Part shown: positions 1 to 64,000 of the stretch, piece after piece
How the letters are laid out: every line of letters starts with the position of its first letter
How positions within the stretch are numbered: the first letter of the stretch is position 1
Assembly (NCBI GenBank): GCA_903813345.2
Contig: CAIIXF020000011.1
Span: 26,094,166 to 26,158,165, forward strand
Reading direction: 5' to 3'
Source: Owenia fusiformis
Taxonomy: Eukaryota; Annelida; Polychaeta; Sabellida; Oweniidae
Length of the DNA: 64,000 bases
The notes under the pieces: model-generated
The model's input: only the letters and a program-made list of their open reading frames with translations
Database searches by the model: none
What the model was told of the DNA's origin: nothing
Made by a program: the position numbers and the translations under genes

Positions 1-320
1 TTTATATAAGGTTTTAGTGATGATGAACATTTTACCTACATTGTCTGACAAAATCAGTGATCTCAATCATTTCTGTACAGAGGTACATCTGAAAAACCTT
101 AAATTCACTTGCTTTGATACAACTTCTCTTGATACAAAATTTGATGTAGGAAATGTGAAAAAATATTATTTGGTGTACTACTATACATTGCTATACCTTG
201 CATGTAGTGTAGGAGTTGGGCTTGAATTTGAAAACAGAATGTATTTTGAAGTTTAAAAAATTCATTCAAGAAGTCTACAATGATGTATCATAAGTAATAC
301 AATGTTTCATTTTTATGTAG
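1..320. other. intron or flank left of snoRNA host exon A1
   Basis: AT-rich sequence ending in a pyrimidine-rich acceptor (ttttatgtag) just before host exon A1. A 79-codon open frame at 17-256 has no recognisable domain and runs into the intron, so I do not call a gene. Confidence 0.5.
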
Positions 321-726
321 CAATGGAGGAGTGCGATGAAATGGAGGAAGAGCCATACTGGAGTCGGATAATGAGCTCGAAGACTGTCATTTGAAATACC
401 AAACTGATGGTAGGTACTCTACTTTTTAAACAGTAAATAGTCCCAATTACATTAAAGTGTTGTGCAACTTTAATTGTTACTGAAAGATTCTATGATGAGA
501 CGGAATTACCGTTTGAGGTCAACTCTGAAACCAAACGCGGCACTTTCTGAGAATTTAAAAACAGAATTTATTTTGAAATACATATGCATAAATTTAGTAA
601 ATAATTTAAATTAATGTATCAAAAGTAATACTGTGTTACATTTTATAAAGCAATGGAGTATGGTGAAGTAAAGAAGAGCCATTCTGGAGTCTGTAGACTG
701 AAATTTACAAGAAAACCAAACTGATG
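321..726 (+). ncRNA. snoRNA host transcript, left block (exons A1 and A2)
   Basis: Two type-A exons of a snoRNA host gene. A1 (321-409) follows the acceptor ttttatgtag and ends GATG before the donor GTAGGT. A2 (651-726) follows an acceptor ending ataaag and ends with the same GATG|GTAGGT. Both match the type-A exons at 12-15 kb, but lengths differ (89 and 76 nt, against 90-92) by insertions and deletions that are not multiples of three. The exons therefore carry no conserved reading frame, as in SNHG-type host genes whose product is the intronic snoRNA. No type-B exon follows either snoRNA here. That the left and right blocks form one transcript is inference. Confidence 0.6.
486..555 (+). ncRNA. 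box C/D snoRNA, copy 1
   Basis: Box C ATGATGA at 492-498 and box D CTGA at 547-550, with flanks GATTC and GAATT that can form most of a terminal stem. Of the six copies this one diverges most: the C'-like box reads CTCTGAAA instead of CTATGAAA, one base is inserted before it, and the stem has a mismatch. The D' guide GGAATTACCG is intact and complementary to the 18S 530 loop. It lies in the intron between host exons A1 and A2. It may be functional or decaying. Confidence 0.75.
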
Positions 727-846
727 GTAGGTAGTCTGCTTCTTAAACAGTATATAGTCCCTATTACACTATAGTGTTGAACAGTAAAAGTCCTTATTAA
801 TGTTTTACATAATTGTAAAATTTTACATTTATTATTGTCAGTGAAT

Positions 847-916
847 GATTCTGTGATGAGACGGAATTACCGTTTGAGGTAACTATGAAACCAAACGCGG
901 CACTTTCTGAGAATCT
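847..916 (+). ncRNA. box C/D snoRNA, copy 2 (predicted 18S 530-loop 2'-O-methylation guide)
   Basis: Box C GTGATGA (853-859), box D CTGA (907-910) and a perfect terminal stem GATTC/GAATC. The D'-like box is TTGA. The fifth base upstream of it lies in GGAATTACCG, which pairs with CGGUAAUUCC of the universally conserved 18S 530 loop, and this selects the U after CGG. In human numbering that is Um627, the site I recall for SNORD65. The sequence before box D (about AAACGCGGCACTTT) is identical in all copies and would be a second guide; I do not recognise its target. Confidence 0.85.
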
Positions 917-955
917 ATGACAATCTGATGATAAAGTTCATTTGTGGACTAGTTC

Positions 956-2260
956 CCAGTAATGTATGACACTAATGTGTCCCAGTACAATTTCATTGAT
1001 GTTACATTTATCATTAAAAGAAACATATATATTTTAGATGACAAAAAATCCAAAGTTGATCTGGCTGCACACACGAAACAGCTACATCTAAAGTGAGTAT
1101 AATCTTTACATAATATAGCATCACTATTATATCTTCACAGACCCCATATATTGGACATCTAAAAGCCAAACCTTTGATTGACCGCACAGCGGGAATGCAA
1201 AGTTTAGGAAACAATGCCTGAGTGGTATGAAGCAGCTACAATGCATTGAGTCTTGGGCTTAAATTCTTTTCACACATTGCAAATTTTTTCCTATAAAATC
1301 ATCTTTAAGGAACGAAATCACTTAAAGAACACACTTTCAATGACATTTTTTTGGAAGGGTAAAGTTGGAAAGTCATCAAAACCAGTGGGAAAAATCCATT
1401 CATCACCATGACAACTGTTTAGCGACATTGCATGTGTTATTTATATTTCACACACTGTACATTATGTGAATACTCTGTTTGGATTGACTGGAATCGGACA
1501 CACCTTGCCTAGCTATGTGTGAATTGATAATTAAATGTACTTTTTAATGAGGTCTGAGGCATAATGAACCCCCTGCTGAGAGTTAATATAATAAATGTCC
1601 CAACAAAAAATAAATTGATGGTCACCTAGAAAAAGCACCAATGGCAACATGAATGAAATACAAAGTAGATATAACTTAAAGATTCACGAATAAATAAAAA
1701 GAAAATCATATTTTTGAAAAATATTTAAGGTTTAATTTGAAGGGGAAAAACAAGATGGCTGCCATTTTATGTGAGAAGTATCACAAAAAATGTTGCTTTA
1801 CTTGTAATTTTCACATTGAGCACAGTTTTCTGGTTTGGATTTTTTGGATTGACTCTGATTGTTCATCATCAGGTACATGTATAGATGTTGTAAAATTGAA
1901 ACCAAAATCTTGTGCTCAGTGTGAATTTGAATGAAATATTCACAACTCCACCAACACAATTAGGTTGTCAAAATTGGTTGCCCAGTAACTTGAGAGACTA
2001 TAACCCCTTGATTAACCAGATAAACACTAATTCAATCATCAAGATACAATTCAATGTCTTTACAAAGAAAGTAAGCAATGTTTTGGAGGATATTTTTCAA
2101 ACTTTTAGTTTAAATTATTCATTTACTATTTGCACTTGAAATATTTTCAGTTCTGGCATATTGATAATATGCAATGTCTTTGATGCCAATATTCTTCTTT
2201 AATCTTGAAAATTAATTTTTGGCCTCTCAGAGGAAGGATAAGATGTTGAGGTTCAATTTT
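956..2260. other. no gene seen
   Basis: AT-rich sequence following snoRNA copy 2. Short open frames near 1014-1214 (minus) and 1737-2139 (plus) show no domain, no splice context and biased low-complexity composition. If the left and right host blocks are one transcript, this is intron. Confidence 0.4.
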
Positions 2261-2264
2261 ATGT

Positions 2265-2830
2265 GTGATTGGGTTGGTTTTTCAGACATTACAATTTCCA
2301 ATATATTCTAAGTCGATTTCTGGACTGATTCCTGGACTGATTCCTGGACTCATCCTTTACCAAGTACAATGCATGTTATTGCAACAAATCTTCAATTTAG
2401 ACTTGATACAAGTTGAAATAATCTTGATTCATGTCATTAAAAAATCAAAATTTAGCCAAAGTGGTATCATATTTGAAATATACATGCTAAGTTACATCTA
2501 GAAATGTGTTTTTTAAGTGTTAATCAACTTTGACAATTTAATATTCTTTAAAACTTGACTTCAAGGTCAGGCATAAAACCCCATGTTATAAAATCACAAA
2601 AGTGAAATATCTTTTCTTATCTTTGACAGATAATATTTTATTTTACTGGAAATTTTTTAATTTGTATAACCATACTATACATACAGTTAATATGAAAATT
2701 GAATCACTGAAACTGATGAATATTCAAATTTAAGGGAACTTTCCAATACTTTGCCATGTTATCTACCCCGAATTAGCCACCTGGTGGTGTAACCGGTAAC
2801 TGCCTACCCACATCTGGGTAATTGGAAACG
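2265..2830. repeat. dispersed repeat, copy 1 (partner at 61.5-62.0 kb)
   Basis: Colinear with 61480-62020 at visibly high but imperfect identity. Shared landmarks are the GTGAAATATCTTTTCTT block, the run TTTAATTTGTATAAC, and a final ACATCTGnGTAATT where similarity stops. The 5' limit is unclear; the left part also holds a 14-bp triplication (TTCCTGGACTGA type, about 2322-2350). Open frames in it are not conserved between copies. Probably an old transposon-derived repeat of unknown class. Confidence 0.65.
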
Positions 2831-2865
2831 GCTTACCACATCAATCATTCAAATTGTCTCTATAA

Positions 2866-3645
2866 CCCCCCTATCACACCAAACTAGTTCTTACCCGTTC
2901 TTGCCAGTCCTACGAAAACGTCATTAAACGGGCTCAATCTGGCTGTGGTCGGGAAATATGTCTAAAATAATTAGCTACTTCGTTCATAAACAGTCTTCAA
3001 TACATCAATCTCATTCGTAGTTCGTTCAGGTCGCACCAAGTCGGTGTACAACATCGTATAACGCGTCCCTTAGTCTAGAAGGTCATCATGACCTGATTAC
3101 AGAACGGTATGGTCGCCATCGAATTTTGAATCGATTCAAAATTCTAAATCACATTCCCCGTCCGGGAAAGTCCATGAAGTTCGTAAACAGACCGTAGAAC
3201 GTTGTAGCTACGTTCATTCATTACGTTTTGAAGAACGCAGTGGCAACTTGCTTGGTGTGATAGCTATACTTTTGCTAACTCGTTGATAAATACGTTCTTA
3301 ATCAGTTTTAACCCGTTTGCAATTAGTTCTACCTCGTTCTCAATACGTCCTCAGACAGTTCAACTCGTTGTAAAAACGTCCCTAGTAGGATTGAAGTACG
3401 ACAGTTCCGTTCGTAGTACGTCCAGCTCGTCATTAGTAGGTTGTCACTCGTTCTAATTGTAGAACGTGACGACCAAGGGAATATTTTGAGCATGTTCTAA
3501 GTTCTAGAGGACCTACCCGTTCGAGTACGATCGATGAAGTTTGTAAATAGACCCCAAGCGGTTCTAATTACGTCCAGTCCGTTCGTACACATTTGAAGCC
3601 CGTTTTCGAGAACGTGGTGAGAACTAGTTTGGTGTGATAGTAGGG
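2866..3645. mobile_element. non-autonomous inverted-repeat element, copy 1 (780 bp)
   Basis: Terminal inverted repeats read CTATCACACCAAACTAGTTC at the left and its complement at the right, inside C-rich/G-rich ends (CCCCCC and TAGGG). TAA flanks both ends (2863-2865 and 3646-3648), like the 3-bp TWA target duplication of PIF/Harbinger elements. There is no transposase frame. The interior is packed with irregularly spaced CGTTC and ACGTCC words. A second copy sits at 53066-53862. Superfamily assignment is tentative. Confidence 0.7.
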
Positions 3646-3648
3646 TAA

Positions 3649-4586
3649 TACAATACATGTGGACTTGTTAATAAGGTACTTGCAAATATGTACACTAAAC
3701 AATACAATTAGACAAACAGTATCTTATGCATTTCTAGGGGTTAGGTATAGTAGAGTGTATATTATATAAGAGAACGTGCATGTAAATGTGAAATCACACA
3801 ATGTCCTATATTGAAGTCATATATCAATTAAATACCCAAAATAATAATATTACTTTTTCCATGATTTGAAATTCATAATATGTTGCACATTATTGTGTTT
3901 TTATCATTCAGTATTAGTTTTCAAAAAGAATTATTCTACAATGTAATAGATGTTTATCATCAAGTATAAGTATTATGAGGGTTGATGATAATCATATTGT
4001 TCGTAATTTTGAGATTGAATGTTAAATATCAAAAGACAATGAACACCATCTAATTGTAAAGATAATGTTCATTAATTTGATAATGAATGTTCTGTATTTA
4101 AAGACAGTGTAACATCTAATTCTAAAGATAATGTTCATTATTTTGAGTACAATAAATACAATGTCTATTATCTAAAGACAATAAGTACTGATTATAATCT
4201 TCATTATCTCATGTATTGTGTAATGCTCATTATTTGTACACGTTTATTGTGTGAAGACAATGTTTATATGAGGGAAGCATTCAATAGCTCAAATAATTTT
4301 TTCATTATATGTAGACAATGTTTATTATTACTGAAAAGAATTGGTTATTTTCCGTATTGATATAAAATTCAGCGTGATTACAAATATTGTTATATTACCA
4401 TGGTTATATTTACCATGATTGTTCAGTAAATAGAACTGGTAAAAGATATGTTTTTGTGTACCTGTTGAACGAATCTCTTACTCTTCACTTGTGTTTTCTG
4501 TGCCTTTATTGATGTTCATAAGATTAGTATTACTAATTATTTCCATTTTGACATCAAAACAAGTAATTGTGTGATTATTATTATTA
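3649..4586. other. AT-rich spacer with degenerate about 64-bp repeats
   Basis: Very AT-rich 3' flank of the minus-strand gene that follows. Between about 4020 and 4270 a degenerate unit recurs (CATCTAATT..AAAGATAATG, at 4048 and 4112). No coding signal seen. Confidence 0.5.
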
Positions 4587-4592
4587 TTTATT
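4587..4592 (-). terminator. candidate polyadenylation signal of the lengsin-like gene
   Basis: AATAAA on the minus strand about 120 nt beyond the stop codon of the glutamine synthetase-like gene, in an AT-rich context. Position and sequence fit, but other AATAAA-like sites lie nearby. Confidence 0.35.
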
Positions 4593-4712
4593 TGGATTTC
4601 TTAGTTAAATATACATGTGAAAATATTGAAAAAAAAACAAAACAATACATGTGGAATTGATAAACATATTGTTGAAATGTTCATATCTCCCTGTCATCGA
4701 TATCCTCCCAGC

Positions 4713-6059
4713 TTAGATAAACTTGAGATACATTTTTCTCTCAGCCTCCAAAGCTTCTGGTGTCGGGTCTAATTCTTTGAAAACAGCTACCTCCATTTCA
4801 GTCTTGGCAATTGTATACCACTCTACAAACTCCTCCCCGAGGGCGCTGCACATGACTTTGTCCTCTTTGAGAGCTTTGAGGGATTCTTCTAGAGTCCTGG
4901 GAAAGCTTGCAGCATTGGGGTCATTTTCTATTGGCAGTTGCATTTTGTTAATAATGCCATCTATACCAGCCGCTATTGTACTAGCCATGACCAAATATGG
5001 ATTTGCAGCTGCTGAGGGTAGTCTGTTTTCCAAGTATAAACCAGGTTCTCCCTGCTTCTTGACCCGGGTGAAAACTAGGCGGCTGCCGATGCTCCATATG
5101 ATCTTGTCTGGGCACCATGGTTGACCAATTCGTCTGGAACAATTCACGGTTGGGCATTGTAGGGCACAGAGAGCAGGAGCATGCTTTAATAACCCAGCGA
5201 TCCAGTATGATCCAAGCTCAGATAAGCCATTAGGTTTAGTTGCATCGTATAGCTTGTTGGCCCCTGATTCAATGTCCCAAAGGGAATGGTTGAAGTGGAA
5301 GCCATTGAATGCATGGAGGTTAGGATGTAGGGGATAGCTCTTGTATGGCGTTGTCATGAATGTGGCTGTGAGGTTTTTACTGGCACATATCTCTCTGATG
5401 GCTTGTTTCATTACAAAAATGTTATCCGCTTGTTTCAAACCAAATATTGGCTTCATTGCAATCTCCATCTGACCCGGGGCTTGCTCTGGATGGAAATTTT
5501 CTGTTTCTATTCCAACTTCTTTGAGATTTGTAATGATATCAAATGTGAGCTCTTCAAACTGTGCCATGGTAGATTGGACAAATATATCCTGACCGGGGAA
5601 CACTGGTTCAAGGGTGTCCTTCTCAAGAATCTGGAATTCAACCTCTGTGGCAGATAGTATTTTCATTCCCATTTTCTCCAAGCGTTCAATTTGCTGCCTT
5701 GCGATTGCTCTCGGTACAGGGGTTGGAGAATTATCATGCTGCCAGTTTTGCTCGCAGAGTACCTCTCCCACTTGGTACTTCCCATTTGCAGCCCATGGTA
5801 GCTTATGGAATGTCCCTGGTTGAGGAATCATTGGACCATCAGGGAATCCAAGCTCAGTAATTTTTGGAATGTTGGGGACCTCTGAACTTGGACCTAATCC
5901 TACCGAAACAATAACCATGTTTAATCCATCCTGACAGAATCTTTCAAAGTTCTTGATGTGTGTGAGTTTACCACGTGGTATTCCATTGAAATCGGCAAGA
6001 GTGAACCTTACAAAGTCGCAGCCTTCAGCATCTTTCACAAATTGTTTGATGTTTTCCAT
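4713..6059 (-). CDS. lengsin-like protein, glutamine synthetase class I fold
   Basis: One exon of 448 codons with class I glutamine synthetase hallmarks. These are an N-terminal beta-grasp part (FTLADFNGIPRGK, residues 19-31), TEVEF (138-142) with the metal-binding pair E139/E141, HPEQAPGQMEI (190-200), NGFHFNH (252-258), PTVNCSRR (303-310), ENRLP (344-348) and ANPYL (352-356). In canonical enzymes the corresponding motifs are close to GSGMHxH and PTxNSYKR, so the ATP/glutamate pocket is partly changed. Vertebrate lengsin is of this type and is regarded as catalytically inactive; activity here cannot be judged. I chose the ATG at 6059: the ATG 27 bases upstream reads ATGTTTCAG and looks like a splice acceptor, so a 5' non-coding exon probably lies upstream. 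It is antisense to the snoRNA host and between its two exon blocks. Confidence 0.88.
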   Translation of the reverse strand: MENIKQFVKDAEGCDFVRFTLADFNGIPRGKLTHIKNFERFCQDGLNMVIVSVGLGPSSEVPNIPKITELGFPDGPMIPQPGTFHKLPWAANGKYQVGEVLCEQNWQHDNSPTPVPRAIARQQIERLEKMGMKILSATEVEFQILEKDTLEPVFPGQDIFVQSTMAQFEELTFDIITNLKEVGIETENFHPEQAPGQMEIAMKPIFGLKQADNIFVMKQAIREICASKNLTATFMTTPYKSYPLHPNLHAFNGFHFNHSLWDIESGANKLYDATKPNGLSELGSYWIAGLLKHAPALCALQCPTVNCSRRIGQPWCPDKIIWSIGSRLVFTRVKKQGEPGLYLENRLPSAAANPYLVMASTIAAGIDGIINKMQLPIENDPNAASFPRTLEESLKALKEDKVMCSALGEEFVEWYTIAKTEMEVAVFKELDPTPEALEAERKMYLKFI

Positions 6060-6086
6060 AATGGCTGTTACAACAATCTGAAACAT

Positions 6087-7120
6087 TACAAGGAATGATT
6101 CAAAAATGTGTTGAAGTGGGAATTAGAATGTGCATAACATTCACTGATCACGAGCAGTCAAAGATGGTTGTAACACCATGATGAATACTACTTTCATTGA
6201 ATGTGTATATCAGTCTAATCTGTTAACTACTGAAAATTACATAGCTATTAAAACAACAAACAACAAATAACAAATAAGCTAAGCTTTTTTCCAGTAGCTA
6301 ATATTTAGTCCTACGACTCACATACAAGTCTGAAAGAATACTCAAATGTTGAATATCGATAAGACATTTCAATAACAAGCTTGACAAAATGCAAATGATA
6401 TGTTAATTTTTATGTAGGGACTGTTTCAGCTGCTTTGATATGATTGGTGTGTTTGCTATGTGGCCACCTGTATTTTACAGAGTGGTGACATTTCCCATCA
6501 TGTTAATGCCTTGTATTATATATGTCATGATATAGGGAGAAAATCAATAAACTGAAGGCCTGTGTTGCACTTGCTAACTGTATATTGAATGCTCTTACTA
6601 TGCTAGAATATTTTCTGTCCCTATATCTTGACACTGTTACTTTGTATGGTAGAACTCTCCTTACTTTTTATCCCAAATATTTTCACTGTTATGATCACAT
6701 GTTTTCCAGTTATTCTGGGCATTATATGTCTGCAAATTAGAGTATTCTATCCAAAGATGGTGCTGTAGTATACCATTGAAGTCCCCAAACAGGTTTTAAA
6801 TGTAACTACTTTCTTCATACCATGAAGTGAACAAAGCGAGTAAGGATAGTACACTCTATGTGTGTTGATATGGTTTTGTTGAATGTAGCTACTAGCTATA
6901 TTAGACTTTATGGTTGTCTGATAACTACTGTGTACGTCTATTAATCAGGTCATGGTAAACAATATGCAGGTATCCTGAGTAAATTGATAGGCTTCAAACA
7001 ATATTAAAGTGGATAGTGGGAAAGCATTATGCTTAGACAGGAAATAAAACAATATACTTCTAGAACACAAACACATGTTGTAATAAACTACATGTATACT
7101 GTAAAATAAGAGATCATTTA
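6087..7120. other. no gene seen; probable 5' flank or intron of the lengsin-like gene
   Basis: AT-rich sequence with no sizeable open frame. A first exon for the lengsin-like gene should be somewhere here on the minus strand, but I cannot place it. The foldback element begins just to the right. Confidence 0.4.
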
Positions 7121-7124
7121 TTAT

Positions 7125-7700
7125 TAGTGCAGTCAGAATGAGGGTTTAGGCGTGCGTTCAGAGGGATTTTATGGGACATAATTTTTTTTCATGTTGCTAG
7201 TATGATTTTACTTATTTGTATGGATTATTAGATCTTAGTTTTTCAGCTTTTAGATTTTGTGACCATTTTACCCCCCATGGGCTATAATTTGGACCCCTAC
7301 TATAAAATTGGGCTGGAACTCCAAAAATACTCAGTGGAATGTATCCAAATTACTCTGATATATTGGTATGGGCTTACTGAATATATGATAAAAATTTCAT
7401 GTCACATGGTTAAGCGGTTGCCATGGAAACAGATAAAACATACCCTTCAGGTGTTGATTTTCAGGCTATTTTTCAGAAATGATAGAGTCATTTCATGCAT
7501 ATTTTTTGTCACCAGTGTGTTAGGAAGGGTTAAAGTATGAATAGAAAACTTCTATAATATATTAGCAACAAGATTCATCCACAGGATTTCAGATTTTGGC
7601 CTTATATGGGTCCACGATTTATACAGGGGTCTATTTTACAGACTCGAACCCCCACATTAGATGGATGCTATAACTTTTGAAATAATGGAGTATCTGTTCA
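7125..7700 (+). repeat. left inverted arm of the foldback element
   Basis: Continuous arm of about 575 bp. Its outer about 315 bp pairs with 10269-10584 and its inner about 260 bp with 8655-8935, both in inverse orientation. Contains an RFX X-box-like palindrome at 7417-7430. Confidence 0.8.
7417..7430. promoter_or_regulatory. RFX X-box-like palindrome in the left arm
   Basis: GTTGCCATGGAAAC fits the X-box pattern RYYNYY-N2-RRNRAC. The mirror arm has ATTTCCATGGCAAC at 10279-10292. Related palindromes occur inside the element at 8249-8262, 8401-8414 (GTTACCATGGTAAC, perfect) and 8560-8573. Sequence match only; no evidence of use. Confidence 0.35.
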
Positions 7701-8384
7701 CCTGCAAAAGTACAGCTGAATTACAAAAAAATAACTGCCACTAATAGATTACGAGCTGAGATGAGCTGTTTCACATGAGATACTAGTATTCTCAAAAACA
7801 GAACAGTGCTGCCCTCACTTATGAAGGTGTTGACATTTCAACTCTCACATTTGAAGAGGGTGGATTATATGGAAATATTCCCACCAGCCTAAACCCAGCT
7901 CTACCAAGCTAAACACTGCATGAATGAATTATGAATTCCCGAGGAATCCTTAACACCCCAATGGTCAAAAGAATCCTTCCTTGTTGAAATTGTTGATATT
8001 TTAAATAAAGAGTCCATTGTTGAAGATGAAAACTATGATGATGAGTAAAAACAAGTTAGGAGTAGAATATGTGTGAGAACTAGTAGAATGGTATGAGGCA
8101 ATACTGTCAGACATACATGTAAAAATGCTGAAATTAAGAGTAAAATGATAATTTTGAGCAATTTTACGTTCTATGTTGTGTCTTGACTATTCTCAAATGA
8201 AGGTAGATCTGAAATCAAAAAATGAAGTTTCCATGACAATGAAACATGGTTATCATGGCAACCAAGTAAATTGTAACCTCCAAAGTCTGACACAATACGC
8301 AAGTCTAATTATCTTTTAAGTTCTGAATAGCTGATATCTGTATCTGCTTTAATTCAAAGCATTTATCAATTGTGGAGATCTGAA

Positions 8385-8710
8385 TTTCAACAAAACCCTA
8401 GTTACCATGGTAACCAATCAAATTTCAGCTATCAAAGTCTGATTTAATACTTAAAATCAATGATTGTCTAAGATTTGAAAAAATGAGACATGTATCACCC
8501 ATATTTCAAAAGTTATAGCATCCATCCAATGAGGGGGTCAGAATTTCCCTAAAACCCTGGTTACCATGGCAACCAATCATATACCAGCTCCCAAAATATA
8601 CCAGCTCCCAAAATATGATACAATAGATAAGACCATCCATTTACGAAGATCTGAAAAAATGAGACCTGTATCTCCCTTATTTCAAAAGTTATAGCATCCA
8701 TCCAATGTGG
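8385..8710 (+). repeat. internal partial tandem duplication of the foldback element
   Basis: Two adjacent diverged units of about 170 bp share the order AAAACCC, X-box palindrome, CAGCTnnCAAA, GAAAAAATGAGACnTGTATC, TTCAAAAGTTATAGC and CATCCATCCAATG. The last part also belongs to the inverted piece beginning near 8655. Confidence 0.6.
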
Positions 8711-8935
8711 GGTTCGAATCTGTGAAATAGGCCCCTGTATAAATCATGGACCCATATAAGGCCAAAATCTGAGATTCTGTGGATTAATCTTTACATAAGA
8801 TTGTTGCTAACATATTACAGACGTTTTCTATTCACACTTCAACCCTTCCTAACACTATGGTGACAAAATATGCACAAAATGACTCTATCATTCCTGAAAA
8901 ATAGGCCTGAAAATTGACACCAATGATTGCATACA
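8655..8935 (-). repeat. inner piece of the right inverted arm
   Basis: Inverse copy of about 7440-7700, with landmarks CCATATAAGGCCAAAATCTGA, AACCCTTCCTAACAC and GACTCTATCATT. It is separated from the outer right piece by the 162-bp repeat region. Confidence 0.75.
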
Positions 8936-9344
8936 GATATGGATGAAATTTTTTTAACTCGAGACCTACTTCCTGTCGGCCATTTTGAAGTCAAATGCTA
9001 AAATCCTTGTCCGCAAACTTAAAGAAAAACGGCTTCACAGTTGCTTTTCAAACTTTAACATCTTGTTCAGCTCACTTCATTCTACATCTGATTAGGTTTT
9101 TGACCTGTTAGCTCAGTCATGGCAGCCATTTTTAATGTCTTAAGAAAAGTTAGCGTGCGATAATACTTTGTATTACATATTGAATGGTGTTTTTGAGTTT
9201 TCATACTTTAACTATTTTGTAGCTTTATAAATAATTTCAGGTGTACTTTGTTGTAAAATCCTATGTTATTATTAATGGTAGTTATATGTGATAATTTTGT
9301 AAAAAGAAATCAGCAAAAACTCATAATCACTTTTTTATTGTCAG

Positions 9345-10235
9345 CCATTTTGCATTTTTTCGTCCTAAAATCTTGTTTGTAAAGTCTTGTCTACACATTT
9401 TCAGGTGAACCGTTTGGTAGATCAATTTTAAATTTTCAGGGATGATTCTTAGTACAAAAATCTAGATCTGATTAGTTTTTTGGCATTCTGGGTAAATGTC
9501 AAGGCGGCCATTTTGGATTTTCCATCCTAAAATCTTGTCTGTAAAGTCTTGTCTATGCATTTCCAGGTGAACAGTTTGGTAGATCAATTTCAAATTTTCA
9601 GGGATGATTTTTAGTATGAAAATCTAGATCTGATTAGTTTTTTGGCATTCTGGGTAAATGTCAAGGCAGCCATTTTGGATTTTCCGTCCTAAAATCTTGT
9701 CAGTAAAGTCTTGTCTACGCGTTTTCAGGTGAACCGTTTAGTAGATCAATTTCAAATTTTCAGGGATGATTCTTAGTATGAAAATTTAGATCTGATTAGT
9801 TTTTTGGCATTTTGGGTAAATGTCAAGGCAGCCATTTTGGATTTTCCGTTCTAAAATCTTGTCAGTAAAGTCTTGTCTATGCGTTTTCAGGTGAACCGTT
9901 TGGTAGATCAATTTCAAATTTTCAGGGATGATTCTTAGTATGAAAATCTAGAACTGATTAGTTTTTTGACATTCTGGGTAAATGTCAAGGCATCCATTTT
10001 GGATTTTCCATCCTTAAATCTTGTCTGTAAAGTCTTGTTTACCCGTTTTCTGGTTAACTGTGTGACGGATCAATTTCAAATTTTCTGGGGTGGTTCTTAG
10101 TATGAAAATCTAGAACTGACTAATTTTATGGCATTCTGGTTAAAATTTTAGGTGGCCATTTGGATTTCCTGTCCTCAAATTGTGTCGGTAAAGTCTTAAA
10201 TACTCATTTTCAAGATAACCATTTGACGGGATCAC
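9345..10235 (+). repeat. 162-bp tandem array inside the foldback element
   Basis: The landmark CGTCCTAAAATCTTGT (with variants) starts near 9361, 9523, 9685, 9847 and 10009, exactly 162 bp apart, with a decayed sixth start near 10170. Each unit carries TTTTCAGGTGAACCGTTTGGT, AGATCAATTTCAAATTTTC, AGATCTGATTAGTTTTTTGG and AAGGCAGCCATTTTGGATTT. Units 2 to 4 are the most alike, consistent with expansion from the centre. Confidence 0.85.
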
Positions 10236-10268
10236 CCATTGGTGGGGACATTTTGTACACATTTGTGT

Positions 10269-10584
10269 TCTTATATCCATTTCCATGGCAACCACTCAAC
10301 CATGTGACTTGAAATTTTTATCATATATTCATTTAGCCCATACCAATATACCATAGCAATTTGAAAACATTCCATTGAGTATTTTTTGAGTTCTTGCCTA
10401 ATTTTTTTATAGTAGGGGTCCAAATTATAGCCCATGGGGGGTAAAATGGCCACAAAATCTAAAAGCTGAAAAACTAGGATCTAATAATTCATACAAATAT
10501 GTGAAATCATACTAGCAACATGCAAAATTATGTCCCGTAAAATCCCTCTGAAAGCACGCATTTAGGCTCATTCTGACTGCACTA
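10269..10584 (-). repeat. outer piece of the right inverted arm
   Basis: Inverse copy of 7125-7440, including the complement of the GGGTTTAGGCGTGCGTT region and the mirrored frame at 10271-10453. Ends with CTGCACTA followed by the TTAT duplication. Confidence 0.8.
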
Positions 10585-10588
10585 TTAT

Positions 10589-12038
10589 ATGATAAGACCA
10601 ATGGCCATTTTAGCAGTAAACACACTTTCTTGAATAAGATGCAGAGAATTATGTTTCCTTCTAAACATTCACAACCCCTTTCAATAGAATATTTTATGTT
10701 GCATGTAATTGATGTGTGTTTTTTACTTAAACTTTCTTTAACTTTAGCCTTTCCTTAGGTGTCTTATAATACAATTCATGAAAAATGTGATTAGTATAAA
10801 CCCATAAAGGAAATTGACATTAAAGCACAACTGATACTCACATTATGCACTTAGTTCTGCTCTTATAAAAGACCGGTTCCTCTGTTAGCTTTATACCAAT
10901 GTATGCAAGCCTTAAATAACCTCTTTGCTTATGTTGAACTCAAGTTCTCTACATATGAGGTCATGCTACCAGTATGCTCAATATGCATATTTTTTATCAA
11001 GCCCTGACAAAAAGTGCCAAGTTAATGTAAACAACCAAAATGTACTGTTTGAAATAAACATTTGAAACAGCTAAAACTGAACTGAAGAACAACTTAAATA
11101 TTTCACATTAATTTAAATACAGGTTTATCAAATCGTGTCAGTTTTTATTGATTTAAATTATTGAATTTGCCTTTAAATGTCATCTGTAAGGAAACGCCTT
11201 TTGCACCTGAGCCATTGAGAGTTTATCTTGTGACTGACTGAAAGAATGAATGACTTAAATAATTTTTTTTACAAGGTAACAATGTAGGTTAATGCATGTT
11301 AGACTGTTCAATGTTCAATAGTCATTTTTAATCATTTTTGATATTCTTGACTGATAAATGATCATAAAGTTCTTATACCGAACCTTAGGACAAAAAATAT
11401 TAAGGTCAACTTGAAGGACTGATATTAGTTCAAACCACTTTGTCTAATTTTATTGTATTGAAAAATGGCCACCATTCTAGCATTTTTTCGTATTTGTACT
11501 ATTTTGTTGAGATTTTTTATGTGCCGACTTAAAAGCATATTACACTTTTTGATAAAAATTTGGCTATTGTGAGCAACCATTTTGAAAATCATGGGTGTTA
11601 TGTCGTTTGTAAAAATGCGAGCTATGGCTGTTCAATGGGATTTGCTATGCTTTGGCGTTGCTGTTGTTGACTTTAATAAACAAGGAAGGCAAAATAACAG
11701 ATGCAACCATATGATCCCTATGCATGTGTAGAAGAGAATCATTTTAATTCTAGGTTGAAAATTTGGTTTAGAATACTCAGTGAACTGATGTTAATGCTGT
11801 AAGGCTGCAATTTTTTAGCTCACATGGTGAGCTTTTGCAATCACTCGCTTGTTAATTCTATGGTACAAGGAAATAAAACAGATTGTAAAAAAAATCGATG
11901 ATGAGACTTATTGAGGTCAATAATAAAACAAAAACAGCACTTCTGTGAATTTACTAGCATTAAATAACAAATGTGGAAATTCAGTCAAAAAATACTCTTG
12001 GGCTGTGTTTGGAAGTAATACAGTGTTATTTTTTATAG
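10589..12038. other. no gene seen
   Basis: AT-rich spacer between the foldback element and the right snoRNA block. No sizeable open frame or repeat recognised. The last part (about 11870-12038) resembles the sequence before the other type-A exons, so it belongs to the duplicated host unit. Confidence 0.4.
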
Positions 12039-12218
12039 CAATGGCAGGAGAAGGATGAAATTGGAGAAGAGCCATTCTAGAGTCTGATAATGACCTTAAA
12101 GACTGGTCTGCAGAAATGTCAATCTGATGGTAGGTAGTCTACTTCTTGAATAATAAAAAGTATATCCTTCAATGCTTTTCATTTCTTTATTATTTTACAT
12201 TTATAATTGTTAATGAAT

Positions 12219-12288
12219 GATTCAATGATGAGACGGAATTACCGTTTGAGGTAACTATGAAACCAAACGCGGCACTTTCTGAGAATCT
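12219..12288 (+). ncRNA. box C/D snoRNA, copy 3
   Basis: Box C ATGATGA (12225-12231), box D CTGA (12279-12282), terminal stem GATTC/GAATC. The base after GATTC is A rather than T, the only visible change near the 5' stem. Both guide regions match copy 2. It lies in the intron between A3 (ends 12129) and B1 (starts 12467). Confidence 0.85.
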
Positions 12289-12670
12289 ACACCAAATTAA
12301 CAAATCCTTTGAAAGGGCCCCATACTATAATATAGGATTCCATTAGGTAATCATTTAGAGCATGGGTGCTAAACTGACTGCTATTTGGTAAAACCTAATA
12401 ACAAGACAAATAATATTTTATGGGTAAATAAATAGAATTGGCACTGATTTGTGTGATATTTCCTAGGTATATCATCTGGTAAATTCAACTCACTAACCAA
12501 GATACCTCGTGTTGTACAACCATATCTGGCTCCTTGTCTTGCCTGGCCCATGGAATTCTACAGATCCAAGGATAGTCAATTTCACCTCCACCCCTATCGC
12601 TGGATCCAACTCATCTAACATTCAAGGTAAGCTCTAAGTATAATTTCTATATTTTTCTATTATCTGGGAT

Positions 12671-12783
12671 TAGAGTCGCTTATTGTGCCTTGTGCAGTGG
12701 CCTTTGAGTGCTAAAACTTTCTCAGACATAAACTTCTAGCTTAATGCCCAGCATGACTTCTCCATACACATGCTGACACCAAG
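12671..12783 (+). ncRNA. conserved intronic element C1, possible H/ACA-type RNA
   Basis: A block of about 113 nt repeated after each type-B exon. It contains ACATAA (fits the H box AnAnnA) and ends with the hairpin CAGCATG...CATGCTG followed directly by ACA and three bases (CCA), as in an H/ACA tail. The 5' half folds only weakly and the 3' hairpin is short, so an H/ACA snoRNA is only a possibility. The whole unit is recently duplicated, so conservation alone proves little. Confidence 0.25.
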
Positions 12784-13216
12784 CCTGATACATTCAATTA
12801 ATAAACTATGTATGATTTAAATTATAAAAATCAGGGCAGAAATTCTGGAAATACAATTACATGGCAACATTATTGGAGATAACTGATTTTTACCAACTGT
12901 TTGTAACTGTTTGTGGTCAACAATGAATCTAACATAGCAGTTCAGCAGGATTTAATAGCATTATGTAATAACTTAATAAGTCATGCTGAAATGTAGTATA
13001 AAAATACTCATGGACTTTATGTGGAAGTAATACAGTATTTCATTTTATAGCAATGACAAGAGTAGGATGAAATGGGAGAAGATCCATTCTGGAGTTTGAT
13101 AATGAACTTGACAACTGTCTTCGGAAATGTCAATGTGATGGTAGGTAAAACAGTAAATAGCCCTATTCAATGCTTTTCATTATTGTATTATTTTACATTT
13201 ATAATTGTTAGTGAAT

Positions 13217-13286
13217 GATTCTGTGATGAGACGGAATTACCGTTTGAGGTAACTATGAAACCAAACGCGGCACTTTCTGAGAATCT
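13217..13286 (+). ncRNA. box C/D snoRNA, copy 4
   Basis: Box C GTGATGA (13223-13229), box D CTGA (13277-13280), perfect stem GATTC/GAATC. Sequence between the boxes is the same as in copy 2. It lies in the intron between A4 (ends 13140) and B2 (starts 13455). Confidence 0.85.
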
Positions 13287-13620
13287 ACACCAAATTAATG
13301 AAATTTTTGAAGGGTTTCATATTATACTGTAGGATTCCATCAGATAATCCTTTAGATCATGGGTGCTGAATTAACTGTTATTTGGTAAAACCTAATAATT
13401 AGAGACAGAAAATATCATTGGTAACTTTAAAGAATATTTGCATGATATTTCCAGGTATGTGATCTGGTAGATTCAACTCACTAACCAAGATACCTCGTGT
13501 TGGACAATCATCTCTGGCTCCTAGTCTTTAAGAATTTCACCTCCACCCCTATCCCTGGATCCAACTCCTCTAACATTAAAGGTAAGCTCTTAAGTATTTC
13601 TAGTATTTCTATTATTTGGG

Positions 13621-13733
13621 ATTAGAGTCGCTTATTGTGCCTTCTGCAGTGGCCTTGGAGTGCTAAAACTTTCTCAGACATAAACTTCTAGCATAATGCC
13701 CAGCATGACTTCTCCATACACATGCTGACACCA
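13621..13733 (+). ncRNA. conserved intronic element C2, possible H/ACA-type RNA
   Basis: Second copy of element C1, with the same ACATAA and terminal CAGCATG/CATGCTG-ACA arrangement and only a few substitutions. It lies between exons B2 and A5. Confidence 0.25.
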
Positions 13734-14152
13734 AGCCTGATACATTCAATTTATAAATTATGTATGATTTAAATTATAAAAATCAGGGCAGAAATTCTGG
13801 AAATACAATTACATGGCAACATTATTGGAGATACCTGATTTTTACCAACTGTTTGAGGTCAACAATGAATCAAATATAGCACTTCGTCAGGATTTAATAG
13901 CGTAATAAGTCATGCTGAAATGTAGTATTAAAATACTCCTGGACTTTATGTTGAAGTAATACAGTGTTTCATTTTATAGCAATGACAAGAGTAGGATGAA
14001 ACGGGAGAAGATCCATTCTGGAGTTTGATAATGAACTTGACAACTGTCTTCGGAAATGTCAATGTGATGGTATAGGGTAGGTATAACAGTAAATAGCCCA
14101 ATTCAACGCTTTTCATTATTGTAAAATTTTACATTTATAATTGTTAGTGAAT

Positions 14153-14222
14153 GATTCTATGATGAGACGGAATTACCGTTTGAGGTAACTATGAAACCAA
14201 ACGCGGCACTTTCTGAGAATCT
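14153..14222 (+). ncRNA. box C/D snoRNA, copy 5
   Basis: Box C ATGATGA (14159-14165), box D CTGA (14213-14216), perfect stem GATTC/GAATC, both guides unchanged. It lies in the intron between A5 and B3. Confidence 0.85.
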
Positions 14223-14586
14223 ACACCAAATTAATGAAGTTTTTGAAGGGTTTCATATTATAATGTAGGATTCCATCAGATAATCCTTTAGATCATGGGT
14301 GCTGAATGAACTGCTATTTGTTAAAAGCTAAATAATTAGACACAGAAAATATCATTGGTAACTTTAAAGAATATTTGTGTGATATTTTCAGGTATGTCAT
14401 CTGGTAGGTACAACTCACTAACCAAGATACCTCGTGTTGGACAATCATCTCTAGCTCCTAGTCTTTTCTGGCCCATGGAATTTAACAGAACAAAGAATTT
14501 CACCTCCACCCCTATCTCTGGATCCAACTCCTCTAACATTTAAGGTAAGCTCTTAAGTATAATTTGTAGTATTTCTATTATTTGGG

Positions 14587-14699
14587 ATTAGAGTCGCTTA
14601 TTGTGCCTTCTGCAGTGGCCTTTGAGTGCTAAAACTTTCTCAGACATAAACTTCTAGCATAATGCCCAGCATGACTTCTCCATACACATGCTGACACCA
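14587..14699 (+). ncRNA. conserved intronic element C3, possible H/ACA-type RNA
   Basis: Third copy of the element described at 12671, between exons B3 and A6, with the same H-box-like and ACA-ended hairpin features. Confidence 0.25.
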
Positions 14700-15038
14700 A
14701 GCCTGATACATTCAATTTATAAATTATGTATGATTAAAGTTAGGGCAGAAAAATATTGAAAATACAATTACATGGCAACATTATTGGAGATACCTGATTT
14801 TTACCAACTGTTTGAGGTCAACAATGAATCAAATATAGCAGTTCGGCAGGATTTAATAGCATTATGTAATAAGTCATGCTGAAATGTAGTATAAAAATAC
14901 TCATGGACTTTATGTGGAAGTAATACAGTGTTTCATTTTATAGCAATTGACAAGAGTAGCATAAAATGGGAGAAGATCCATTCTGGAGTCTGATAATGAG
15001 TTTAAAGACTGGTCTGCAGAAATGTCAATCTGATGGTA

Positions 15039-15275
15039 CAGTTGGGGACAAAAATAAATGACAGGTCGATTTTCGATCACCATTTCCTAATTATGGTGGT
15101 CTGAAAGCCCATAATTTCCAATATTGTCTAGATATATATCCCTTAAAATTTGTATATTTTACAGTTTGTATAATCTCATCCACTGATGTATGGCCTCTTG
15201 TAAATTCTCTTATTTTTAACATGGGAAATCCTCACTTCAGCAAATCCATCTGTCATTTATTTATGTCCCCAACTG
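15039..15275. mobile_element. Tc1/mariner-like MITE in the 5' splice site of host exon A6
   Basis: A 237-bp insertion with inverted ends: CAGTTGGGGACA at 15039 and the complement TGTCCCCAACTG (one internal mismatch over the about 25-bp arms) at 15275. TA flanks both sides (15037-15038 and 15276-15277). The other A exons read GATGGTAGGTAGTC without interruption, so the empty site is visible in the paralogous copies. No coding capacity. TA duplication and length fit a Tc1/mariner-group MITE. Confidence 0.9.
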
Positions 15276-15361
15276 TAGGTAGTCTACTTCTTAAACAGTA
15301 AATAGCCCAATTTAATGCTTTTCATAACTGTCTTATTTTACATTTATAATAGTTAATGAAT

Positions 15362-15431
15362 GATTCTGTGATGAGACGGAATTACCGTTTGAGGTAACTA
15401 TGAAACCAAACGCGGCACTTTCTGAGAATCT
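15362..15431 (+). ncRNA. box C/D snoRNA, copy 6
   Basis: Box C GTGATGA (15368-15374), box D CTGA (15422-15425), perfect stem GATTC/GAATC, both guides unchanged. It lies in the intron between A6 and B4, downstream of the MITE at 15039. Confidence 0.85.
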
Positions 15432-15802
15432 ACACAGAGTTAATGAAATTTTTGAAGGGTTTCATATTATACTGTAGGATTCCATCAGATGATCCTTTAG
15501 ATCATGGGTATTGAATGAACTGCTATTTGTTAAAAACTTAATAATTAGACACAGAAAATATCATTGGTAACTTTAAAGAATATTTGCGTGATATTTCCAG
15601 GTATGTGATCTGGTAGATTCAACTCACTAACCAAGATACCTTGTGTTGGACAATCATCTCTGGCTCCTAGTCTTGTCTGGCCCATGGAATCCTACAGAAC
15701 CAAGGATAGTCTATTTCACCTCCACCCCTATCTCTGGATCCAACTCATCTAACATTCGAGGTAAGCTCTAAGTATAATTTCTATATTTTTCTATTATCTG
15801 GG

Positions 15803-15914
15803 ATTAGAGTCGCTTATTGTGCCTTCTGCAGTGGCCTTGGAGTGCTAAAACTTTCTCAGACATAAACTTCTAGCATAATGCCCAGCATGACTTCTCCATA
15901 CACATGCTGACACC
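15803..15914 (+). ncRNA. conserved intronic element C4, possible H/ACA-type RNA
   Basis: Fourth copy of the element described at 12671, after exon B4. Similarity to the upstream units ends about 40 bases later, so any further A exon of the series is absent here. Confidence 0.22.
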
Positions 15915-16350
15915 AAGCCTGAAACATTCAATTAATAAACTATGTATAATTTAAACAATAAAAGTCGGGATTTATGTTTATATATGAGAGACCTGATATT
16001 TTACGAAAACACAGAAATCATGCTGTGTAAAAAATCTGTATGGGTTCTGGCCATTGTGACAGAGGTGCAGCATATCATATGACTACTATAAATATCAAAT
16101 ATTTGTAAGTCTATAATAGTCTATTGTAACTCTATAATCCTCCTAAGTAGAGGGGAAAAAACTTGACAGTTTAACCATCATAAAGATCTAGAAGTGACCC
16201 ACCTAGCTATATTTTTTTTACTTGTATGTGATAAAAGATGGCAGGCTGTGTATCATTCCATAGAAAATTCAATTCAAATAACAGGCCATAGTCGGTGTAT
16301 TACTTGAAGATTTTATATTATTTTTCTCAAATAAAATGTTTCATATGTAT

Positions 16351-16425
16351 ATAATTGCAGGATACATGGTAGAAGCTAGCAATTTATCATAATTGCAGGA
16401 TACATGATAGAAGCTAGCAATTTAA
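16351..16425 (+). repeat. 38-bp tandem duplication
   Basis: Two adjacent copies of a unit beginning ATAATTGCAGGATACATG and ending GCTAGCAATTTA, with one substitution visible. Confidence 0.8.
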
Positions 16426-16615
16426 TAAAGATATTGGCGAGACATTCTGGCAATGCAACACTACACTACTTCAGTTGGTAATGCAACACTACACTACACT
16501 ACTTAGAATTAACCATCTCCAAGAACTCAATGGGACATCCATCTGTGACATTATTTCTACATGACTACCTGGTATAACTATGACATCTATGGTGGAGGGG
16601 GCTGGTGCTGGTGTG

Positions 16616-16900
16616 TGATTAAATCACCAAAGTTGACACACTGTGGACACTCAGGCTATTTACGATTTAAGATGTGACACCAAACACCAATGATAATGGT
16701 CACTACTGGCTTGTGGTCACTTAACACTCCAGTAAATTCCGATCCTTACACTGTTCAAGATTATGACACCAAGCACCAATTATAATTGTCACTACAGCCT
16801 AGTGGCTGGTAATTGTTATTAAATCACCAAGAAAGTTGATATCTGTGGACACTCCAGATATATACAATTCAAGATGTGACACCAAACACAAATGATTATT
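16616..16900 (+). repeat. three diverged copies of an about 90-bp repeat
   Basis: The order TTAAATCACCAA, GTTGA, CTGTGGACACTC, ATTnAAGATGTGACACCAAACAC recurs at about 16618 and 16818. A shorter variant (CAAGATTATGACACCAAGCACC) lies at about 16758. No coding signal. Confidence 0.6.
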
Positions 16901-19020
16901 GTAAACATAGTAATTTTCTGGTGGATATTAGACTTCTATAAAGAGGATGGAGAAGGGGCCATGGTGTATATTGCCGCTGTGGTAACTACTGTATATATCT
17001 GCAATTAGAATTATTAGATTGCAGACTGTGATTTACGTTTCATACTAATTGCAGACTGATTTGCGTTTCATAGGTTCATTGCCTGTTCAGAATACAAAAT
17101 AAATTGGTGCATATTGCAAGTGTGATTATATGATAATAATATATGATAATAATTGACATAGGTTTAACCTCAAGTAGTTCCACTAGATTTGAAATGCTTA
17201 ATAAGATAAAAAATACCTCAAAGTTTCATCTACACTTTAAACGCATCCTTTATAGGTAATTGATATTCTTGTTTGACATATTTCAGGCGAAAAATGCTAA
17301 CACCAGATGCTACTACATGCTAACATATATAGATTACACGATACCGTTAAATACCAAGTGAAGTGGTATCATAATTACTGTATTGTACTATCTCTAAATG
17401 TTATCAGACTAAAATAAATCACTATGTCCAAACTATTGATTTTTGGTAAAGTACAACTTGGTGGATCACAATAGCTCAAAACATGCAAGTATTTCATGAT
17501 TGCACGTGAACTATAATCTATTGATTTCTTACAAAAACCTGGCTGTTTTCACATAACATGTAATGAAGAAATGACCGTTATTTATATTTACTACCCTAAT
17601 TAATTTTATTCCAGTGAAAAGTAAAATTGATACAATATGCTCTGTTAATGTGTATTGGTTTCAGCTGTATCAAAGAAATACTAAATAAATGAATAAAAAA
17701 AACTGAAAATTGTGTATGTTTATATACTGCAGTTGCAGAGTGGTACAAATACTGCTTCGATTTTTATGTCCTCAAATATTTTTATAGTCTCCCAATTTTT
17801 TGTGGACAGCTGTCGGCGTCTGTAACAAATGACATATGGTGACATTTTGCATGTTAATGCCTTGTTTATTATCAACAGATTAATTGTACCATACATTAGA
17901 AACTGATTGACAACTGAAAAAAGAAATCTTCTAGAAACATTCTCATTCACTCAGTTTTGTATGAAAAGCACAGTACGATATTAAACTTTTCATAAATATT
18001 ACTTAACCAATTCATCTCTAATTTAAAAAAAGATGGCATTGCAAAAAATCAAAACCTACGGGATCTCTACACAAAAGTATAGTTACTATTGGCTGGAAAA
18101 GTGTAGATTCTGAAAGCGGTCATACAAAGAACGATGGCTATAACAATATGTCACCACTTTTGAATAATAGGTAGGTTTAGGAAGCTTATTACAGTAAGTT
18201 ACTTAATCTTTCCTCCCTTCCTGGTAAATACAAAAAGGGGAAACCTAAGAGGAACATTACTTTAGGCTATTCATTCACGTTCAACTTCTCTCAACCTCCA
18301 TTTTGCGAAACCGTATTAAAATGGCAGGAAAGAATGGATAGTGTAAAATGTTGCAAACAACCTTCGGACATAAAGATTGCATTGTGGTGACATATTGTTT
18401 TAGTCTCCAATTTTTGTGGACGGTGTTCGGAGTTCCCATTTTTATAATCCTCATTTTATTTTCTGAAGACGAAAGTTTAAGATACAGAAATGTCCAGATA
18501 CATTACGTAAAACTTGTGTATATTGTACACAATTTTTGTCGAGAAAAACGTTCAGTGTTGGTAGGTGTTCACTACAAAGAGGGTATTTTATACAAAAGTC
18601 AGTAGAGTATGTGCGGAGGGAGGTTGTCCACTCACGCGTGCCACTAGAGGCAGGTGTTCACGAGAGACGTATTCACTAAGACAGGTTTTGCTGTAAATTA
18701 GGATTCAAAAGAGGCAGTTCAATTTTTCAAGCTATTGCCAGACAATCTAAAATCAATAAAGGATTTTTAGGACAGTCAGAATTGTCAAGACTGTCGGGCT
18801 TTTCAGAAAATAACTCATAATTGTAGGATATATACATAACAATTGCGGCTACAAAACGGAACAAAACACATATTTCAGAACAATATATTTTATTAATCAC
18901 TTTATTTTATTAATCCACTACTATATCTAGTATTCAACAAAATCTAAAATATATCTATTTACTCTTTAAAAGTACTATTTTATGCTATTTTTTATAAGTA
19001 CTATTATATGTTTAAAACTT

Positions 19021-19026
19021 TTTATT
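19021..19026 (-). terminator. candidate polyadenylation signal of the TRIM gene
   Basis: AATAAA on the minus strand about 350 nt past the TRIM stop. Further AATAAA words follow near 18900, so the exact 3' end is open. Confidence 0.3.
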
Positions 19027-19371
19027 TATCATAATTAGCACCTATCATCCAGAATGGACCATTGTGTTGTGCAACAAATAGTTATTCGAAAACGTTGGGA
19101 CTCTGAATTTGTAAATCGATTTATCAAATAAAAACTGCAATATTTCATACTTTCCGGAGTTCCTCGTCAATAGACCCAGATGGGTGTTTGTTTGAATAAG
19201 GGTAAGTTAAAAAGAACCTTTTCTCTGTAAAACCAACTAGCGTTCTTCACGAATGCTCAAGCGCCCATGGCTTCTTTTCGAGGGATATTAGTTAACGCCC
19301 ATGCGAAATAAACGAACCATTGGCGTATAAGCGAGAAGCTTCGGAATAGAATTTGACTAAATCGTATGAAA

Positions 19372-22300
19372 TTATTGCATATTTTTACTTTTATTCAAAG
19401 TTCTCTTTGCATTAAACGAAGAATCCTTTGTCCCAAACGAAGATGTCGCTCCAAAAGAAGAATCCTTTGTCCCAAAAGGGTATCTTGTCTCAATTGAATC
19501 TTGTGATGCGAAAGGAGAGTATGGTGAATCAAAGGAAGACTCACGTGAACTGTCGGACAAGAATACAGCCTTGACAGGACCTGGGGTGAAACATATTGAC
19601 GTGCTCTTCACATTTTTATGTTTATCAGATAGAGCAACACTAGTGGGTTTGTTGGTTTGAGTGGACGGTATGCATTCATCAGTGGGTGTGCTTTTAGTAT
19701 TTGTGGAGTCCCTTTGAAATTTACCCGTGAACAAGTCCTCTTCAGAGCTGATCCTGCTGGGCGTTTCTATTGCTATAGTCTTGTTTCTCAGCCGTTTATC
19801 TTTACGTTTTGCCTTTGTGGATCTCCAAGGGTGAATCTCATTCAAGGTGGGTTCCAAAGCACTTGCGTTATCCGTAGATCTTTGTAAATAGTTGTCATCA
19901 TATGGTTTGATGACTGGGCTCTCATTAACCTCAATAAAATGCTTTATGGGTGTTTTCTGCTCACTGGTCCCCACATTGTCGAGTGCTTCGACAGGTTTCT
20001 GTTTTTGCAGAGCTGCTCTTTGCCTCCATGGCTGTTGAGGACTTTTACTAGAAAATTCCTTTGTTTCCATTTCTTCATCAATTTCGGAAGATGTTTTCCT
20101 AATTCCAAGCGATACGATCTTGTCATCTTTTGGACTTGCAGATTCTGGATTGATGGTTTCACCAGAAGTTGGACCACCCTTCAAGATTGATTTATCTCTT
20201 GGTGACTTCCCGCTAGTATGATGATGGCGTTTCTTCTTTTTCTCACGTTTCCTTTCCAGCTTCATCTTTTTCAATTCATCGGGGTCCATTGAAAAGGACT
20301 GTAAGGTTTTCGTCTGTACATGTTGCGCATGCAGTCTAGATGGGAGCGCCCTCGGCAATGGAATACCGTCCTCCGTAAATTGACTTGCTTTTGCCGTGGA
20401 ACTATCTGTTGCGGTGCTATCGGAATCTTGATTCAAGAGAGCAGTAATATCTGGTCTTCTTTGTCTAGCTTTGCGTCGTCCATCTACGTCATCAGGGGAA
20501 TTTTCCACTTGTTTCGTTTGGACATCTACCAGAGGATTATCGCCAGTGTTGTGTGTCGAAGCAGTACCCTTTTCACTATTGCAACGAGTTATTGCCAGAT
20601 CCTTCTCCACCGCATCATCACTTGGAGTATGACTGCTTTGCGATCTCGTGATAGGGATGGCCTTTCGTTCTGGAGTAGACACAGGAGAAGGATTATTCAA
20701 TCTTTGCGTGACGTTCTTGAGTTTACTTATACATTCATTGATGCGTCCCTCAACGAGCACTGTTTCAGTACCGACTCCTCTTTCCTCTGTGCTTGGCGGA
20801 GGAGTCATCCGGGTTGAGCTTGTGGCTGTTCTGCGTGCTCTTGTCATCGTCTCTCTATCTACCTTCCATACAATGGACTTAGCTGTCTTCGGGAGTTGGC
20901 TTATGAACGACGAAGAAGCTGCCTGTGTGTTCCCATGTTGTACAGTCATCGGCTCCCAGAACTCCTCCTTCTTTGATATCAATTTGAAATCTGGATTTGT
21001 TCCTAGACTTATCTTTCCGGTAATATCAGTCATCGTGCTGTTATCATATTTTAAATTATGATTGGTTCCTTTTGAATCGTACGGCGTTGTCATAGTGCTC
21101 GATGTTTGTTTTCGAACACCTGCAAATATTGCTTTATCAGATGTTGGGACGGAATCTGTGGCTGTCTCGGCATCTTGTTCACCGATGGGAACAGTAACAA
21201 TCTCAATATCTGTTGTCACTGTATGTGGGGTAGTCGTTGAACGTTCAATCATCTCCTTAGATACCATAGATGTTTCCTTGTCAACCATTTTGTTACCATG
21301 ACAACCGTGGGATTCATCTATACTAGTGTGTGATACAAAATTATAGGGCGTTTGGTTTTCGGTATTTGTGCCTTGATGGGCGTTAACAGTCTGCTGTGTG
21401 TCTGTTGATTTCGATTCTGTAACTACTGGGATAGTTCTCGTAGTCTGGTCGACCATTGTTTTTGGATCAGTTGTTGTTTGCTTGTTCACCAGATATTGTC
21501 CCTGTGTTGTTTCTACACCAAGACTTTGAACATGAACGTTAGTGTTTGTCATTGTAGAGTTCTCAGTTGAAAATCCTCGACTGGATTCTCCAGTAGATGT
21601 TCCTAATGTTTGCAGTCCTATAAGATGTTGTGTTGTTGTTTCTTTTGAATTATTAGCAACTGGGTGTGTATTTGTGTGTTGATCATTTGTTTCACGCTGT
21701 ATAGTCTCAACTGATTTGCTTTCCGTTAGTGCTTTTATTGTTCTTGTACTTACATCACTTGTTGCTATGGTAACCGCATCAGTTGCCACGTCAACCTTGA
21801 ACTCATTTGCCTGGTTACCACACCCGATAGCACGTTCATGTGTGCGCATACTACTGTTTGTTGTTGTCTCTTTACTGGGTTGATGAGGAACGCTTGTATT
21901 TGAGCCCTGGCTGACCACATTTACCGTCTCAGTCCATGTTTCTTGACTGTTCTGCCGGATTACTCCATCAGTGCTTGTTATTTGTGATTTTACATCAGCA
22001 GGAAGTGTGCCGACGTATTTATCTACCCCACTATTGAAGACTGAATTATCCCCTATTGCCGTTGTTTGGAGGCTAACCAGATCAGTGGTTGTAGTGAACT
22101 TAGTGATATGATCTCTGCTTGGTGTGTTGGTCTTTCTACTAAGAAGCTTTACCGGAACCATGCTTGTGGAGGTGTTTTTTGTATTCATCCCCTTATTGGT
22201 GGTTGTCTCTTTCGTAGTCTGGACTATGGTCGGGGTATTGGTTTGGCTCGTTGTCACTTTTGGTACCCGGGGCGTAGATGTTCCGGTATCTGAAGTATGC

Positions 22301-25300
22301 ACGTTTGTGTTAGTTGTGGTCTCAGTGTTGGATGTTTTTTTCACCGGAGTATTTGTTTCATGTGTTGCTTTCTTCACCTGTGGTGTGCATGTTCCTCTGG
22401 TACTCGTCAAGGCTTTCTGGCGCAGCCTCTCTGCCCATTTGATGGCAAGAATATACGATGTACCAACCATGGCGTCACATGATTGTTGGGTATCCGTCCC
22501 TACATTTTTGTTGGTCATGAGTAAGACACCAGTCGATGTTCCTTCATCCATAGTTGGCACGTACGTTTCTGTTTCCTTAGAGTGGGTTTCTAAAGGTATC
22601 GGATCCACCCCCGCGTCTGTTGATTTTTTAGTTTTCATAGTCATGGTTGTTGTTCCCTTGGAAACGGTTGGTACGTTGGTCGTCATGGTATACTTGTCTG
22701 GTTTCGGGAACCTAAATGGTTTCGTTCCTATGGTCGCCATTTCAACTTTAGGCGTACATACACTTCTGTCTCGAGTACTAGGAGGTGTAGTAAGCGTTTG
22801 TTTAGTTTTCATGTCAATCATATCAGTAGAGGTGCCAACAGCATATGTTTTTGAGTCCAAAGGTTCAGTTCCAACACGTCGCTCAACCATATATACTCGC
22901 TTTGAATCAGTTCCTCGGTCCTTAGTGACAATAGTTGCTGGTACAACATGAACTCCAACTTCTTGCGTACATGGTGATTCAGTGGAGGTAAATTCATCTA
23001 CTGTTGTACCTCTATCTGTCATGTTACCTTGTTCTTTCATTACAGACTTTGTGGTATTTGTCTGCTTTGTGAAAGACCGAGGACTAATGGTGTTCATTGA
23101 TTTCGTTTCCGAAGTTATTCTGGTCGTATTCGATTTCTTATTTATCATGACATCTTTGATGGCGTCAGACGCAGTAGTTGTGTAGTTAGGAGTATCAGTT
23201 TCAGTCGATGTATCAACAGTGATTTGTTTTGCTGGTTCTTTGATTCTATACGTGTTGGAGCCCTTATCAACGGTAGCAACCTTGGTTGGTTTTTTCTTGC
23301 TTCCAGTCAAGACAAGGTTAGCATAAGTGAGACCAGAGTCAGTAATAGTGGAAGCATTGGTTGTAGCAACAGGAGGTTTAATAGATAAGGTACCTGACTC
23401 TAGATCATTTTTGGATTTTGTTACCATGGTTATGGGATCAGTCATTACGGACATTTCACATGTTTTAATTAATGGCACATTTGATCTAGCTTTAGTTGGA
23501 CTCTCAATGATACACAGGTCAGGCATGGTTCCAGTGTCAGTCTTGTCTGGAACAACAACATACTTGATTGTAGGGTCTGGATTGACTCCAGTATCTTTCA
23601 ATGATATTGTCATCTTTGTACCTGTTGTTTTTGTTTTGATTGTAGTTGTATTAGACATGGCATCTTCCGTTGGCACGTGCGTTAAAGTTGATCCATCCAC
23701 CATTTTGGATTTTATAGGTTTAGATTGCGTAACCTTTACAATTTCATCTCCCTCCATGGTGGTAGACATTTCTACAGTCTGTACTCCATATGTCGACGTT
23801 GACATCTCAGTAGTTGGTATTTGCGTCGTTGTTGTCTCTTTGGCAACCATCGGGACAGCGTTTGTTTCTATAGTTACCTCTGGTAAATTGCGTGATTTTA
23901 TTTCTCGTAGGGTTGGTTTGTGTTCCATCCATTCCGCTGGGGTCATCGACTTCTTGTCCCTGTAATTTTCAGCCCTATATGGTATCGTACCTCTATTAAT
24001 AGTTCTTATACACGGAGTCCCGACCTCCATGTCCTTCTTGGTAACCCTATTTGTAGCGACATCTTTATCTATCATTTCAACAACGTCCGTTTGAGTTTTT
24101 GCTTTTGAAAAGGATTTCTCGTCGGTTGTGCATCCCTTGTGACTGACACTAGGAGGTTCTGTTGATGTGCACTTCCCCTTCGTCATGGCAACTGGAGTTT
24201 CTGTCTCTTTGTGAATCTTAGAAACGATGTCAGTTTGGGTATCCATATCAATGCAGTAGTCGATGCAAAGTTTACACATTGTGGTATCTTTTTCAAAAGT
24301 TTCAATTCGTTCCGTTTGGGTCTGCAATTCGGTAAAGTTCGATATTTTAAAATGTTCCCGTTTGTTCTCATTTCCTACATCACCAGTTTCACTATCCTTA
24401 TTCTGACCAGTGTCAATAAATCCTAGAGCTACCGAACCAGGAATAAACCTGACATGTTTTTCGATGCCATCAGGGGGTTCAATTATTTCAGCATTAATGA
24501 GTCCCTTGGCCTTTTCTTCAAGATTCTTTTTCAAAAGTAACACTTCGACGCTCTTTTCCTTAAGGATGATATTCGTGAGATTCACAGTACTTTGGAGGTT
24601 TTCGAGATTGTCTTTGATACCCTCCTTGTGTTGAAGATATTCCAAAGTGGTCGGACCATAAATATTGCGTAAATTTTCAACCATGTTTTTCTGATTGTTT
24701 CGTATTGCTTGCACCAAACTTAACGAAACGTCCCGAATTTTATCTTCCACCTCTTTAATGTTAAACTCGCATTTATTGATCAAATCCAAATGAGATTTCA
24801 CCTTGTTGATCCTATCTTGACAGACGACCGACAGATTTTCAAGGCTCTTCCGATTTTTGGAGATTCCTTCAGTGAAAGAGGAGAGTTCGTGGTCTTTGTG
24901 CTCTTGGAAGGTGCATAACACACAGACACACGTTTCGCATGGTTCACAATAAAACCGAACGCATTCTTCTGGGTGTACCTTACATTCGATGTCTTTCTCG
25001 ACCTGGACATCGAAAAGACTGTGATCTTGAGTCACTTTAGTTTTCCTGTGCTGTTCCACACATGACTTGCAAAGTAGTTTAGCACAGTCTAAGCATTTTG
25101 AACAAGCGTCTACAGTAGTTTTCTTAAAGTTCTTACAAATTTCGCATTGCGGTACTTTGCTCGGTTTTACCCTGTTGATGACGTCATTGAGGTTAGTGAC
25201 GAGGAAATTGTCCGGAAGTCTCCTGATCCCCCCGGACGGTAGTTCCGTCCGCTTGCGACATATCGGGCAAGTAACGGATCGTCCGTACACCATATAACGG

Positions 25301-25464
25301 TACGATCGTTCATACTCCGAATCAGCGTGCTTATCCAAGCAATGGCTGCAAAAAGTATGTAAGCATTCTAAAGTCTTTGGCGATTTGTAATCCTCGAAAC
25401 ATATTTTACATTGCAGGAATTGGTCGGAAATATCCTGCAACAGGGCTTTCTTTCCACTTGCCAT
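19372..25464 (-). CDS. giant intronless TRIM-type protein (RING, two B-boxes, coiled coil, Thr/Ser-rich tail)
   Basis: A single uninterrupted frame of about 2030 codons. A C3HC4 RING (C19, C22, C34, H36, C39, C42, C66, C69) is followed by B-box 1 (about 107-150), B-box 2 (about 161-196) and a coiled coil (about 200-330): the TRIM order, implying a ubiquitin E3 ligase. The rest, about 1650 residues, has no known domain. It is a Thr/Ser/Lys-rich low-complexity region with a degenerate unit (KETTT, GTST, TxTPT), then a basic stretch (KREKKKKRHHH) and a Ser/Phe-rich C-terminus with a short duplication (GTKDSSFGA, GTKDSSFNA). There is no NHL, B30.2 or other usual C-terminal domain. Start: the ATG at 25464; the frame is open four codons further but has no earlier ATG. 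A TATA-like box upstream supports a single-exon gene. Length is far above typical TRIMs (400-900 aa). Function of the tail unknown. Confidence 0.92.
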   Translation of the reverse strand: MASGKKALLQDISDQFLQCKICFEDYKSPKTLECLHTFCSHCLDKHADSEYERSYRYMVYGRSVTCPICRKRTELPSGGIRRLPDNFLVTNLNDVINRVKPSKVPQCEICKNFKKTTVDACSKCLDCAKLLCKSCVEQHRKTKVTQDHSLFDVQVEKDIECKVHPEECVRFYCEPCETCVCVLCTFQEHKDHELSSFTEGISKNRKSLENLSVVCQDRINKVKSHLDLINKCEFNIKEVEDKIRDVSLSLVQAIRNNQKNMVENLRNIYGPTTLEYLQHKEGIKDNLENLQSTVNLTNIILKEKSVEVLLLKKNLEEKAKGLINAEIIEPPDGIEKHVRFIPGSVALGFIDTGQNKDSETGDVGNENKREHFKISNFTELQTQTERIETFEKDTTMCKLCIDYCIDMDTQTDIVSKIHKETETPVAMTKGKCTSTEPPSVSHKGCTTDEKSFSKAKTQTDVVEMIDKDVATNRVTKKDMEVGTPCIRTINRGTIPYRAENYRDKKSMTPAEWMEHKPTLREIKSRNLPEVTIETNAVPMVAKETTTTQIPTTEMSTSTYGVQTVEMSTTMEGDEIVKVTQSKPIKSKMVDGSTLTHVPTEDAMSNTTTIKTKTTGTKMTISLKDTGVNPDPTIKYVVVPDKTDTGTMPDLCIIESPTKARSNVPLIKTCEMSVMTDPITMVTKSKNDLESGTLSIKPPVATTNASTITDSGLTYANLVLTGSKKKPTKVATVDKGSNTYRIKEPAKQITVDTSTETDTPNYTTTASDAIKDVMINKKSNTTRITSETKSMNTISPRSFTKQTNTTKSVMKEQGNMTDRGTTVDEFTSTESPCTQEVGVHVVPATIVTKDRGTDSKRVYMVERRVGTEPLDSKTYAVGTSTDMIDMKTKQTLTTPPSTRDRSVCTPKVEMATIGTKPFRFPKPDKYTMTTNVPTVSKGTTTMTMKTKKSTDAGVDPIPLETHSKETETYVPTMDEGTSTGVLLMTNKNVGTDTQQSCDAMVGTSYILAIKWAERLRQKALTSTRGTCTPQVKKATHETNTPVKKTSNTETTTNTNVHTSDTGTSTPRVPKVTTSQTNTPTIVQTTKETTTNKGMNTKNTSTSMVPVKLLSRKTNTPSRDHITKFTTTTDLVSLQTTAIGDNSVFNSGVDKYVGTLPADVKSQITSTDGVIRQNSQETWTETVNVVSQGSNTSVPHQPSKETTTNSSMRTHERAIGCGNQANEFKVDVATDAVTIATSDVSTRTIKALTESKSVETIQRETNDQHTNTHPVANNSKETTTQHLIGLQTLGTSTGESSRGFSTENSTMTNTNVHVQSLGVETTQGQYLVNKQTTTDPKTMVDQTTRTIPVVTESKSTDTQQTVNAHQGTNTENQTPYNFVSHTSIDESHGCHGNKMVDKETSMVSKEMIERSTTTPHTVTTDIEIVTVPIGEQDAETATDSVPTSDKAIFAGVRKQTSSTMTTPYDSKGTNHNLKYDNSTMTDITGKISLGTNPDFKLISKKEEFWEPMTVQHGNTQAASSSFISQLPKTAKSIVWKVDRETMTRARRTATSSTRMTPPPSTEERGVGTETVLVEGRINECISKLKNVTQRLNNPSPVSTPERKAIPITRSQSSHTPSDDAVEKDLAITRCNSEKGTASTHNTGDNPLVDVQTKQVENSPDDVDGRRKARQRRPDITALLNQDSDSTATDSSTAKASQFTEDGIPLPRALPSRLHAQHVQTKTLQSFSMDPDELKKMKLERKREKKKKRHHHTSGKSPRDKSILKGGPTSGETINPESASPKDDKIVSLGIRKTSSEIDEEMETKEFSSKSPQQPWRQRAALQKQKPVEALDNVGTSEQKTPIKHFIEVNESPVIKPYDDNYLQRSTDNASALEPTLNEIHPWRSTKAKRKDKRLRNKTIAIETPSRISSEEDLFTGKFQRDSTNTKSTPTDECIPSTQTNKPTSVALSDKHKNVKSTSICFTPGPVKAVFLSDSSRESSFDSPYSPFASQDSIETRYPFGTKDSSFGATSSFGTKDSSFNAKRTLNKSKNMQ

Positions 25465-25522
25465 CTTAGAATTCAACTGCTAGTTACTGTTGAATATCAA
25501 GATTATCACACTGATACTGATA

Positions 25523-25529
25523 CTATATA
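25523..25529 (-). promoter_or_regulatory. TATA-like box of the TRIM gene
   Basis: TATATAG on the minus strand about 60 nt upstream of the chosen ATG. A start site 25-30 nt downstream would leave a short leader of about 30-40 nt without an intron. Confidence 0.4.
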
Positions 25530-25539
25530 TGCAAGAATA

Positions 25540-28040
25540 ACTTCCATCCGTCGGAATGTTGATTAAACTCTAGTGAATGAAGCACGTTCGGATAAATTAT
25601 GTAGATCCAGGTGTGACAGTGACGTAATCGTAATTAGGGCAATTCCTCATAACGTCCCGTGTTGATAACGAACAAGGAAATGTTTAGAAGCACCTTGCCG
25701 ACAACGCCAGTGTCTATTAATAACAAGCTGTACCAACTCCTGATAACCACGATCCGTTAATTACAGCACCTTTAATAATTATTGCGCGAAGGTGTCTATT
25801 TCTTGTGTTACTTATCAACAGATTCCAAGTTTCTATTAAATAAGGTCAAGAGTCAAGTCCGGTAAATTCCATCGACGTCTACCTCTGATTTACAAAAACA
25901 TGTTCAGTTCATCTCGACGGCGTAAGCTATTTTCGCCCAAAGTGTAACAAAATATCCGTCTAATCCTGCTGAGTTATGTATTTTTTCTACGTTAATTGGT
26001 ACATTATGGAATTGCGCTATCTTGGATATCACATAGCGTTCTTATCGCCTTATTTGAATAATCTTAATCCGATTTAGATTTTGCCACAGGGAAATCAAAT
26101 CCTCAGCTCAGTTGATGTTGGATTATCGTTGCGCCATGTTGTATGTTAGCGTTTCTCGGTCGTTTACCCGTACGTCTTATCATCTTCAGGTGTGTAGCGT
26201 TCAACCTGAAAATATACAGTCAGATCTCATTTTAAATGGAATATTTAGTGAGGTTTAATTTACCATGGAGTACCTCCAGGTAACAGCTGACTTAACCAAC
26301 GAATTCATTTTAACATTCAATAACACGAACTTAATGGTTTCACAATAATTGTTAGGGCTATCATGCAATTTTGATGTAAATTCATTTTAAAATCTAATCA
26401 AATACTACGACTCTTAAATCGTGACACTGTTGAATGACTCGGGGCGAAATGTATGGTATACTAAATTATGAGTGTCTGACTCCCTTTTAAAAGATAACCA
26501 CCACGTAACATAGTCACGTTGACAGCAGACTGTTGTTCTTGGAGCTCTACCTAAAACAGTAGGCTTCCTGCCACAACTTTTACATGTTCTATGTCTTGTT
26601 AGGTTACCTCACTGGACGGCCATGTTGACATTTTACACGAGTGATTGAGCAAAGAGCGAATTATAGATTACTGCAGTTCATTTCGAAACGATATCTAATT
26701 TTTTGGTAAATTGATTCTCCAGGTTTCAGTTACTCCAAGAGAAATTCGGAACCCAATCGTTTGGAGTAATCTTACTCCAAAAAATAAAAATAAATCTAAT
26801 TATGTCTATCTTATACCACCCTGTCCGATGAAGCAGTATTCGAAAGAAATCATTAAATGATAAAAATCAATGTTTTCCCAATGGTTCGCTGCGCTCGCTG
26901 TCATTATCTGATTTGGTCACGTTGACACTATTTGATGCTATCCCTAAATAATTCCTATATAGCAACTGTCAGGCATCTCGGACATTATATACATTATCCA
27001 TTACATCATAACCACGTACTTAAGGCAATAACGGCTCTCTCTCTGAACTCTAGCCAAAAATAAAACAAACCATTTATGATTAGGTAGATATAAATGTATA
27101 GTAAGTATCAGTTGATTATTAAATCAAATGCTAATAATCAGGAGAGTAACACGTACAACGAGTCATCCAAAAGAACACAAAGAAAACGAGGATCTTAGTC
27201 ATGGCCATGGTGATCGTGCATCATGAGTTTAGGAGCAGTCGCATCAATTGGGAGTTTAAGCTTGCAAAGGTTTTTCACAACCTAAACGCGAACGGAAAAT
27301 ATTTAAGCGATGCATTTGTATGGGCGATTGGTCGAGGTTGGCGTTGGCGTTTCGATTTTATATGCAAGCTTAAACTCCCTATTGTCATATTCTGACGTAA
27401 GGCAAGGAGAACAGCAAAGCTCCTTTGAAGCTTTAACACAAGCTATCTCCATTGCTCTACATGTGAAAACCAATTCATGTCTTGCGGTTTAAAATTATGG
27501 CCTCAAATTTGTCATTTTGAAACATACTGAGGAAAACATTTAAAATCAGTCATAGAAATAATTTATCATGAATGAGGAGTTAGGGTTGCCAAACTTATGT
27601 AGGGAAGTGTAAGAGAATGGAATGAACTTCGCCATAGATGAAGAGGGTGATGACCTATGAACATCATAACTACGCACTTTATATTTTATGTTATGAAGAA
27701 TAATATTAAGTGCCACTTTCGTAATACACAACCACTTGATCTTGGGCAGACAGCTAAGGTATACAGTGGTTATAAGTGTTCCCTAAATAGCCTCATTGGG
27801 AATAAAAACATGACATAAAGTGGTTATAATGATTCACAGAAGATCAAACCTGCCTTGGTTTATACTTGGGGATGTTTGTCTGGTACATTCTTGGTGCCAC
27901 TAATAACTTAGTAAATTTTTTTCTTATTTTTAAGCGAGTTTAAGAGGCGACTCCCAAGAGAGACAAACGTGCAGTGACACGACAAAACAAAACAATAGAA
28001 AAATGTTCCAATTTATATTGGCCCATCCTGTATATCAGTT
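25540..28040. other. intergenic, no gene seen
   Basis: Upstream flank of the TRIM gene. Short open frames near 27201-27492 have no recognisable domain and overlap each other. An imperfect inverted pair (AGTTACTCCAA and TTGGAGTAATC, 26728-26771) may be a small MITE remnant. Confidence 0.4.
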
Positions 28041-28054
28041 CTACAAACACTAAA

Positions 28055-28118
28055 ATATATACGGTAACAAACAAACAAAGGCAAACACAAAGACAGACAG
28101 ACAAACGAATGGACGAAC
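28055..28118 (+). repeat. purine-rich simple repeat
   Basis: Degenerate ACAAAC/AGACAGAC/GAACGAAT simple sequence; the overlapping small open frame is an artefact of it. Confidence 0.7.
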
Positions 28119-29045
28119 GAATTTATGGACACCTTTGGTTACAGCTCATCTTTGTTTCATTCACTGAGAGAGTGACATTTTGAATTTGAAGATACGCCAA
28201 AGTTATTCGAAGCAGAGGAGTAAGTTTCATTTCATTCATCATACCAAGTGTTTACCTTACACTTCGACACAACATCATAAACAACACGTAAACAGCATAT
28301 AAATAGAGCCTGCAATTATCTTCAAGCAATTATTTAAGAACGTCCTGCCAAAGAGTTCATAAGATCCTACTCAATACGATGACGTTGCGATTACTGAGAC
28401 TTGCATCAAAACTGATAAAAGATTATGATTATAACATAAACAGTTAAAACTTGTTATTTCATCCTTCAACATCGAGCATCACTGTCCCAGCTCATGGCAT
28501 AAATTGAAATACCCTTGGACAAGGATGTTTTACTTTTTCATGTTTCTTAGCATTTTTGCCACCAGTCAGAATAATTCACTTTCTAAAGGTCTGTTTATGT
28601 CAAATTTAAATTGACAACTTCTCTTCAAATTTTATTATACGATTGATTCAGAAAGTCAAAAAGCTCTTGCATCTTTAGCAAATTGATATTTAATCTTAAT
28701 TATTTCCAAAAATTGAATTTTCAATATTGCACGATTGAGTATTGCAGTATGGGAAGCTAAAATATGATCCGATATAATTCAACAGTACTGAGTTGTCATA
28801 TATCAGTTGTTAGCTAATTGTTTTGAAATGTCAATGTGTTCATATTTAGGATATATAATTCCAGGATTATTTGATTTAATAGAAGACATTACAGAATTTA
28901 TAGTTCTTTACTCTGCAGTAAAGGGATTTTTATTTCTGTGTCGAAAATAGAGATTATTTCCAAATGGAATGTATGAGACCCCCATGATAGCCACATCCCC
29001 TGTAAAACATCTGCAAACTAGCAACTGGCACCAACCAATGCATTC

Positions 29046-29076
29046 GTTACCATGGTAACCAGGTTAACATGGCAAC
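29046..29076. promoter_or_regulatory. RFX X-box-like palindrome pair
   Basis: A perfect palindrome GTTACCATGGTAAC (29046-29059), then a weaker GTTAACATGGCAAC (29063-29076). The surrounding sequence is not otherwise like the foldback element that carries the same motif at 8.2-8.6 kb. No gene start is recognised nearby. Confidence 0.3.
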
Positions 29077-29384
29077 CATGGGGCTGTCTTTTTCTCTGAT
29101 CAAAGTAAAATTCACCGATGTTGAAGAACTGTAAAAAGTAACATTGAAATGTTTAGACATTTTTTAGAATCTCTGCTTGTTGTTGACTTGCATCAAAGTA
29201 TAGCCAAGTGACCTTTACCAGACTCGTGAAATCATCAAAACAGTCCTGAATGGTGCTCTCAGATTATATACATGTGCTGCAATCTTGATTACATCAAACT
29301 CAATAATGTTATGGACCGAGTAGAATTCCCAAAGAATCCCAGAGAATGCTATTCTAGCCTCAAATTACATCAAAATAAAGTACA

Positions 29385-29620
29385 ATACAGTAAAACACTC
29401 ACACAAGCAATGCAAATTATACAATATATTGAAATAATATGCAATACACTATTGTGCAATACAATTATAATTACAATACAATGGAACATCGTAGAAGTAG
29501 AAGAACACAATAGAAGTATACATCACAACACTATACAACATAATGAAATGCAATACACAATACAATATAATATAATACATTAATTAGTACAACACAATAT
29601 AATACAATGTAACATGCTAT
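29385..29620 (+). repeat. degenerate AATACA/ATACAA low-complexity tract
   Basis: Irregular repetition of CAATA, ACAATA and TATAATAC words. The open frame of 103 codons across its left edge is explained by this composition and is not called. Confidence 0.65.
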
Positions 29621-32110
29621 GATGCAACACAGACAATCAGTCAATCTCATCAACATGTAAACCGATGGTTAGTTACTTTCAAAATAGGAACACAATCTTA
29701 ATCTTAACTGATTAGAGGAGTCAATAAGGACGTCTAAATGAACAAAATCAGGTTGATAGATTGGCACATATTCCCACCTGATACATCATGTTAAATGTGA
29801 GTAATGGTGAGTACGACATCCCATGGTTAAGGCACGATAACGAAATAGGACACTTACAAAACTTGATCTTGTTCCCATTTTTCTCAAAACAAAATGAGCG
29901 AAAAAAGCAGATAGTAGTAAGGATTTTAAAGCAAAAATACATATACATATACGAAAATTGATGAATTTTGATAATAATCATGGAAAATAAGTGATTCGTA
30001 CGTTACCATATTTAGTGACCTGAGTTGGTTACCTGAGTCGGATTGTTTTTGGAAGGATTGTTTGGCACACATATAGTGTTTTTATCCTGGTTTTTATGTT
30101 ATGTTTTTGTTTCTTAGAGATAAGGCAAATTGACATGGAAACCCTTTTTCATGGTCTCTGTAATGGGACGGTTACAAATCAGCGTAAGCACCTCTTACTG
30201 TAAGTGGGCCTAATGTCATAAACATACATTTTTGATCCCTACATACCACTCTTCGATATAATGAAGGTAATGCATTCCAAGTGATATCAAGATTACGGGT
30301 ATCAATTAATTGTCTAATCTATATCCGAATAAGCTGTCGAATTCAATTAATTCAATATGTTGATAACTTTAAATGACCCATACTTCAGGCCTGAAAATAA
30401 AACGTAAAGTTTCTTAAATAAAGTTACGAGCATAATATGGAGAAATGTATTTGTGCTCATTATTTAACAGGGCTAATTTCTGAATTATGTAATTATTCCA
30501 GGCTGAATCATGAAAAATTTATATACTTTATATATATTATATACTTATATGTATTGGCAATCAAAATATCCAATATTCTGAGTTGAGTTTTTCGATTTAC
30601 AATTTCATTAAATACACGTGTGTTCACCTGATGTAGTTGCTGAATGCCCATTTAAATCGACAAAAATAAATCACTCTGTGGCAGATCCAATTTTACAAAC
30701 ATGGAAAGTAAATTACCAAATGTGAAAAGTTAAGAAACTCTGAAAAGGTCACGCAATTACGGGTCATATTGTATTTTGTGAGGTACCATCTGTTTTAGGT
30801 GATTCACGAAGTGTTAAAGTTGATTACCGAACAACTTGGGAAACTGCCTGATATTTTCTATATGATGGCTATTACGTCATTCGTTTCACACCCACCTTTA
30901 ATTAATTTCTTAAAACAATTTCTCAGAAAACCATTCAATGATGATTTCGAGAAAAAAGTTATGACTCGGAGATGCCAGCGTGTAAATTATTACTTTGAAA
31001 ACGTTTTTAGTTTGGATCGAAGAAAGGTGAACTTCCGTTTTGGCTACGTACTAAAAAACTGAAATATATATAAACATGATCATGAAAACTAAACCTCGGA
31101 ACGCTGGTATGCCGATATGTAAGACATGTTGATCACCTATCTTGTATATGATACCTGACTACCCTTACGTTAAACCTTGCAAAATCCATATATTCATTTT
31201 CTGCCTTCAGTGCCGTATTAGTTTCCCGTTCACTGGAAATGTGCTACATTTCTAGAACCACGAATATTTACTGTTTGAGTTAGATACAAGATAGGTAGGT
31301 AGGGTAGTTTGAGATCCATATATATGATATTGATATCTTCATCACGGGAATTATCCGAAACAAGATTATTTCAAGAGCATCCGTTTCAAAGGTTACCTGT
31401 AATTTACCTGTTGGAATTTACGTAATCAAGAAGTACCATACACCTGATTTCATGTGGAGTTTCATCTGACATGACATTTTAACTTATCGATGTTCTTGAT
31501 TTATGTAACATTTACCAGTTATGGTGAAAAACAGTAAATCAAAAACAAGATGATATATAGTGTTTTACTGCTCGTTTGTGCTTTTCATTGAAATGCAACG
31601 AATTAGGAAGGTGTTTTTAAGAGAACTCGAACGTGAATGTGTAGAATGAGTTTTCCATGCCTGATTCCGTATAAAGGCAGAAGGAAAATAATTGTAATTG
31701 GCTCTCTTGAAAAAATTGAGAAGGGTCGTAATATAACACGTTCAGGTACACGTTTTCTAAAAACGTGGGGTTCAACCTCCCTAATATCAACTAAACACAG
31801 TTCAGTTCTACATAGAATTATCTTTCTGTAAAGTTTTAAAACTAAAGACTACAGCTTGCACACATGATTATCGAAATCAGAATGAGCAACATTGAAAAAA
31901 CTATCAAGCCGAAATAGAAGACATGAATTCCGATCAAATGCACAGGAAACACTCGTAGGTTAATAATGTGAACGTTGATGATGGTACAAACATGTATATT
32001 GATGTTGATGATGGAGATATAACAGAACGCGTAACGTGCTGCTGACACTACGCGGTGGTACTAGGAAAACAAGTCAATTCGAAGAAATGCAAGATATTAA
32101 ACGCTCTTCG
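29621..32110. other. intergenic, no gene I can support
   Basis: AT-rich. The best exon-like frame is 30799-31062 (plus): it begins right after an acceptor-like ctgttttag and contains GAAAG|GTGAAC near its end. It has no recognisable motif and no partner exon, so it is not called. Confidence 0.35.
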
Positions 32111-32119
32111 GGAATCACA

Positions 32120-32395
32120 TTACACAAAACATTCCAAATAGAAAAATAACCAGCAATCCGTTTTAACATATTATTGGGAAGAGCAACCCATAACCCATTT
32201 CAAATAGAAAAATATCCACCAATCCATGGGTATTTTGGTGGAAAGAGCCCATGGCATATTCAAAGTAGAAAAAATAACCACAAATCCGTTTAACACATTA
32301 AGGGAGGAGCAATCTATAACACATTTCAACTTGAAACATATCAACTAATCCATAGGCATATTGGTGGAAAGAGCAAGCCATAACACATTCCCAAA
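32120..32395 (+). repeat. degenerate about 65-bp tandem repeat, about 4 copies
   Basis: Recurring order: CATTTCAAATAGAAAAATA, CCAnCAATCC, TATTnnGGnGGAAAGAGCAA, CCATAACACATT. Units differ by substitutions and small deletions. Confidence 0.7.
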
Positions 32396-32399
32396 CACT

Positions 32400-35300
32400 C
32401 AACATCAACAAGTGTGTGTGATGGTCTTGTGAGAAAAGTCGATGAGGCTGAACGATGTTACCAGAGACGTAACCACATCAACAGTTGAACTTGGCAATGA
32501 TACCCAGTTGTGGTCTATCTAATCACCACCAGACCTCGCCATGTTCTTTTATCTCTAAATTAGACATGCTTATCGTTGTCATTGGCGCTTTATAGAATTT
32601 GATAGAAATTGATTAAAATTTCAAATTGCTAAAATTACATTTCTCTACTTTTCAGAGTCTTTATACTTTATTCATCGCAATATCTACATTTCACTGCTTT
32701 ATTTTACAGAAACAAGAACTATCAAGCAATCAAATAGTTTTCCACCTCAGGTAGATGAATACCATATGCCATACTTCCACACCGACCCAAGTTCACCCCG
32801 GCATGCTTCTTGAAATAGAAGTTCGTTCATTTGATTAATTTGTTGTTTTCTTCTTTTGGGAAAACAGAACCACGTTAACCTATTACCTCACGAATGATTT
32901 GTTTTCCGTGGGTTATTTTTATTGAGTAGATGATTAGATGCCTACACATTTCATGTTTTTTGATAGATGCTTGTTTGAAAAACTGCGTCACTAGATCTCT
33001 AAAATTTTAAATTCGAGATATTTGTATTTCTTAGATAGATATTGAATCCAGGCCACTCGAGATAATATTTTGATCAGTAGATTTTGATAATTGTGACAAA
33101 GTTATATCGTGCGTTCTGTGCCCATCAAAACAAAAATAAAACCAAGATTAACATGGAAAATACGAAAAAGGCCGACTGATTTAATAAATACCCATCACAT
33201 ACTAGTATTCTTTTATCGGATTCATGTAAAACTCTATGTTCATTTTCCTTCCCGCTGAAGGCGCCGGTTTCAGCTTTATAACGGATGGATAGAAAATAAC
33301 CAATGGAACGGATATTTTGGTGTAACTGTATTTTGCCCATCTGCCAAGAGATTTCCTGACAACACAACTGTCCATGGATTACAACTTTACGCAAGATTTC
33401 ATCCCGATGTTATCTGATGTTCCGCCAGACTAGTTACCACTTAAAAATTTGAACATAGGCTATTTCTTGAATTCGAATTTCGGAATGCTTCACATCGTAA
33501 AACAGTAAAGCACAACCAAATATACAACATAGCACAATAAAACAGCGAACAATCAAAAATATATTAAATAAACACTTTGTCCGCCTGTGAAGTGGAAATA
33601 ACAAGATGCAAAACCATGAAAACAATATAACACAAGCTTGCCAAAAACAATAAATAAATAAAAGTTGAGTAACGCAGTAAAAACAAATCTATCACAACCG
33701 TATAAATTCCAACACAACATACAGAACATAGATCAACGCACAGCAGCCAGAAATAAATGCCTACTCATCAAAACACAATTCCACCACCAGATCAATACAA
33801 CCCACAAAGAGCATCGTGGCCAAACATAGACAACATCCATTTAACCAAGCAGTTTACGTAATGCCTCGCATAATCATCTAAACCGTTCATAAGAAATATA
33901 AAACTTACCATATTTTGAACGTAAATCGTATTTTATAACCATTGCTTTATAATGTTCCATTTCATTCCGTTGTAAGTATGTGTCCAGGTATACCACATAT
34001 GCAAACCAATGTACCTTATGTACTGCGATATGAATGATCCATGAACCAGCGATCTTGCAACCTCGTTACCTAAATCTCACCGAGCTCAGTCAGAGATACT
34101 GTAGCAGGTTGCTCTCTCCTCTCTATAAGTGGGCCTAATGTTTTTGTTTAGAGTTAGATTAGGAAGGCCATTGGAAAATATGAATGTGTTTCACAATTGA
34201 TAGCCTATTTCAAAAATATTGACTGCTGTTTTCCGATGTGCATCTTTCACAATCAGAGTTAACTGCGACCATAGAGAAGTAAAACACCCTTTACAGGTTT
34301 TAAATATATTATCCAGACTTATCTTAATCTTAAACATGAATAAAATGGCCCAACATAAATCAACATGTAATAGAAAATAAAAAAAATTGGACAAGGCATG
34401 TGTACCTTATCTCTTAGTAGAGTGATATTTTATAGTAATAAGTATCTGAACTGAAAAACAACAGGTGCAAAATTGCGAAAAGAGGATCGTACTTGACTTT
34501 AAACAGGAAATATAATTTGCATTGGCCTAGCGAGGTGCTTGGTTATGATACTGAAGTGTCAGCACTTCCTCCTGAGAGAAGACAACTGCAATTCATCAGA
34601 CCATTTCTCTATAATAAATTATATTGAGTAACTTTATATCTGCAGTCAATGGTCTAGAAATAGATGAGAGTTGAAAAGAGATGAAGAGACATGATCAGAC
34701 TGACATGGAATAAGACAAACATACGTAGACACGCAAAGTTGTATGGAAAATGTCAGAAAGCCAAAAGGTGCACAATTCAAAATATGAACTAAGATTATAT
34801 ACGGTACATTCCAGAGTAGAATTTAAAGCAAATATCTTTTTGAATACTGGATAGTATATTTTAGTCAGATGTCATCTCCAGGTTAATCCCCCAGACAACA
34901 TAGTTTGCCAACCATTTTGACATGCAAGTTTATAATCTTTAAGATGTTTTCAAGTGAGATTCAATTTACAATGGGGTTGACCTGTATTTACAATTAAATA
35001 CAAATGTGAAGCATTCAACTCAATTAAAGCATTGACTATACTGGAATGCTTCTCCTTCGGGAGTCAATGTGATAGCCTTGTGTATGCAATAAGCTTACAG
35101 TAACTTATTGAATGGAATCGCAAAAAAGAAACACACAAACAAACAAGCAAACCACAATTAAGAAAACTTGTTTGGACATCTGCATTACATTTGTAGTTTA
35201 ACTACCTAAAACAAGGCCATTCAACAAAGGTTATTTTAATGCTCTTTTCTAAAACATTTTTTAGAACTATCATAGAATTAATCAAGCAATCCCCTATATC

Positions 35301-37430
35301 CAATATAAACTAAATAAAAAGTGATGCTATATAAATACACTTTGAAATCAAAGCTTTTTGTATATCATAGAACCCCATATTTAAAGGTCATTTTCCGGAT
35401 CGAATTCGAAACATCGATCATCTTGATTCAATTTCGTGAATGGTATTATCTCTGTAACAGTTTGAACCGAGAGAAATAACGGAAGCCGCTATTACGTTCT
35501 CAAAATAAACGTTGATATCTTCCTGTTATCTGGTTGTTTGAAGGTTACCTTTAGCAAAACGCCAGAGGGTCATGATTTGAAATGCAAAATACATAGTTAA
35601 AGTGTAGGATAAACACGGAATAAATCAACAGATGTATAACCAAGGTTCCTAATATTGTAACAACGTAAGAAAATCTGATTTTCATTTATTTCTTGGAGAA
35701 TATGTATCAGATAAGTCAGGTGAGAGACATATTCCGAGAAATGGGTTTAAGGGATTAGGTAACGACTGTTTTGATTTAAGTACACTTCTTGTAAGGTGGT
35801 TTATAAATCAAAAAGCACACTTAGCAACATTTAAAGAGCGATCAACCGATAAATGATATCATTTAACAAAAGCATCAGCTGCACCAGGTACATATAGATC
35901 CAATTTCACCGACATTTCCATGTTGACCAAACAAATTAATGCTTCCGTACGAAACATATATCCAACCATTGGACAGGCGAGGTTACTGCCTCAGCAATTT
36001 TTACAGAAAAATATTAATTCAGATTTTTTTCATTTGAAATTGTGAAAATGAGATCTTAGTATAAATTGTTATATTGCATTTAATTCATACTGTTTTGCCA
36101 TCAAATTTCTCTCGCCTATTTTTAGATCCTGAGTATATCCCTGTACGCTCACACATTTTATATTGAAATCAACGTGGCAACTGGCAACGTACATTATTAC
36201 AATAGTCCAAAAATTGACAAACAATAGTTCAAAAAAGAATCATCCAGATTTCATCATCAACTAGTGCTTTACTCAATTCATTTCAATATTGACCATCCTC
36301 AATCGTGTGATACACTAAATACTATATCTAGTACTGTTTATGTTTTAGCTGTTTTGACCCACTTATCACCGAAGATAATCACTTTAAATATTTACATGCC
36401 CCAAGTTCATGCTTTAACATGTTACTAAACCACTCATGCACATACTATTTGTTATTCTTTATAATCCACATATTTTGTTATTTATTAAACGATTGAAAAT
36501 TAGAATTTAAATCTAGTTCTTACCTCTATTTGAGCTTGGTTTGACGATCCAAAGTAGATTGGATCTCTTCCATAAGTTTTCAGTATTATAAAGTTAAAAG
36601 CTATATACATGTATACTAATTTTCCAAAGCTTAAAACATGGCTTTGTGTCTAGATGTAATGAACGTCAGAATGGAATCCATAGATATGTTTTATGTTGAA
36701 TGATATTTGACTGTAGTATAATTCATGCCGGGGGGTTTGTTGAAATTGTTAATCGGCTCTTATCCATTTTGACATAGAGTAAGCACTCTTGGCTCACCCC
36801 CTGTTTAATTAATCCCAAGAGTACTGTGACAAAAGGGGACCATCTCAAGAATTCACAAATTAATGAAATATACGCATATTTGACTGATCATCAGTTAAAG
36901 CTATTCAATTTCTGTCATTTATTGTTAAATTGTATGTTCAAGTGTGGTTCTTTGATTCTAAGAGAATTGACATATTGATATAACCCCTTATATATGAGTG
37001 GCACTGGAAGATATGTGTACCAAGGGGATAAACATACATTACAACATGACCCCTACACGATTTCTACAAGGTATCCTTGATCTTGCAATTCAAGCCCCAA
37101 TCGTACCAGGATCTAGAGATAAAGTGAGGCAAAAATAGCAGAGGTTCTAGGAAAAAGGAGGTATATCAATGCAGTTGGACTTCATCTCCACTGTTTTAGT
37201 TGAAAAATATCTGAAAAATAGACATACGCTCCAAATGCAACCCGACATTTTTGACATCTATCAATAAGACTTCAGGCAACACTTCTGGTTTAATAACAGT
37301 AATTGAGGATGTCCTTATGAATGGCGAAACTTAGATTTTATGCTCTGTCTTTCTCTTTGACATTTAAAACTGTGTATATTGAATATTGTTTTGCCAAGAA
37401 AAAGCGATAGGTCTGTTAGTAAGGTAATTT
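32400..37430. other. intergenic, no gene seen
   Basis: Long AT-rich stretch with only short unconvincing frames (33125-33394, 33434-33625 and 34191-34394, minus). A short string, TAAGTGGGCCTAATGT, occurs both near 30203 and 34127, probably a small dispersed repeat. Confidence 0.4.
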
Positions 37431-37436
37431 GATAGT

Positions 37437-37490
37437 CAGTAGAGTATGTGCAGAGGAAGGGTGTCCACTAGAGTCAGGCGTTCACACGTG
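37437..37490 (+). repeat. short dispersed repeat shared with 18599-18670
   Basis: GTCAGTAGAGTATGTGC followed by TGTCCACTAGAG and CAGGnGTTCAC occurs in the same orientation in both places. Nature unknown. Confidence 0.45.
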
Positions 37491-37533
37491 AGTTTTACTG
37501 TACATTATGCTAGACCCTGTACCATTGGAACTC

Positions 37534-37545
37534 GGGGGGGGGGGG
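37534..37545 (+). repeat. G12 homopolymer
   Basis: Uninterrupted run of 12 G in AT-rich surroundings. Confidence 0.85.
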
Positions 37546-37662
37546 ATCACTGTGTACATAATTTGGCTGGGGTCCGAGGCTGAACCCTCAGATATCAATA
37601 TATTCCCATACCAATCTGTCAAATCTCAATGTGTTCCCATACCAACCAAATAACGGCCAAAG

Positions 37663-37775
37663 GCCATACCAAATGTCCAAATATAAAACCAATGCCATAT
37701 CAAATGTCCAAATATAGGACCAATACCATTCCAAATATCCAGATATAAGACCAAGGCCATTCAAAATGTCTAAAG
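37663..37775 (+). repeat. about 34-bp tandem repeat
   Basis: Three and a half units of the form CCATACCAAATGTCCAAATA, TAAnACCAATG, with substitutions. The flanks (37600-37660 and 37840-37950) contain single degenerate words of the same kind. Confidence 0.75.
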
Positions 37776-37779
37776 ACCC

Positions 37780-40700
37780 AATAAGAAAGCAGATCTTTGA
37801 GGAAAACGATCCAAAACAACCTCAGAAATTAAGGATTTGTGTAACTACTAGACCAATGCCATTCAACAAGTGAGATGTAACTAACCATTAGATCATACCA
37901 GAAAGTGGAAAAATCCAACCATTGCCATACCTCAAAAGTCATAATTTGGGGGAGGGGGCATTCTTATACCAGATCCTAACATTTGGGTCCATTGTCATTC
38001 TATTTTGAGTCATGGCCCAAGTTCAACAGGTCTAATGAGACTGCACTATTGTGCAAGTAGTTCAAACAAACATATCTGAATTCAAAGCATTTAAGTCTAA
38101 TAGTTTTCTCCAATATGCAGTTTGAGAAAGCAAATTTGGACATCGACTTTGGTTTAAATCGTACTTAGTCGGTATTTAATCGCACGCATTTCTGAATGTT
38201 AAGAACACATTTGAAACTGACTCTGAATAAGTAGAACAAACATCTTTAACAAGTAGTCCCTTTATGAGCTAAGCTCAGGAAACGAGCACATTCCGATACT
38301 CTAAGGAAGCATTTCTGCAATAACCCTCAATGTCTACCTGATACAAACCCTGTTTCTAATCAGAAACGCTTTAATTCAAATACAATTAAGTTTTTTTCAA
38401 TTTTATGTTATATTATAATATATATAAAACTAATAAAAATAATCATCATTATAATTTGCCAATAAATAATACACGATTTGATGTGTCAACTAGTTACATA
38501 GTTTTGTCCTTACCTTGAGTGCCCAGGAAACCGGAATGATCTTACATAAAACATTTTATATGACAATTTCTTCCCAACATTGATAGAAATTTGATTCAGT
38601 TCATCAAAGTTCATCCCACTCTGAGTTCCCACTTCTCAGTACAACAATTTTCAGCAAAAGTATATGTTTAATTTACAATGCCATCAAATCCTTAAATCAA
38701 AACACCCAACGCCCAGCCATTCTGATTTTTATACTCTAATGTCCCTATGCACATCGGGCGACTATATGCACGCAAATAACCTTTCCAGTTTCGAAATCAA
38801 TTCTAAAAAGAAGACTTAAAACGTCCGGCCAAAAATGTTTTCATAAAGTATAAGTGCTCTATTTAATTGACTTATCCCACTTCACTAGGTCCGTGTGGAG
38901 CTGGCTAAGTACACTTTAGAATTATCTTCTTCGTCAAATTAGATAGGCTTTGACCATTCGACATTTAACCTTATCAGAAAACATAATTTTAGTTTAAAGT
39001 CAACACAATATAGTACAACATACGTATACAAGTAATTAGTATAACACACAAGATATGATCACAAGAGCATTCCAATCGGTCTTTGAAATAAGTCAAGTAT
39101 CAATTTAGGTAATTAACGTATTGAGAGCATTAGCATATCCCAAAGAAGCCATTCTGATTTTATGTGGTCTATGAAAAACAAGCCATTCTGATTTTACATG
39201 CTAGATATGAAGAACACCTTTTAACGTTTACAAAACAATAAAATATTTTATATTAATATTTTAGTTCACATTCTCAAATTGTATAATCGTAAGTGTAATT
39301 TCTAATTTGTCACGAGGGAAGTCCAAAAATATGGCCTAGACTATAAAAAACAAATAGCAGTATTAAAGGACACTCTGGAAATAGTCGTTAGTCATACGCA
39401 GAGATTCACCGCAAATGCTCCTATTTTGACTATAACGAAATAAATTCCAGAGGCAAATTAAGCTTACAATGTAGAAAATAAATGTAGTAGATAACCTTTT
39501 ACTTTACCAGGAGAATACGCACCTTCTTTCGTCCATTCACAGTTTACGCCATAAATCCACTAACTAAGCTCTCTTAATATATAAACTGACAACGTATTCC
39601 TTACACACTAAATAGATAATCCCTTCCTTAGATCTAAGATCATGTATATTTCGTGATAAATAGAAGGTATGTTTTGTTGTATTTGCTTTTCAGACTATTT
39701 TTGTTGCATATACACATGCCTTTGATGCATATATATCAGTTTTAGCATCATTCTATATGTTTTCTTAGCATTTTTGCATCAGGTGTGATCATATCATTTT
39801 AGTACTTTTAAACATATCCTCGTAAACTTGATGTTTTATGGTGCTATAAAAAATGTAAATCACATCTCACTTGAGAAAATAACGAGATAGTTTAAACATT
39901 GCTATGATAAAGCCATGGACATCGGGAGAGGTGTCCGATAAAATACATTACTTAAGATAATGGTGATCAAAACGGGTTAGCACATTTCGTATATTGCCTT
40001 CAGGTTGATTTACTGTGTGTGATTTGAAAGATTATCATACTAATACGGACTTTTAGTATTTTCTTTATTAATTTTCTTCTAAAATTGAGTATGAAGTACA
40101 ACGTGCTAAAGAGGTCTCATAATGCATGATCTTGTATAAAATGATATATTCTAAATAACGTTTAATATTTTCTCAAAATATAATGACTAATCACACAAAT
40201 ATACCATTTTGATAATTCATTCAAATTCGAATATAAATCTATTTGTTTGAATTTAAAGAGTATGACTGTCTCTTAATATTCCATTGACTTCAATTGTTCA
40301 TTTCTTTCAATTACATTTCAATTTCTTCGTTCGATACACGAAATATGAAATTTTAGGCTACTTAAAAAATTTAAACTTTCAACATTTAACACTCTCTATC
40401 ACTTCCAATTGTTTTAATATTGTATAATATCACACTTCCGTTGTTACAATAATTCTTACCTTATTTCTAAGATCGATATGCTGAATTTATTGTCATCCAA
40501 ATTCATCCAACTTTTCGGTTTCTTATGTAAAAATCACTTGTACAATAATCACATCTTTGCACTATGCCTCCTGATCCGGGATGAATTTCATAAAAGGTTC
40601 AAATACTATTGTGCGTGTTCTTTCATGATAATTGATCCCCTGTTTGATATAAACATGTAATCCCAAATAACAAATAAGACATCTTTAGGAATCAAGTTTG

Positions 40701-41980
40701 CAAATGTCATAGTGCAAATTCGAGAGGGTATTATTTACCATAAAAACGTTCTTTACTCTTAAGGATCTAAGAATCTGAAATATGTATACCTATTCAAATG
40801 CAATAATACAGTATGTACCGACAACATTGACTGATATACTTCCTTTACAAAATCAAACAAGAATACATCTCGTAACTGTGTTTGATCGTGATTTTGATAA
40901 TTCTTTTCACTTCTCATTGCTCAATCTGATATTACTTTTTTTAATCTGCCAATATCTTCAACTATTCTTCCCCAATATTTATTTTACGACTTACTGCTTA
41001 TTTCTAGTGGTCTTTACACATTGTAATGGAGCCAAGATCAAGTATGTGGAAATAAGTTGCAGCGACAAAATGTTCCGTTCAATCCACGGTAATCCATACA
41101 AAACATCGGATTAGTATTTAATATAACGATTTCGATTTATTAATGACTATAAATACATTTTTCCAGTAACAACAGTCGGTAAACTTTTTGTTGGCAAGTA
41201 ATGTGTGATAAACAAAATTGTACTCGTGTCGTATCAAATTATTCTTGAAATGGTGGCCTAACGATCTTTCAAAGCATTTTACTGACTGAAAGCATGACTG
41301 AAAGAATACATTGTTGTAAAAGAAAGGGGTTTAAGAGCGTTTAATAATCGAGACCGAACATTCAACCGAAAAGCAATATTTAATTTTTATTAGGCTATTG
41401 CGCGAGTAATATAGATAAACATTAGTTATTTGTAACCACACGATCTGGATCTCTGTATCATTGTTCAAAGAGATTTACGATTAGATAATCAATGGAGAGA
41501 ATACAGAAACTTGTTTGTAGCGTGTAATTTAGTTTACTGATAGAACATAATTTGGAGTCCACCCAATCCAGTGTCCAAGATGTACTCAGAAACATGTTCA
41601 TTTACAAGGACGATTAGACATTATAGGTTGCGTCGATCTCCCTTGTATAAAGCCATTTAAAAATTTTCCTATTATTAATCTTAATATAAAATCATATGTT
41701 ATCTTAATCGGGTATTTCACAAAATATTAAAAATGCAATTAATATTATATCTACTATCTGTTGTAATAAATTGTGTATCAATTATCACAGATGGCATCAA
41801 AGTACATCATATGCCTTTCTGAAATCAATAATATTTTGAAAAATTATTGTTCATGACATCATCATTACAAATTGTTACACATGTCTGTATGCTCAGCCCT
41901 TTCATTTAGTTCTCCCATAGGGAAAAGTATTAGTGCTGCTTTTAACATTTTTAAGCTATTTGTTTTTAAGACCCAAGTTA
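37780..41980. other. intergenic, no gene seen
   Basis: AT-rich. Open frames at 40478-40660 and 40782-41114 (plus) are hydrophobic by composition, without a family signature or splice-supported neighbours. Confidence 0.4.
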
Positions 41981-41987
41981 ATATGGA

Positions 41988-43578
41988 TCATGGTAATCCT
42001 AATTCTTTTTCTAACTCAGCATGGTATTTGAAACACTGTCTTTCTGCATTCCAAGCTTTGTCTAAATCTGCTATTCTTTGTTCGTATCTCGTTTCATGTA
42101 GGACCTTACACATATTACACCGAAACACCATTTGGCCACCTAAAAATGTCTCATACGACTTCTTCCATTCAAAATATTTAGCATATTCTGACGGTGTGTC
42201 AATTAAATATTTAATATATTTAGCGAGGTATTCCGCTGTACCGAATGATTCAGCATGGATGAAAGAATTTGGAGGTAGAAACTTGGAGAAGTCTGTTTTG
42301 GTACCACGCACGATCGGTACCATTCCTGTATTTAAGGCATTCTCCCATACCTTCTCTGTTATATAGTCCTCACAATCAGTATTCTCAAATGCGATGTAGA
42401 AGCTGTACTTGCTTGCTGAAAATATAGAGTAAAAGCTTGATTGACATGACTACCTACTTATGTAAAAACTAGTATGTCTACCATTTATTTGATTGTTCTG
42501 TCCCTAATCATTTGATTTTAATTGTCATATACTAATGACACAAGTAGATACTTCAGCTTGATTTTTCAAAACTGTTATTGAACACTGATTTTGTGAATCT
42601 AGATTCTATCCAGATTCTTTCAACATATTTTTTATGCCCTATAAAGAAAACATGAATATACCGAGAACACCAAGAAGGATATATTATGCATTTTTGATTA
42701 ATTTTGACCTTCATTTAATTTATAGATAAACGACATTGACGCCATCAAGCTTTAGAGGTACAGAAAGTTTCTGTAAAATTATATGAAATTAAGAATGAAT
42801 TGTACATACCTAAATACTCAACACATGAGCCTGTCTCTGGACAACCATATGGTCCACATCGTCCGTAAATATCAACGTTTATATATCTCTGTAGATCTAA
42901 AATGTATGACATCCTTTGTGAATTTGCTCTACAATGACTTATCAACCAAGTGATAGCATTTTTAGGATCTTTTCTTTGTAAAGGTTTCTGTATATATGGT
43001 GTGGTCCGTGGTAGATAATACCCATACGGCCATTGTATATCAGCATCTGCTCGATAGGTGGCGGTCAAGTTTATCGCGTGGCGTAGTACCGCGTGGTTAC
43101 TATTAACGAAATATCCACGCAATGGAGCTTCCCGTGTTACAAAAATCCATTTCTGATCTGGTCTCCTATAAGTTGGAATATCTCCTTTGACAAAATTGTA
43201 AGATTGGCCTAAGAACACAAGAGCATCTGCTTCGCGGATTCTTGACTTATCCATCGTAATATCACAACGAGTTTCCTCGCACTCCTGAAATTGAGTAGAA
43301 CCAGTTTTGTAATTTTCATGCTCCCACCAGGATTGTATTAGAATGAGCATCGTCTTGTTGTCGTCCTTTGGAGGTGCGACCATATCTACAGCGTGAGCTC
43401 TGTTTTTGTCATCGTTGTCGTCTTGGTAATAATCAACGTCTGCAACATCGTTCTCAACGATGGCTGGAGATTGAAAGCTGTACGTTAAAGTCTGGCCGCG
43501 CTCTCTTTCAGTTAGTTTATAGTTCAAGAAAAATACAACACCGACAAGTATATTGATTGTGATGATCCGCTTCAATAT
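41988..43578 (-). CDS. alpha-1,3-fucosyltransferase, GT10 family (5' start exon not included)
   Basis: Golgi type II enzyme expected to transfer fucose from GDP-fucose to N-acetyllactosamine-type glycans. Two coding exons: 43578-42810 and 42415-41988. The donor AG|GTATGT and the acceptor ATATTTTCAG|CAAGC join in phase 1. The joined product reads through the family signature YSFYIAFENTDCEDYITEKV, followed by WENAL and VPIV. Upstream, WLISHC and VDIYGRCG are the usual conserved block before it. The C-terminus keeps a CNMC pair and an LHE motif. A transmembrane segment (INILVGVVFFLNYKL) is at the start of the first exon, followed by an acidic stem (YYQDDNDDKN). The exon opens right after an acceptor (TTTTAG) and has no ATG before the membrane segment, so the start codon is on an upstream exon. 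A tiny exon at 43755 is the candidate. Donor specificity within GT10 cannot be decided. Confidence 0.88.
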
Positions 43579-43755
43579 CTAAAACACAAATATATTTTGC
43601 TTTGATATAAATAACATTTGAGTGAATATGTGCTTGGTTGTTTTAAATACTTTCGTAGGATAAATCCCAAAGATAAGAATTATTAGATGGTTGAATTGAA
43701 TTGTAGGAAAAATGTAAAAATGAATATCACCCACCCCTACGCAGGAAATCGCCAT

Positions 43756-44836
43756 GTTGAATTTGTGTAATTTTAAATTTAACACATCGAGTAACCTTTA
43801 CACTCAGTCCCATATGTTCAATAATTATGTGAATAATTTCAACATTTGAAAACAATGGTTAAAATCGAAACTGAATGGAATTGAATTAAATAACAAATAT
43901 GTCGTTACCCTTTAGCATTTGGATACATCAATAAATCACTGAGCATAATGCTAATGTACGAATGGAGAGTAAGCGCTTACACTTTGAACTGATACACTCG
44001 AGCCTTTTAATAAAATCGTTTACATATTTGAATCAAGGATTAATTAGGTCAAATAAAATTAATTGAAAACATAAGAAAAGTTTGTCCAATGAATAATTCT
44101 ATATAGTTGTCAATGTTACATCGGATGATGAAATAATTATATCAAGGAAAAAATAAATTCAGATTTTGTTATTTAATCAAAAATGAGGATAGGTACTGGA
44201 TCAACAAAATCCAATGGGCCATCAACATGGAGCAGACACAGTTTGAAATACTACATGTAAGAAGTGGGGCCATCTGGTCAACACTAAATGAATTCACCTC
44301 TTCGATCAGCACATAAATAATATTGATTTGAGATCTTATCATTTTATAATATACAACTACTATTGCCGAGTCTGCCTTTGATATGCAAAATAATCTAAAA
44401 ATGATAAGACCAACATTTTTCAGGTCCAATAACATCGTAGTTGGAATTTTAAAGAAGATTTGTCTGAGCATCTTAATCATATTAGGATTATACTGGGTGA
44501 TCATAACAATACGAACTGAAGGTAATACTTGCCATATGCATTATACCATAAATTATTAACATCTAGTGTAAACTATTCTTAGATTGCAAGTTCCTGAAAT
44601 GTGATGGGATAGAGGTGATGGGGGGGGGGGGTGGACACTGTCTTTCTGTACACTACCTTAGATAATTAGATTTATCTCATTGCAAGGGTTAAATTAACGA
44701 CTACATTACATTCCAAATCTAGCTATGCATGTATTTCTTACCTCAATCGATTCTAAACACCCCTAGAAACGTTCTCCCGATGGCAATAAAAAGACGCGAC
44801 TGTCCCAAATTGCAGTAGTATACACTTCAATTGAAA
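43756..44836. other. divergent intergenic region between fucosyltransferase and sulfotransferase 1
   Basis: The two genes are transcribed away from each other over about 1.1 kb, so promoters for both should lie here. I see no clear TATA box. It holds a 12-G run at 44620-44631. An open frame at 44169-44504 (minus) has no family signature. Confidence 0.45.
44620..44631 (+). repeat. G12 homopolymer
   Basis: Twelve G in a row, followed by GTGGACACTG, about 200 bp upstream of the sulfotransferase 1 start. Confidence 0.85.
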
Positions 44837-46630
44837 ATGAAAATTCCGATTTATTTATTACTATTTCTAGTCCTTGTTGATGATAGAGGCTACACGTTAG
44901 ATTCAGTTTCTCGCGATACCGGAAGTGACGTTGACTCTGATGGCGACAAAGGGAAGGGCTATGGTATAATGTCACCGTGCAGACCTGTGGGACTATCTGA
45001 TGATCCATTACCAATTACAGCATTGTCTAGTTCACCAGGATCTGGGAATACATGGACAAGGTTTCTAATACAGCAATTGACAGGTTTGTTTCGGATGTAA
45101 CCTCCAAATTAATGCACTTGTCTTCAACACTGTGTCCACGAACATTAAAATTGGCATTCATGTCAAAGACGCAGTTATCATTGATCCTCATTTAAACTGT
45201 TTGTGATTTGTAGAGGGCATTTGTTGGAACGTTAGTGATAATTCATTTTCGAGACGTCACTTATTGGCGAAGGAACCCAACCTTTTAATAAGAAAGACGA
45301 CAGTTTAACTTTTTTTTATATTCCATACATGTTCGCACCAAAGTGTCAATGCACGCCTATTCCCTAAGGAAATGTTATATGATATTGCAGGTATTGCTAC
45401 TGGGAGTGTGTATAAAGCGTCCTGGATGAAGCAAGCAGGATACCCCGGCGAGGGCTTGACAAACGGCTCGGTGGTTGTTGTGAAGACTCACATGCTACCA
45501 TACAAGAAGTTCCAGTTTGACAAGGCAGTGTTGATACTACGCAATGTTAAATCTGCAATGATAGCTGAGCAAAAGAGAAGACACTATTGGAGTTTTAATA
45601 GGGGTTCGAGAGAAATGTTTAAAGATGAAGGTAAGAAGTTGTGCCATTAGCAATTTAAAATTAACCGTTTGTACGATTTATGCTGTTGATAGAAAATCGA
45701 AACTCGAAAGTCGTTTTTCCTAGACCGTGATGGTAATGACTATAATGTTGAAATCCCTTTTAAAATCCCTTGTTTCTGTTTCTATTGCCCCTTTATAATG
45801 AGAATTTTTATGTGAATCACAGTGTTGACCAAGTGATCCAGAGCGCCCTGTTTTTACTTTGGGCTTGGGGAGGGCCGCGTGTGCTCCTTGAGCTCACGTA
45901 TCTCTCAAAGTAAATTAAATCATCTTAAACGGTGGTATTTTGAATTGATGCCTTTGTCTCGTAATATTTCTAAAGGAGTTGGCTTTTTGGCCACCCTGTA
46001 TATCGGTCAAACAGGCATTACAATTCTAAATATGAAAGCCCAAGAGCCGACGGGAAATCACCAAAAATGGTTACAGAACACAACAAGAAAATATCTAAGA
46101 GTCAACCGGTGTTAAGGAAATCAAACCCAAATTATCTCAAATCACAGACCAACTTGAAAAAAACAGTGTCTTATTGTAATCCGCAAGTTGCAGTTTTACA
46201 CTTGAACTGTAACGAAACGGTATTGCCTTCAATCTCCATAAGAACTGATGAACTATTTGCTTAATCTTTAATATTCTTTTCAGACTGGGAGAGGTTTACC
46301 ATGATATACGGAGACGATTGGCTCAATCACAACACGGAATGGATTCAAATCAGTGAACCACTCTACATAGTTCTCTATGACAACCTCATGAATGATCTCA
46401 AATCTGAACTAAGAAAACTTGCCCAGTATTTAGGTTTCACTGCTGATGAATCTCTTTTAGACTGTATTCATAATCACAAAAATTCACTCAAGAAAAAGAA
46501 GAATATGACTGAATTATATCCCTTTAATAAAGAGACTGAACTAAGGCTAGACGGATATTTAGAAGAAATATGCCAGGCATTACAGACTAGATACAACGAT
46601 TTTGACTGTACACCATTGTATGCATTTTAG
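44837..46630 (+). CDS. sulfotransferase 1, WSCD-type sulfotransferase domain
   Basis: Likely a secretory-pathway sulfotransferase using PAPS. Three exons: 44837-45083, 45391-45630 and 46284-46630, all joined in phase 1 (CAG|GTTTGT, TTGCAG|GTATT, AAG|GTAAGA, TTTTCAG|ACTGG), giving 277 aa. The 5'-phosphosulfate loop is SSSPGSGNTWTRF. The 3'-phosphate motif LRNVKSAMIAEQKR keeps Arg and Ser but has Val where RNP is usual. The C-terminal part (YIVLYDNLMNDLKSELRKLA, QYLGF) fits the helix near the end of the domain. A hydrophobic N-terminus (IPIYLLLFLVLV) is a signal peptide or short anchor. No WSC domain is present, unlike vertebrate WSCD1/2. Start: the ATG at 44837; the frame is closed by TAG at 44816. 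The acceptor substrate is unknown. Confidence 0.88.
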
Positions 46631-46871
46631 AGACCACCAAGCATAAATAGATGTAGGTTTAAAATATAATGCTAGTCACAACTAATAATTTATAACTAGA
46701 ATCGATCTGTTACATTTCATCCGTCAGGCTCGGTTTTAGTCGTATTAATGTTAAACTAGGAGAATGTTGCTAGTACAGAATTAGGTCACATGCCAGGATA
46801 CCATATTGTGAAGTAACACTCGTGTTGCATCATCAGAGTGCTGTTGTAGTTATGATTTTGCTTAACATTTT

Positions 46872-46877
46872 AATAAA
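46872..46877 (+). terminator. candidate polyadenylation signal of sulfotransferase 1
   Basis: AATAAA about 240 nt after the stop codon. Confidence 0.4.
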
Positions 46878-47449
46878 CGCATTTTACAGTAACATATAAA
46901 TTAGAGAAAGTGAGCAACCCTGATGTATATTCCTGTCTCGTTTTATACTTCCCGTTACCTATTGTATTATACATTGTACTATGTGGATTTGTTTACAACA
47001 GTGTCATTGGAGCCAAATGGGTAAGTTTTGATCGAATCCAACCGTATTAGATAATACAATTTCATTGTGAATTCATTCCTGAATCAAAGGCTTTCGTATT
47101 ATCTAAAAGATCAATGCACCGGTAAACATATCTAAAAGATAGATATTTACGAAGAAATTGACGCTGGTAATTCTCTCGTGGAGGGTGTTTGTAAAGTAGC
47201 CAAAAATAAATGTACTATGCCCACTTTTTAGAGTCCATCCCAATGCCCCTGCTACATGATCAGGTAATTCAAGATCATATGATCTGATGATAATTAATGG
47301 TACTTGTAACTTGGTAGAGGATCCTGTGTTTGATAATCATAGTCCATGGTATGAAATTCCTAGGATGCCTAATAAAGGAGTTGGTAACACAATATAGCGC
47401 AGCGATATTTGATCTAATATTGACATACCTACACATGTGCAGTGTTGTT

Positions 47450-47840
47450 TTTTTATTATGGCTATTCAATGTTCTTCGGGCTTTTGGGCTGATATATGTG
47501 TGTCATTAGCAGGGGTCAAAAATACAGAAAATTATATGAAATAGATTTTGAGTGCATGTTTTGGGTTTCTCAACAAAATACAACCAAGTTACGCAATCAG
47601 CACATCAACATTTTGAATTGGTTCTTCAATATTGATGATGTTAATGGTATCAACGCATCGTTTTGCATAAAAATGACATATGCTAAAAATGAAATTGAAA
47701 AATGGGTCTTAATACGTATTGAGATGTGGACTGTCATCGTCAGGGGTCAACTATCAATAAATAAGGATTTATTGCGCTTCCTTGACTGACTCTGGTTACG
47801 GCTTAAATTATTTTGCCTCTAGGTAGATATTGCTGTTGTT
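47450..47840 (+). repeat. dispersed duplication, copy 1 (partner at 56.35-56.94 kb)
   Basis: Shares with 56350-56940 the landmarks TTCGGGCTTTTGGGCTGA, GTGTCATTAGCAGGGG, ACATCAACnTTTTGAATTG, GTCAGGGGTCAACTATCAAT and TTCCTTGACTnA in the same order. The 97-codon frame within (47496-47789) is not open in the partner, so it is not a gene. Confidence 0.7.
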
Positions 47841-48164
47841 TATAAAACAATCACCAAGACCTGGTCGAATACATAAAACATTTAGAAAAAAGGTTTTGAT
47901 TTTCACCAAAAATGTGATTATTATATAGCTAGTAGTAATGTCTAAAAATATTTCACCATCAGTTATATCGGCAAAGAACTACACAACAGAACGTTTACAA
48001 TATTACAATTTATTACATACTGTATACACACAAATAACCTACGAATAAACATGTTTGGCATATGGAATACATCCACCATGGTATTAGCTACAGATAAACC
48101 CGTTTGCAAGGTAAAGACAATATAATTTCTCCTCGTGATAAGGCTAAAGTATACTCTATAAGTT

Positions 48165-48310
48165 ATATGTAATGGATATGATATAATGAATCATATAAAA
48201 GGTTAACGTATGCTCCAGAACTTATATATACTATAAGGAGAACTTAAATATAATATAAGGAGAACTATATGTACTATAAGGATACCTTATAAACAATATA
48301 AGGAGTAAGT
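48165..48310 (+). repeat. short degenerate tandem repeat (TATAAGGAGAAC type)
   Basis: Four to five imperfect units around ATATAAGGAGAACTTA or ACTATAAGGA. No coding signal. Confidence 0.6.
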
Positions 48311-49167
48311 AAAATACAATAAACGTCACCTCTCCAACATGAAATTATGTTAATCTTTGGGGTAAGCCCAAAAATAAAATATTTAGGTGTTTGTATTACC
48401 CGGTGATGGTATGCAGCAGTAACGTGGATAGAGGAATATAAGGCGTTTGATTGCATATGTCTCTGATAGACTTTTTCACATGCTCGCTGAATATATAAAC
48501 GTTTCAATACCTCCACAACATTCAAATAGATATATATTTTACATATTTGTCATTGTTTTATGTTTTATAAAACACAGGCAATTATTTCTTGTTTGACTCC
48601 TGGCGATGATAGGGATGAATTTTTGAATTCTTTAAATAAAACTTCCAAGTAGTAAAAATCTAATTTGTTTGAAATTATGAATTTATTAGTCTTGCTCAAA
48701 AGACTGTATCCACCCCCGTCACCTTCACTCTCTTTACCTGGTAATATACAGTCTTGTAACCACTGATTTTATGCAGGTGCTGCCACCTTCCTAAACGGAT
48801 CCGGAAATCATGAATTATTAATGAGGTTGGAACTATTTTATATATCAATACACCACTAACCAGACATGCTTTCTTGTAGTGAGTTTTAGTTAGTAATATT
48901 TTTTATTTTATGCTTTTAAACCTTTGTTAAGAGAGGGACTTAAGTTTAGAAAAGTATTTCTGTACACAAGATAAAATCATGGAAATATAAGTGTAAGTAT
49001 GAGGAACTATTTTCTTGGCAGTGAAGAGGCAATAGCCATGTGCTGCTCTAAGAACAACAAAGAATCTGATTGGCTGATCAAAAGGTGTTACGAGATAACC
49101 ATCTAGCATGAATAATTCATATCAGTGTCAACTTACTGGTGGTTACAAGACCCTAGAGAGAAGGAAA

Positions 49168-49178
49168 GGGGGGGGGGG
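49168..49178 (+). repeat. G11 homopolymer
   Basis: Eleven G in a row inside a purine-rich stretch (GAGAGAAGGAAA before it). Confidence 0.85.
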
Positions 49179-49349
49179 AGTACAGGGTCTTTTAAGCAAG
49201 ACTATGACTTTATTAATAATTCACACAATTTTGTTTAATCTGATTGGCCAATATTTGAAATATTAAACAAAAAACAAGCACATTTATGTGATTACACTAA
49301 TTAACCACTGAAAATTACATTGAAATTATAATCAATATTTCAAGTCAAA

Positions 49350-49500
49350 AGCCCAAAGTTTTTTTTCAGCAAACGTTATTTTAAAAGAATCAAGACATAT
49401 GGACCTCTTTAAAAATTTGTTCAAATGTTGCTCGCTGTATTGTGCTACAGATTTTTCACATTCCGTAGTCGTACCATGGACTATCACTTAAGCCAAAAGG
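49350..49500 (+). repeat. dispersed duplication, second piece of copy 1 (partner at 56.98-57.12 kb)
   Basis: Shares CAGCAAACGnTATTTT, AAAAGAATCAAGACATATG, TTCAAATGTTGCT and CATGGACTA with 56980-57115. In copy 2 this piece almost touches the first piece; here 1.5 kb separates them. Confidence 0.65.
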
Positions 49501-49509
49501 ACGCATGAC

Positions 49510-50810
49510 TCGTTGGATGCACATTCCAGTCTCAAAATCCTGATTCCAGGTATATGTTGATTATGCGTAGTAGTGCATACTATTATAATTTTTGTTGGAT
49601 ATGAAAAACAACAACTGTGATTTGTTCAATTTTATTCTCAAATGTGTTCAATTCATACAAATTCTCAGTTTTTATCATTATTCATTTCGACTTACATTAG
49701 ATATTAGTTGTACACGAACAATGAATTATTATTATGTTATATTGGTTTTATATTTACAATATAAAGTGTCTTAATATAAGACATTTAAACATTGCGTCAA
49801 TGATAAACTATTAGTCTTTGAGAATATATTCGGCAATATTATTTTGCCTTTTGACTTTCTTTGAAATGACATTTACAATCCAGATTGCTCAAACATATAT
49901 TTTAGTATCCGTTATTCGTATGGTTGTTGGACTACTGTATATACATTGTCTTCTGACTAATAGATACTTCGTTAAGTACCCTCTGAAAAATAATTGTGTA
50001 TGTGGTAATAGCGTTGCGATGCAAGACAGAACGATATGATGGTAGTCGTCAACTTCTAGTAACCTTTTATCAATATGCCGATACAGGAGGTTTGCCAAAA
50101 TAAAAGGATGCGTGTAACCCGTTCTCACAATAGAAAAAACGGAGTCATCAAGTAACATAATCAAATGTTCATAACCATTGCTTACTATAGTCGTTACTGC
50201 AACGGTACACATTACACAGCAACGCTCACGGAATAGTAATATGCAGTTTGTAATTAGAAGGTGCTGCGATAATTGAAATCTAAATGTAATTGGAATAACT
50301 TTCATTTTTTAAATGAAATGTGGAAAAACGTCCAAAATCATACAATTTGACATGGATAGCTCGCTCCCTCTCTTTAAAGTAAATGCCCTAAATATATGTG
50401 GCACATTCGGTAGTATTACAAACGATTCGGTCATTGATATAAATTGAACAAACTGGAAAGGATTGGTATCGATATGGTGAACTTTTTGAACACATGTTTC
50501 TCTCAAACCAGTCATCAAAAATTCTGATAATTTTACATATCGTCAATTAAATGGTCATCTTTTGAATGGTAACAATATAATTAAAAATATGTATACTTTT
50601 CTCTATATTGTTTTAGAAAACACATCAGACACTTCTTTTGTTCTTGGAATCATATGTTCGGAATGAAATGTAACATCTATCCGAACCTCATTGGAACAAA
50701 ACGACATAAACACAACGTGTTTAGGCTTCACAATATTGTACTTGTACAAAGGAAAAAAAGTCTGGTTGATTTTAAAAAAGCATCTTGTTAATGAGATAAA
50801 AGGTTTATCT
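49510..50810. other. no gene I can support
   Basis: Between the dispersed repeat and the MITE. The longest frame, 49889-50305 (minus, 138 codons from an ATG), shows no recognised family signature or splice partner. It could be an unknown gene fragment, but composition alone does not support it. Confidence 0.35.
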
Positions 50811-50817
50811 TAATTCT

Positions 50818-51136
50818 TACACTCTTAAAATTATTACTTGGATTTCCTTATATTGAGAAATTGTACTACTCATTTTAAGTCAAAAATTACTTAAATAATC
50901 TTGAACTACTGAATAATTTTTAAGTAATTCATTTATGGTGAATTTACTAATGCAAGGAGAGAAATTGAAATACTTACTGTAGTAATTGTAATACTCATTT
51001 ACATAATTAAGCATTTAAAAAACTCAAAATGACAATATAAGTTAAACCGAAGTAAAACTAAGTATTTAACTTTAAGTAATTTTTATACTTGGGAAATACT
51101 TGGGAAATACTCAAGTAATTCATTTTTAAGAGTGTA
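50818..51136. mobile_element. 319-bp MITE with TACACTCTTAAAA ends
   Basis: Inverted ends: TACACTCTTAAAA, then ATTACTTG, at the left and the complement at the right. TCT flanks both sides (50815-50817 and 51137-51139), a possible 3-bp duplication; TA inside the end is an alternative. The interior is rich in AAGTAATT and ATTACTT words and largely self-complementary. No coding capacity. Confidence 0.8.
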
Positions 51137-51141
51137 TCTAT

Positions 51142-51163
51142 GGGGGGGGGGGGGGGGGGGGGG
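51142..51163 (+). repeat. G22 homopolymer next to the MITE
   Basis: About 22 consecutive G just 5 bp from the right end of the MITE at 50818. The exact length may be limited by sequencing. Confidence 0.8.
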
Positions 51164-51291
51164 TTGGTTTAATTTTTTCAATACTTTGTTAAATCAACCA
51201 AAATTTCCTTTGTCTTTTGCGTAACTATAATGTTAATAGGTCTAAGAAAATGTTGTATATGCTATTTTGTTCCAATAAAGTTCGGAGACAT

Positions 51292-51297
51292 TTTATT
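51292..51297 (-). terminator. candidate polyadenylation signal of sulfotransferase 2
   Basis: AATAAA on the minus strand about 220 nt after the stop codon at 51514. Confidence 0.4.
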
Positions 51298-51513
51298 TCA
51301 TTCTCAAGAAATGGTAGAAAAAACAATTACACTAAAAAAACAAAAAATGTTAACAAAAACAGTTATATAAAATATATATAAATTATTTTCGCATTGAACG
51401 TCGTCAATCAGTCAACATTACATACAGGGTCGTGTTTTTTACAGAATATTTTCAATAATTGGTTAAAGAGAAAAACATTGTTGAATTCAGTTCACTATAT
51501 CGATACATATCCT

Positions 51514-54500
51514 TTAAATTGTTTCTACATTATATTTGAAAGCACATTCTGTGTCGTGAGTTCGGGTTTTGTATACGTCACAGACAGCTTCCATGTATTC
51601 ATTTATACGCCGTCTCTCTCTTGGAGTAAAGGGATCAATTCCATAGTTAACAGCTGGCCGTTGAAAGCCCGACGTATTATCAATGAACGCGCATGGAAGT
51701 CTTTTTAAACTACCCTCCTTTATACCCTCTTTGACTGTGAGGAATTCATGTAATTGTCGTAATGTTCGAACGGTATCATTAACCATGTTCTCATACACGA
51801 GAATTAAGAGCTCCTTTTCGAAACTAATTATCCATTGTAAAGCAAATAGAAGCCATTTCTCAGTGAATGCTATTACATGGGCCCTCCACGTGTCTTCTAA
51901 AAAACAAAGAAATATTACTTGTAGATGTATTGTAAATTAAAGCAATATTTCATCTAAAATTCTAATAGGTAAAACTTTCGATTTTTTTCTTCAAAATGGC
52001 CGGTACACATATTAGCATTACGGGCAGGAATTAGAAGCTCCCACAATTATTTGCCATTTTTAGATTAATATTCATACACATTGTATGTGTCCCAAAAAGT
52101 GAATCGCTTTTTGACAAATTCAAAAATGCATGTCAAAAAATCCAATATCAGAGCTGCCCAACGAGACCTTCATAGCGTCTGTGCCTGTTGTCAGGTGATT
52201 CAAGCTGTCATATGTATTCCAAAATACGTTCTGTTCAAAATTTCAGTTTATTTGATACGCGATAAGGCTACTATTGAAAACTGTTTCAAGGTGAAAGGTT
52301 TGGGTGGAAGATCAATCATAAAGGAATAAAGGGTAAGTTATTACTGTAAATAGACTAATGAAAAAAATGCACTACATCCAACATGCTTTGAATGACGGGA
52401 TAATTATGTTATGAGAGGCGATATCTAAGGAAAAATACACAAATGCATTTTTGCTTGGAAGAAAGTATCACCATGCAGACTGAAATAAGTGGCTTTTCCA
52501 TTGATATTGGATTTTTGACTTGCATTTTTGAAATTGTCAATTCTCACATAATATGAAATCAACTTCTTTCATATTGTAAAACATGCCAATTATACCCTAA
52601 GGCTATTGTATACAAATTTTCAATACATTTGAGTGATCAATTGCTGAGAAAACACTTGTCAGAGAGCGATTCACTTTTTTGGGACATCCGATATAAGAGC
52701 TAACGAAAACAAAATGGCGGATTCATGCATGAATAAAATGTAAATAAGATGTAAATTTCTGGCGTAGAGGGTGAGCCAAAAAGGTAACCCAAACAAACTT
52801 TCATATTAGTAAGTAGGTAATTTAGTTGCAATGGTCTATTGAGAATGGTCGTGATTTCATGGCCATTTTACAAAACATGCTCCAAATGCCAAAAACATAC
52901 CAAAATCACCCAATATGAACTCCCAAATTGTTATCGTTGGGGCTATTTCAAAGATGATATATACACTAGAAGCATCAGATAGTTGAAAAATGAGAGTCAT
53001 TAAACAAGATATCTGTGAGCGTGTAGTAAAAAATCTCCACCCGATGCGTTCAAGTTTGTCTCTTACCCCCCTATCACACCAAACTAGTTCTTACCCGTTC
53101 TTGCCAGTCCTACGAAAATGTCGTAAAACGGGCTCAATCTGGTTGTGGTCGGGAAATATGTCTAAAATAATTAGCTACTTCGTTCATAAACAGTCTTCAA
53201 TACGTCCATCTCATTCGCAGTTCGTCCAGGTCGCACCAGGTCGGTGTGCAACGTCGTATAACGCGTCCCTTAGTCTAGAAGGTCATTATGACCTGATTAC
53301 AGAACGGTATGGTCGCCATCGAATTTTGAATCGATTCAAAATTCTAAAATCTGAGAACGTTCATGAAGTTCGTAAATAGACCTTAGAAAGTTGCAGCTAC
53401 GTTCATTCCGTTCGCACACAGTTTAAAACCAGTTTTGAAGAACGCAGTGGCAACTTGTTTGGTGTGATAGCTATATTTTTGCTCACTCGTTCATAAGCAG
53501 TCTAAACTACGTTCTTAATCAGTTTAAACCCGTTTGCAATTAGTTCTACCTCGTTCTCAATACGTCATCAGACAGTTCAACTCGTTGTTAAAACGTCCCT
53601 AGTAGGATTGAAGTACGACGGTTCCGTTCGTAGTACGTCCAGCTCGTCGTTAGTACGTTGTCTCTCGTTTTAATTGTAGAACGTATCGACCACGAGAACA
53701 TTTTGAGCATGTTCTAAGTTCTAGAAGACCTACCCGTTCGAGTACGTTCGATATAGTTTGTAAATCGACCCCAAACGGTTCTAAGTACGTCCAGTCCGTT
53801 CGTACACAGTTGAAGCCCGTTTTCGAGAACGTAGTGAAAACTAGTTTGGTGTGATAGTAGGGTAAAGACAAGATCGGGATTTTGAGCATGTTTGGTAAAA
53901 TGGACATAAAATCTTGACCAATAATAATAGAGCAATGAAACTTGGTGAAATGAAAGAACCTTGAACAATTGTGCCAAATACGATTTAAAACCCATACCAG
54001 ATGACTGAGTTATTAAAATTTGTTTGGTATACCTCGTTTTGGCTCACCCTGTATTTACTAATATTATAGCTTGTTATTACAAGTCAAGATGAAGAAAGAA
54101 TTGATTAAAACATCACATCGATGTATGGTATTCGGAAACTAGACGGTGGAAATTTGGACAAACGAAGGGTTTCACTCTTCACGATTACGTACCTTCAGTC
54201 TTAAAACGTTCAGGACGCGCATGAGAAATGTGACCACCACTGTGTCTCCTATTCCACTCAGCTAATATCATTCGATACGGGTTTCTAATGACCATGATTC
54301 CACGGTCAAACTTCTCTGAGGGACTAAATCCAATCTGGTGAGATTTTATGACAACAGTCGAGCCATTGATGACACCCTCGCCCATGAAGCCAGCCGCGTG
54401 GAGCTTTCCATCAAAGTGTGTTGTTCCGCTATGTATGCCTAAACAAAATTGTAAGATGGTTAAGAATTAACAAGTTGAAGAAATGACGACTGTCTAAAGA

Positions 54501-55243
54501 ACAAAATCCTTACAATCCCAAAATCGATATTTCAGCATTGATTCAGTAAGGGAATGAAGGAACATGTGACCTAAAAAGAAATTCTGATCGTTTAAGATTT
54601 CCTGTAAAACATCCTCCAATCTCATTTAGCATTTCATTAGTACGCTTGAAACAAATCGTCGTTTGTGTTATATAAACATAGCAGATAGGAAAAAGTATTA
54701 TGGCATATCATGAGAATGCCTTTTCAATAGTTAACTTGTGATAGAGACGATGCTAACGACATGTTCTTGAATAATGTCCATACCCGTTATACATTCTACG
54801 AGGAACCTTGTAAATGTATTTCCTGAGCCCTGTACACTTGCCAATGCGGTAAAAGGCAATATTTTTGAAGAAAATTTCCTTTTGGCACACCGTTTTTTAA
54901 GTTCTTTATACTTGGCAGGATCTTTTTCAGTATATTTTATGTAATCCCTAATGTTGTCTTGAGTGAGGAAACTTAAGTTTTCATCTTCAACAAATTTTGT
55001 TGTAGTAGTAAACGATTCTGTTGTTGTTCTTGTTGTTAATTTTATTGTCGGTGTATTATTGCTGTTAACATTTTCTTCAAGTCTTGTAGTGATATTGTCA
55101 TTTATTTCAGATAGTCTCTCTGTTATCTCATAACCTTCGGAGTCCAGCAGATTGCCTATTAAAATGTAAAACAATGATATCATTAAAACATAAGTTACTG
55201 TCATTATCATCGTGGATGCATCCGCACGTACTACACATCGCAT
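51514..55243 (-). CDS. sulfotransferase 2, WSCD-type, with Thr-rich stem
   Basis: Predicted type II Golgi sulfotransferase of 362 aa from three exons: 55243-54784, 54438-54193 and 51896-51514. All junctions are phase 1, exactly as in sulfotransferase 1 (donors CGG|GTATGG and AAG|GTACGT; acceptors TTTAG|GCATA and TTTTAG|AAGAC). A membrane anchor (about 12-30: MIMTVTYVLMISLFYILIG) precedes a stem with NIT and a Thr run (IKLTTRTTTESFTTTT). The 5'-phosphosulfate loop is ASVQGSGNTFTR, with Gln for the usual Pro. The 3'-phosphate motif is VIRNPYRMILAEWNRR. The last exon has VYENMVND and LRQLHEFL. Intron 2 (2.3 kb) carries nested mobile elements. Start: ATG at 55243; the Met at residue 12 is possible. 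It is tail-to-tail with sulfotransferase 1. Confidence 0.88.
52767..54051. mobile_element. mariner-like non-autonomous element, split by a nested insertion
   Basis: The left end GAGGGTGAGCCAAAA and right end TTTTGGCTCACCCTG are inverted, each next to TA (52765-52766 and 54052-54053). A second layer, GGTAACC/GGTATACC, is also inverted. Without the nested 797-bp element it would be about 490 bp. It sits in intron 2 of sulfotransferase 2. Ends of the AGGGTG-CC type with TA flanks are typical of mariner-group elements; no transposase is present. Confidence 0.75.
53066..53862. mobile_element. non-autonomous inverted-repeat element, copy 2 (797 bp, nested)
   Basis: Same ends and interior as 2866-3645 at high identity, with small indels (one near 53345-53365, where copy 1 has an extra stretch, and one near 53500, where copy 2 does). 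Flanks are TTA (left) and TAA (right). Inserted inside the mariner-like element, so it is the younger of the two insertions. Confidence 0.75.
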
Positions 55244-56340
55244 ACCTACAATTAGGGTGCTTGCTTTTGACCAATGATTTTTATTTATTTTACCTTACAA
55301 TGAAGCCCAAGAATAATTATACTATACTTCTATATTAATTAAACATTACTTAGCATGGTCAATTATTCAATATTTGGACACTTTCAAGTATTATCGATCT
55401 TAATAAGTAATTCACACTTAGCTAGGCAAGGTGTGTCCAATTCTAGCCACTCAGAACAAAGTATTCCATATACATGTACAGTTTGATAACTTCATTGCGT
55501 TATATAACTAACAACCCACCCAAGGTCACTTTTATATTACATCAATTTTAAAATTTCAAGTGTGTTGCAAAGTTTGAAACAACACCTTGGAGGAATGATT
55601 CAGTTCACAAAGTACTGAGTCCAGGGCTTAAACACATGTTATATTCTCGAGACAAAATAGTATGCTAGATTTTTATGACAAAGCATGATGTTATAATTTA
55701 TTTGAGGAATTACATTGATGCAAAATACTAAGTTTCAAGTGTAAGATCGAATACATTACATAGCAGCAGTTTAAAGCAGCCCAAAATTGCTATTTTAAAT
55801 CACTACATTGCTATTATTCAAGCACAAGTCATGGTCATGACGTAGTTTTAAAATAATGCGCAAAATGTATGTCAACGATTTTTTTAACTTGTAATACTTT
55901 TAATAGAACTGAATAGAATATAACTGAGGTCTTTGTTAATGTCCAGAATGAAATCTGAGGTCATATTTGCAATAAATCATAGAATTGAGGTCAATTGAAG
56001 GTCCAATATATTACTACGCATCGTTTCCTCTTTTGCCAAGAGGAGCCATGATTACGTCTCTTGCTTGCCACAATCGTTTAGTTTGAATTGTCACCAGCTA
56101 GTTTCTAAATACTACGCTTCGATGTAATGTTTAAAATGGAGTAGGCATATTTCGTACACCTTTCTTTATCATGATATCCAATGATATAGCCTACATGTTT
56201 TTTAATTAGTACAAAGTTGAAAAACATACGGCAAAAGTAGACCTATTTGATAGTATTTTACAAAATATGAGCCAGCCTAATATGAATTATCGGGGCTTCA
56301 GATGAAAAACACTGATATTAGCAGGTAAACCCCAGACCCT
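55244..56340. other. 5' flank of sulfotransferase 2, no other gene seen
   Basis: AT-rich; should hold the sulfotransferase 2 promoter, but no clear core element is recognised. Confidence 0.4.
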
Positions 56341-56349
56341 ACTATTATT

Positions 56350-56940
56350 ATAGCCTTTCAATATTTTTCGGGCTTTTGGGCTGAATTATGCGTGTCATTA
56401 GCAGGGGAAAAAATAAGTAAAAACTAAATCCCTTTTTTACAATTTGAAGTAGATACTGCTACAGAAAACTTATGAAATCAATTTTGAATGTACGTTGAAG
56501 ATTTCTCATGATCAGCTATATTTGACGGTATTACATACCCAGCGAAGCATTTGTATTGAAGTCAATGGAGCTAAAGGTTGGCTATATATTCCTGTATAGC
56601 CGCCAAACCTTTTACCTTGACAATCTTATGACGTCATCGGGACGTCATGTTTCATTTCTTCCTAATTTTACTCGCACACAGACACGTGGCGTCATTGATA
56701 TAACGTAGCCATGATATAAAAGTATGTAATACAACAGTTATGTCCGTATTATTGAATATACAAACAAATTACGCAATCTGTACATCAACGTTTTGAATTG
56801 TTCCTTCAATATTGGTGATGTAAATGGTATCAATAAATCTGTCATTGTCAGGGGTCAACTATCAATAAAGGAGAACTTATTGATATTCCTTGACTAATTG
56901 TGGCTACGGCTAAAATTATTTCCCCCTTGATATTGCTAGG
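56350..56940 (+). repeat. dispersed duplication, copy 2 (partner at 47.45-47.84 kb)
   Basis: Same landmarks in the same order as copy 1, plus an extra about 180 bp (about 56540-56740) not found there. Runs directly into the gene fragment at 56933. Confidence 0.65.
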
Positions 56941-56986
56941 GGAATTAACGTTACTAGGAAGTGGACCATGTCCCAAAACATCAGCA
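56933..56986 (+). pseudogene. 54-bp fragment matching the type II protein gene at 59.25 kb
   Basis: TTGCTAGGGGAAnTAACGT, then GGAAGTG, then CATGTCCCAAAACATCA corresponds to 59679-59732 in the coding sequence of the downstream gene, with roughly 8 differences in 54. Similarity stops on both sides. A short duplicated exon remnant, or a shared repeat that entered the coding region. Confidence 0.5.
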
Positions 56987-57115
56987 AACGGTATTTTTGA
57001 ATTCAAAAGAATCAAGACATATGAACCTCCTTAGATATTGGTTCAAATGTTGCTGCCCTATATTGTACAACTGATTCTGAATATCCCATAGTCATACATG
57101 GACTAAAATTCCTTT
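56980..57115 (+). repeat. dispersed duplication, second piece of copy 2
   Basis: Partner of 49350-49500 (CAGCAAACGGTATTTT, AATCAAGACATATGAACCTC, TTCAAATGTTGCT). Confidence 0.6.
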
Positions 57116-57119
57116 AATC

Positions 57120-59240
57120 TATGAAACAATATTCAAAAACACGAGATGCTCTTTTAGTGTCAGCGTTTCTACAATTATTCCCTGACCTTAAAATACGACA
57201 TATGATAGGAGATGTTTTTTTAATGCGGAAAACAAAATGGGAAAAACAATAATGATAATTGTTTTAAAACGTTTTCAATATACCATATTCTGGTAAACTT
57301 TGACTATCATCATTTTAGTAAATTATAAATTGTACATGTTGTACATTGTACAAGTATACTTAATATTCTAATAAATGTAAGTCGATGCTCCTTTCATACA
57401 ATGTATGAATGTGGACCACTGTTCTAAATATGTAAGTCGAATGTTATCTGTCCCAGTATGTTCCCTCTTGAAACCAATACTTCAAACCCTTAGTCTTATA
57501 GTTAGCTAGGAAACATCAGCCAAACATCAAAAATCCCGATTCAAAGAATAGAAAAATGAAAAGAAGACGCGTTCCCACGGGGCAAACTTTTAGAAATGAA
57601 ACTGAATATAAAATTGAAAGCAAAATTGCAAAAAAGATGACAGCCGAACTTGAGATAAATTTGAATTTTTTAGAACCTGAAAAGGATAAGCTGGAAATTC
57701 AAAGTTACATTATTTAGGGATCATAGTTACGATATATCAATGAGTGGAATTATAAATTGTAAGTCGTTTTAAAGTTCAATGTATAAATGTACTAAATCAA
57801 TAACAGCCATTGAATTGTAGAAGCATTAAAACCTCATTAGCATTTGGAAATATTTTGGTACATTTGATCTCAAATCACATATTGTATTACAGAATGTTTT
57901 GGCAATGCATTTTGTATGGAGCAAAACATAACGATACAAATTCTCAGTTTCTCGATCTACTCTTGGTGACACAATAAATCCAATCTATTGACCTAAAGTA
58001 ATGAACTATGAAATGTGGACTCTTCTTATTCCTAATTTATGAAAAAACGGGAATTTTGCAACTGTTATGACCGGGGATATGGGCAGGTAACCAGGGATAT
58101 TGGCAGTTAGCCAAGAATATGGGCAGTTATTCCTGGTGGGTTTCGAACAAAGAAAATATCCTGTACTACAGGTATATTAGCAAGAATTCTGGGTTTCTCC
58201 GATATAATAGCAGCTATTTATTTGGAAGCTCAGAGAGCAAGCTGTATGCATTGTTGAATTTTGAATGCAAGATAAGTAATAACAAGATATATGTTTCTCC
58301 GGCAGTCAGATTTGAGTTTTATGCATTCGTATGCAAATTGCCTAGTCATTTTCATTTGTATTTTTAATGGAAAGGCATGAATATTGAATAGCTTGTGATT
58401 ATTTCGTGTTAATTTCATTATTTTCATATGATGAATATGATTGTCCAATGACTCTATAAAGATTGTAGATGACTATCTATTAGTAATACCATTGGTTTAC
58501 TCAATGTCTTTGCATTTATTCATGTTATTTGATGTGTATTAGTTTCGTTATTTACACAAAGCATAGAATCACAAAGATAAGGGGCTATACTAATTGATTG
58601 AATGGCATTTTAAAAATATGCAACCGTTACATGTCAAAAAATAAAAAAATATATACATACCTTGATGAAATTTGTAGAGCTGAAAAAAGACGACGTAAAT
58701 CACTGCAAAAGAAAACAAAAACTTCGCAAATACTCCGTTATTCCATAAAGTATGAAACGAGACCATCATAATTCAGATGTTTATTGTTAAAAATGCTCCT
58801 GACTATATAAATACCAAAGGGTTATCGACAATGCCAACATAGTGTTAATTGATGTTAACTTCTAAACGTATTTTATACATCAATACTGCTCGTTCGTACG
58901 ATCAATTTAGAACTGAATAAACATATGGAAAAAGGTATTCAAACTAACACAAGGATTAGACAACCAGATGTCAACAATTATCAACAAGGGTTTAATGTTT
59001 TGAGACAGTCACCTTGACAACGTGGCATTGATTTTTGATGTGACACAACTGGCAGCCATCTTGATTCACGACGTAAGTAAAAGTATATATGTACATGTTT
59101 TTGTCCCAAAAATTATTTTTCTATCGTAATCTCATTTATTGCAAGGTTCTAATATTCTAACCATGTTATGTTTTATTAAGTAATGCAACATCAAATATTA
59201 TCAAATGAAATACTGAGAAGAAAATAATTTGATTTATATT
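57120..59240. other. no gene seen; 5' flank or intron of the type II protein gene
   Basis: AT-rich. The exon at 59245 starts right after an acceptor, so an upstream non-coding exon probably lies here, but I cannot place it. The frame at 58119-58367 begins in a tandem repeat and is not called. Confidence 0.4.
58075..58135 (+). repeat. about 24-bp tandem repeat, three units
   Basis: Units of the form GGATATGGGCAGGTAACCAG, with variants (GATATTGGCAGTTAGCCAAG, AATATGGGCAGTTATTCCTG). Confidence 0.7.
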
Positions 59241-59253
59241 TTTAGAAAAGAAA

Positions 59254-60219
59254 ATGGGATTGCTTACTACAATATGGAACTGTCTTGTCTGTCTCCTGGC
59301 AGCATGGGCAATGTGGATAGTATACACATTCCTGTTTATGAAGGCAGCACAGATGAGGCCTATGACTGAAGTGAGGAGTAGTTTGGATTCGGAACAACGC
59401 CGCTATGCAGAACACAATCACGTCGGGGCCGACAATTCTCAGCATAGACCCGCCATTGATACGTCATCAGATGCCGACAATAATGGTCAAACTTCTTCAA
59501 GTGGGAACAAAATAGTGCTGGGTAATCCTCCTCAACCGGCCCCAGACTGTAAAAATACTGTTGTCTGCATTAGTTCATCTTATTGCACTATGATTGACAA
59601 CATTCCAGATTTTATGAAGAAAACGCGTCTATTTGATAGAGTATTGGATCTTCGGGGTCACAGGGATAAAAACTCGTTGCTAGGGGAACTAACGTCTCTC
59701 GGAAGTGAAGCATGTCCCAAAACATCAACTTTCATATTACTATCCATGGAAAAGATTTCAGGAATGAGATTAAACGGAAGTGATGTCATCAATGCTATGA
59801 ACAATCCCAAAATATTAATTCTCTATAAAGAGAGTGCAATTGATCTCTTCTCAAATGAAAATAAAATGGGAGGAAAACTTAATGTTGAAGGAAAGCATAT
59901 TGGTATGCGACTCAACACAGAGAAAGCCCGATGGGAAACACCCTTGACTGGTCTCAGAACGTATGAAAACATCTACGTTGTTGCCCAAGAATACCTCGAG
60001 AGAAACTTTGAATGGGAGTATGAAAAACTCGGTAAATTCCTTAATCACGAATTCAACAAGGTTATATATAATGAAGAAATTAAAGCAATGTGTACTTCTC
60101 CTTGCAAACACTGGGATGCATTTGTTAACAATATTGACTTTGTCAAGCAAGTTAGTTTAAATAATTGGGATAAAACACACCTGAGCGCTTATTTTTTCAA
60201 GAGAGGGGGTTCGAATTAA
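59254..60219 (+). CDS. unrecognised type II membrane protein, possibly a diverged sulfotransferase-like protein
   Basis: 321 aa in one exon that opens after the acceptor TATATTTTTAG at 59244; the start is the ATG at 59254. Residues about 7-29 (IWNCLVCLLAAWAMWIVYTF) form one membrane segment. A polar Ser/Asn-rich stem (about 35-95) and a folded lumenal part with several Cys follow: Golgi enzyme architecture. No family is certain. PKILILYKESAIDLF and IYVVAQEYLER with LGKFLNHEF resemble, in order and spacing, the phosphate-binding strand-helix and the late YEDL-FL helix of carbohydrate sulfotransferases. However, no intact 5'-phosphosulfate loop is visible (TVVCISSSYCTMID stands in its place). 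A non-catalytic or new family member is conceivable; this is inference. Confidence 0.75.
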   Translation: MGLLTTIWNCLVCLLAAWAMWIVYTFLFMKAAQMRPMTEVRSSLDSEQRRYAEHNHVGADNSQHRPAIDTSSDADNNGQTSSSGNKIVLGNPPQPAPDCKNTVVCISSSYCTMIDNIPDFMKKTRLFDRVLDLRGHRDKNSLLGELTSLGSEACPKTSTFILLSMEKISGMRLNGSDVINAMNNPKILILYKESAIDLFSNENKMGGKLNVEGKHIGMRLNTEKARWETPLTGLRTYENIYVVAQEYLERNFEWEYEKLGKFLNHEFNKVIYNEEIKAMCTSPCKHWDAFVNNIDFVKQVSLNNWDKTHLSAYFFKRGGSN

Positions 60220-60681
60220 GGTTTAAATATATCATTGCTCATAGATATAGAGGAATATTGGGTAAACTAAGTCTGAAAATTATTTGAAAACGCTACATAG
60301 GCCTAAATATGTGTTTCAAAGTACTAAACTATATTACTTCAATGAGGAATTATTCAATATTCCAGAAACGTAGGTAACAGTGTTTTATACCATGACGTCA
60401 TTGTCGGACGTAAATGCATTATTGTAGAACACCATATCAAATATTTATAATGTATTATCATTCATTCGAAATATAAACACATATACAATAATGTATAAAC
60501 TAGTTTCTTAGTTTTTCGCAAAGAACAGAATAATTGTCGAGACTATTAAAAAGCAGAATCAAATCTATAGCTAGGGGTGACAAAATTGCAAGCAATATGC
60601 ATAATTTCTTTCAAATAATTAAAATAGTAACCACATTTATATACATTTGAAGGCATTATTGTAAAAATCTTGCTTTCCTCA

Positions 60682-60687
60682 AATAAA
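60682..60687 (+). terminator. candidate polyadenylation signal of the type II protein gene
   Basis: AATAAA about 460 nt after the stop; earlier weaker variants exist in this AT-rich region. Confidence 0.3.
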
Positions 60688-60689
60688 GT

Positions 60690-61228
60690 TTACGTGTTGG
60701 GTATTTTTTAGAAATAGACATGACAAGGAATGATATAAGCCCAAAATATTCTGATATTGAAAGAATTTTCATCAAGTGAACATAAAGTGAACATACCGCC
60801 CTAACACCTATGCACCTGCGTCATAAAGAGGAAGCCTAAAGCGTAAAGCAAAACACGACAAGAAAAAGTAACACCTGTGAGCACAACCGAGCGTATGGAA
60901 ACTGGGAAAACAAAGCCCCAATACCCCAGATTATGATCAAACTTGCAAAATGAACTAACACTCCCCATTATTTTTTAAACCAATACAAAACCACAAGAAT
61001 ATTGAACATTTAATTCATACTGAAATCGTTAAAGTGATATTCCTCGCTTGTCCATTTTATTCTTTCCTATATGGCAATCATAACCATATATATATATGTT
61101 CTTTCCATATTTAGCAAAACATGGGAAAATGTTTTGATATGGTCAATATTGATCATTTAAAAATATAGTGCTCATAACCAAAAGGCTGCCATCTTTTAAA
61201 ATTTCACCTAGGAAGTGATTTCCCTTTA
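60690..61228. other. no gene seen
   Basis: AT-rich, short frames only, no repeat recognised. Confidence 0.4.
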
Positions 61229-61230
61229 AA

Positions 61231-61325
61231 TACAGGGTGTCCCGAAAGTATCAGACCACCCTAGCAGACATATACCAATGTCTCTATAGCATGTGCTATA
61301 TAGGGTGTCTCAAAAATGTACCTTA
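61231..61325 (+). mobile_element. mariner-like end remnants
   Basis: TACAGGGTGTCCCGAAAGTA at 61231 and TATAGGGTGTCTCAAAAATG at about 61300, in the same orientation, resemble the outer end of mariner-group elements. I find no inverted partner nearby, so these are solo or truncated ends. Confidence 0.45.
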
Positions 61326-61479
61326 AAGTATATCAACAGCATAGACAAACAAATCGATATTTCAGATATTTTTGCACGGTCTTGTTATCAAAACATGTAA
61401 GTGTTTTCACCAATACACAGTTTTTAATTTAGTTTTGCCTTTTTGATACTTAAACCCTTTACCTTTTACAACACAGAAT

Positions 61480-62020
61480 CAATGTCACCTCATATCTGGA
61501 TGACAGCCTGCATCCTTACTGCTACATTGTTATCACATTTGATATTTCTGGAGGAATGTTTGATTTCTGTTCGGCTGGTCTTCAATATCCCAGATGCGAG
61601 TAGAAAAAATCTTGATTTACGTCATTAAAAATTCACAATTCAGTCAAACTGATGTCATATTTGGAATCTACATGTAAAATTACATTTAGAAATGTGGTTT
61701 TGAAAAGAGTTCATCAACTTTGAAAATTTAATTTTCTTTGAAAATGTGACTTCTAGGTCGGGGAGATTCCCCATAGACCCCATGTTGTAAAACCACAAAA
61801 AGTGAAATATCTTTTCTTGTGTTGGGCAGATAACATTTTCTTTTACTGGACATATTTTAATTTGTATAACTATCAGATACATAAAGGTAATATGAAAAGT
61901 GAACCACTAAAACTGATGCTTATTCAAGTTTAAGGGGATTTTGTATTATCCTGCCATGTTAATTCCCCCGAATCAGCCACGGAACTGGTAACTACCTACT
62001 CACATCTGAGTAATTGTTCT
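61480..62020. repeat. dispersed repeat, copy 2 (partner at 2.27-2.83 kb)
   Basis: Same orientation and order of landmarks as copy 1. The 75-codon minus-strand frame at 61655-61882 is not kept in the partner. Confidence 0.65.
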
Positions 62021-63150
62021 GTGTCTCTTAGCTTGGGTTTAGCATAAAAAATGGTCCTTCAAATAACCCCCGAGAAAAAAGTAATAAAGTGGGGCATTAG
62101 ATATGACATTTAATTATTGGCTCGTGCTGACAAGCCATATCTCACTTGGGTTTAGTAGTAAGTGATAACGACAATGGACTGAGGTTTAAACGTTAATTAG
62201 TTTACTAGTAGAAAACCTGATGGATTAATATTGAAAATGAGTTAATTCCTCGAGCAAAAGTTTAACCCTAAGGTGTTAGTTTATAATAAAATTGCGTTAG
62301 AGAGGGTTTCAAACGACATATATGCACATTTTACAACAACACCATGAACACTGCGCACTGATTATCGGCAACATGATTACTTAAATACGACAGAAATACG
62401 AGCGACTTAGGTACCCAGACCTTCACAATTTAAAGATCTTAATCAGTTCAAAATGTTCGGATTTTTTCTACTTTTGCCGTTCGGTAAATTACAATCGCGT
62501 TAAACGGGTTTACATACTCAAAAGGTAATTCTTCATAGAGATCGGTTTTCACTCTTGAGGACTTACTCATCATCTGTACCGCCATAGTTTTGGATAAAAG
62601 GTCGCGATGTGGTAAGCTGATAAAGAATTAACGATGAAGCTCTGTGAAAGTCACTTGTTCAGTATTGAAAAATTTAACATTTAAAATATGAAGGTGAATA
62701 ATTAATTTGTATTGGCATATAAGTAATTAGCGCTCCTGATTTGGAGATTACTAGTAGATTGGGTGGCATATATCATTTAGTGGCGATTCATTATACAAAC
62801 AATGTGCCAGTCACATATATATTGTATAGTTGTAGTAAGAATGGTCAATTTCAATCGATATATCTACATTCGATAAGAATAGATACATAAATGAAATAGC
62901 ATTGAACACTCTATCAATGCAAGAAAATTCACGAGGAATATTTTTTCTTTTCAAAATGTTATATTCATGTCGTGAGTCCGAGTTCTGCGAGTTAAAGAAT
63001 AGGTTAAACATTCCAAAGTGTGTTTTGGGGTGAAAATCATTTTGGATTCAATGAGGAAGTGGGATCTCTTAGAATATGCATTACATTTTCACATAATCCA
63101 TTCAAGAGTCACTTCCTGATCCATCTTCACATCACAGGATCATGGCCGGG
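62021..63150. other. no gene seen
   Basis: AT-rich spacer with short frames lacking any signature. Confidence 0.4.
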
Positions 63151-63155
63151 GGAAC

Positions 63156-63194
63156 GGGGGGGGGGGGGGGCAGGGAGAAGGGGGGGGGGGGGGG
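63156..63194 (+). repeat. double G15 tract
   Basis: Two runs of about 15 G (63156-63170 and 63180-63194) separated by CAGGGAGAA. Strong G-quadruplex potential. Open frames reading through it (poly-Gly, poly-Pro) are artefacts. Confidence 0.85.
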
Positions 63195-63340
63195 TCGAGC
63201 CAACCAAATATTCTTTCGTGCAGCTCTTCACAATTTTGAGAAGTTTTCAAGTGATTTAGGCCAAAGTTGTGAAATGTGAACCTCCCTGAAATGTTTTGAA
63301 AACCCGGAAAAACTGGGTAAGGGCCTGACTTCATGAGGCG

Positions 63341-63580
63341 CTAAAAGTAGGCACCCTTAGCATCAATGCGCAGGTGCTGCCTGGCGACCCACTCATGGTA
63401 TACATTCTTGAAATTATCCTTGAACTGTGTGGCAAGGGAGGTATACACTTCAGACATCAGCTGATTGAGATTCCTGTGGGATATTCCTCTCAGATATACT
63501 CTCAGCTTGTACAGCAAGTTGCAGATTCCTGATTGAAAGGAAATATTTAAAGAGTCTACTGTAACAAGGTCTTGGACCAT
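63341..63580 (-). pseudogene. possible C-terminal remnant of a Tc1/mariner-group transposase
   Basis: A 79-codon frame from ATG to stop. Its end, VYHEWVARQHLRIDAKGAYF, has the pattern W..R...RI...G.YF seen at the C-terminus of many Tc1/mariner-type transposases. The DDE catalytic region that should precede it is not found upstream (towards 64 kb on the minus strand). If the reading is right, it is a fragment. Assignment from pattern memory only. Confidence 0.3.
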
Positions 63581-63865
63581 AAAAGGTCCTCAAACACTAC
63601 ATCTCCTTTTGGGGAAAAAAGTAATACCCCGTTATCAACCACAATGGGTAAAATTGGGGTTACAATTTAGTTCAGACTTATTCTAATGTTATGGTCATAA
63701 ATTCTTGCGGAGCATGATTCTAAAGATCGAATTTCAGATAACCTATAGAAATGACACGTGTAATTTGTTTATAATTTTCAACATTAACCAGCTGCCAATG
63801 CCAAATAGTATGAAAGGTATCGAAAAAATGATTAATGAACTGTTGTAAACAATTTGAGAGTAAGA

Positions 63866-64000
63866 ATGAGACGAGGTGATGCTATTATTGTAACTAGTTT
63901 TAGTATAATTATCATCTTTCTGTACATAATTCTAATGGGAGGATGTGGACATTCAAACGAGGAGAAAATTATACTCTCAAGATCAAATGATCCGTATTCT
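63866..64000 (+). CDS. N-terminus of a membrane-anchored protein, cut by the window end
   Basis: ATG at 63866 followed by 45 open codons to the last base. Basic residues (MRRGD) precede a hydrophobic segment (IIVTSFSIIIIFLYIILMGG), then a polar stretch begins (CGHSNEEK). This is a signal-anchor of the kind found in Golgi glycosyltransferases and sulfotransferases, and it resembles the start of sulfotransferase 2. It could be another member of the local cluster; a signal peptide of a different protein is equally possible. Confidence 0.5.
   Translation, partial: MRRGDAIIVTSFSIIIIFLYIILMGGCGHSNEEKIILSRSNDPYS

Follow-up and report, generated by a model that had tools for sequence, protein, structure and literature searches.

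Six box C/D and four H/ACA-type snoRNA copies in a probable duplicated, non-coding host gene of Owenia fusiformis

Introduction

Why does one stretch of the Owenia fusiformis genome carry the same small guide RNA several times over, and does the sameness of its copies reflect selection on the RNA? The question arises from a window of 64,000 nt on contig CAIIXF020000011.1 (the whole stretch of DNA that was analyzed; all coordinates are those of the window). The original prediction placed a six-copy box C/D snoRNA array there, in a tandemly duplicated non-coding host gene. We hold with high confidence that these are intronic box C/D snoRNAs in a duplicated non-coding host gene, maintained by selection, which would be spliced out, trimmed, and used to guide methylation of 18S rRNA. 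Among the literature matches listed, no title concerns this array.

Results

Box C/D copies and their conservation

Six box C/D snoRNA copies of 69 to 70 nt lie on the + strand, in agreement with the predicted number and a predicted length of about 70 nt.

486..555, + strand: C/D snoRNA copy 1 (snR77/HBII-135-like), 70 nt; snoR77Y 27.2 bits (gathering threshold, 52)
847..915, + strand: C/D snoRNA copy 2, 69 nt; snoR77Y 29.1 bits
12219..12287, + strand: C/D snoRNA copy 3, 69 nt; snoR77Y 30.2 bits
13217..13285, + strand: C/D snoRNA copy 4, 69 nt; snoR77Y 28.2 bits
14153..14221, + strand: C/D snoRNA copy 5, 69 nt; snoR77Y 29.6 bits
15362..15430, + strand: C/D snoRNA copy 6, 69 nt; snoR77Y 28.2 bits

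An 18-nt core starts at positions 502, 863, 12235, 13233, 14169, and 15378 of the + strand, and its first 9 nt are absent from the reverse strand. All six copies have the hallmarks of the class, namely, box C (RTGATGA, or RUGAUGA in RNA), box D (CTGA, or CUGA), and a short terminal stem that joins them, which reads GATTC/GAATC except in copy 1, where a G-U pair makes it GATTC/GAATT. Boxes and stem had been described as nearly unchanged, and across the six copies only 4 of 69 ungapped columns vary; copy 1 also has a single 1-nt indel. Copies 2, 4, and 6 are identical throughout their 69 nt, and core differences make copies 1, 3, and 5 each distinguishable from all the others. A covariance model built on the six copies found no additional intact copy within the 64 kb, and no further unit occurs among the repeats 3' of unit 6.

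The sequence around the snoRNAs drifts, as had been claimed. In units 3 to 6, 2 of 69 snoRNA columns vary, versus 24/74 upstream and 44/169 downstream (Fisher p about 1e-6 to 2e-6). When the four complete units are aligned, the 2/69 variable C/D columns compare with 146/629 elsewhere (Fisher p 9e-6), as do 5/133 in a second conserved element described below (Fisher p 1.5e-8), and no gapped column falls inside either. Equal divergence inside and outside the snoRNA segments had been named as the outcome that would speak against selection; the rates are unequal, which supports selection for the snoRNA.

At gathering thresholds, no Rfam family passes anywhere in the window, and the informative results come from relaxed searches, with all scores below the curated thresholds. 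A covariance search had been recommended as a check: in a 20-kb search, snoR77Y (RF01178) matches all six copies at 27.2 to 30.2 bits (E 0.04 to 0.23), but the gathering threshold is 52, so the copies are not filed in RF01178. They score nearly alike with the SNORD34 model (24.9 to 29.2 bits), which indicates that much of the snoR77Y score is generic C/D signal.

Guides and predicted targets of the box C/D copies

The guide upstream of the D' box (UUGA) is GGAAUUACCG, which is complementary to CGGUAAUUCC of 18S rRNA. On a working copy of the yeast 18S sequence (1,800 nt), it forms 11 pairs, 10 of them Watson-Crick and one G-U, while the next-best site offers 8. By the minus-5 rule, with the box read as TTGA, the predicted nucleotide is U578; starting the box one base later, at TGAG, would move the prediction to G577. 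The Rfam alignment of snoR77Y favors TTGA, and in it the guide aligns letter for letter with the plant GGAAUUACCGu.UGA. The D' guide is thus predicted to fit the 18S uridine U578 (yeast) or U627 (human), which is the site of snR77 and HBII-135 (the latter we take to be SNORD65). In human 18S the modified uridine is Um627, and in yeast it is Um578 (PMC11542601).

The original prediction spoke of two conserved guides, and here the two differ: the D' guide has a recognized target, but the second, D-adjacent guide, ACCAAACGCGGCACUUU, is invariant across the six copies, altered in the decayed copies, and without a target in the LSU reference L002 (LSU model positions 334 to 2671) or the working copy of yeast 18S. 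Two candidates were rejected. The best duplex with L002 (-17.0 kcal/mol) leaves the -5 base unpaired when the structure is read by eye, and on the yeast 18S no match in the correct register exceeds 5 Watson-Crick pairs. L002, which stems from a single eukaryote, is one of six prokaryote-genome contigs (L001 to L006) that match a short 28S pattern; a long 28S pattern matched none of them. Among viral contigs, a 28S 3' pattern matched one (L007), whereas two 18S patterns and one other 28S pattern matched none. Among the other references, L003 contains two LSU fragments and served only the first scan, as did L001, L004, L005, and L006, which have no rRNA match. Positions 1 to 361 of L007 correspond to LSU 2922 to 3401 according to Rfam; by eye, rRNA-like sequence is confined to roughly the first 130 bases, which leaves the 3' end of 28S thinly covered.

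A second snoRNA of the H/ACA type

The element noted 3' of exon B in the original prediction is a second snoRNA, of the H/ACA type, in four near-invariant copies that resemble SNORA3/ceN100.

12663..12795, + strand: H/ACA snoRNA (SNORA3/ceN100-like), unit 3; SNORA3 36.9 bits, E 5e-4, gathering threshold 51 (relaxed Rfam search)
13615..13747, + strand: H/ACA snoRNA, unit 4; SNORA3 27.0 bits, ceN100 31.7 bits
14581..14713, + strand: H/ACA snoRNA, unit 5; SNORA3 30.6 bits, ceN100 34.9 bits
15797..15929, + strand: H/ACA snoRNA, unit 6; SNORA3 30.3 bits, ceN100 31.7 bits

A model of this RNA found four places, every one in units 3 to 6. The best scores, 36.9 and 34.9 bits, lie below the gathering thresholds of SNORA3 (RF00334; 51) and ceN100 (RF01607; 80). 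The arrangement is that of the class (hairpin, H box, hairpin, and an ACA lying 3 nt short of the end), and an ACATAA hinge and an ACA are present in 4/4 copies. Both copies that were folded form two hairpins, with energies not clearly below those of shuffles; folding of these two, one C/D copy, and a SNORD34-like RNA (see below) gave z scores of -1.44, -0.18, -0.28, and +0.36, none clearly better than shuffled sequence.

With six pocket definitions tried, the 5' pocket forms 10+3 pairs on LSU around 28S ..GAGC-U-UGACUCUAGUC.., so that the predicted target is the uridine of 28S GAGCU-UGACUCUAG. The 10-nt arm includes one G-U pair, and the 3-nt arm begins one base off the stem. None of 400 shuffled guides did as well, but the result was close (best shuffle 29.0 versus 29.5). 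The LSU scan gave no convincing target for the 3' pocket.

A SNORD34-like snoRNA and decayed C/D copies

The original prediction overlooked, besides the H/ACA copies, another C/D snoRNA upstream of the array and a set of C/D relics.

9..99, + strand: SNORD34-like C/D snoRNA; Rfam 30.8 bits (gathering threshold 38), LSU match, terminal stem
11888..11955, + strand: C/D relic; TGATGA retained, no D' guide left, CTGT in place of box D; 26.2 bits, E 1.6e-4 (model R1)
12881..12956, + strand: probable C/D relic, unit 3; lacks box C and a CTGA box D; placed by alignment; 13.8 bits, E 0.54
13848..13883, + strand: probable C/D relic, unit 4; placed by alignment; 16.6 bits, E 0.09
14807..14842, + strand: probable C/D relic, unit 5; placed by alignment; 13.4 bits, E 0.71

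The RNA at 9..99 has the SNORD34 D' guide UUACCUACAUUGU with CUGA, the C/D boxes, and a terminal stem, and it stays below the RF00147 threshold. It was the only result when both strands were scanned for generic C/D features against the LSU reference; three shuffled + strands returned nothing. Since that scan needs an LSU target, it is blind to the six copies and silent on other C/D RNAs. One relic is clear, and there are perhaps up to four.

The host gene

The predicted exons, placed by motif, are as follows.

321..409, + strand: predicted exon A1, AG/GT borders
651..726, + strand: predicted exon A2, AG/GT borders
1038..1092, + strand: predicted exon C (after copy 2; unlike B), AG/GT borders
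12039..12129, + strand: predicted exon A3
12467..12626, + strand: predicted exon B3
13051..13140, + strand: predicted exon A4
13455..13581, + strand: predicted exon B4, shortened by internal deletions
13980..14069, + strand: predicted exon A5
14392..14544, + strand: predicted exon B5
14944..15035, + strand: predicted exon A6
15037..15277, unstranded: MITE-like insertion bounded by 36-nt terminal inverted repeats (92%), within the 5' splice site that follows exon A6
15601..15760, + strand: predicted exon B6

The snoRNA introns have splice-like borders, but because exon borders were set by motif, the AG/GT borders are partly chosen. The proposed blocks of exon A, snoRNA, exon B, and element fit only units 3 to 6; copies 1 and 2 lack a B exon and an H/ACA copy. 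Of the claim that the host is a duplicated non-coding gene, the duplication (exon A six times, exon B four times) and the lack of a long ORF stand: the longest frame in the joined predicted exons is 73 aa, versus shuffle medians of 70 and 73. That it is a single gene is less secure, since 11 kb, including a glutamine synthetase ORF on the opposite strand (Pfam), separate copies 1-2 from copies 3-6. A palindromic repeat region also lies in this gap. The start of the host gene, and with it any 5' TOP promoter, is probably outside the window.

Discussion

Alternative explanations

Tandem arrays are prone to gene conversion, and the sameness of the snoRNAs might come from exchange between copies and not from selection on the RNA. 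The identity of copies 2, 4, and 6 would fit, as would the finding that, of 763 windows of 69 columns, 61 show no more variation than the C/D segment; the 12 least variable ones listed fall without exception within the H/ACA segment. We consider this very unlikely, as conversion tracts would have to end near the borders of both snoRNA segments (69 nt for the C/D, 133 nt for the H/ACA), with divergence continuing in the intervening and flanking sequence, and as the changes observed fall where they can be tolerated (at the R of box C, at the base immediately preceding that box, in the C' region of copy 1, and at the terminal-stem G-U). It is somewhat easier to imagine, but still unlikely, that expression and function are confined to one or two copies and that the rest are recent passengers that have yet to decay. 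Copies in this array do die, as the one clear and three weak relics attest; the copy-6 intron carries a transposon-like insertion in its 5' splice site; and the introns of units 4 and 5 are 93 to 94% identical, so these two could be recent. The upstream introns of copies 1, 2, and 3, however, are only 67 to 81% identical to the others, which is enough time to decay, and their cores are nonetheless kept at 96 to 100%.

Whether the locus is one gene or two is a closer matter. Copies 1 and 2, with the SNORD34-like RNA, might belong to one host gene and copies 3 to 6, with the H/ACA copies, to another, and we regard this as a real possibility, if not the one toward which we lean. The gap and its contents, together with the missing B exons and H/ACA copies, point that way; the two groups share strand and exon A, however, and the relic at 11888, directly upstream of A3, indicates that the unit order carries on leftward. 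A single transcript over the gap is an inference of ours. That exons A and B instead encode a small duplicated protein is highly improbable. Exon B varies less than the introns (17/127 versus 85/320 columns, p 0.003), and one B frame is open over most of B3 and B5, but the same frame stops at the second codon in B4 and B6, the B exons differ in length (160, 127, 153, and 160 nt) and align with gaps of 7 and 26 columns, the longest joined frame lies within the shuffle range, and the B5 peptide, the sole one searched, has no Pfam or PDB match.

Proposed pathway and significance

Under the preferred reading of selected intronic snoRNAs in a non-coding host gene, a + strand host transcript would be spliced, releasing introns of which most carry one live snoRNA. 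The debranched introns would then be trimmed by exonucleases to the snoRNP, which for a C/D RNA would include fibrillarin, NOP56/58, and 15.5K, giving C/D RNAs of about 70 nt and H/ACA RNAs of about 130 nt. The D' guide would direct fibrillarin to 2'-O-methylate the 18S uridine equal to yeast U578, and the H/ACA 5' pocket would direct pseudouridylation of its 28S uridine. The array presumably expanded when whole exon-intron units were duplicated in tandem within the gene, with selection preserving the snoRNA parts in most copies as decay affected introns, exons, and one or more of the C/D copies; any benefit of dosage is likewise presumed. A further idea, which we offer as speculative and doubtful, is that the RNA is a double guide: the D guide would recognize something specific to the lineage (variable rRNA, snRNA, tRNA, or mRNA), and this target, or a need for near-complete or regulated rRNA modification, would be what the sixfold amplification and the four SNORA3-like copies serve.

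The locus leaves general knowledge of snoRNAs unchanged. Its value is as a clean natural case of snoRNA dosage evolution, in which live and decayed copies are adjacent, the intron provides a yardstick of drift, and one array amplifies two guide classes together.

Comparison with known systems

The six copies resemble snR77/snoR77Y/HBII-135 in their D' guide, in boxes C, D', and D, and in the predicted target nucleotide, and differ in the extra invariant D guide, which has no target among the sequences searched. The chicken guide for the U578/U627 site, with snR77 and HBII-135 given as its homologues, has one isoform (PMC2653536), in contrast to six copies here. The unusual dosage claimed in the original prediction is thus plausible, with chicken as the sole comparison.

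The four H/ACA copies match SNORA3/SNORA45 and ceN100 end to end and share their H and ACA boxes, although they score only 27.0 to 36.9 bits (gathering threshold, 51) and 31.7 to 34.9 bits (gathering threshold, 80) with the SNORA3 and ceN100 models. One chicken ACA3 homologue (28S-3409, 7+3 nt) is listed with a 5' pocket with a 3-nt arm, as predicted here, and the other (28S-3448) with a 3' pocket; both chicken genes lie in RPL27A introns (PMC2653536).

A parallel is offered by Drosophila DmSnR60 a-d in mfl, which are tandem C/D isoforms, one per intron, in a gene that also holds another duplicated small RNA and an H/ACA snoRNA. These four copies, assigned earlier to dUhg6, differ in being complementary to 28S and in occupying 3'UTR introns of a protein-coding gene (PMC1821038). 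The gas5 and gas5-like genes share short non-coding exons, intronic tandem snoRNAs, and intragenic duplication with the array, but their guides mostly differ, with one tandem pair (U80 paralogues) named, and among the snoRNAs named for them only box C/D types occur (PMC2653536). Intronic snoRNA host genes are well known, and tandem intronic copies are already on record in DmSnR60 (PMC1821038) and in gas5-like genes (PMC2653536); what sets the Owenia array mildly apart is its high copy number.

Six copies of a box C/D snoRNA

The six copies of about 70 nt that the original prediction described, with boxes and terminal stem, were all located on the plus strand as 69-70 nt elements:

486-555, + strand, C/D snoRNA copy 1
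847-915, + strand, C/D snoRNA copy 2
12219-12287, + strand, C/D snoRNA copy 3
13217-13285, + strand, C/D snoRNA copy 4
14153-14221, + strand, C/D snoRNA copy 5
15362-15430, + strand, C/D snoRNA copy 6

All six carry box C, (A/G)TGATGA, together with box D, CTGA, and a TTGA resembling box D'; the terminal stem reads GATTC/GAATC in copies 2-6 and GATTC/GAATT in copy 1. Variation is confined to 4 of 69 ungapped columns plus one 1-nt indel in copy 1, versus 32 of the 58 upstream intron columns common to all six (Fisher p = 4e-10; our Fisher tests take columns as independent and ignore the copies' shared ancestry). Divergence is likewise unequal in units 3-6, the four complete A-snoRNA-B-element blocks, as had been proposed: 2/69 columns vary in the snoRNA versus 24/74 upstream and 44/169 downstream. 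A covariance model built from the six copies and scanned across the whole window found no additional intact copy.

Guides and predicted target

The guide preceding the D' box reads GGAAUUACCG in the six copies. In the covariance comparison with snoRNA families, one of the checks originally proposed, the guide aligns to Rfam snoR77Y without any change, but at 30.2 bits the match does not reach gathering, the curated family threshold (52). The guide base five positions before the box specifies where methylation falls (PMC11542601), and this predicts U578 of yeast 18S rRNA as the target, in a reconstructed rather than a database sequence whose length (1800) is correct and which has the U of CGGU at 578. 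Reading the D' box one base further on would instead point to G577; the Rfam alignment favors the first reading, U578. HBII-135, a known guide for this site, also goes by the name SNORD65. The chicken guide for U578/U627, described with one isoform, has snR77 and HBII-135 as homologues (PMC2653536), and yeast U578 is equivalent to human U627, both being methylated (PMC11542601).

None of the 17 nt preceding box D differs among the six copies, despite 25-33% divergence between copy 1 and copies 2-6 in the upstream intron, yet they are altered in the decayed copy at 11888, which suggests that this second guide is under constraint. Searches of parts of the LSU and of the reconstructed yeast 18S found no target for it.

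Relics and an insertion

The array also contains copies that, judged by sequence, are dead: one clear and three weak.

11888-11955, clear C/D relic, box D changed (26.2 bits, E = 1.6e-4)
15037-15277, MITE-like element of 241 nt with 36-nt inverted ends and TA ends

The weak relics, in units 3-5, score 13.4-16.6 bits (E = 0.09-0.71) in a search where chance-level matches occur from 12.2 bits up, and are individually nonsignificant; they can be aligned to the C/D copies and among themselves. The MITE-like element interrupts the 5' splice site that follows exon A6, which now reads GTACAG in place of the GTAGGT of units 1-4; splicing of the copy-6 intron may therefore be altered.

An H/ACA-like RNA after exon B

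Aligning units 3-6 gave 831 ungapped columns, 153 of them variable, with two low-variation segments, both free of gapped columns: the C/D RNA (2/69) and, following exon B, a stretch of 133 nt (5/133), versus 146/629 elsewhere. Control windows with variation no higher than the matching segment numbered 61/763 at 69 columns (C/D RNA) and 22/699 at 133 columns (the 133-nt segment); the 12 lowest listed at each size begin within or beside the latter. The original prediction had simply an "element" after exon B; it is present, and its identity is this H/ACA-like segment. In a relaxed Rfam search, which keeps hits below gathering, all four copies align end to end with SNORA3/SNORA45 (27.0-36.9 bits, gathering 51) and Caenorhabditis elegans ceN100 (31.7-34.9 bits, gathering 80), and in each of the four the H box (ACATAA) and the ACA box are in position.

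The 5' pocket could form 10+3 pairs with GAGC[U]UGACUCUAGUC of LSU rRNA in L002, a eukaryotic contaminant contig used as reference, with one G-U within the 10-nt arm and the 3-nt arm beginning one base off the stem. None of 400 shuffled guides matched its score, the best coming near (29.0 versus 29.5), with six pocket definitions tried. Of two chicken ACA3 homologues described, one uses its 5' pocket (7+3 nt) at 28S-3409 and the other its 3' pocket at 28S-3448 (PMC2653536).

The predicted host gene and its surroundings

Eleven predicted exons (A1-A6, B3-B6, and C) were placed by motif, bordered by AG/GT. The proposal of a noncoding host agrees with their longest open frames, which stay within shuffle limits: 73 aa for all eleven joined (1183 nt; shuffle median 73), 73 aa for A3-B6 (median 70, 95% limit 109), and 47 aa for A1-A2-C (median 40, 95% limit 62). 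Exon A varies about as much as the introns (18/90 versus 85/320 columns, p = 0.22) and exon B less (17/127 versus 85/320, p = 0.003); the sole B frame open in B3 and B5 meets a stop at the second codon in B4 and B6. The window may begin inside the gene, so that the array may continue leftward with additional copies.

Upstream of exon A1 lies another C/D RNA:

9-99, SNORD34-like C/D RNA (30.8 bits, gathering 38)

Its terminal stem has 9 pairs, and its D' guide can pair with L002 over 11 consecutive Watson-Crick positions, or over 15 positions, 12 of them Watson-Crick.

A distance of 11 kb separates copies 2 and 3, so that the array may belong to one host gene or to two. The first and third features below lie between them; the others are elsewhere in the window, apart from one arm of the repeat pair.

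4713-6122, - strand, 469-aa frame without interruption that carries the catalytic domain of glutamine synthetase (Pfam E = 1e-69), opposite in strand to the array
2940-3180 and 52987-53379, candidate dispersed repeat (sequence in common by eye)
7122-10587, large palindromic repeat whose arms include 123 nt (95%) and 142 nt (85%); inside it are five tandem copies of 162-nt period, the first just 61% alike
19372-25479, - strand, single 2035-aa open frame, RING and B-box near its start, the long remainder Thr/Ser-rich
41988-43578, - strand, fucosyltransferase (GT10) split between two ORF pieces that are probably separate exons
46265-46630, + strand, weak sulfotransferase domain fragment (24.0 bits, Pfam cutoff 22)

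Because one open frame spans the whole glutamine synthetase domain, a retrocopy or compact gene is suggested.

Comparison with known arrays

Arrays of this kind are already known. Drosophila mfl is described with four DmSnR60 copies as tandem intronic C/D isoforms beside other duplicated small RNAs (PMC1821038), Uhg1-Uhg8 with intronic snoRNA clusters (PMC13228274), and a gas5-like noncoding host with intragenic duplication (PMC2653536). To these, the Owenia fusiformis locus adds a predicted six-copy guide for 18S U627 and a putative four-copy H/ACA guide in one array.
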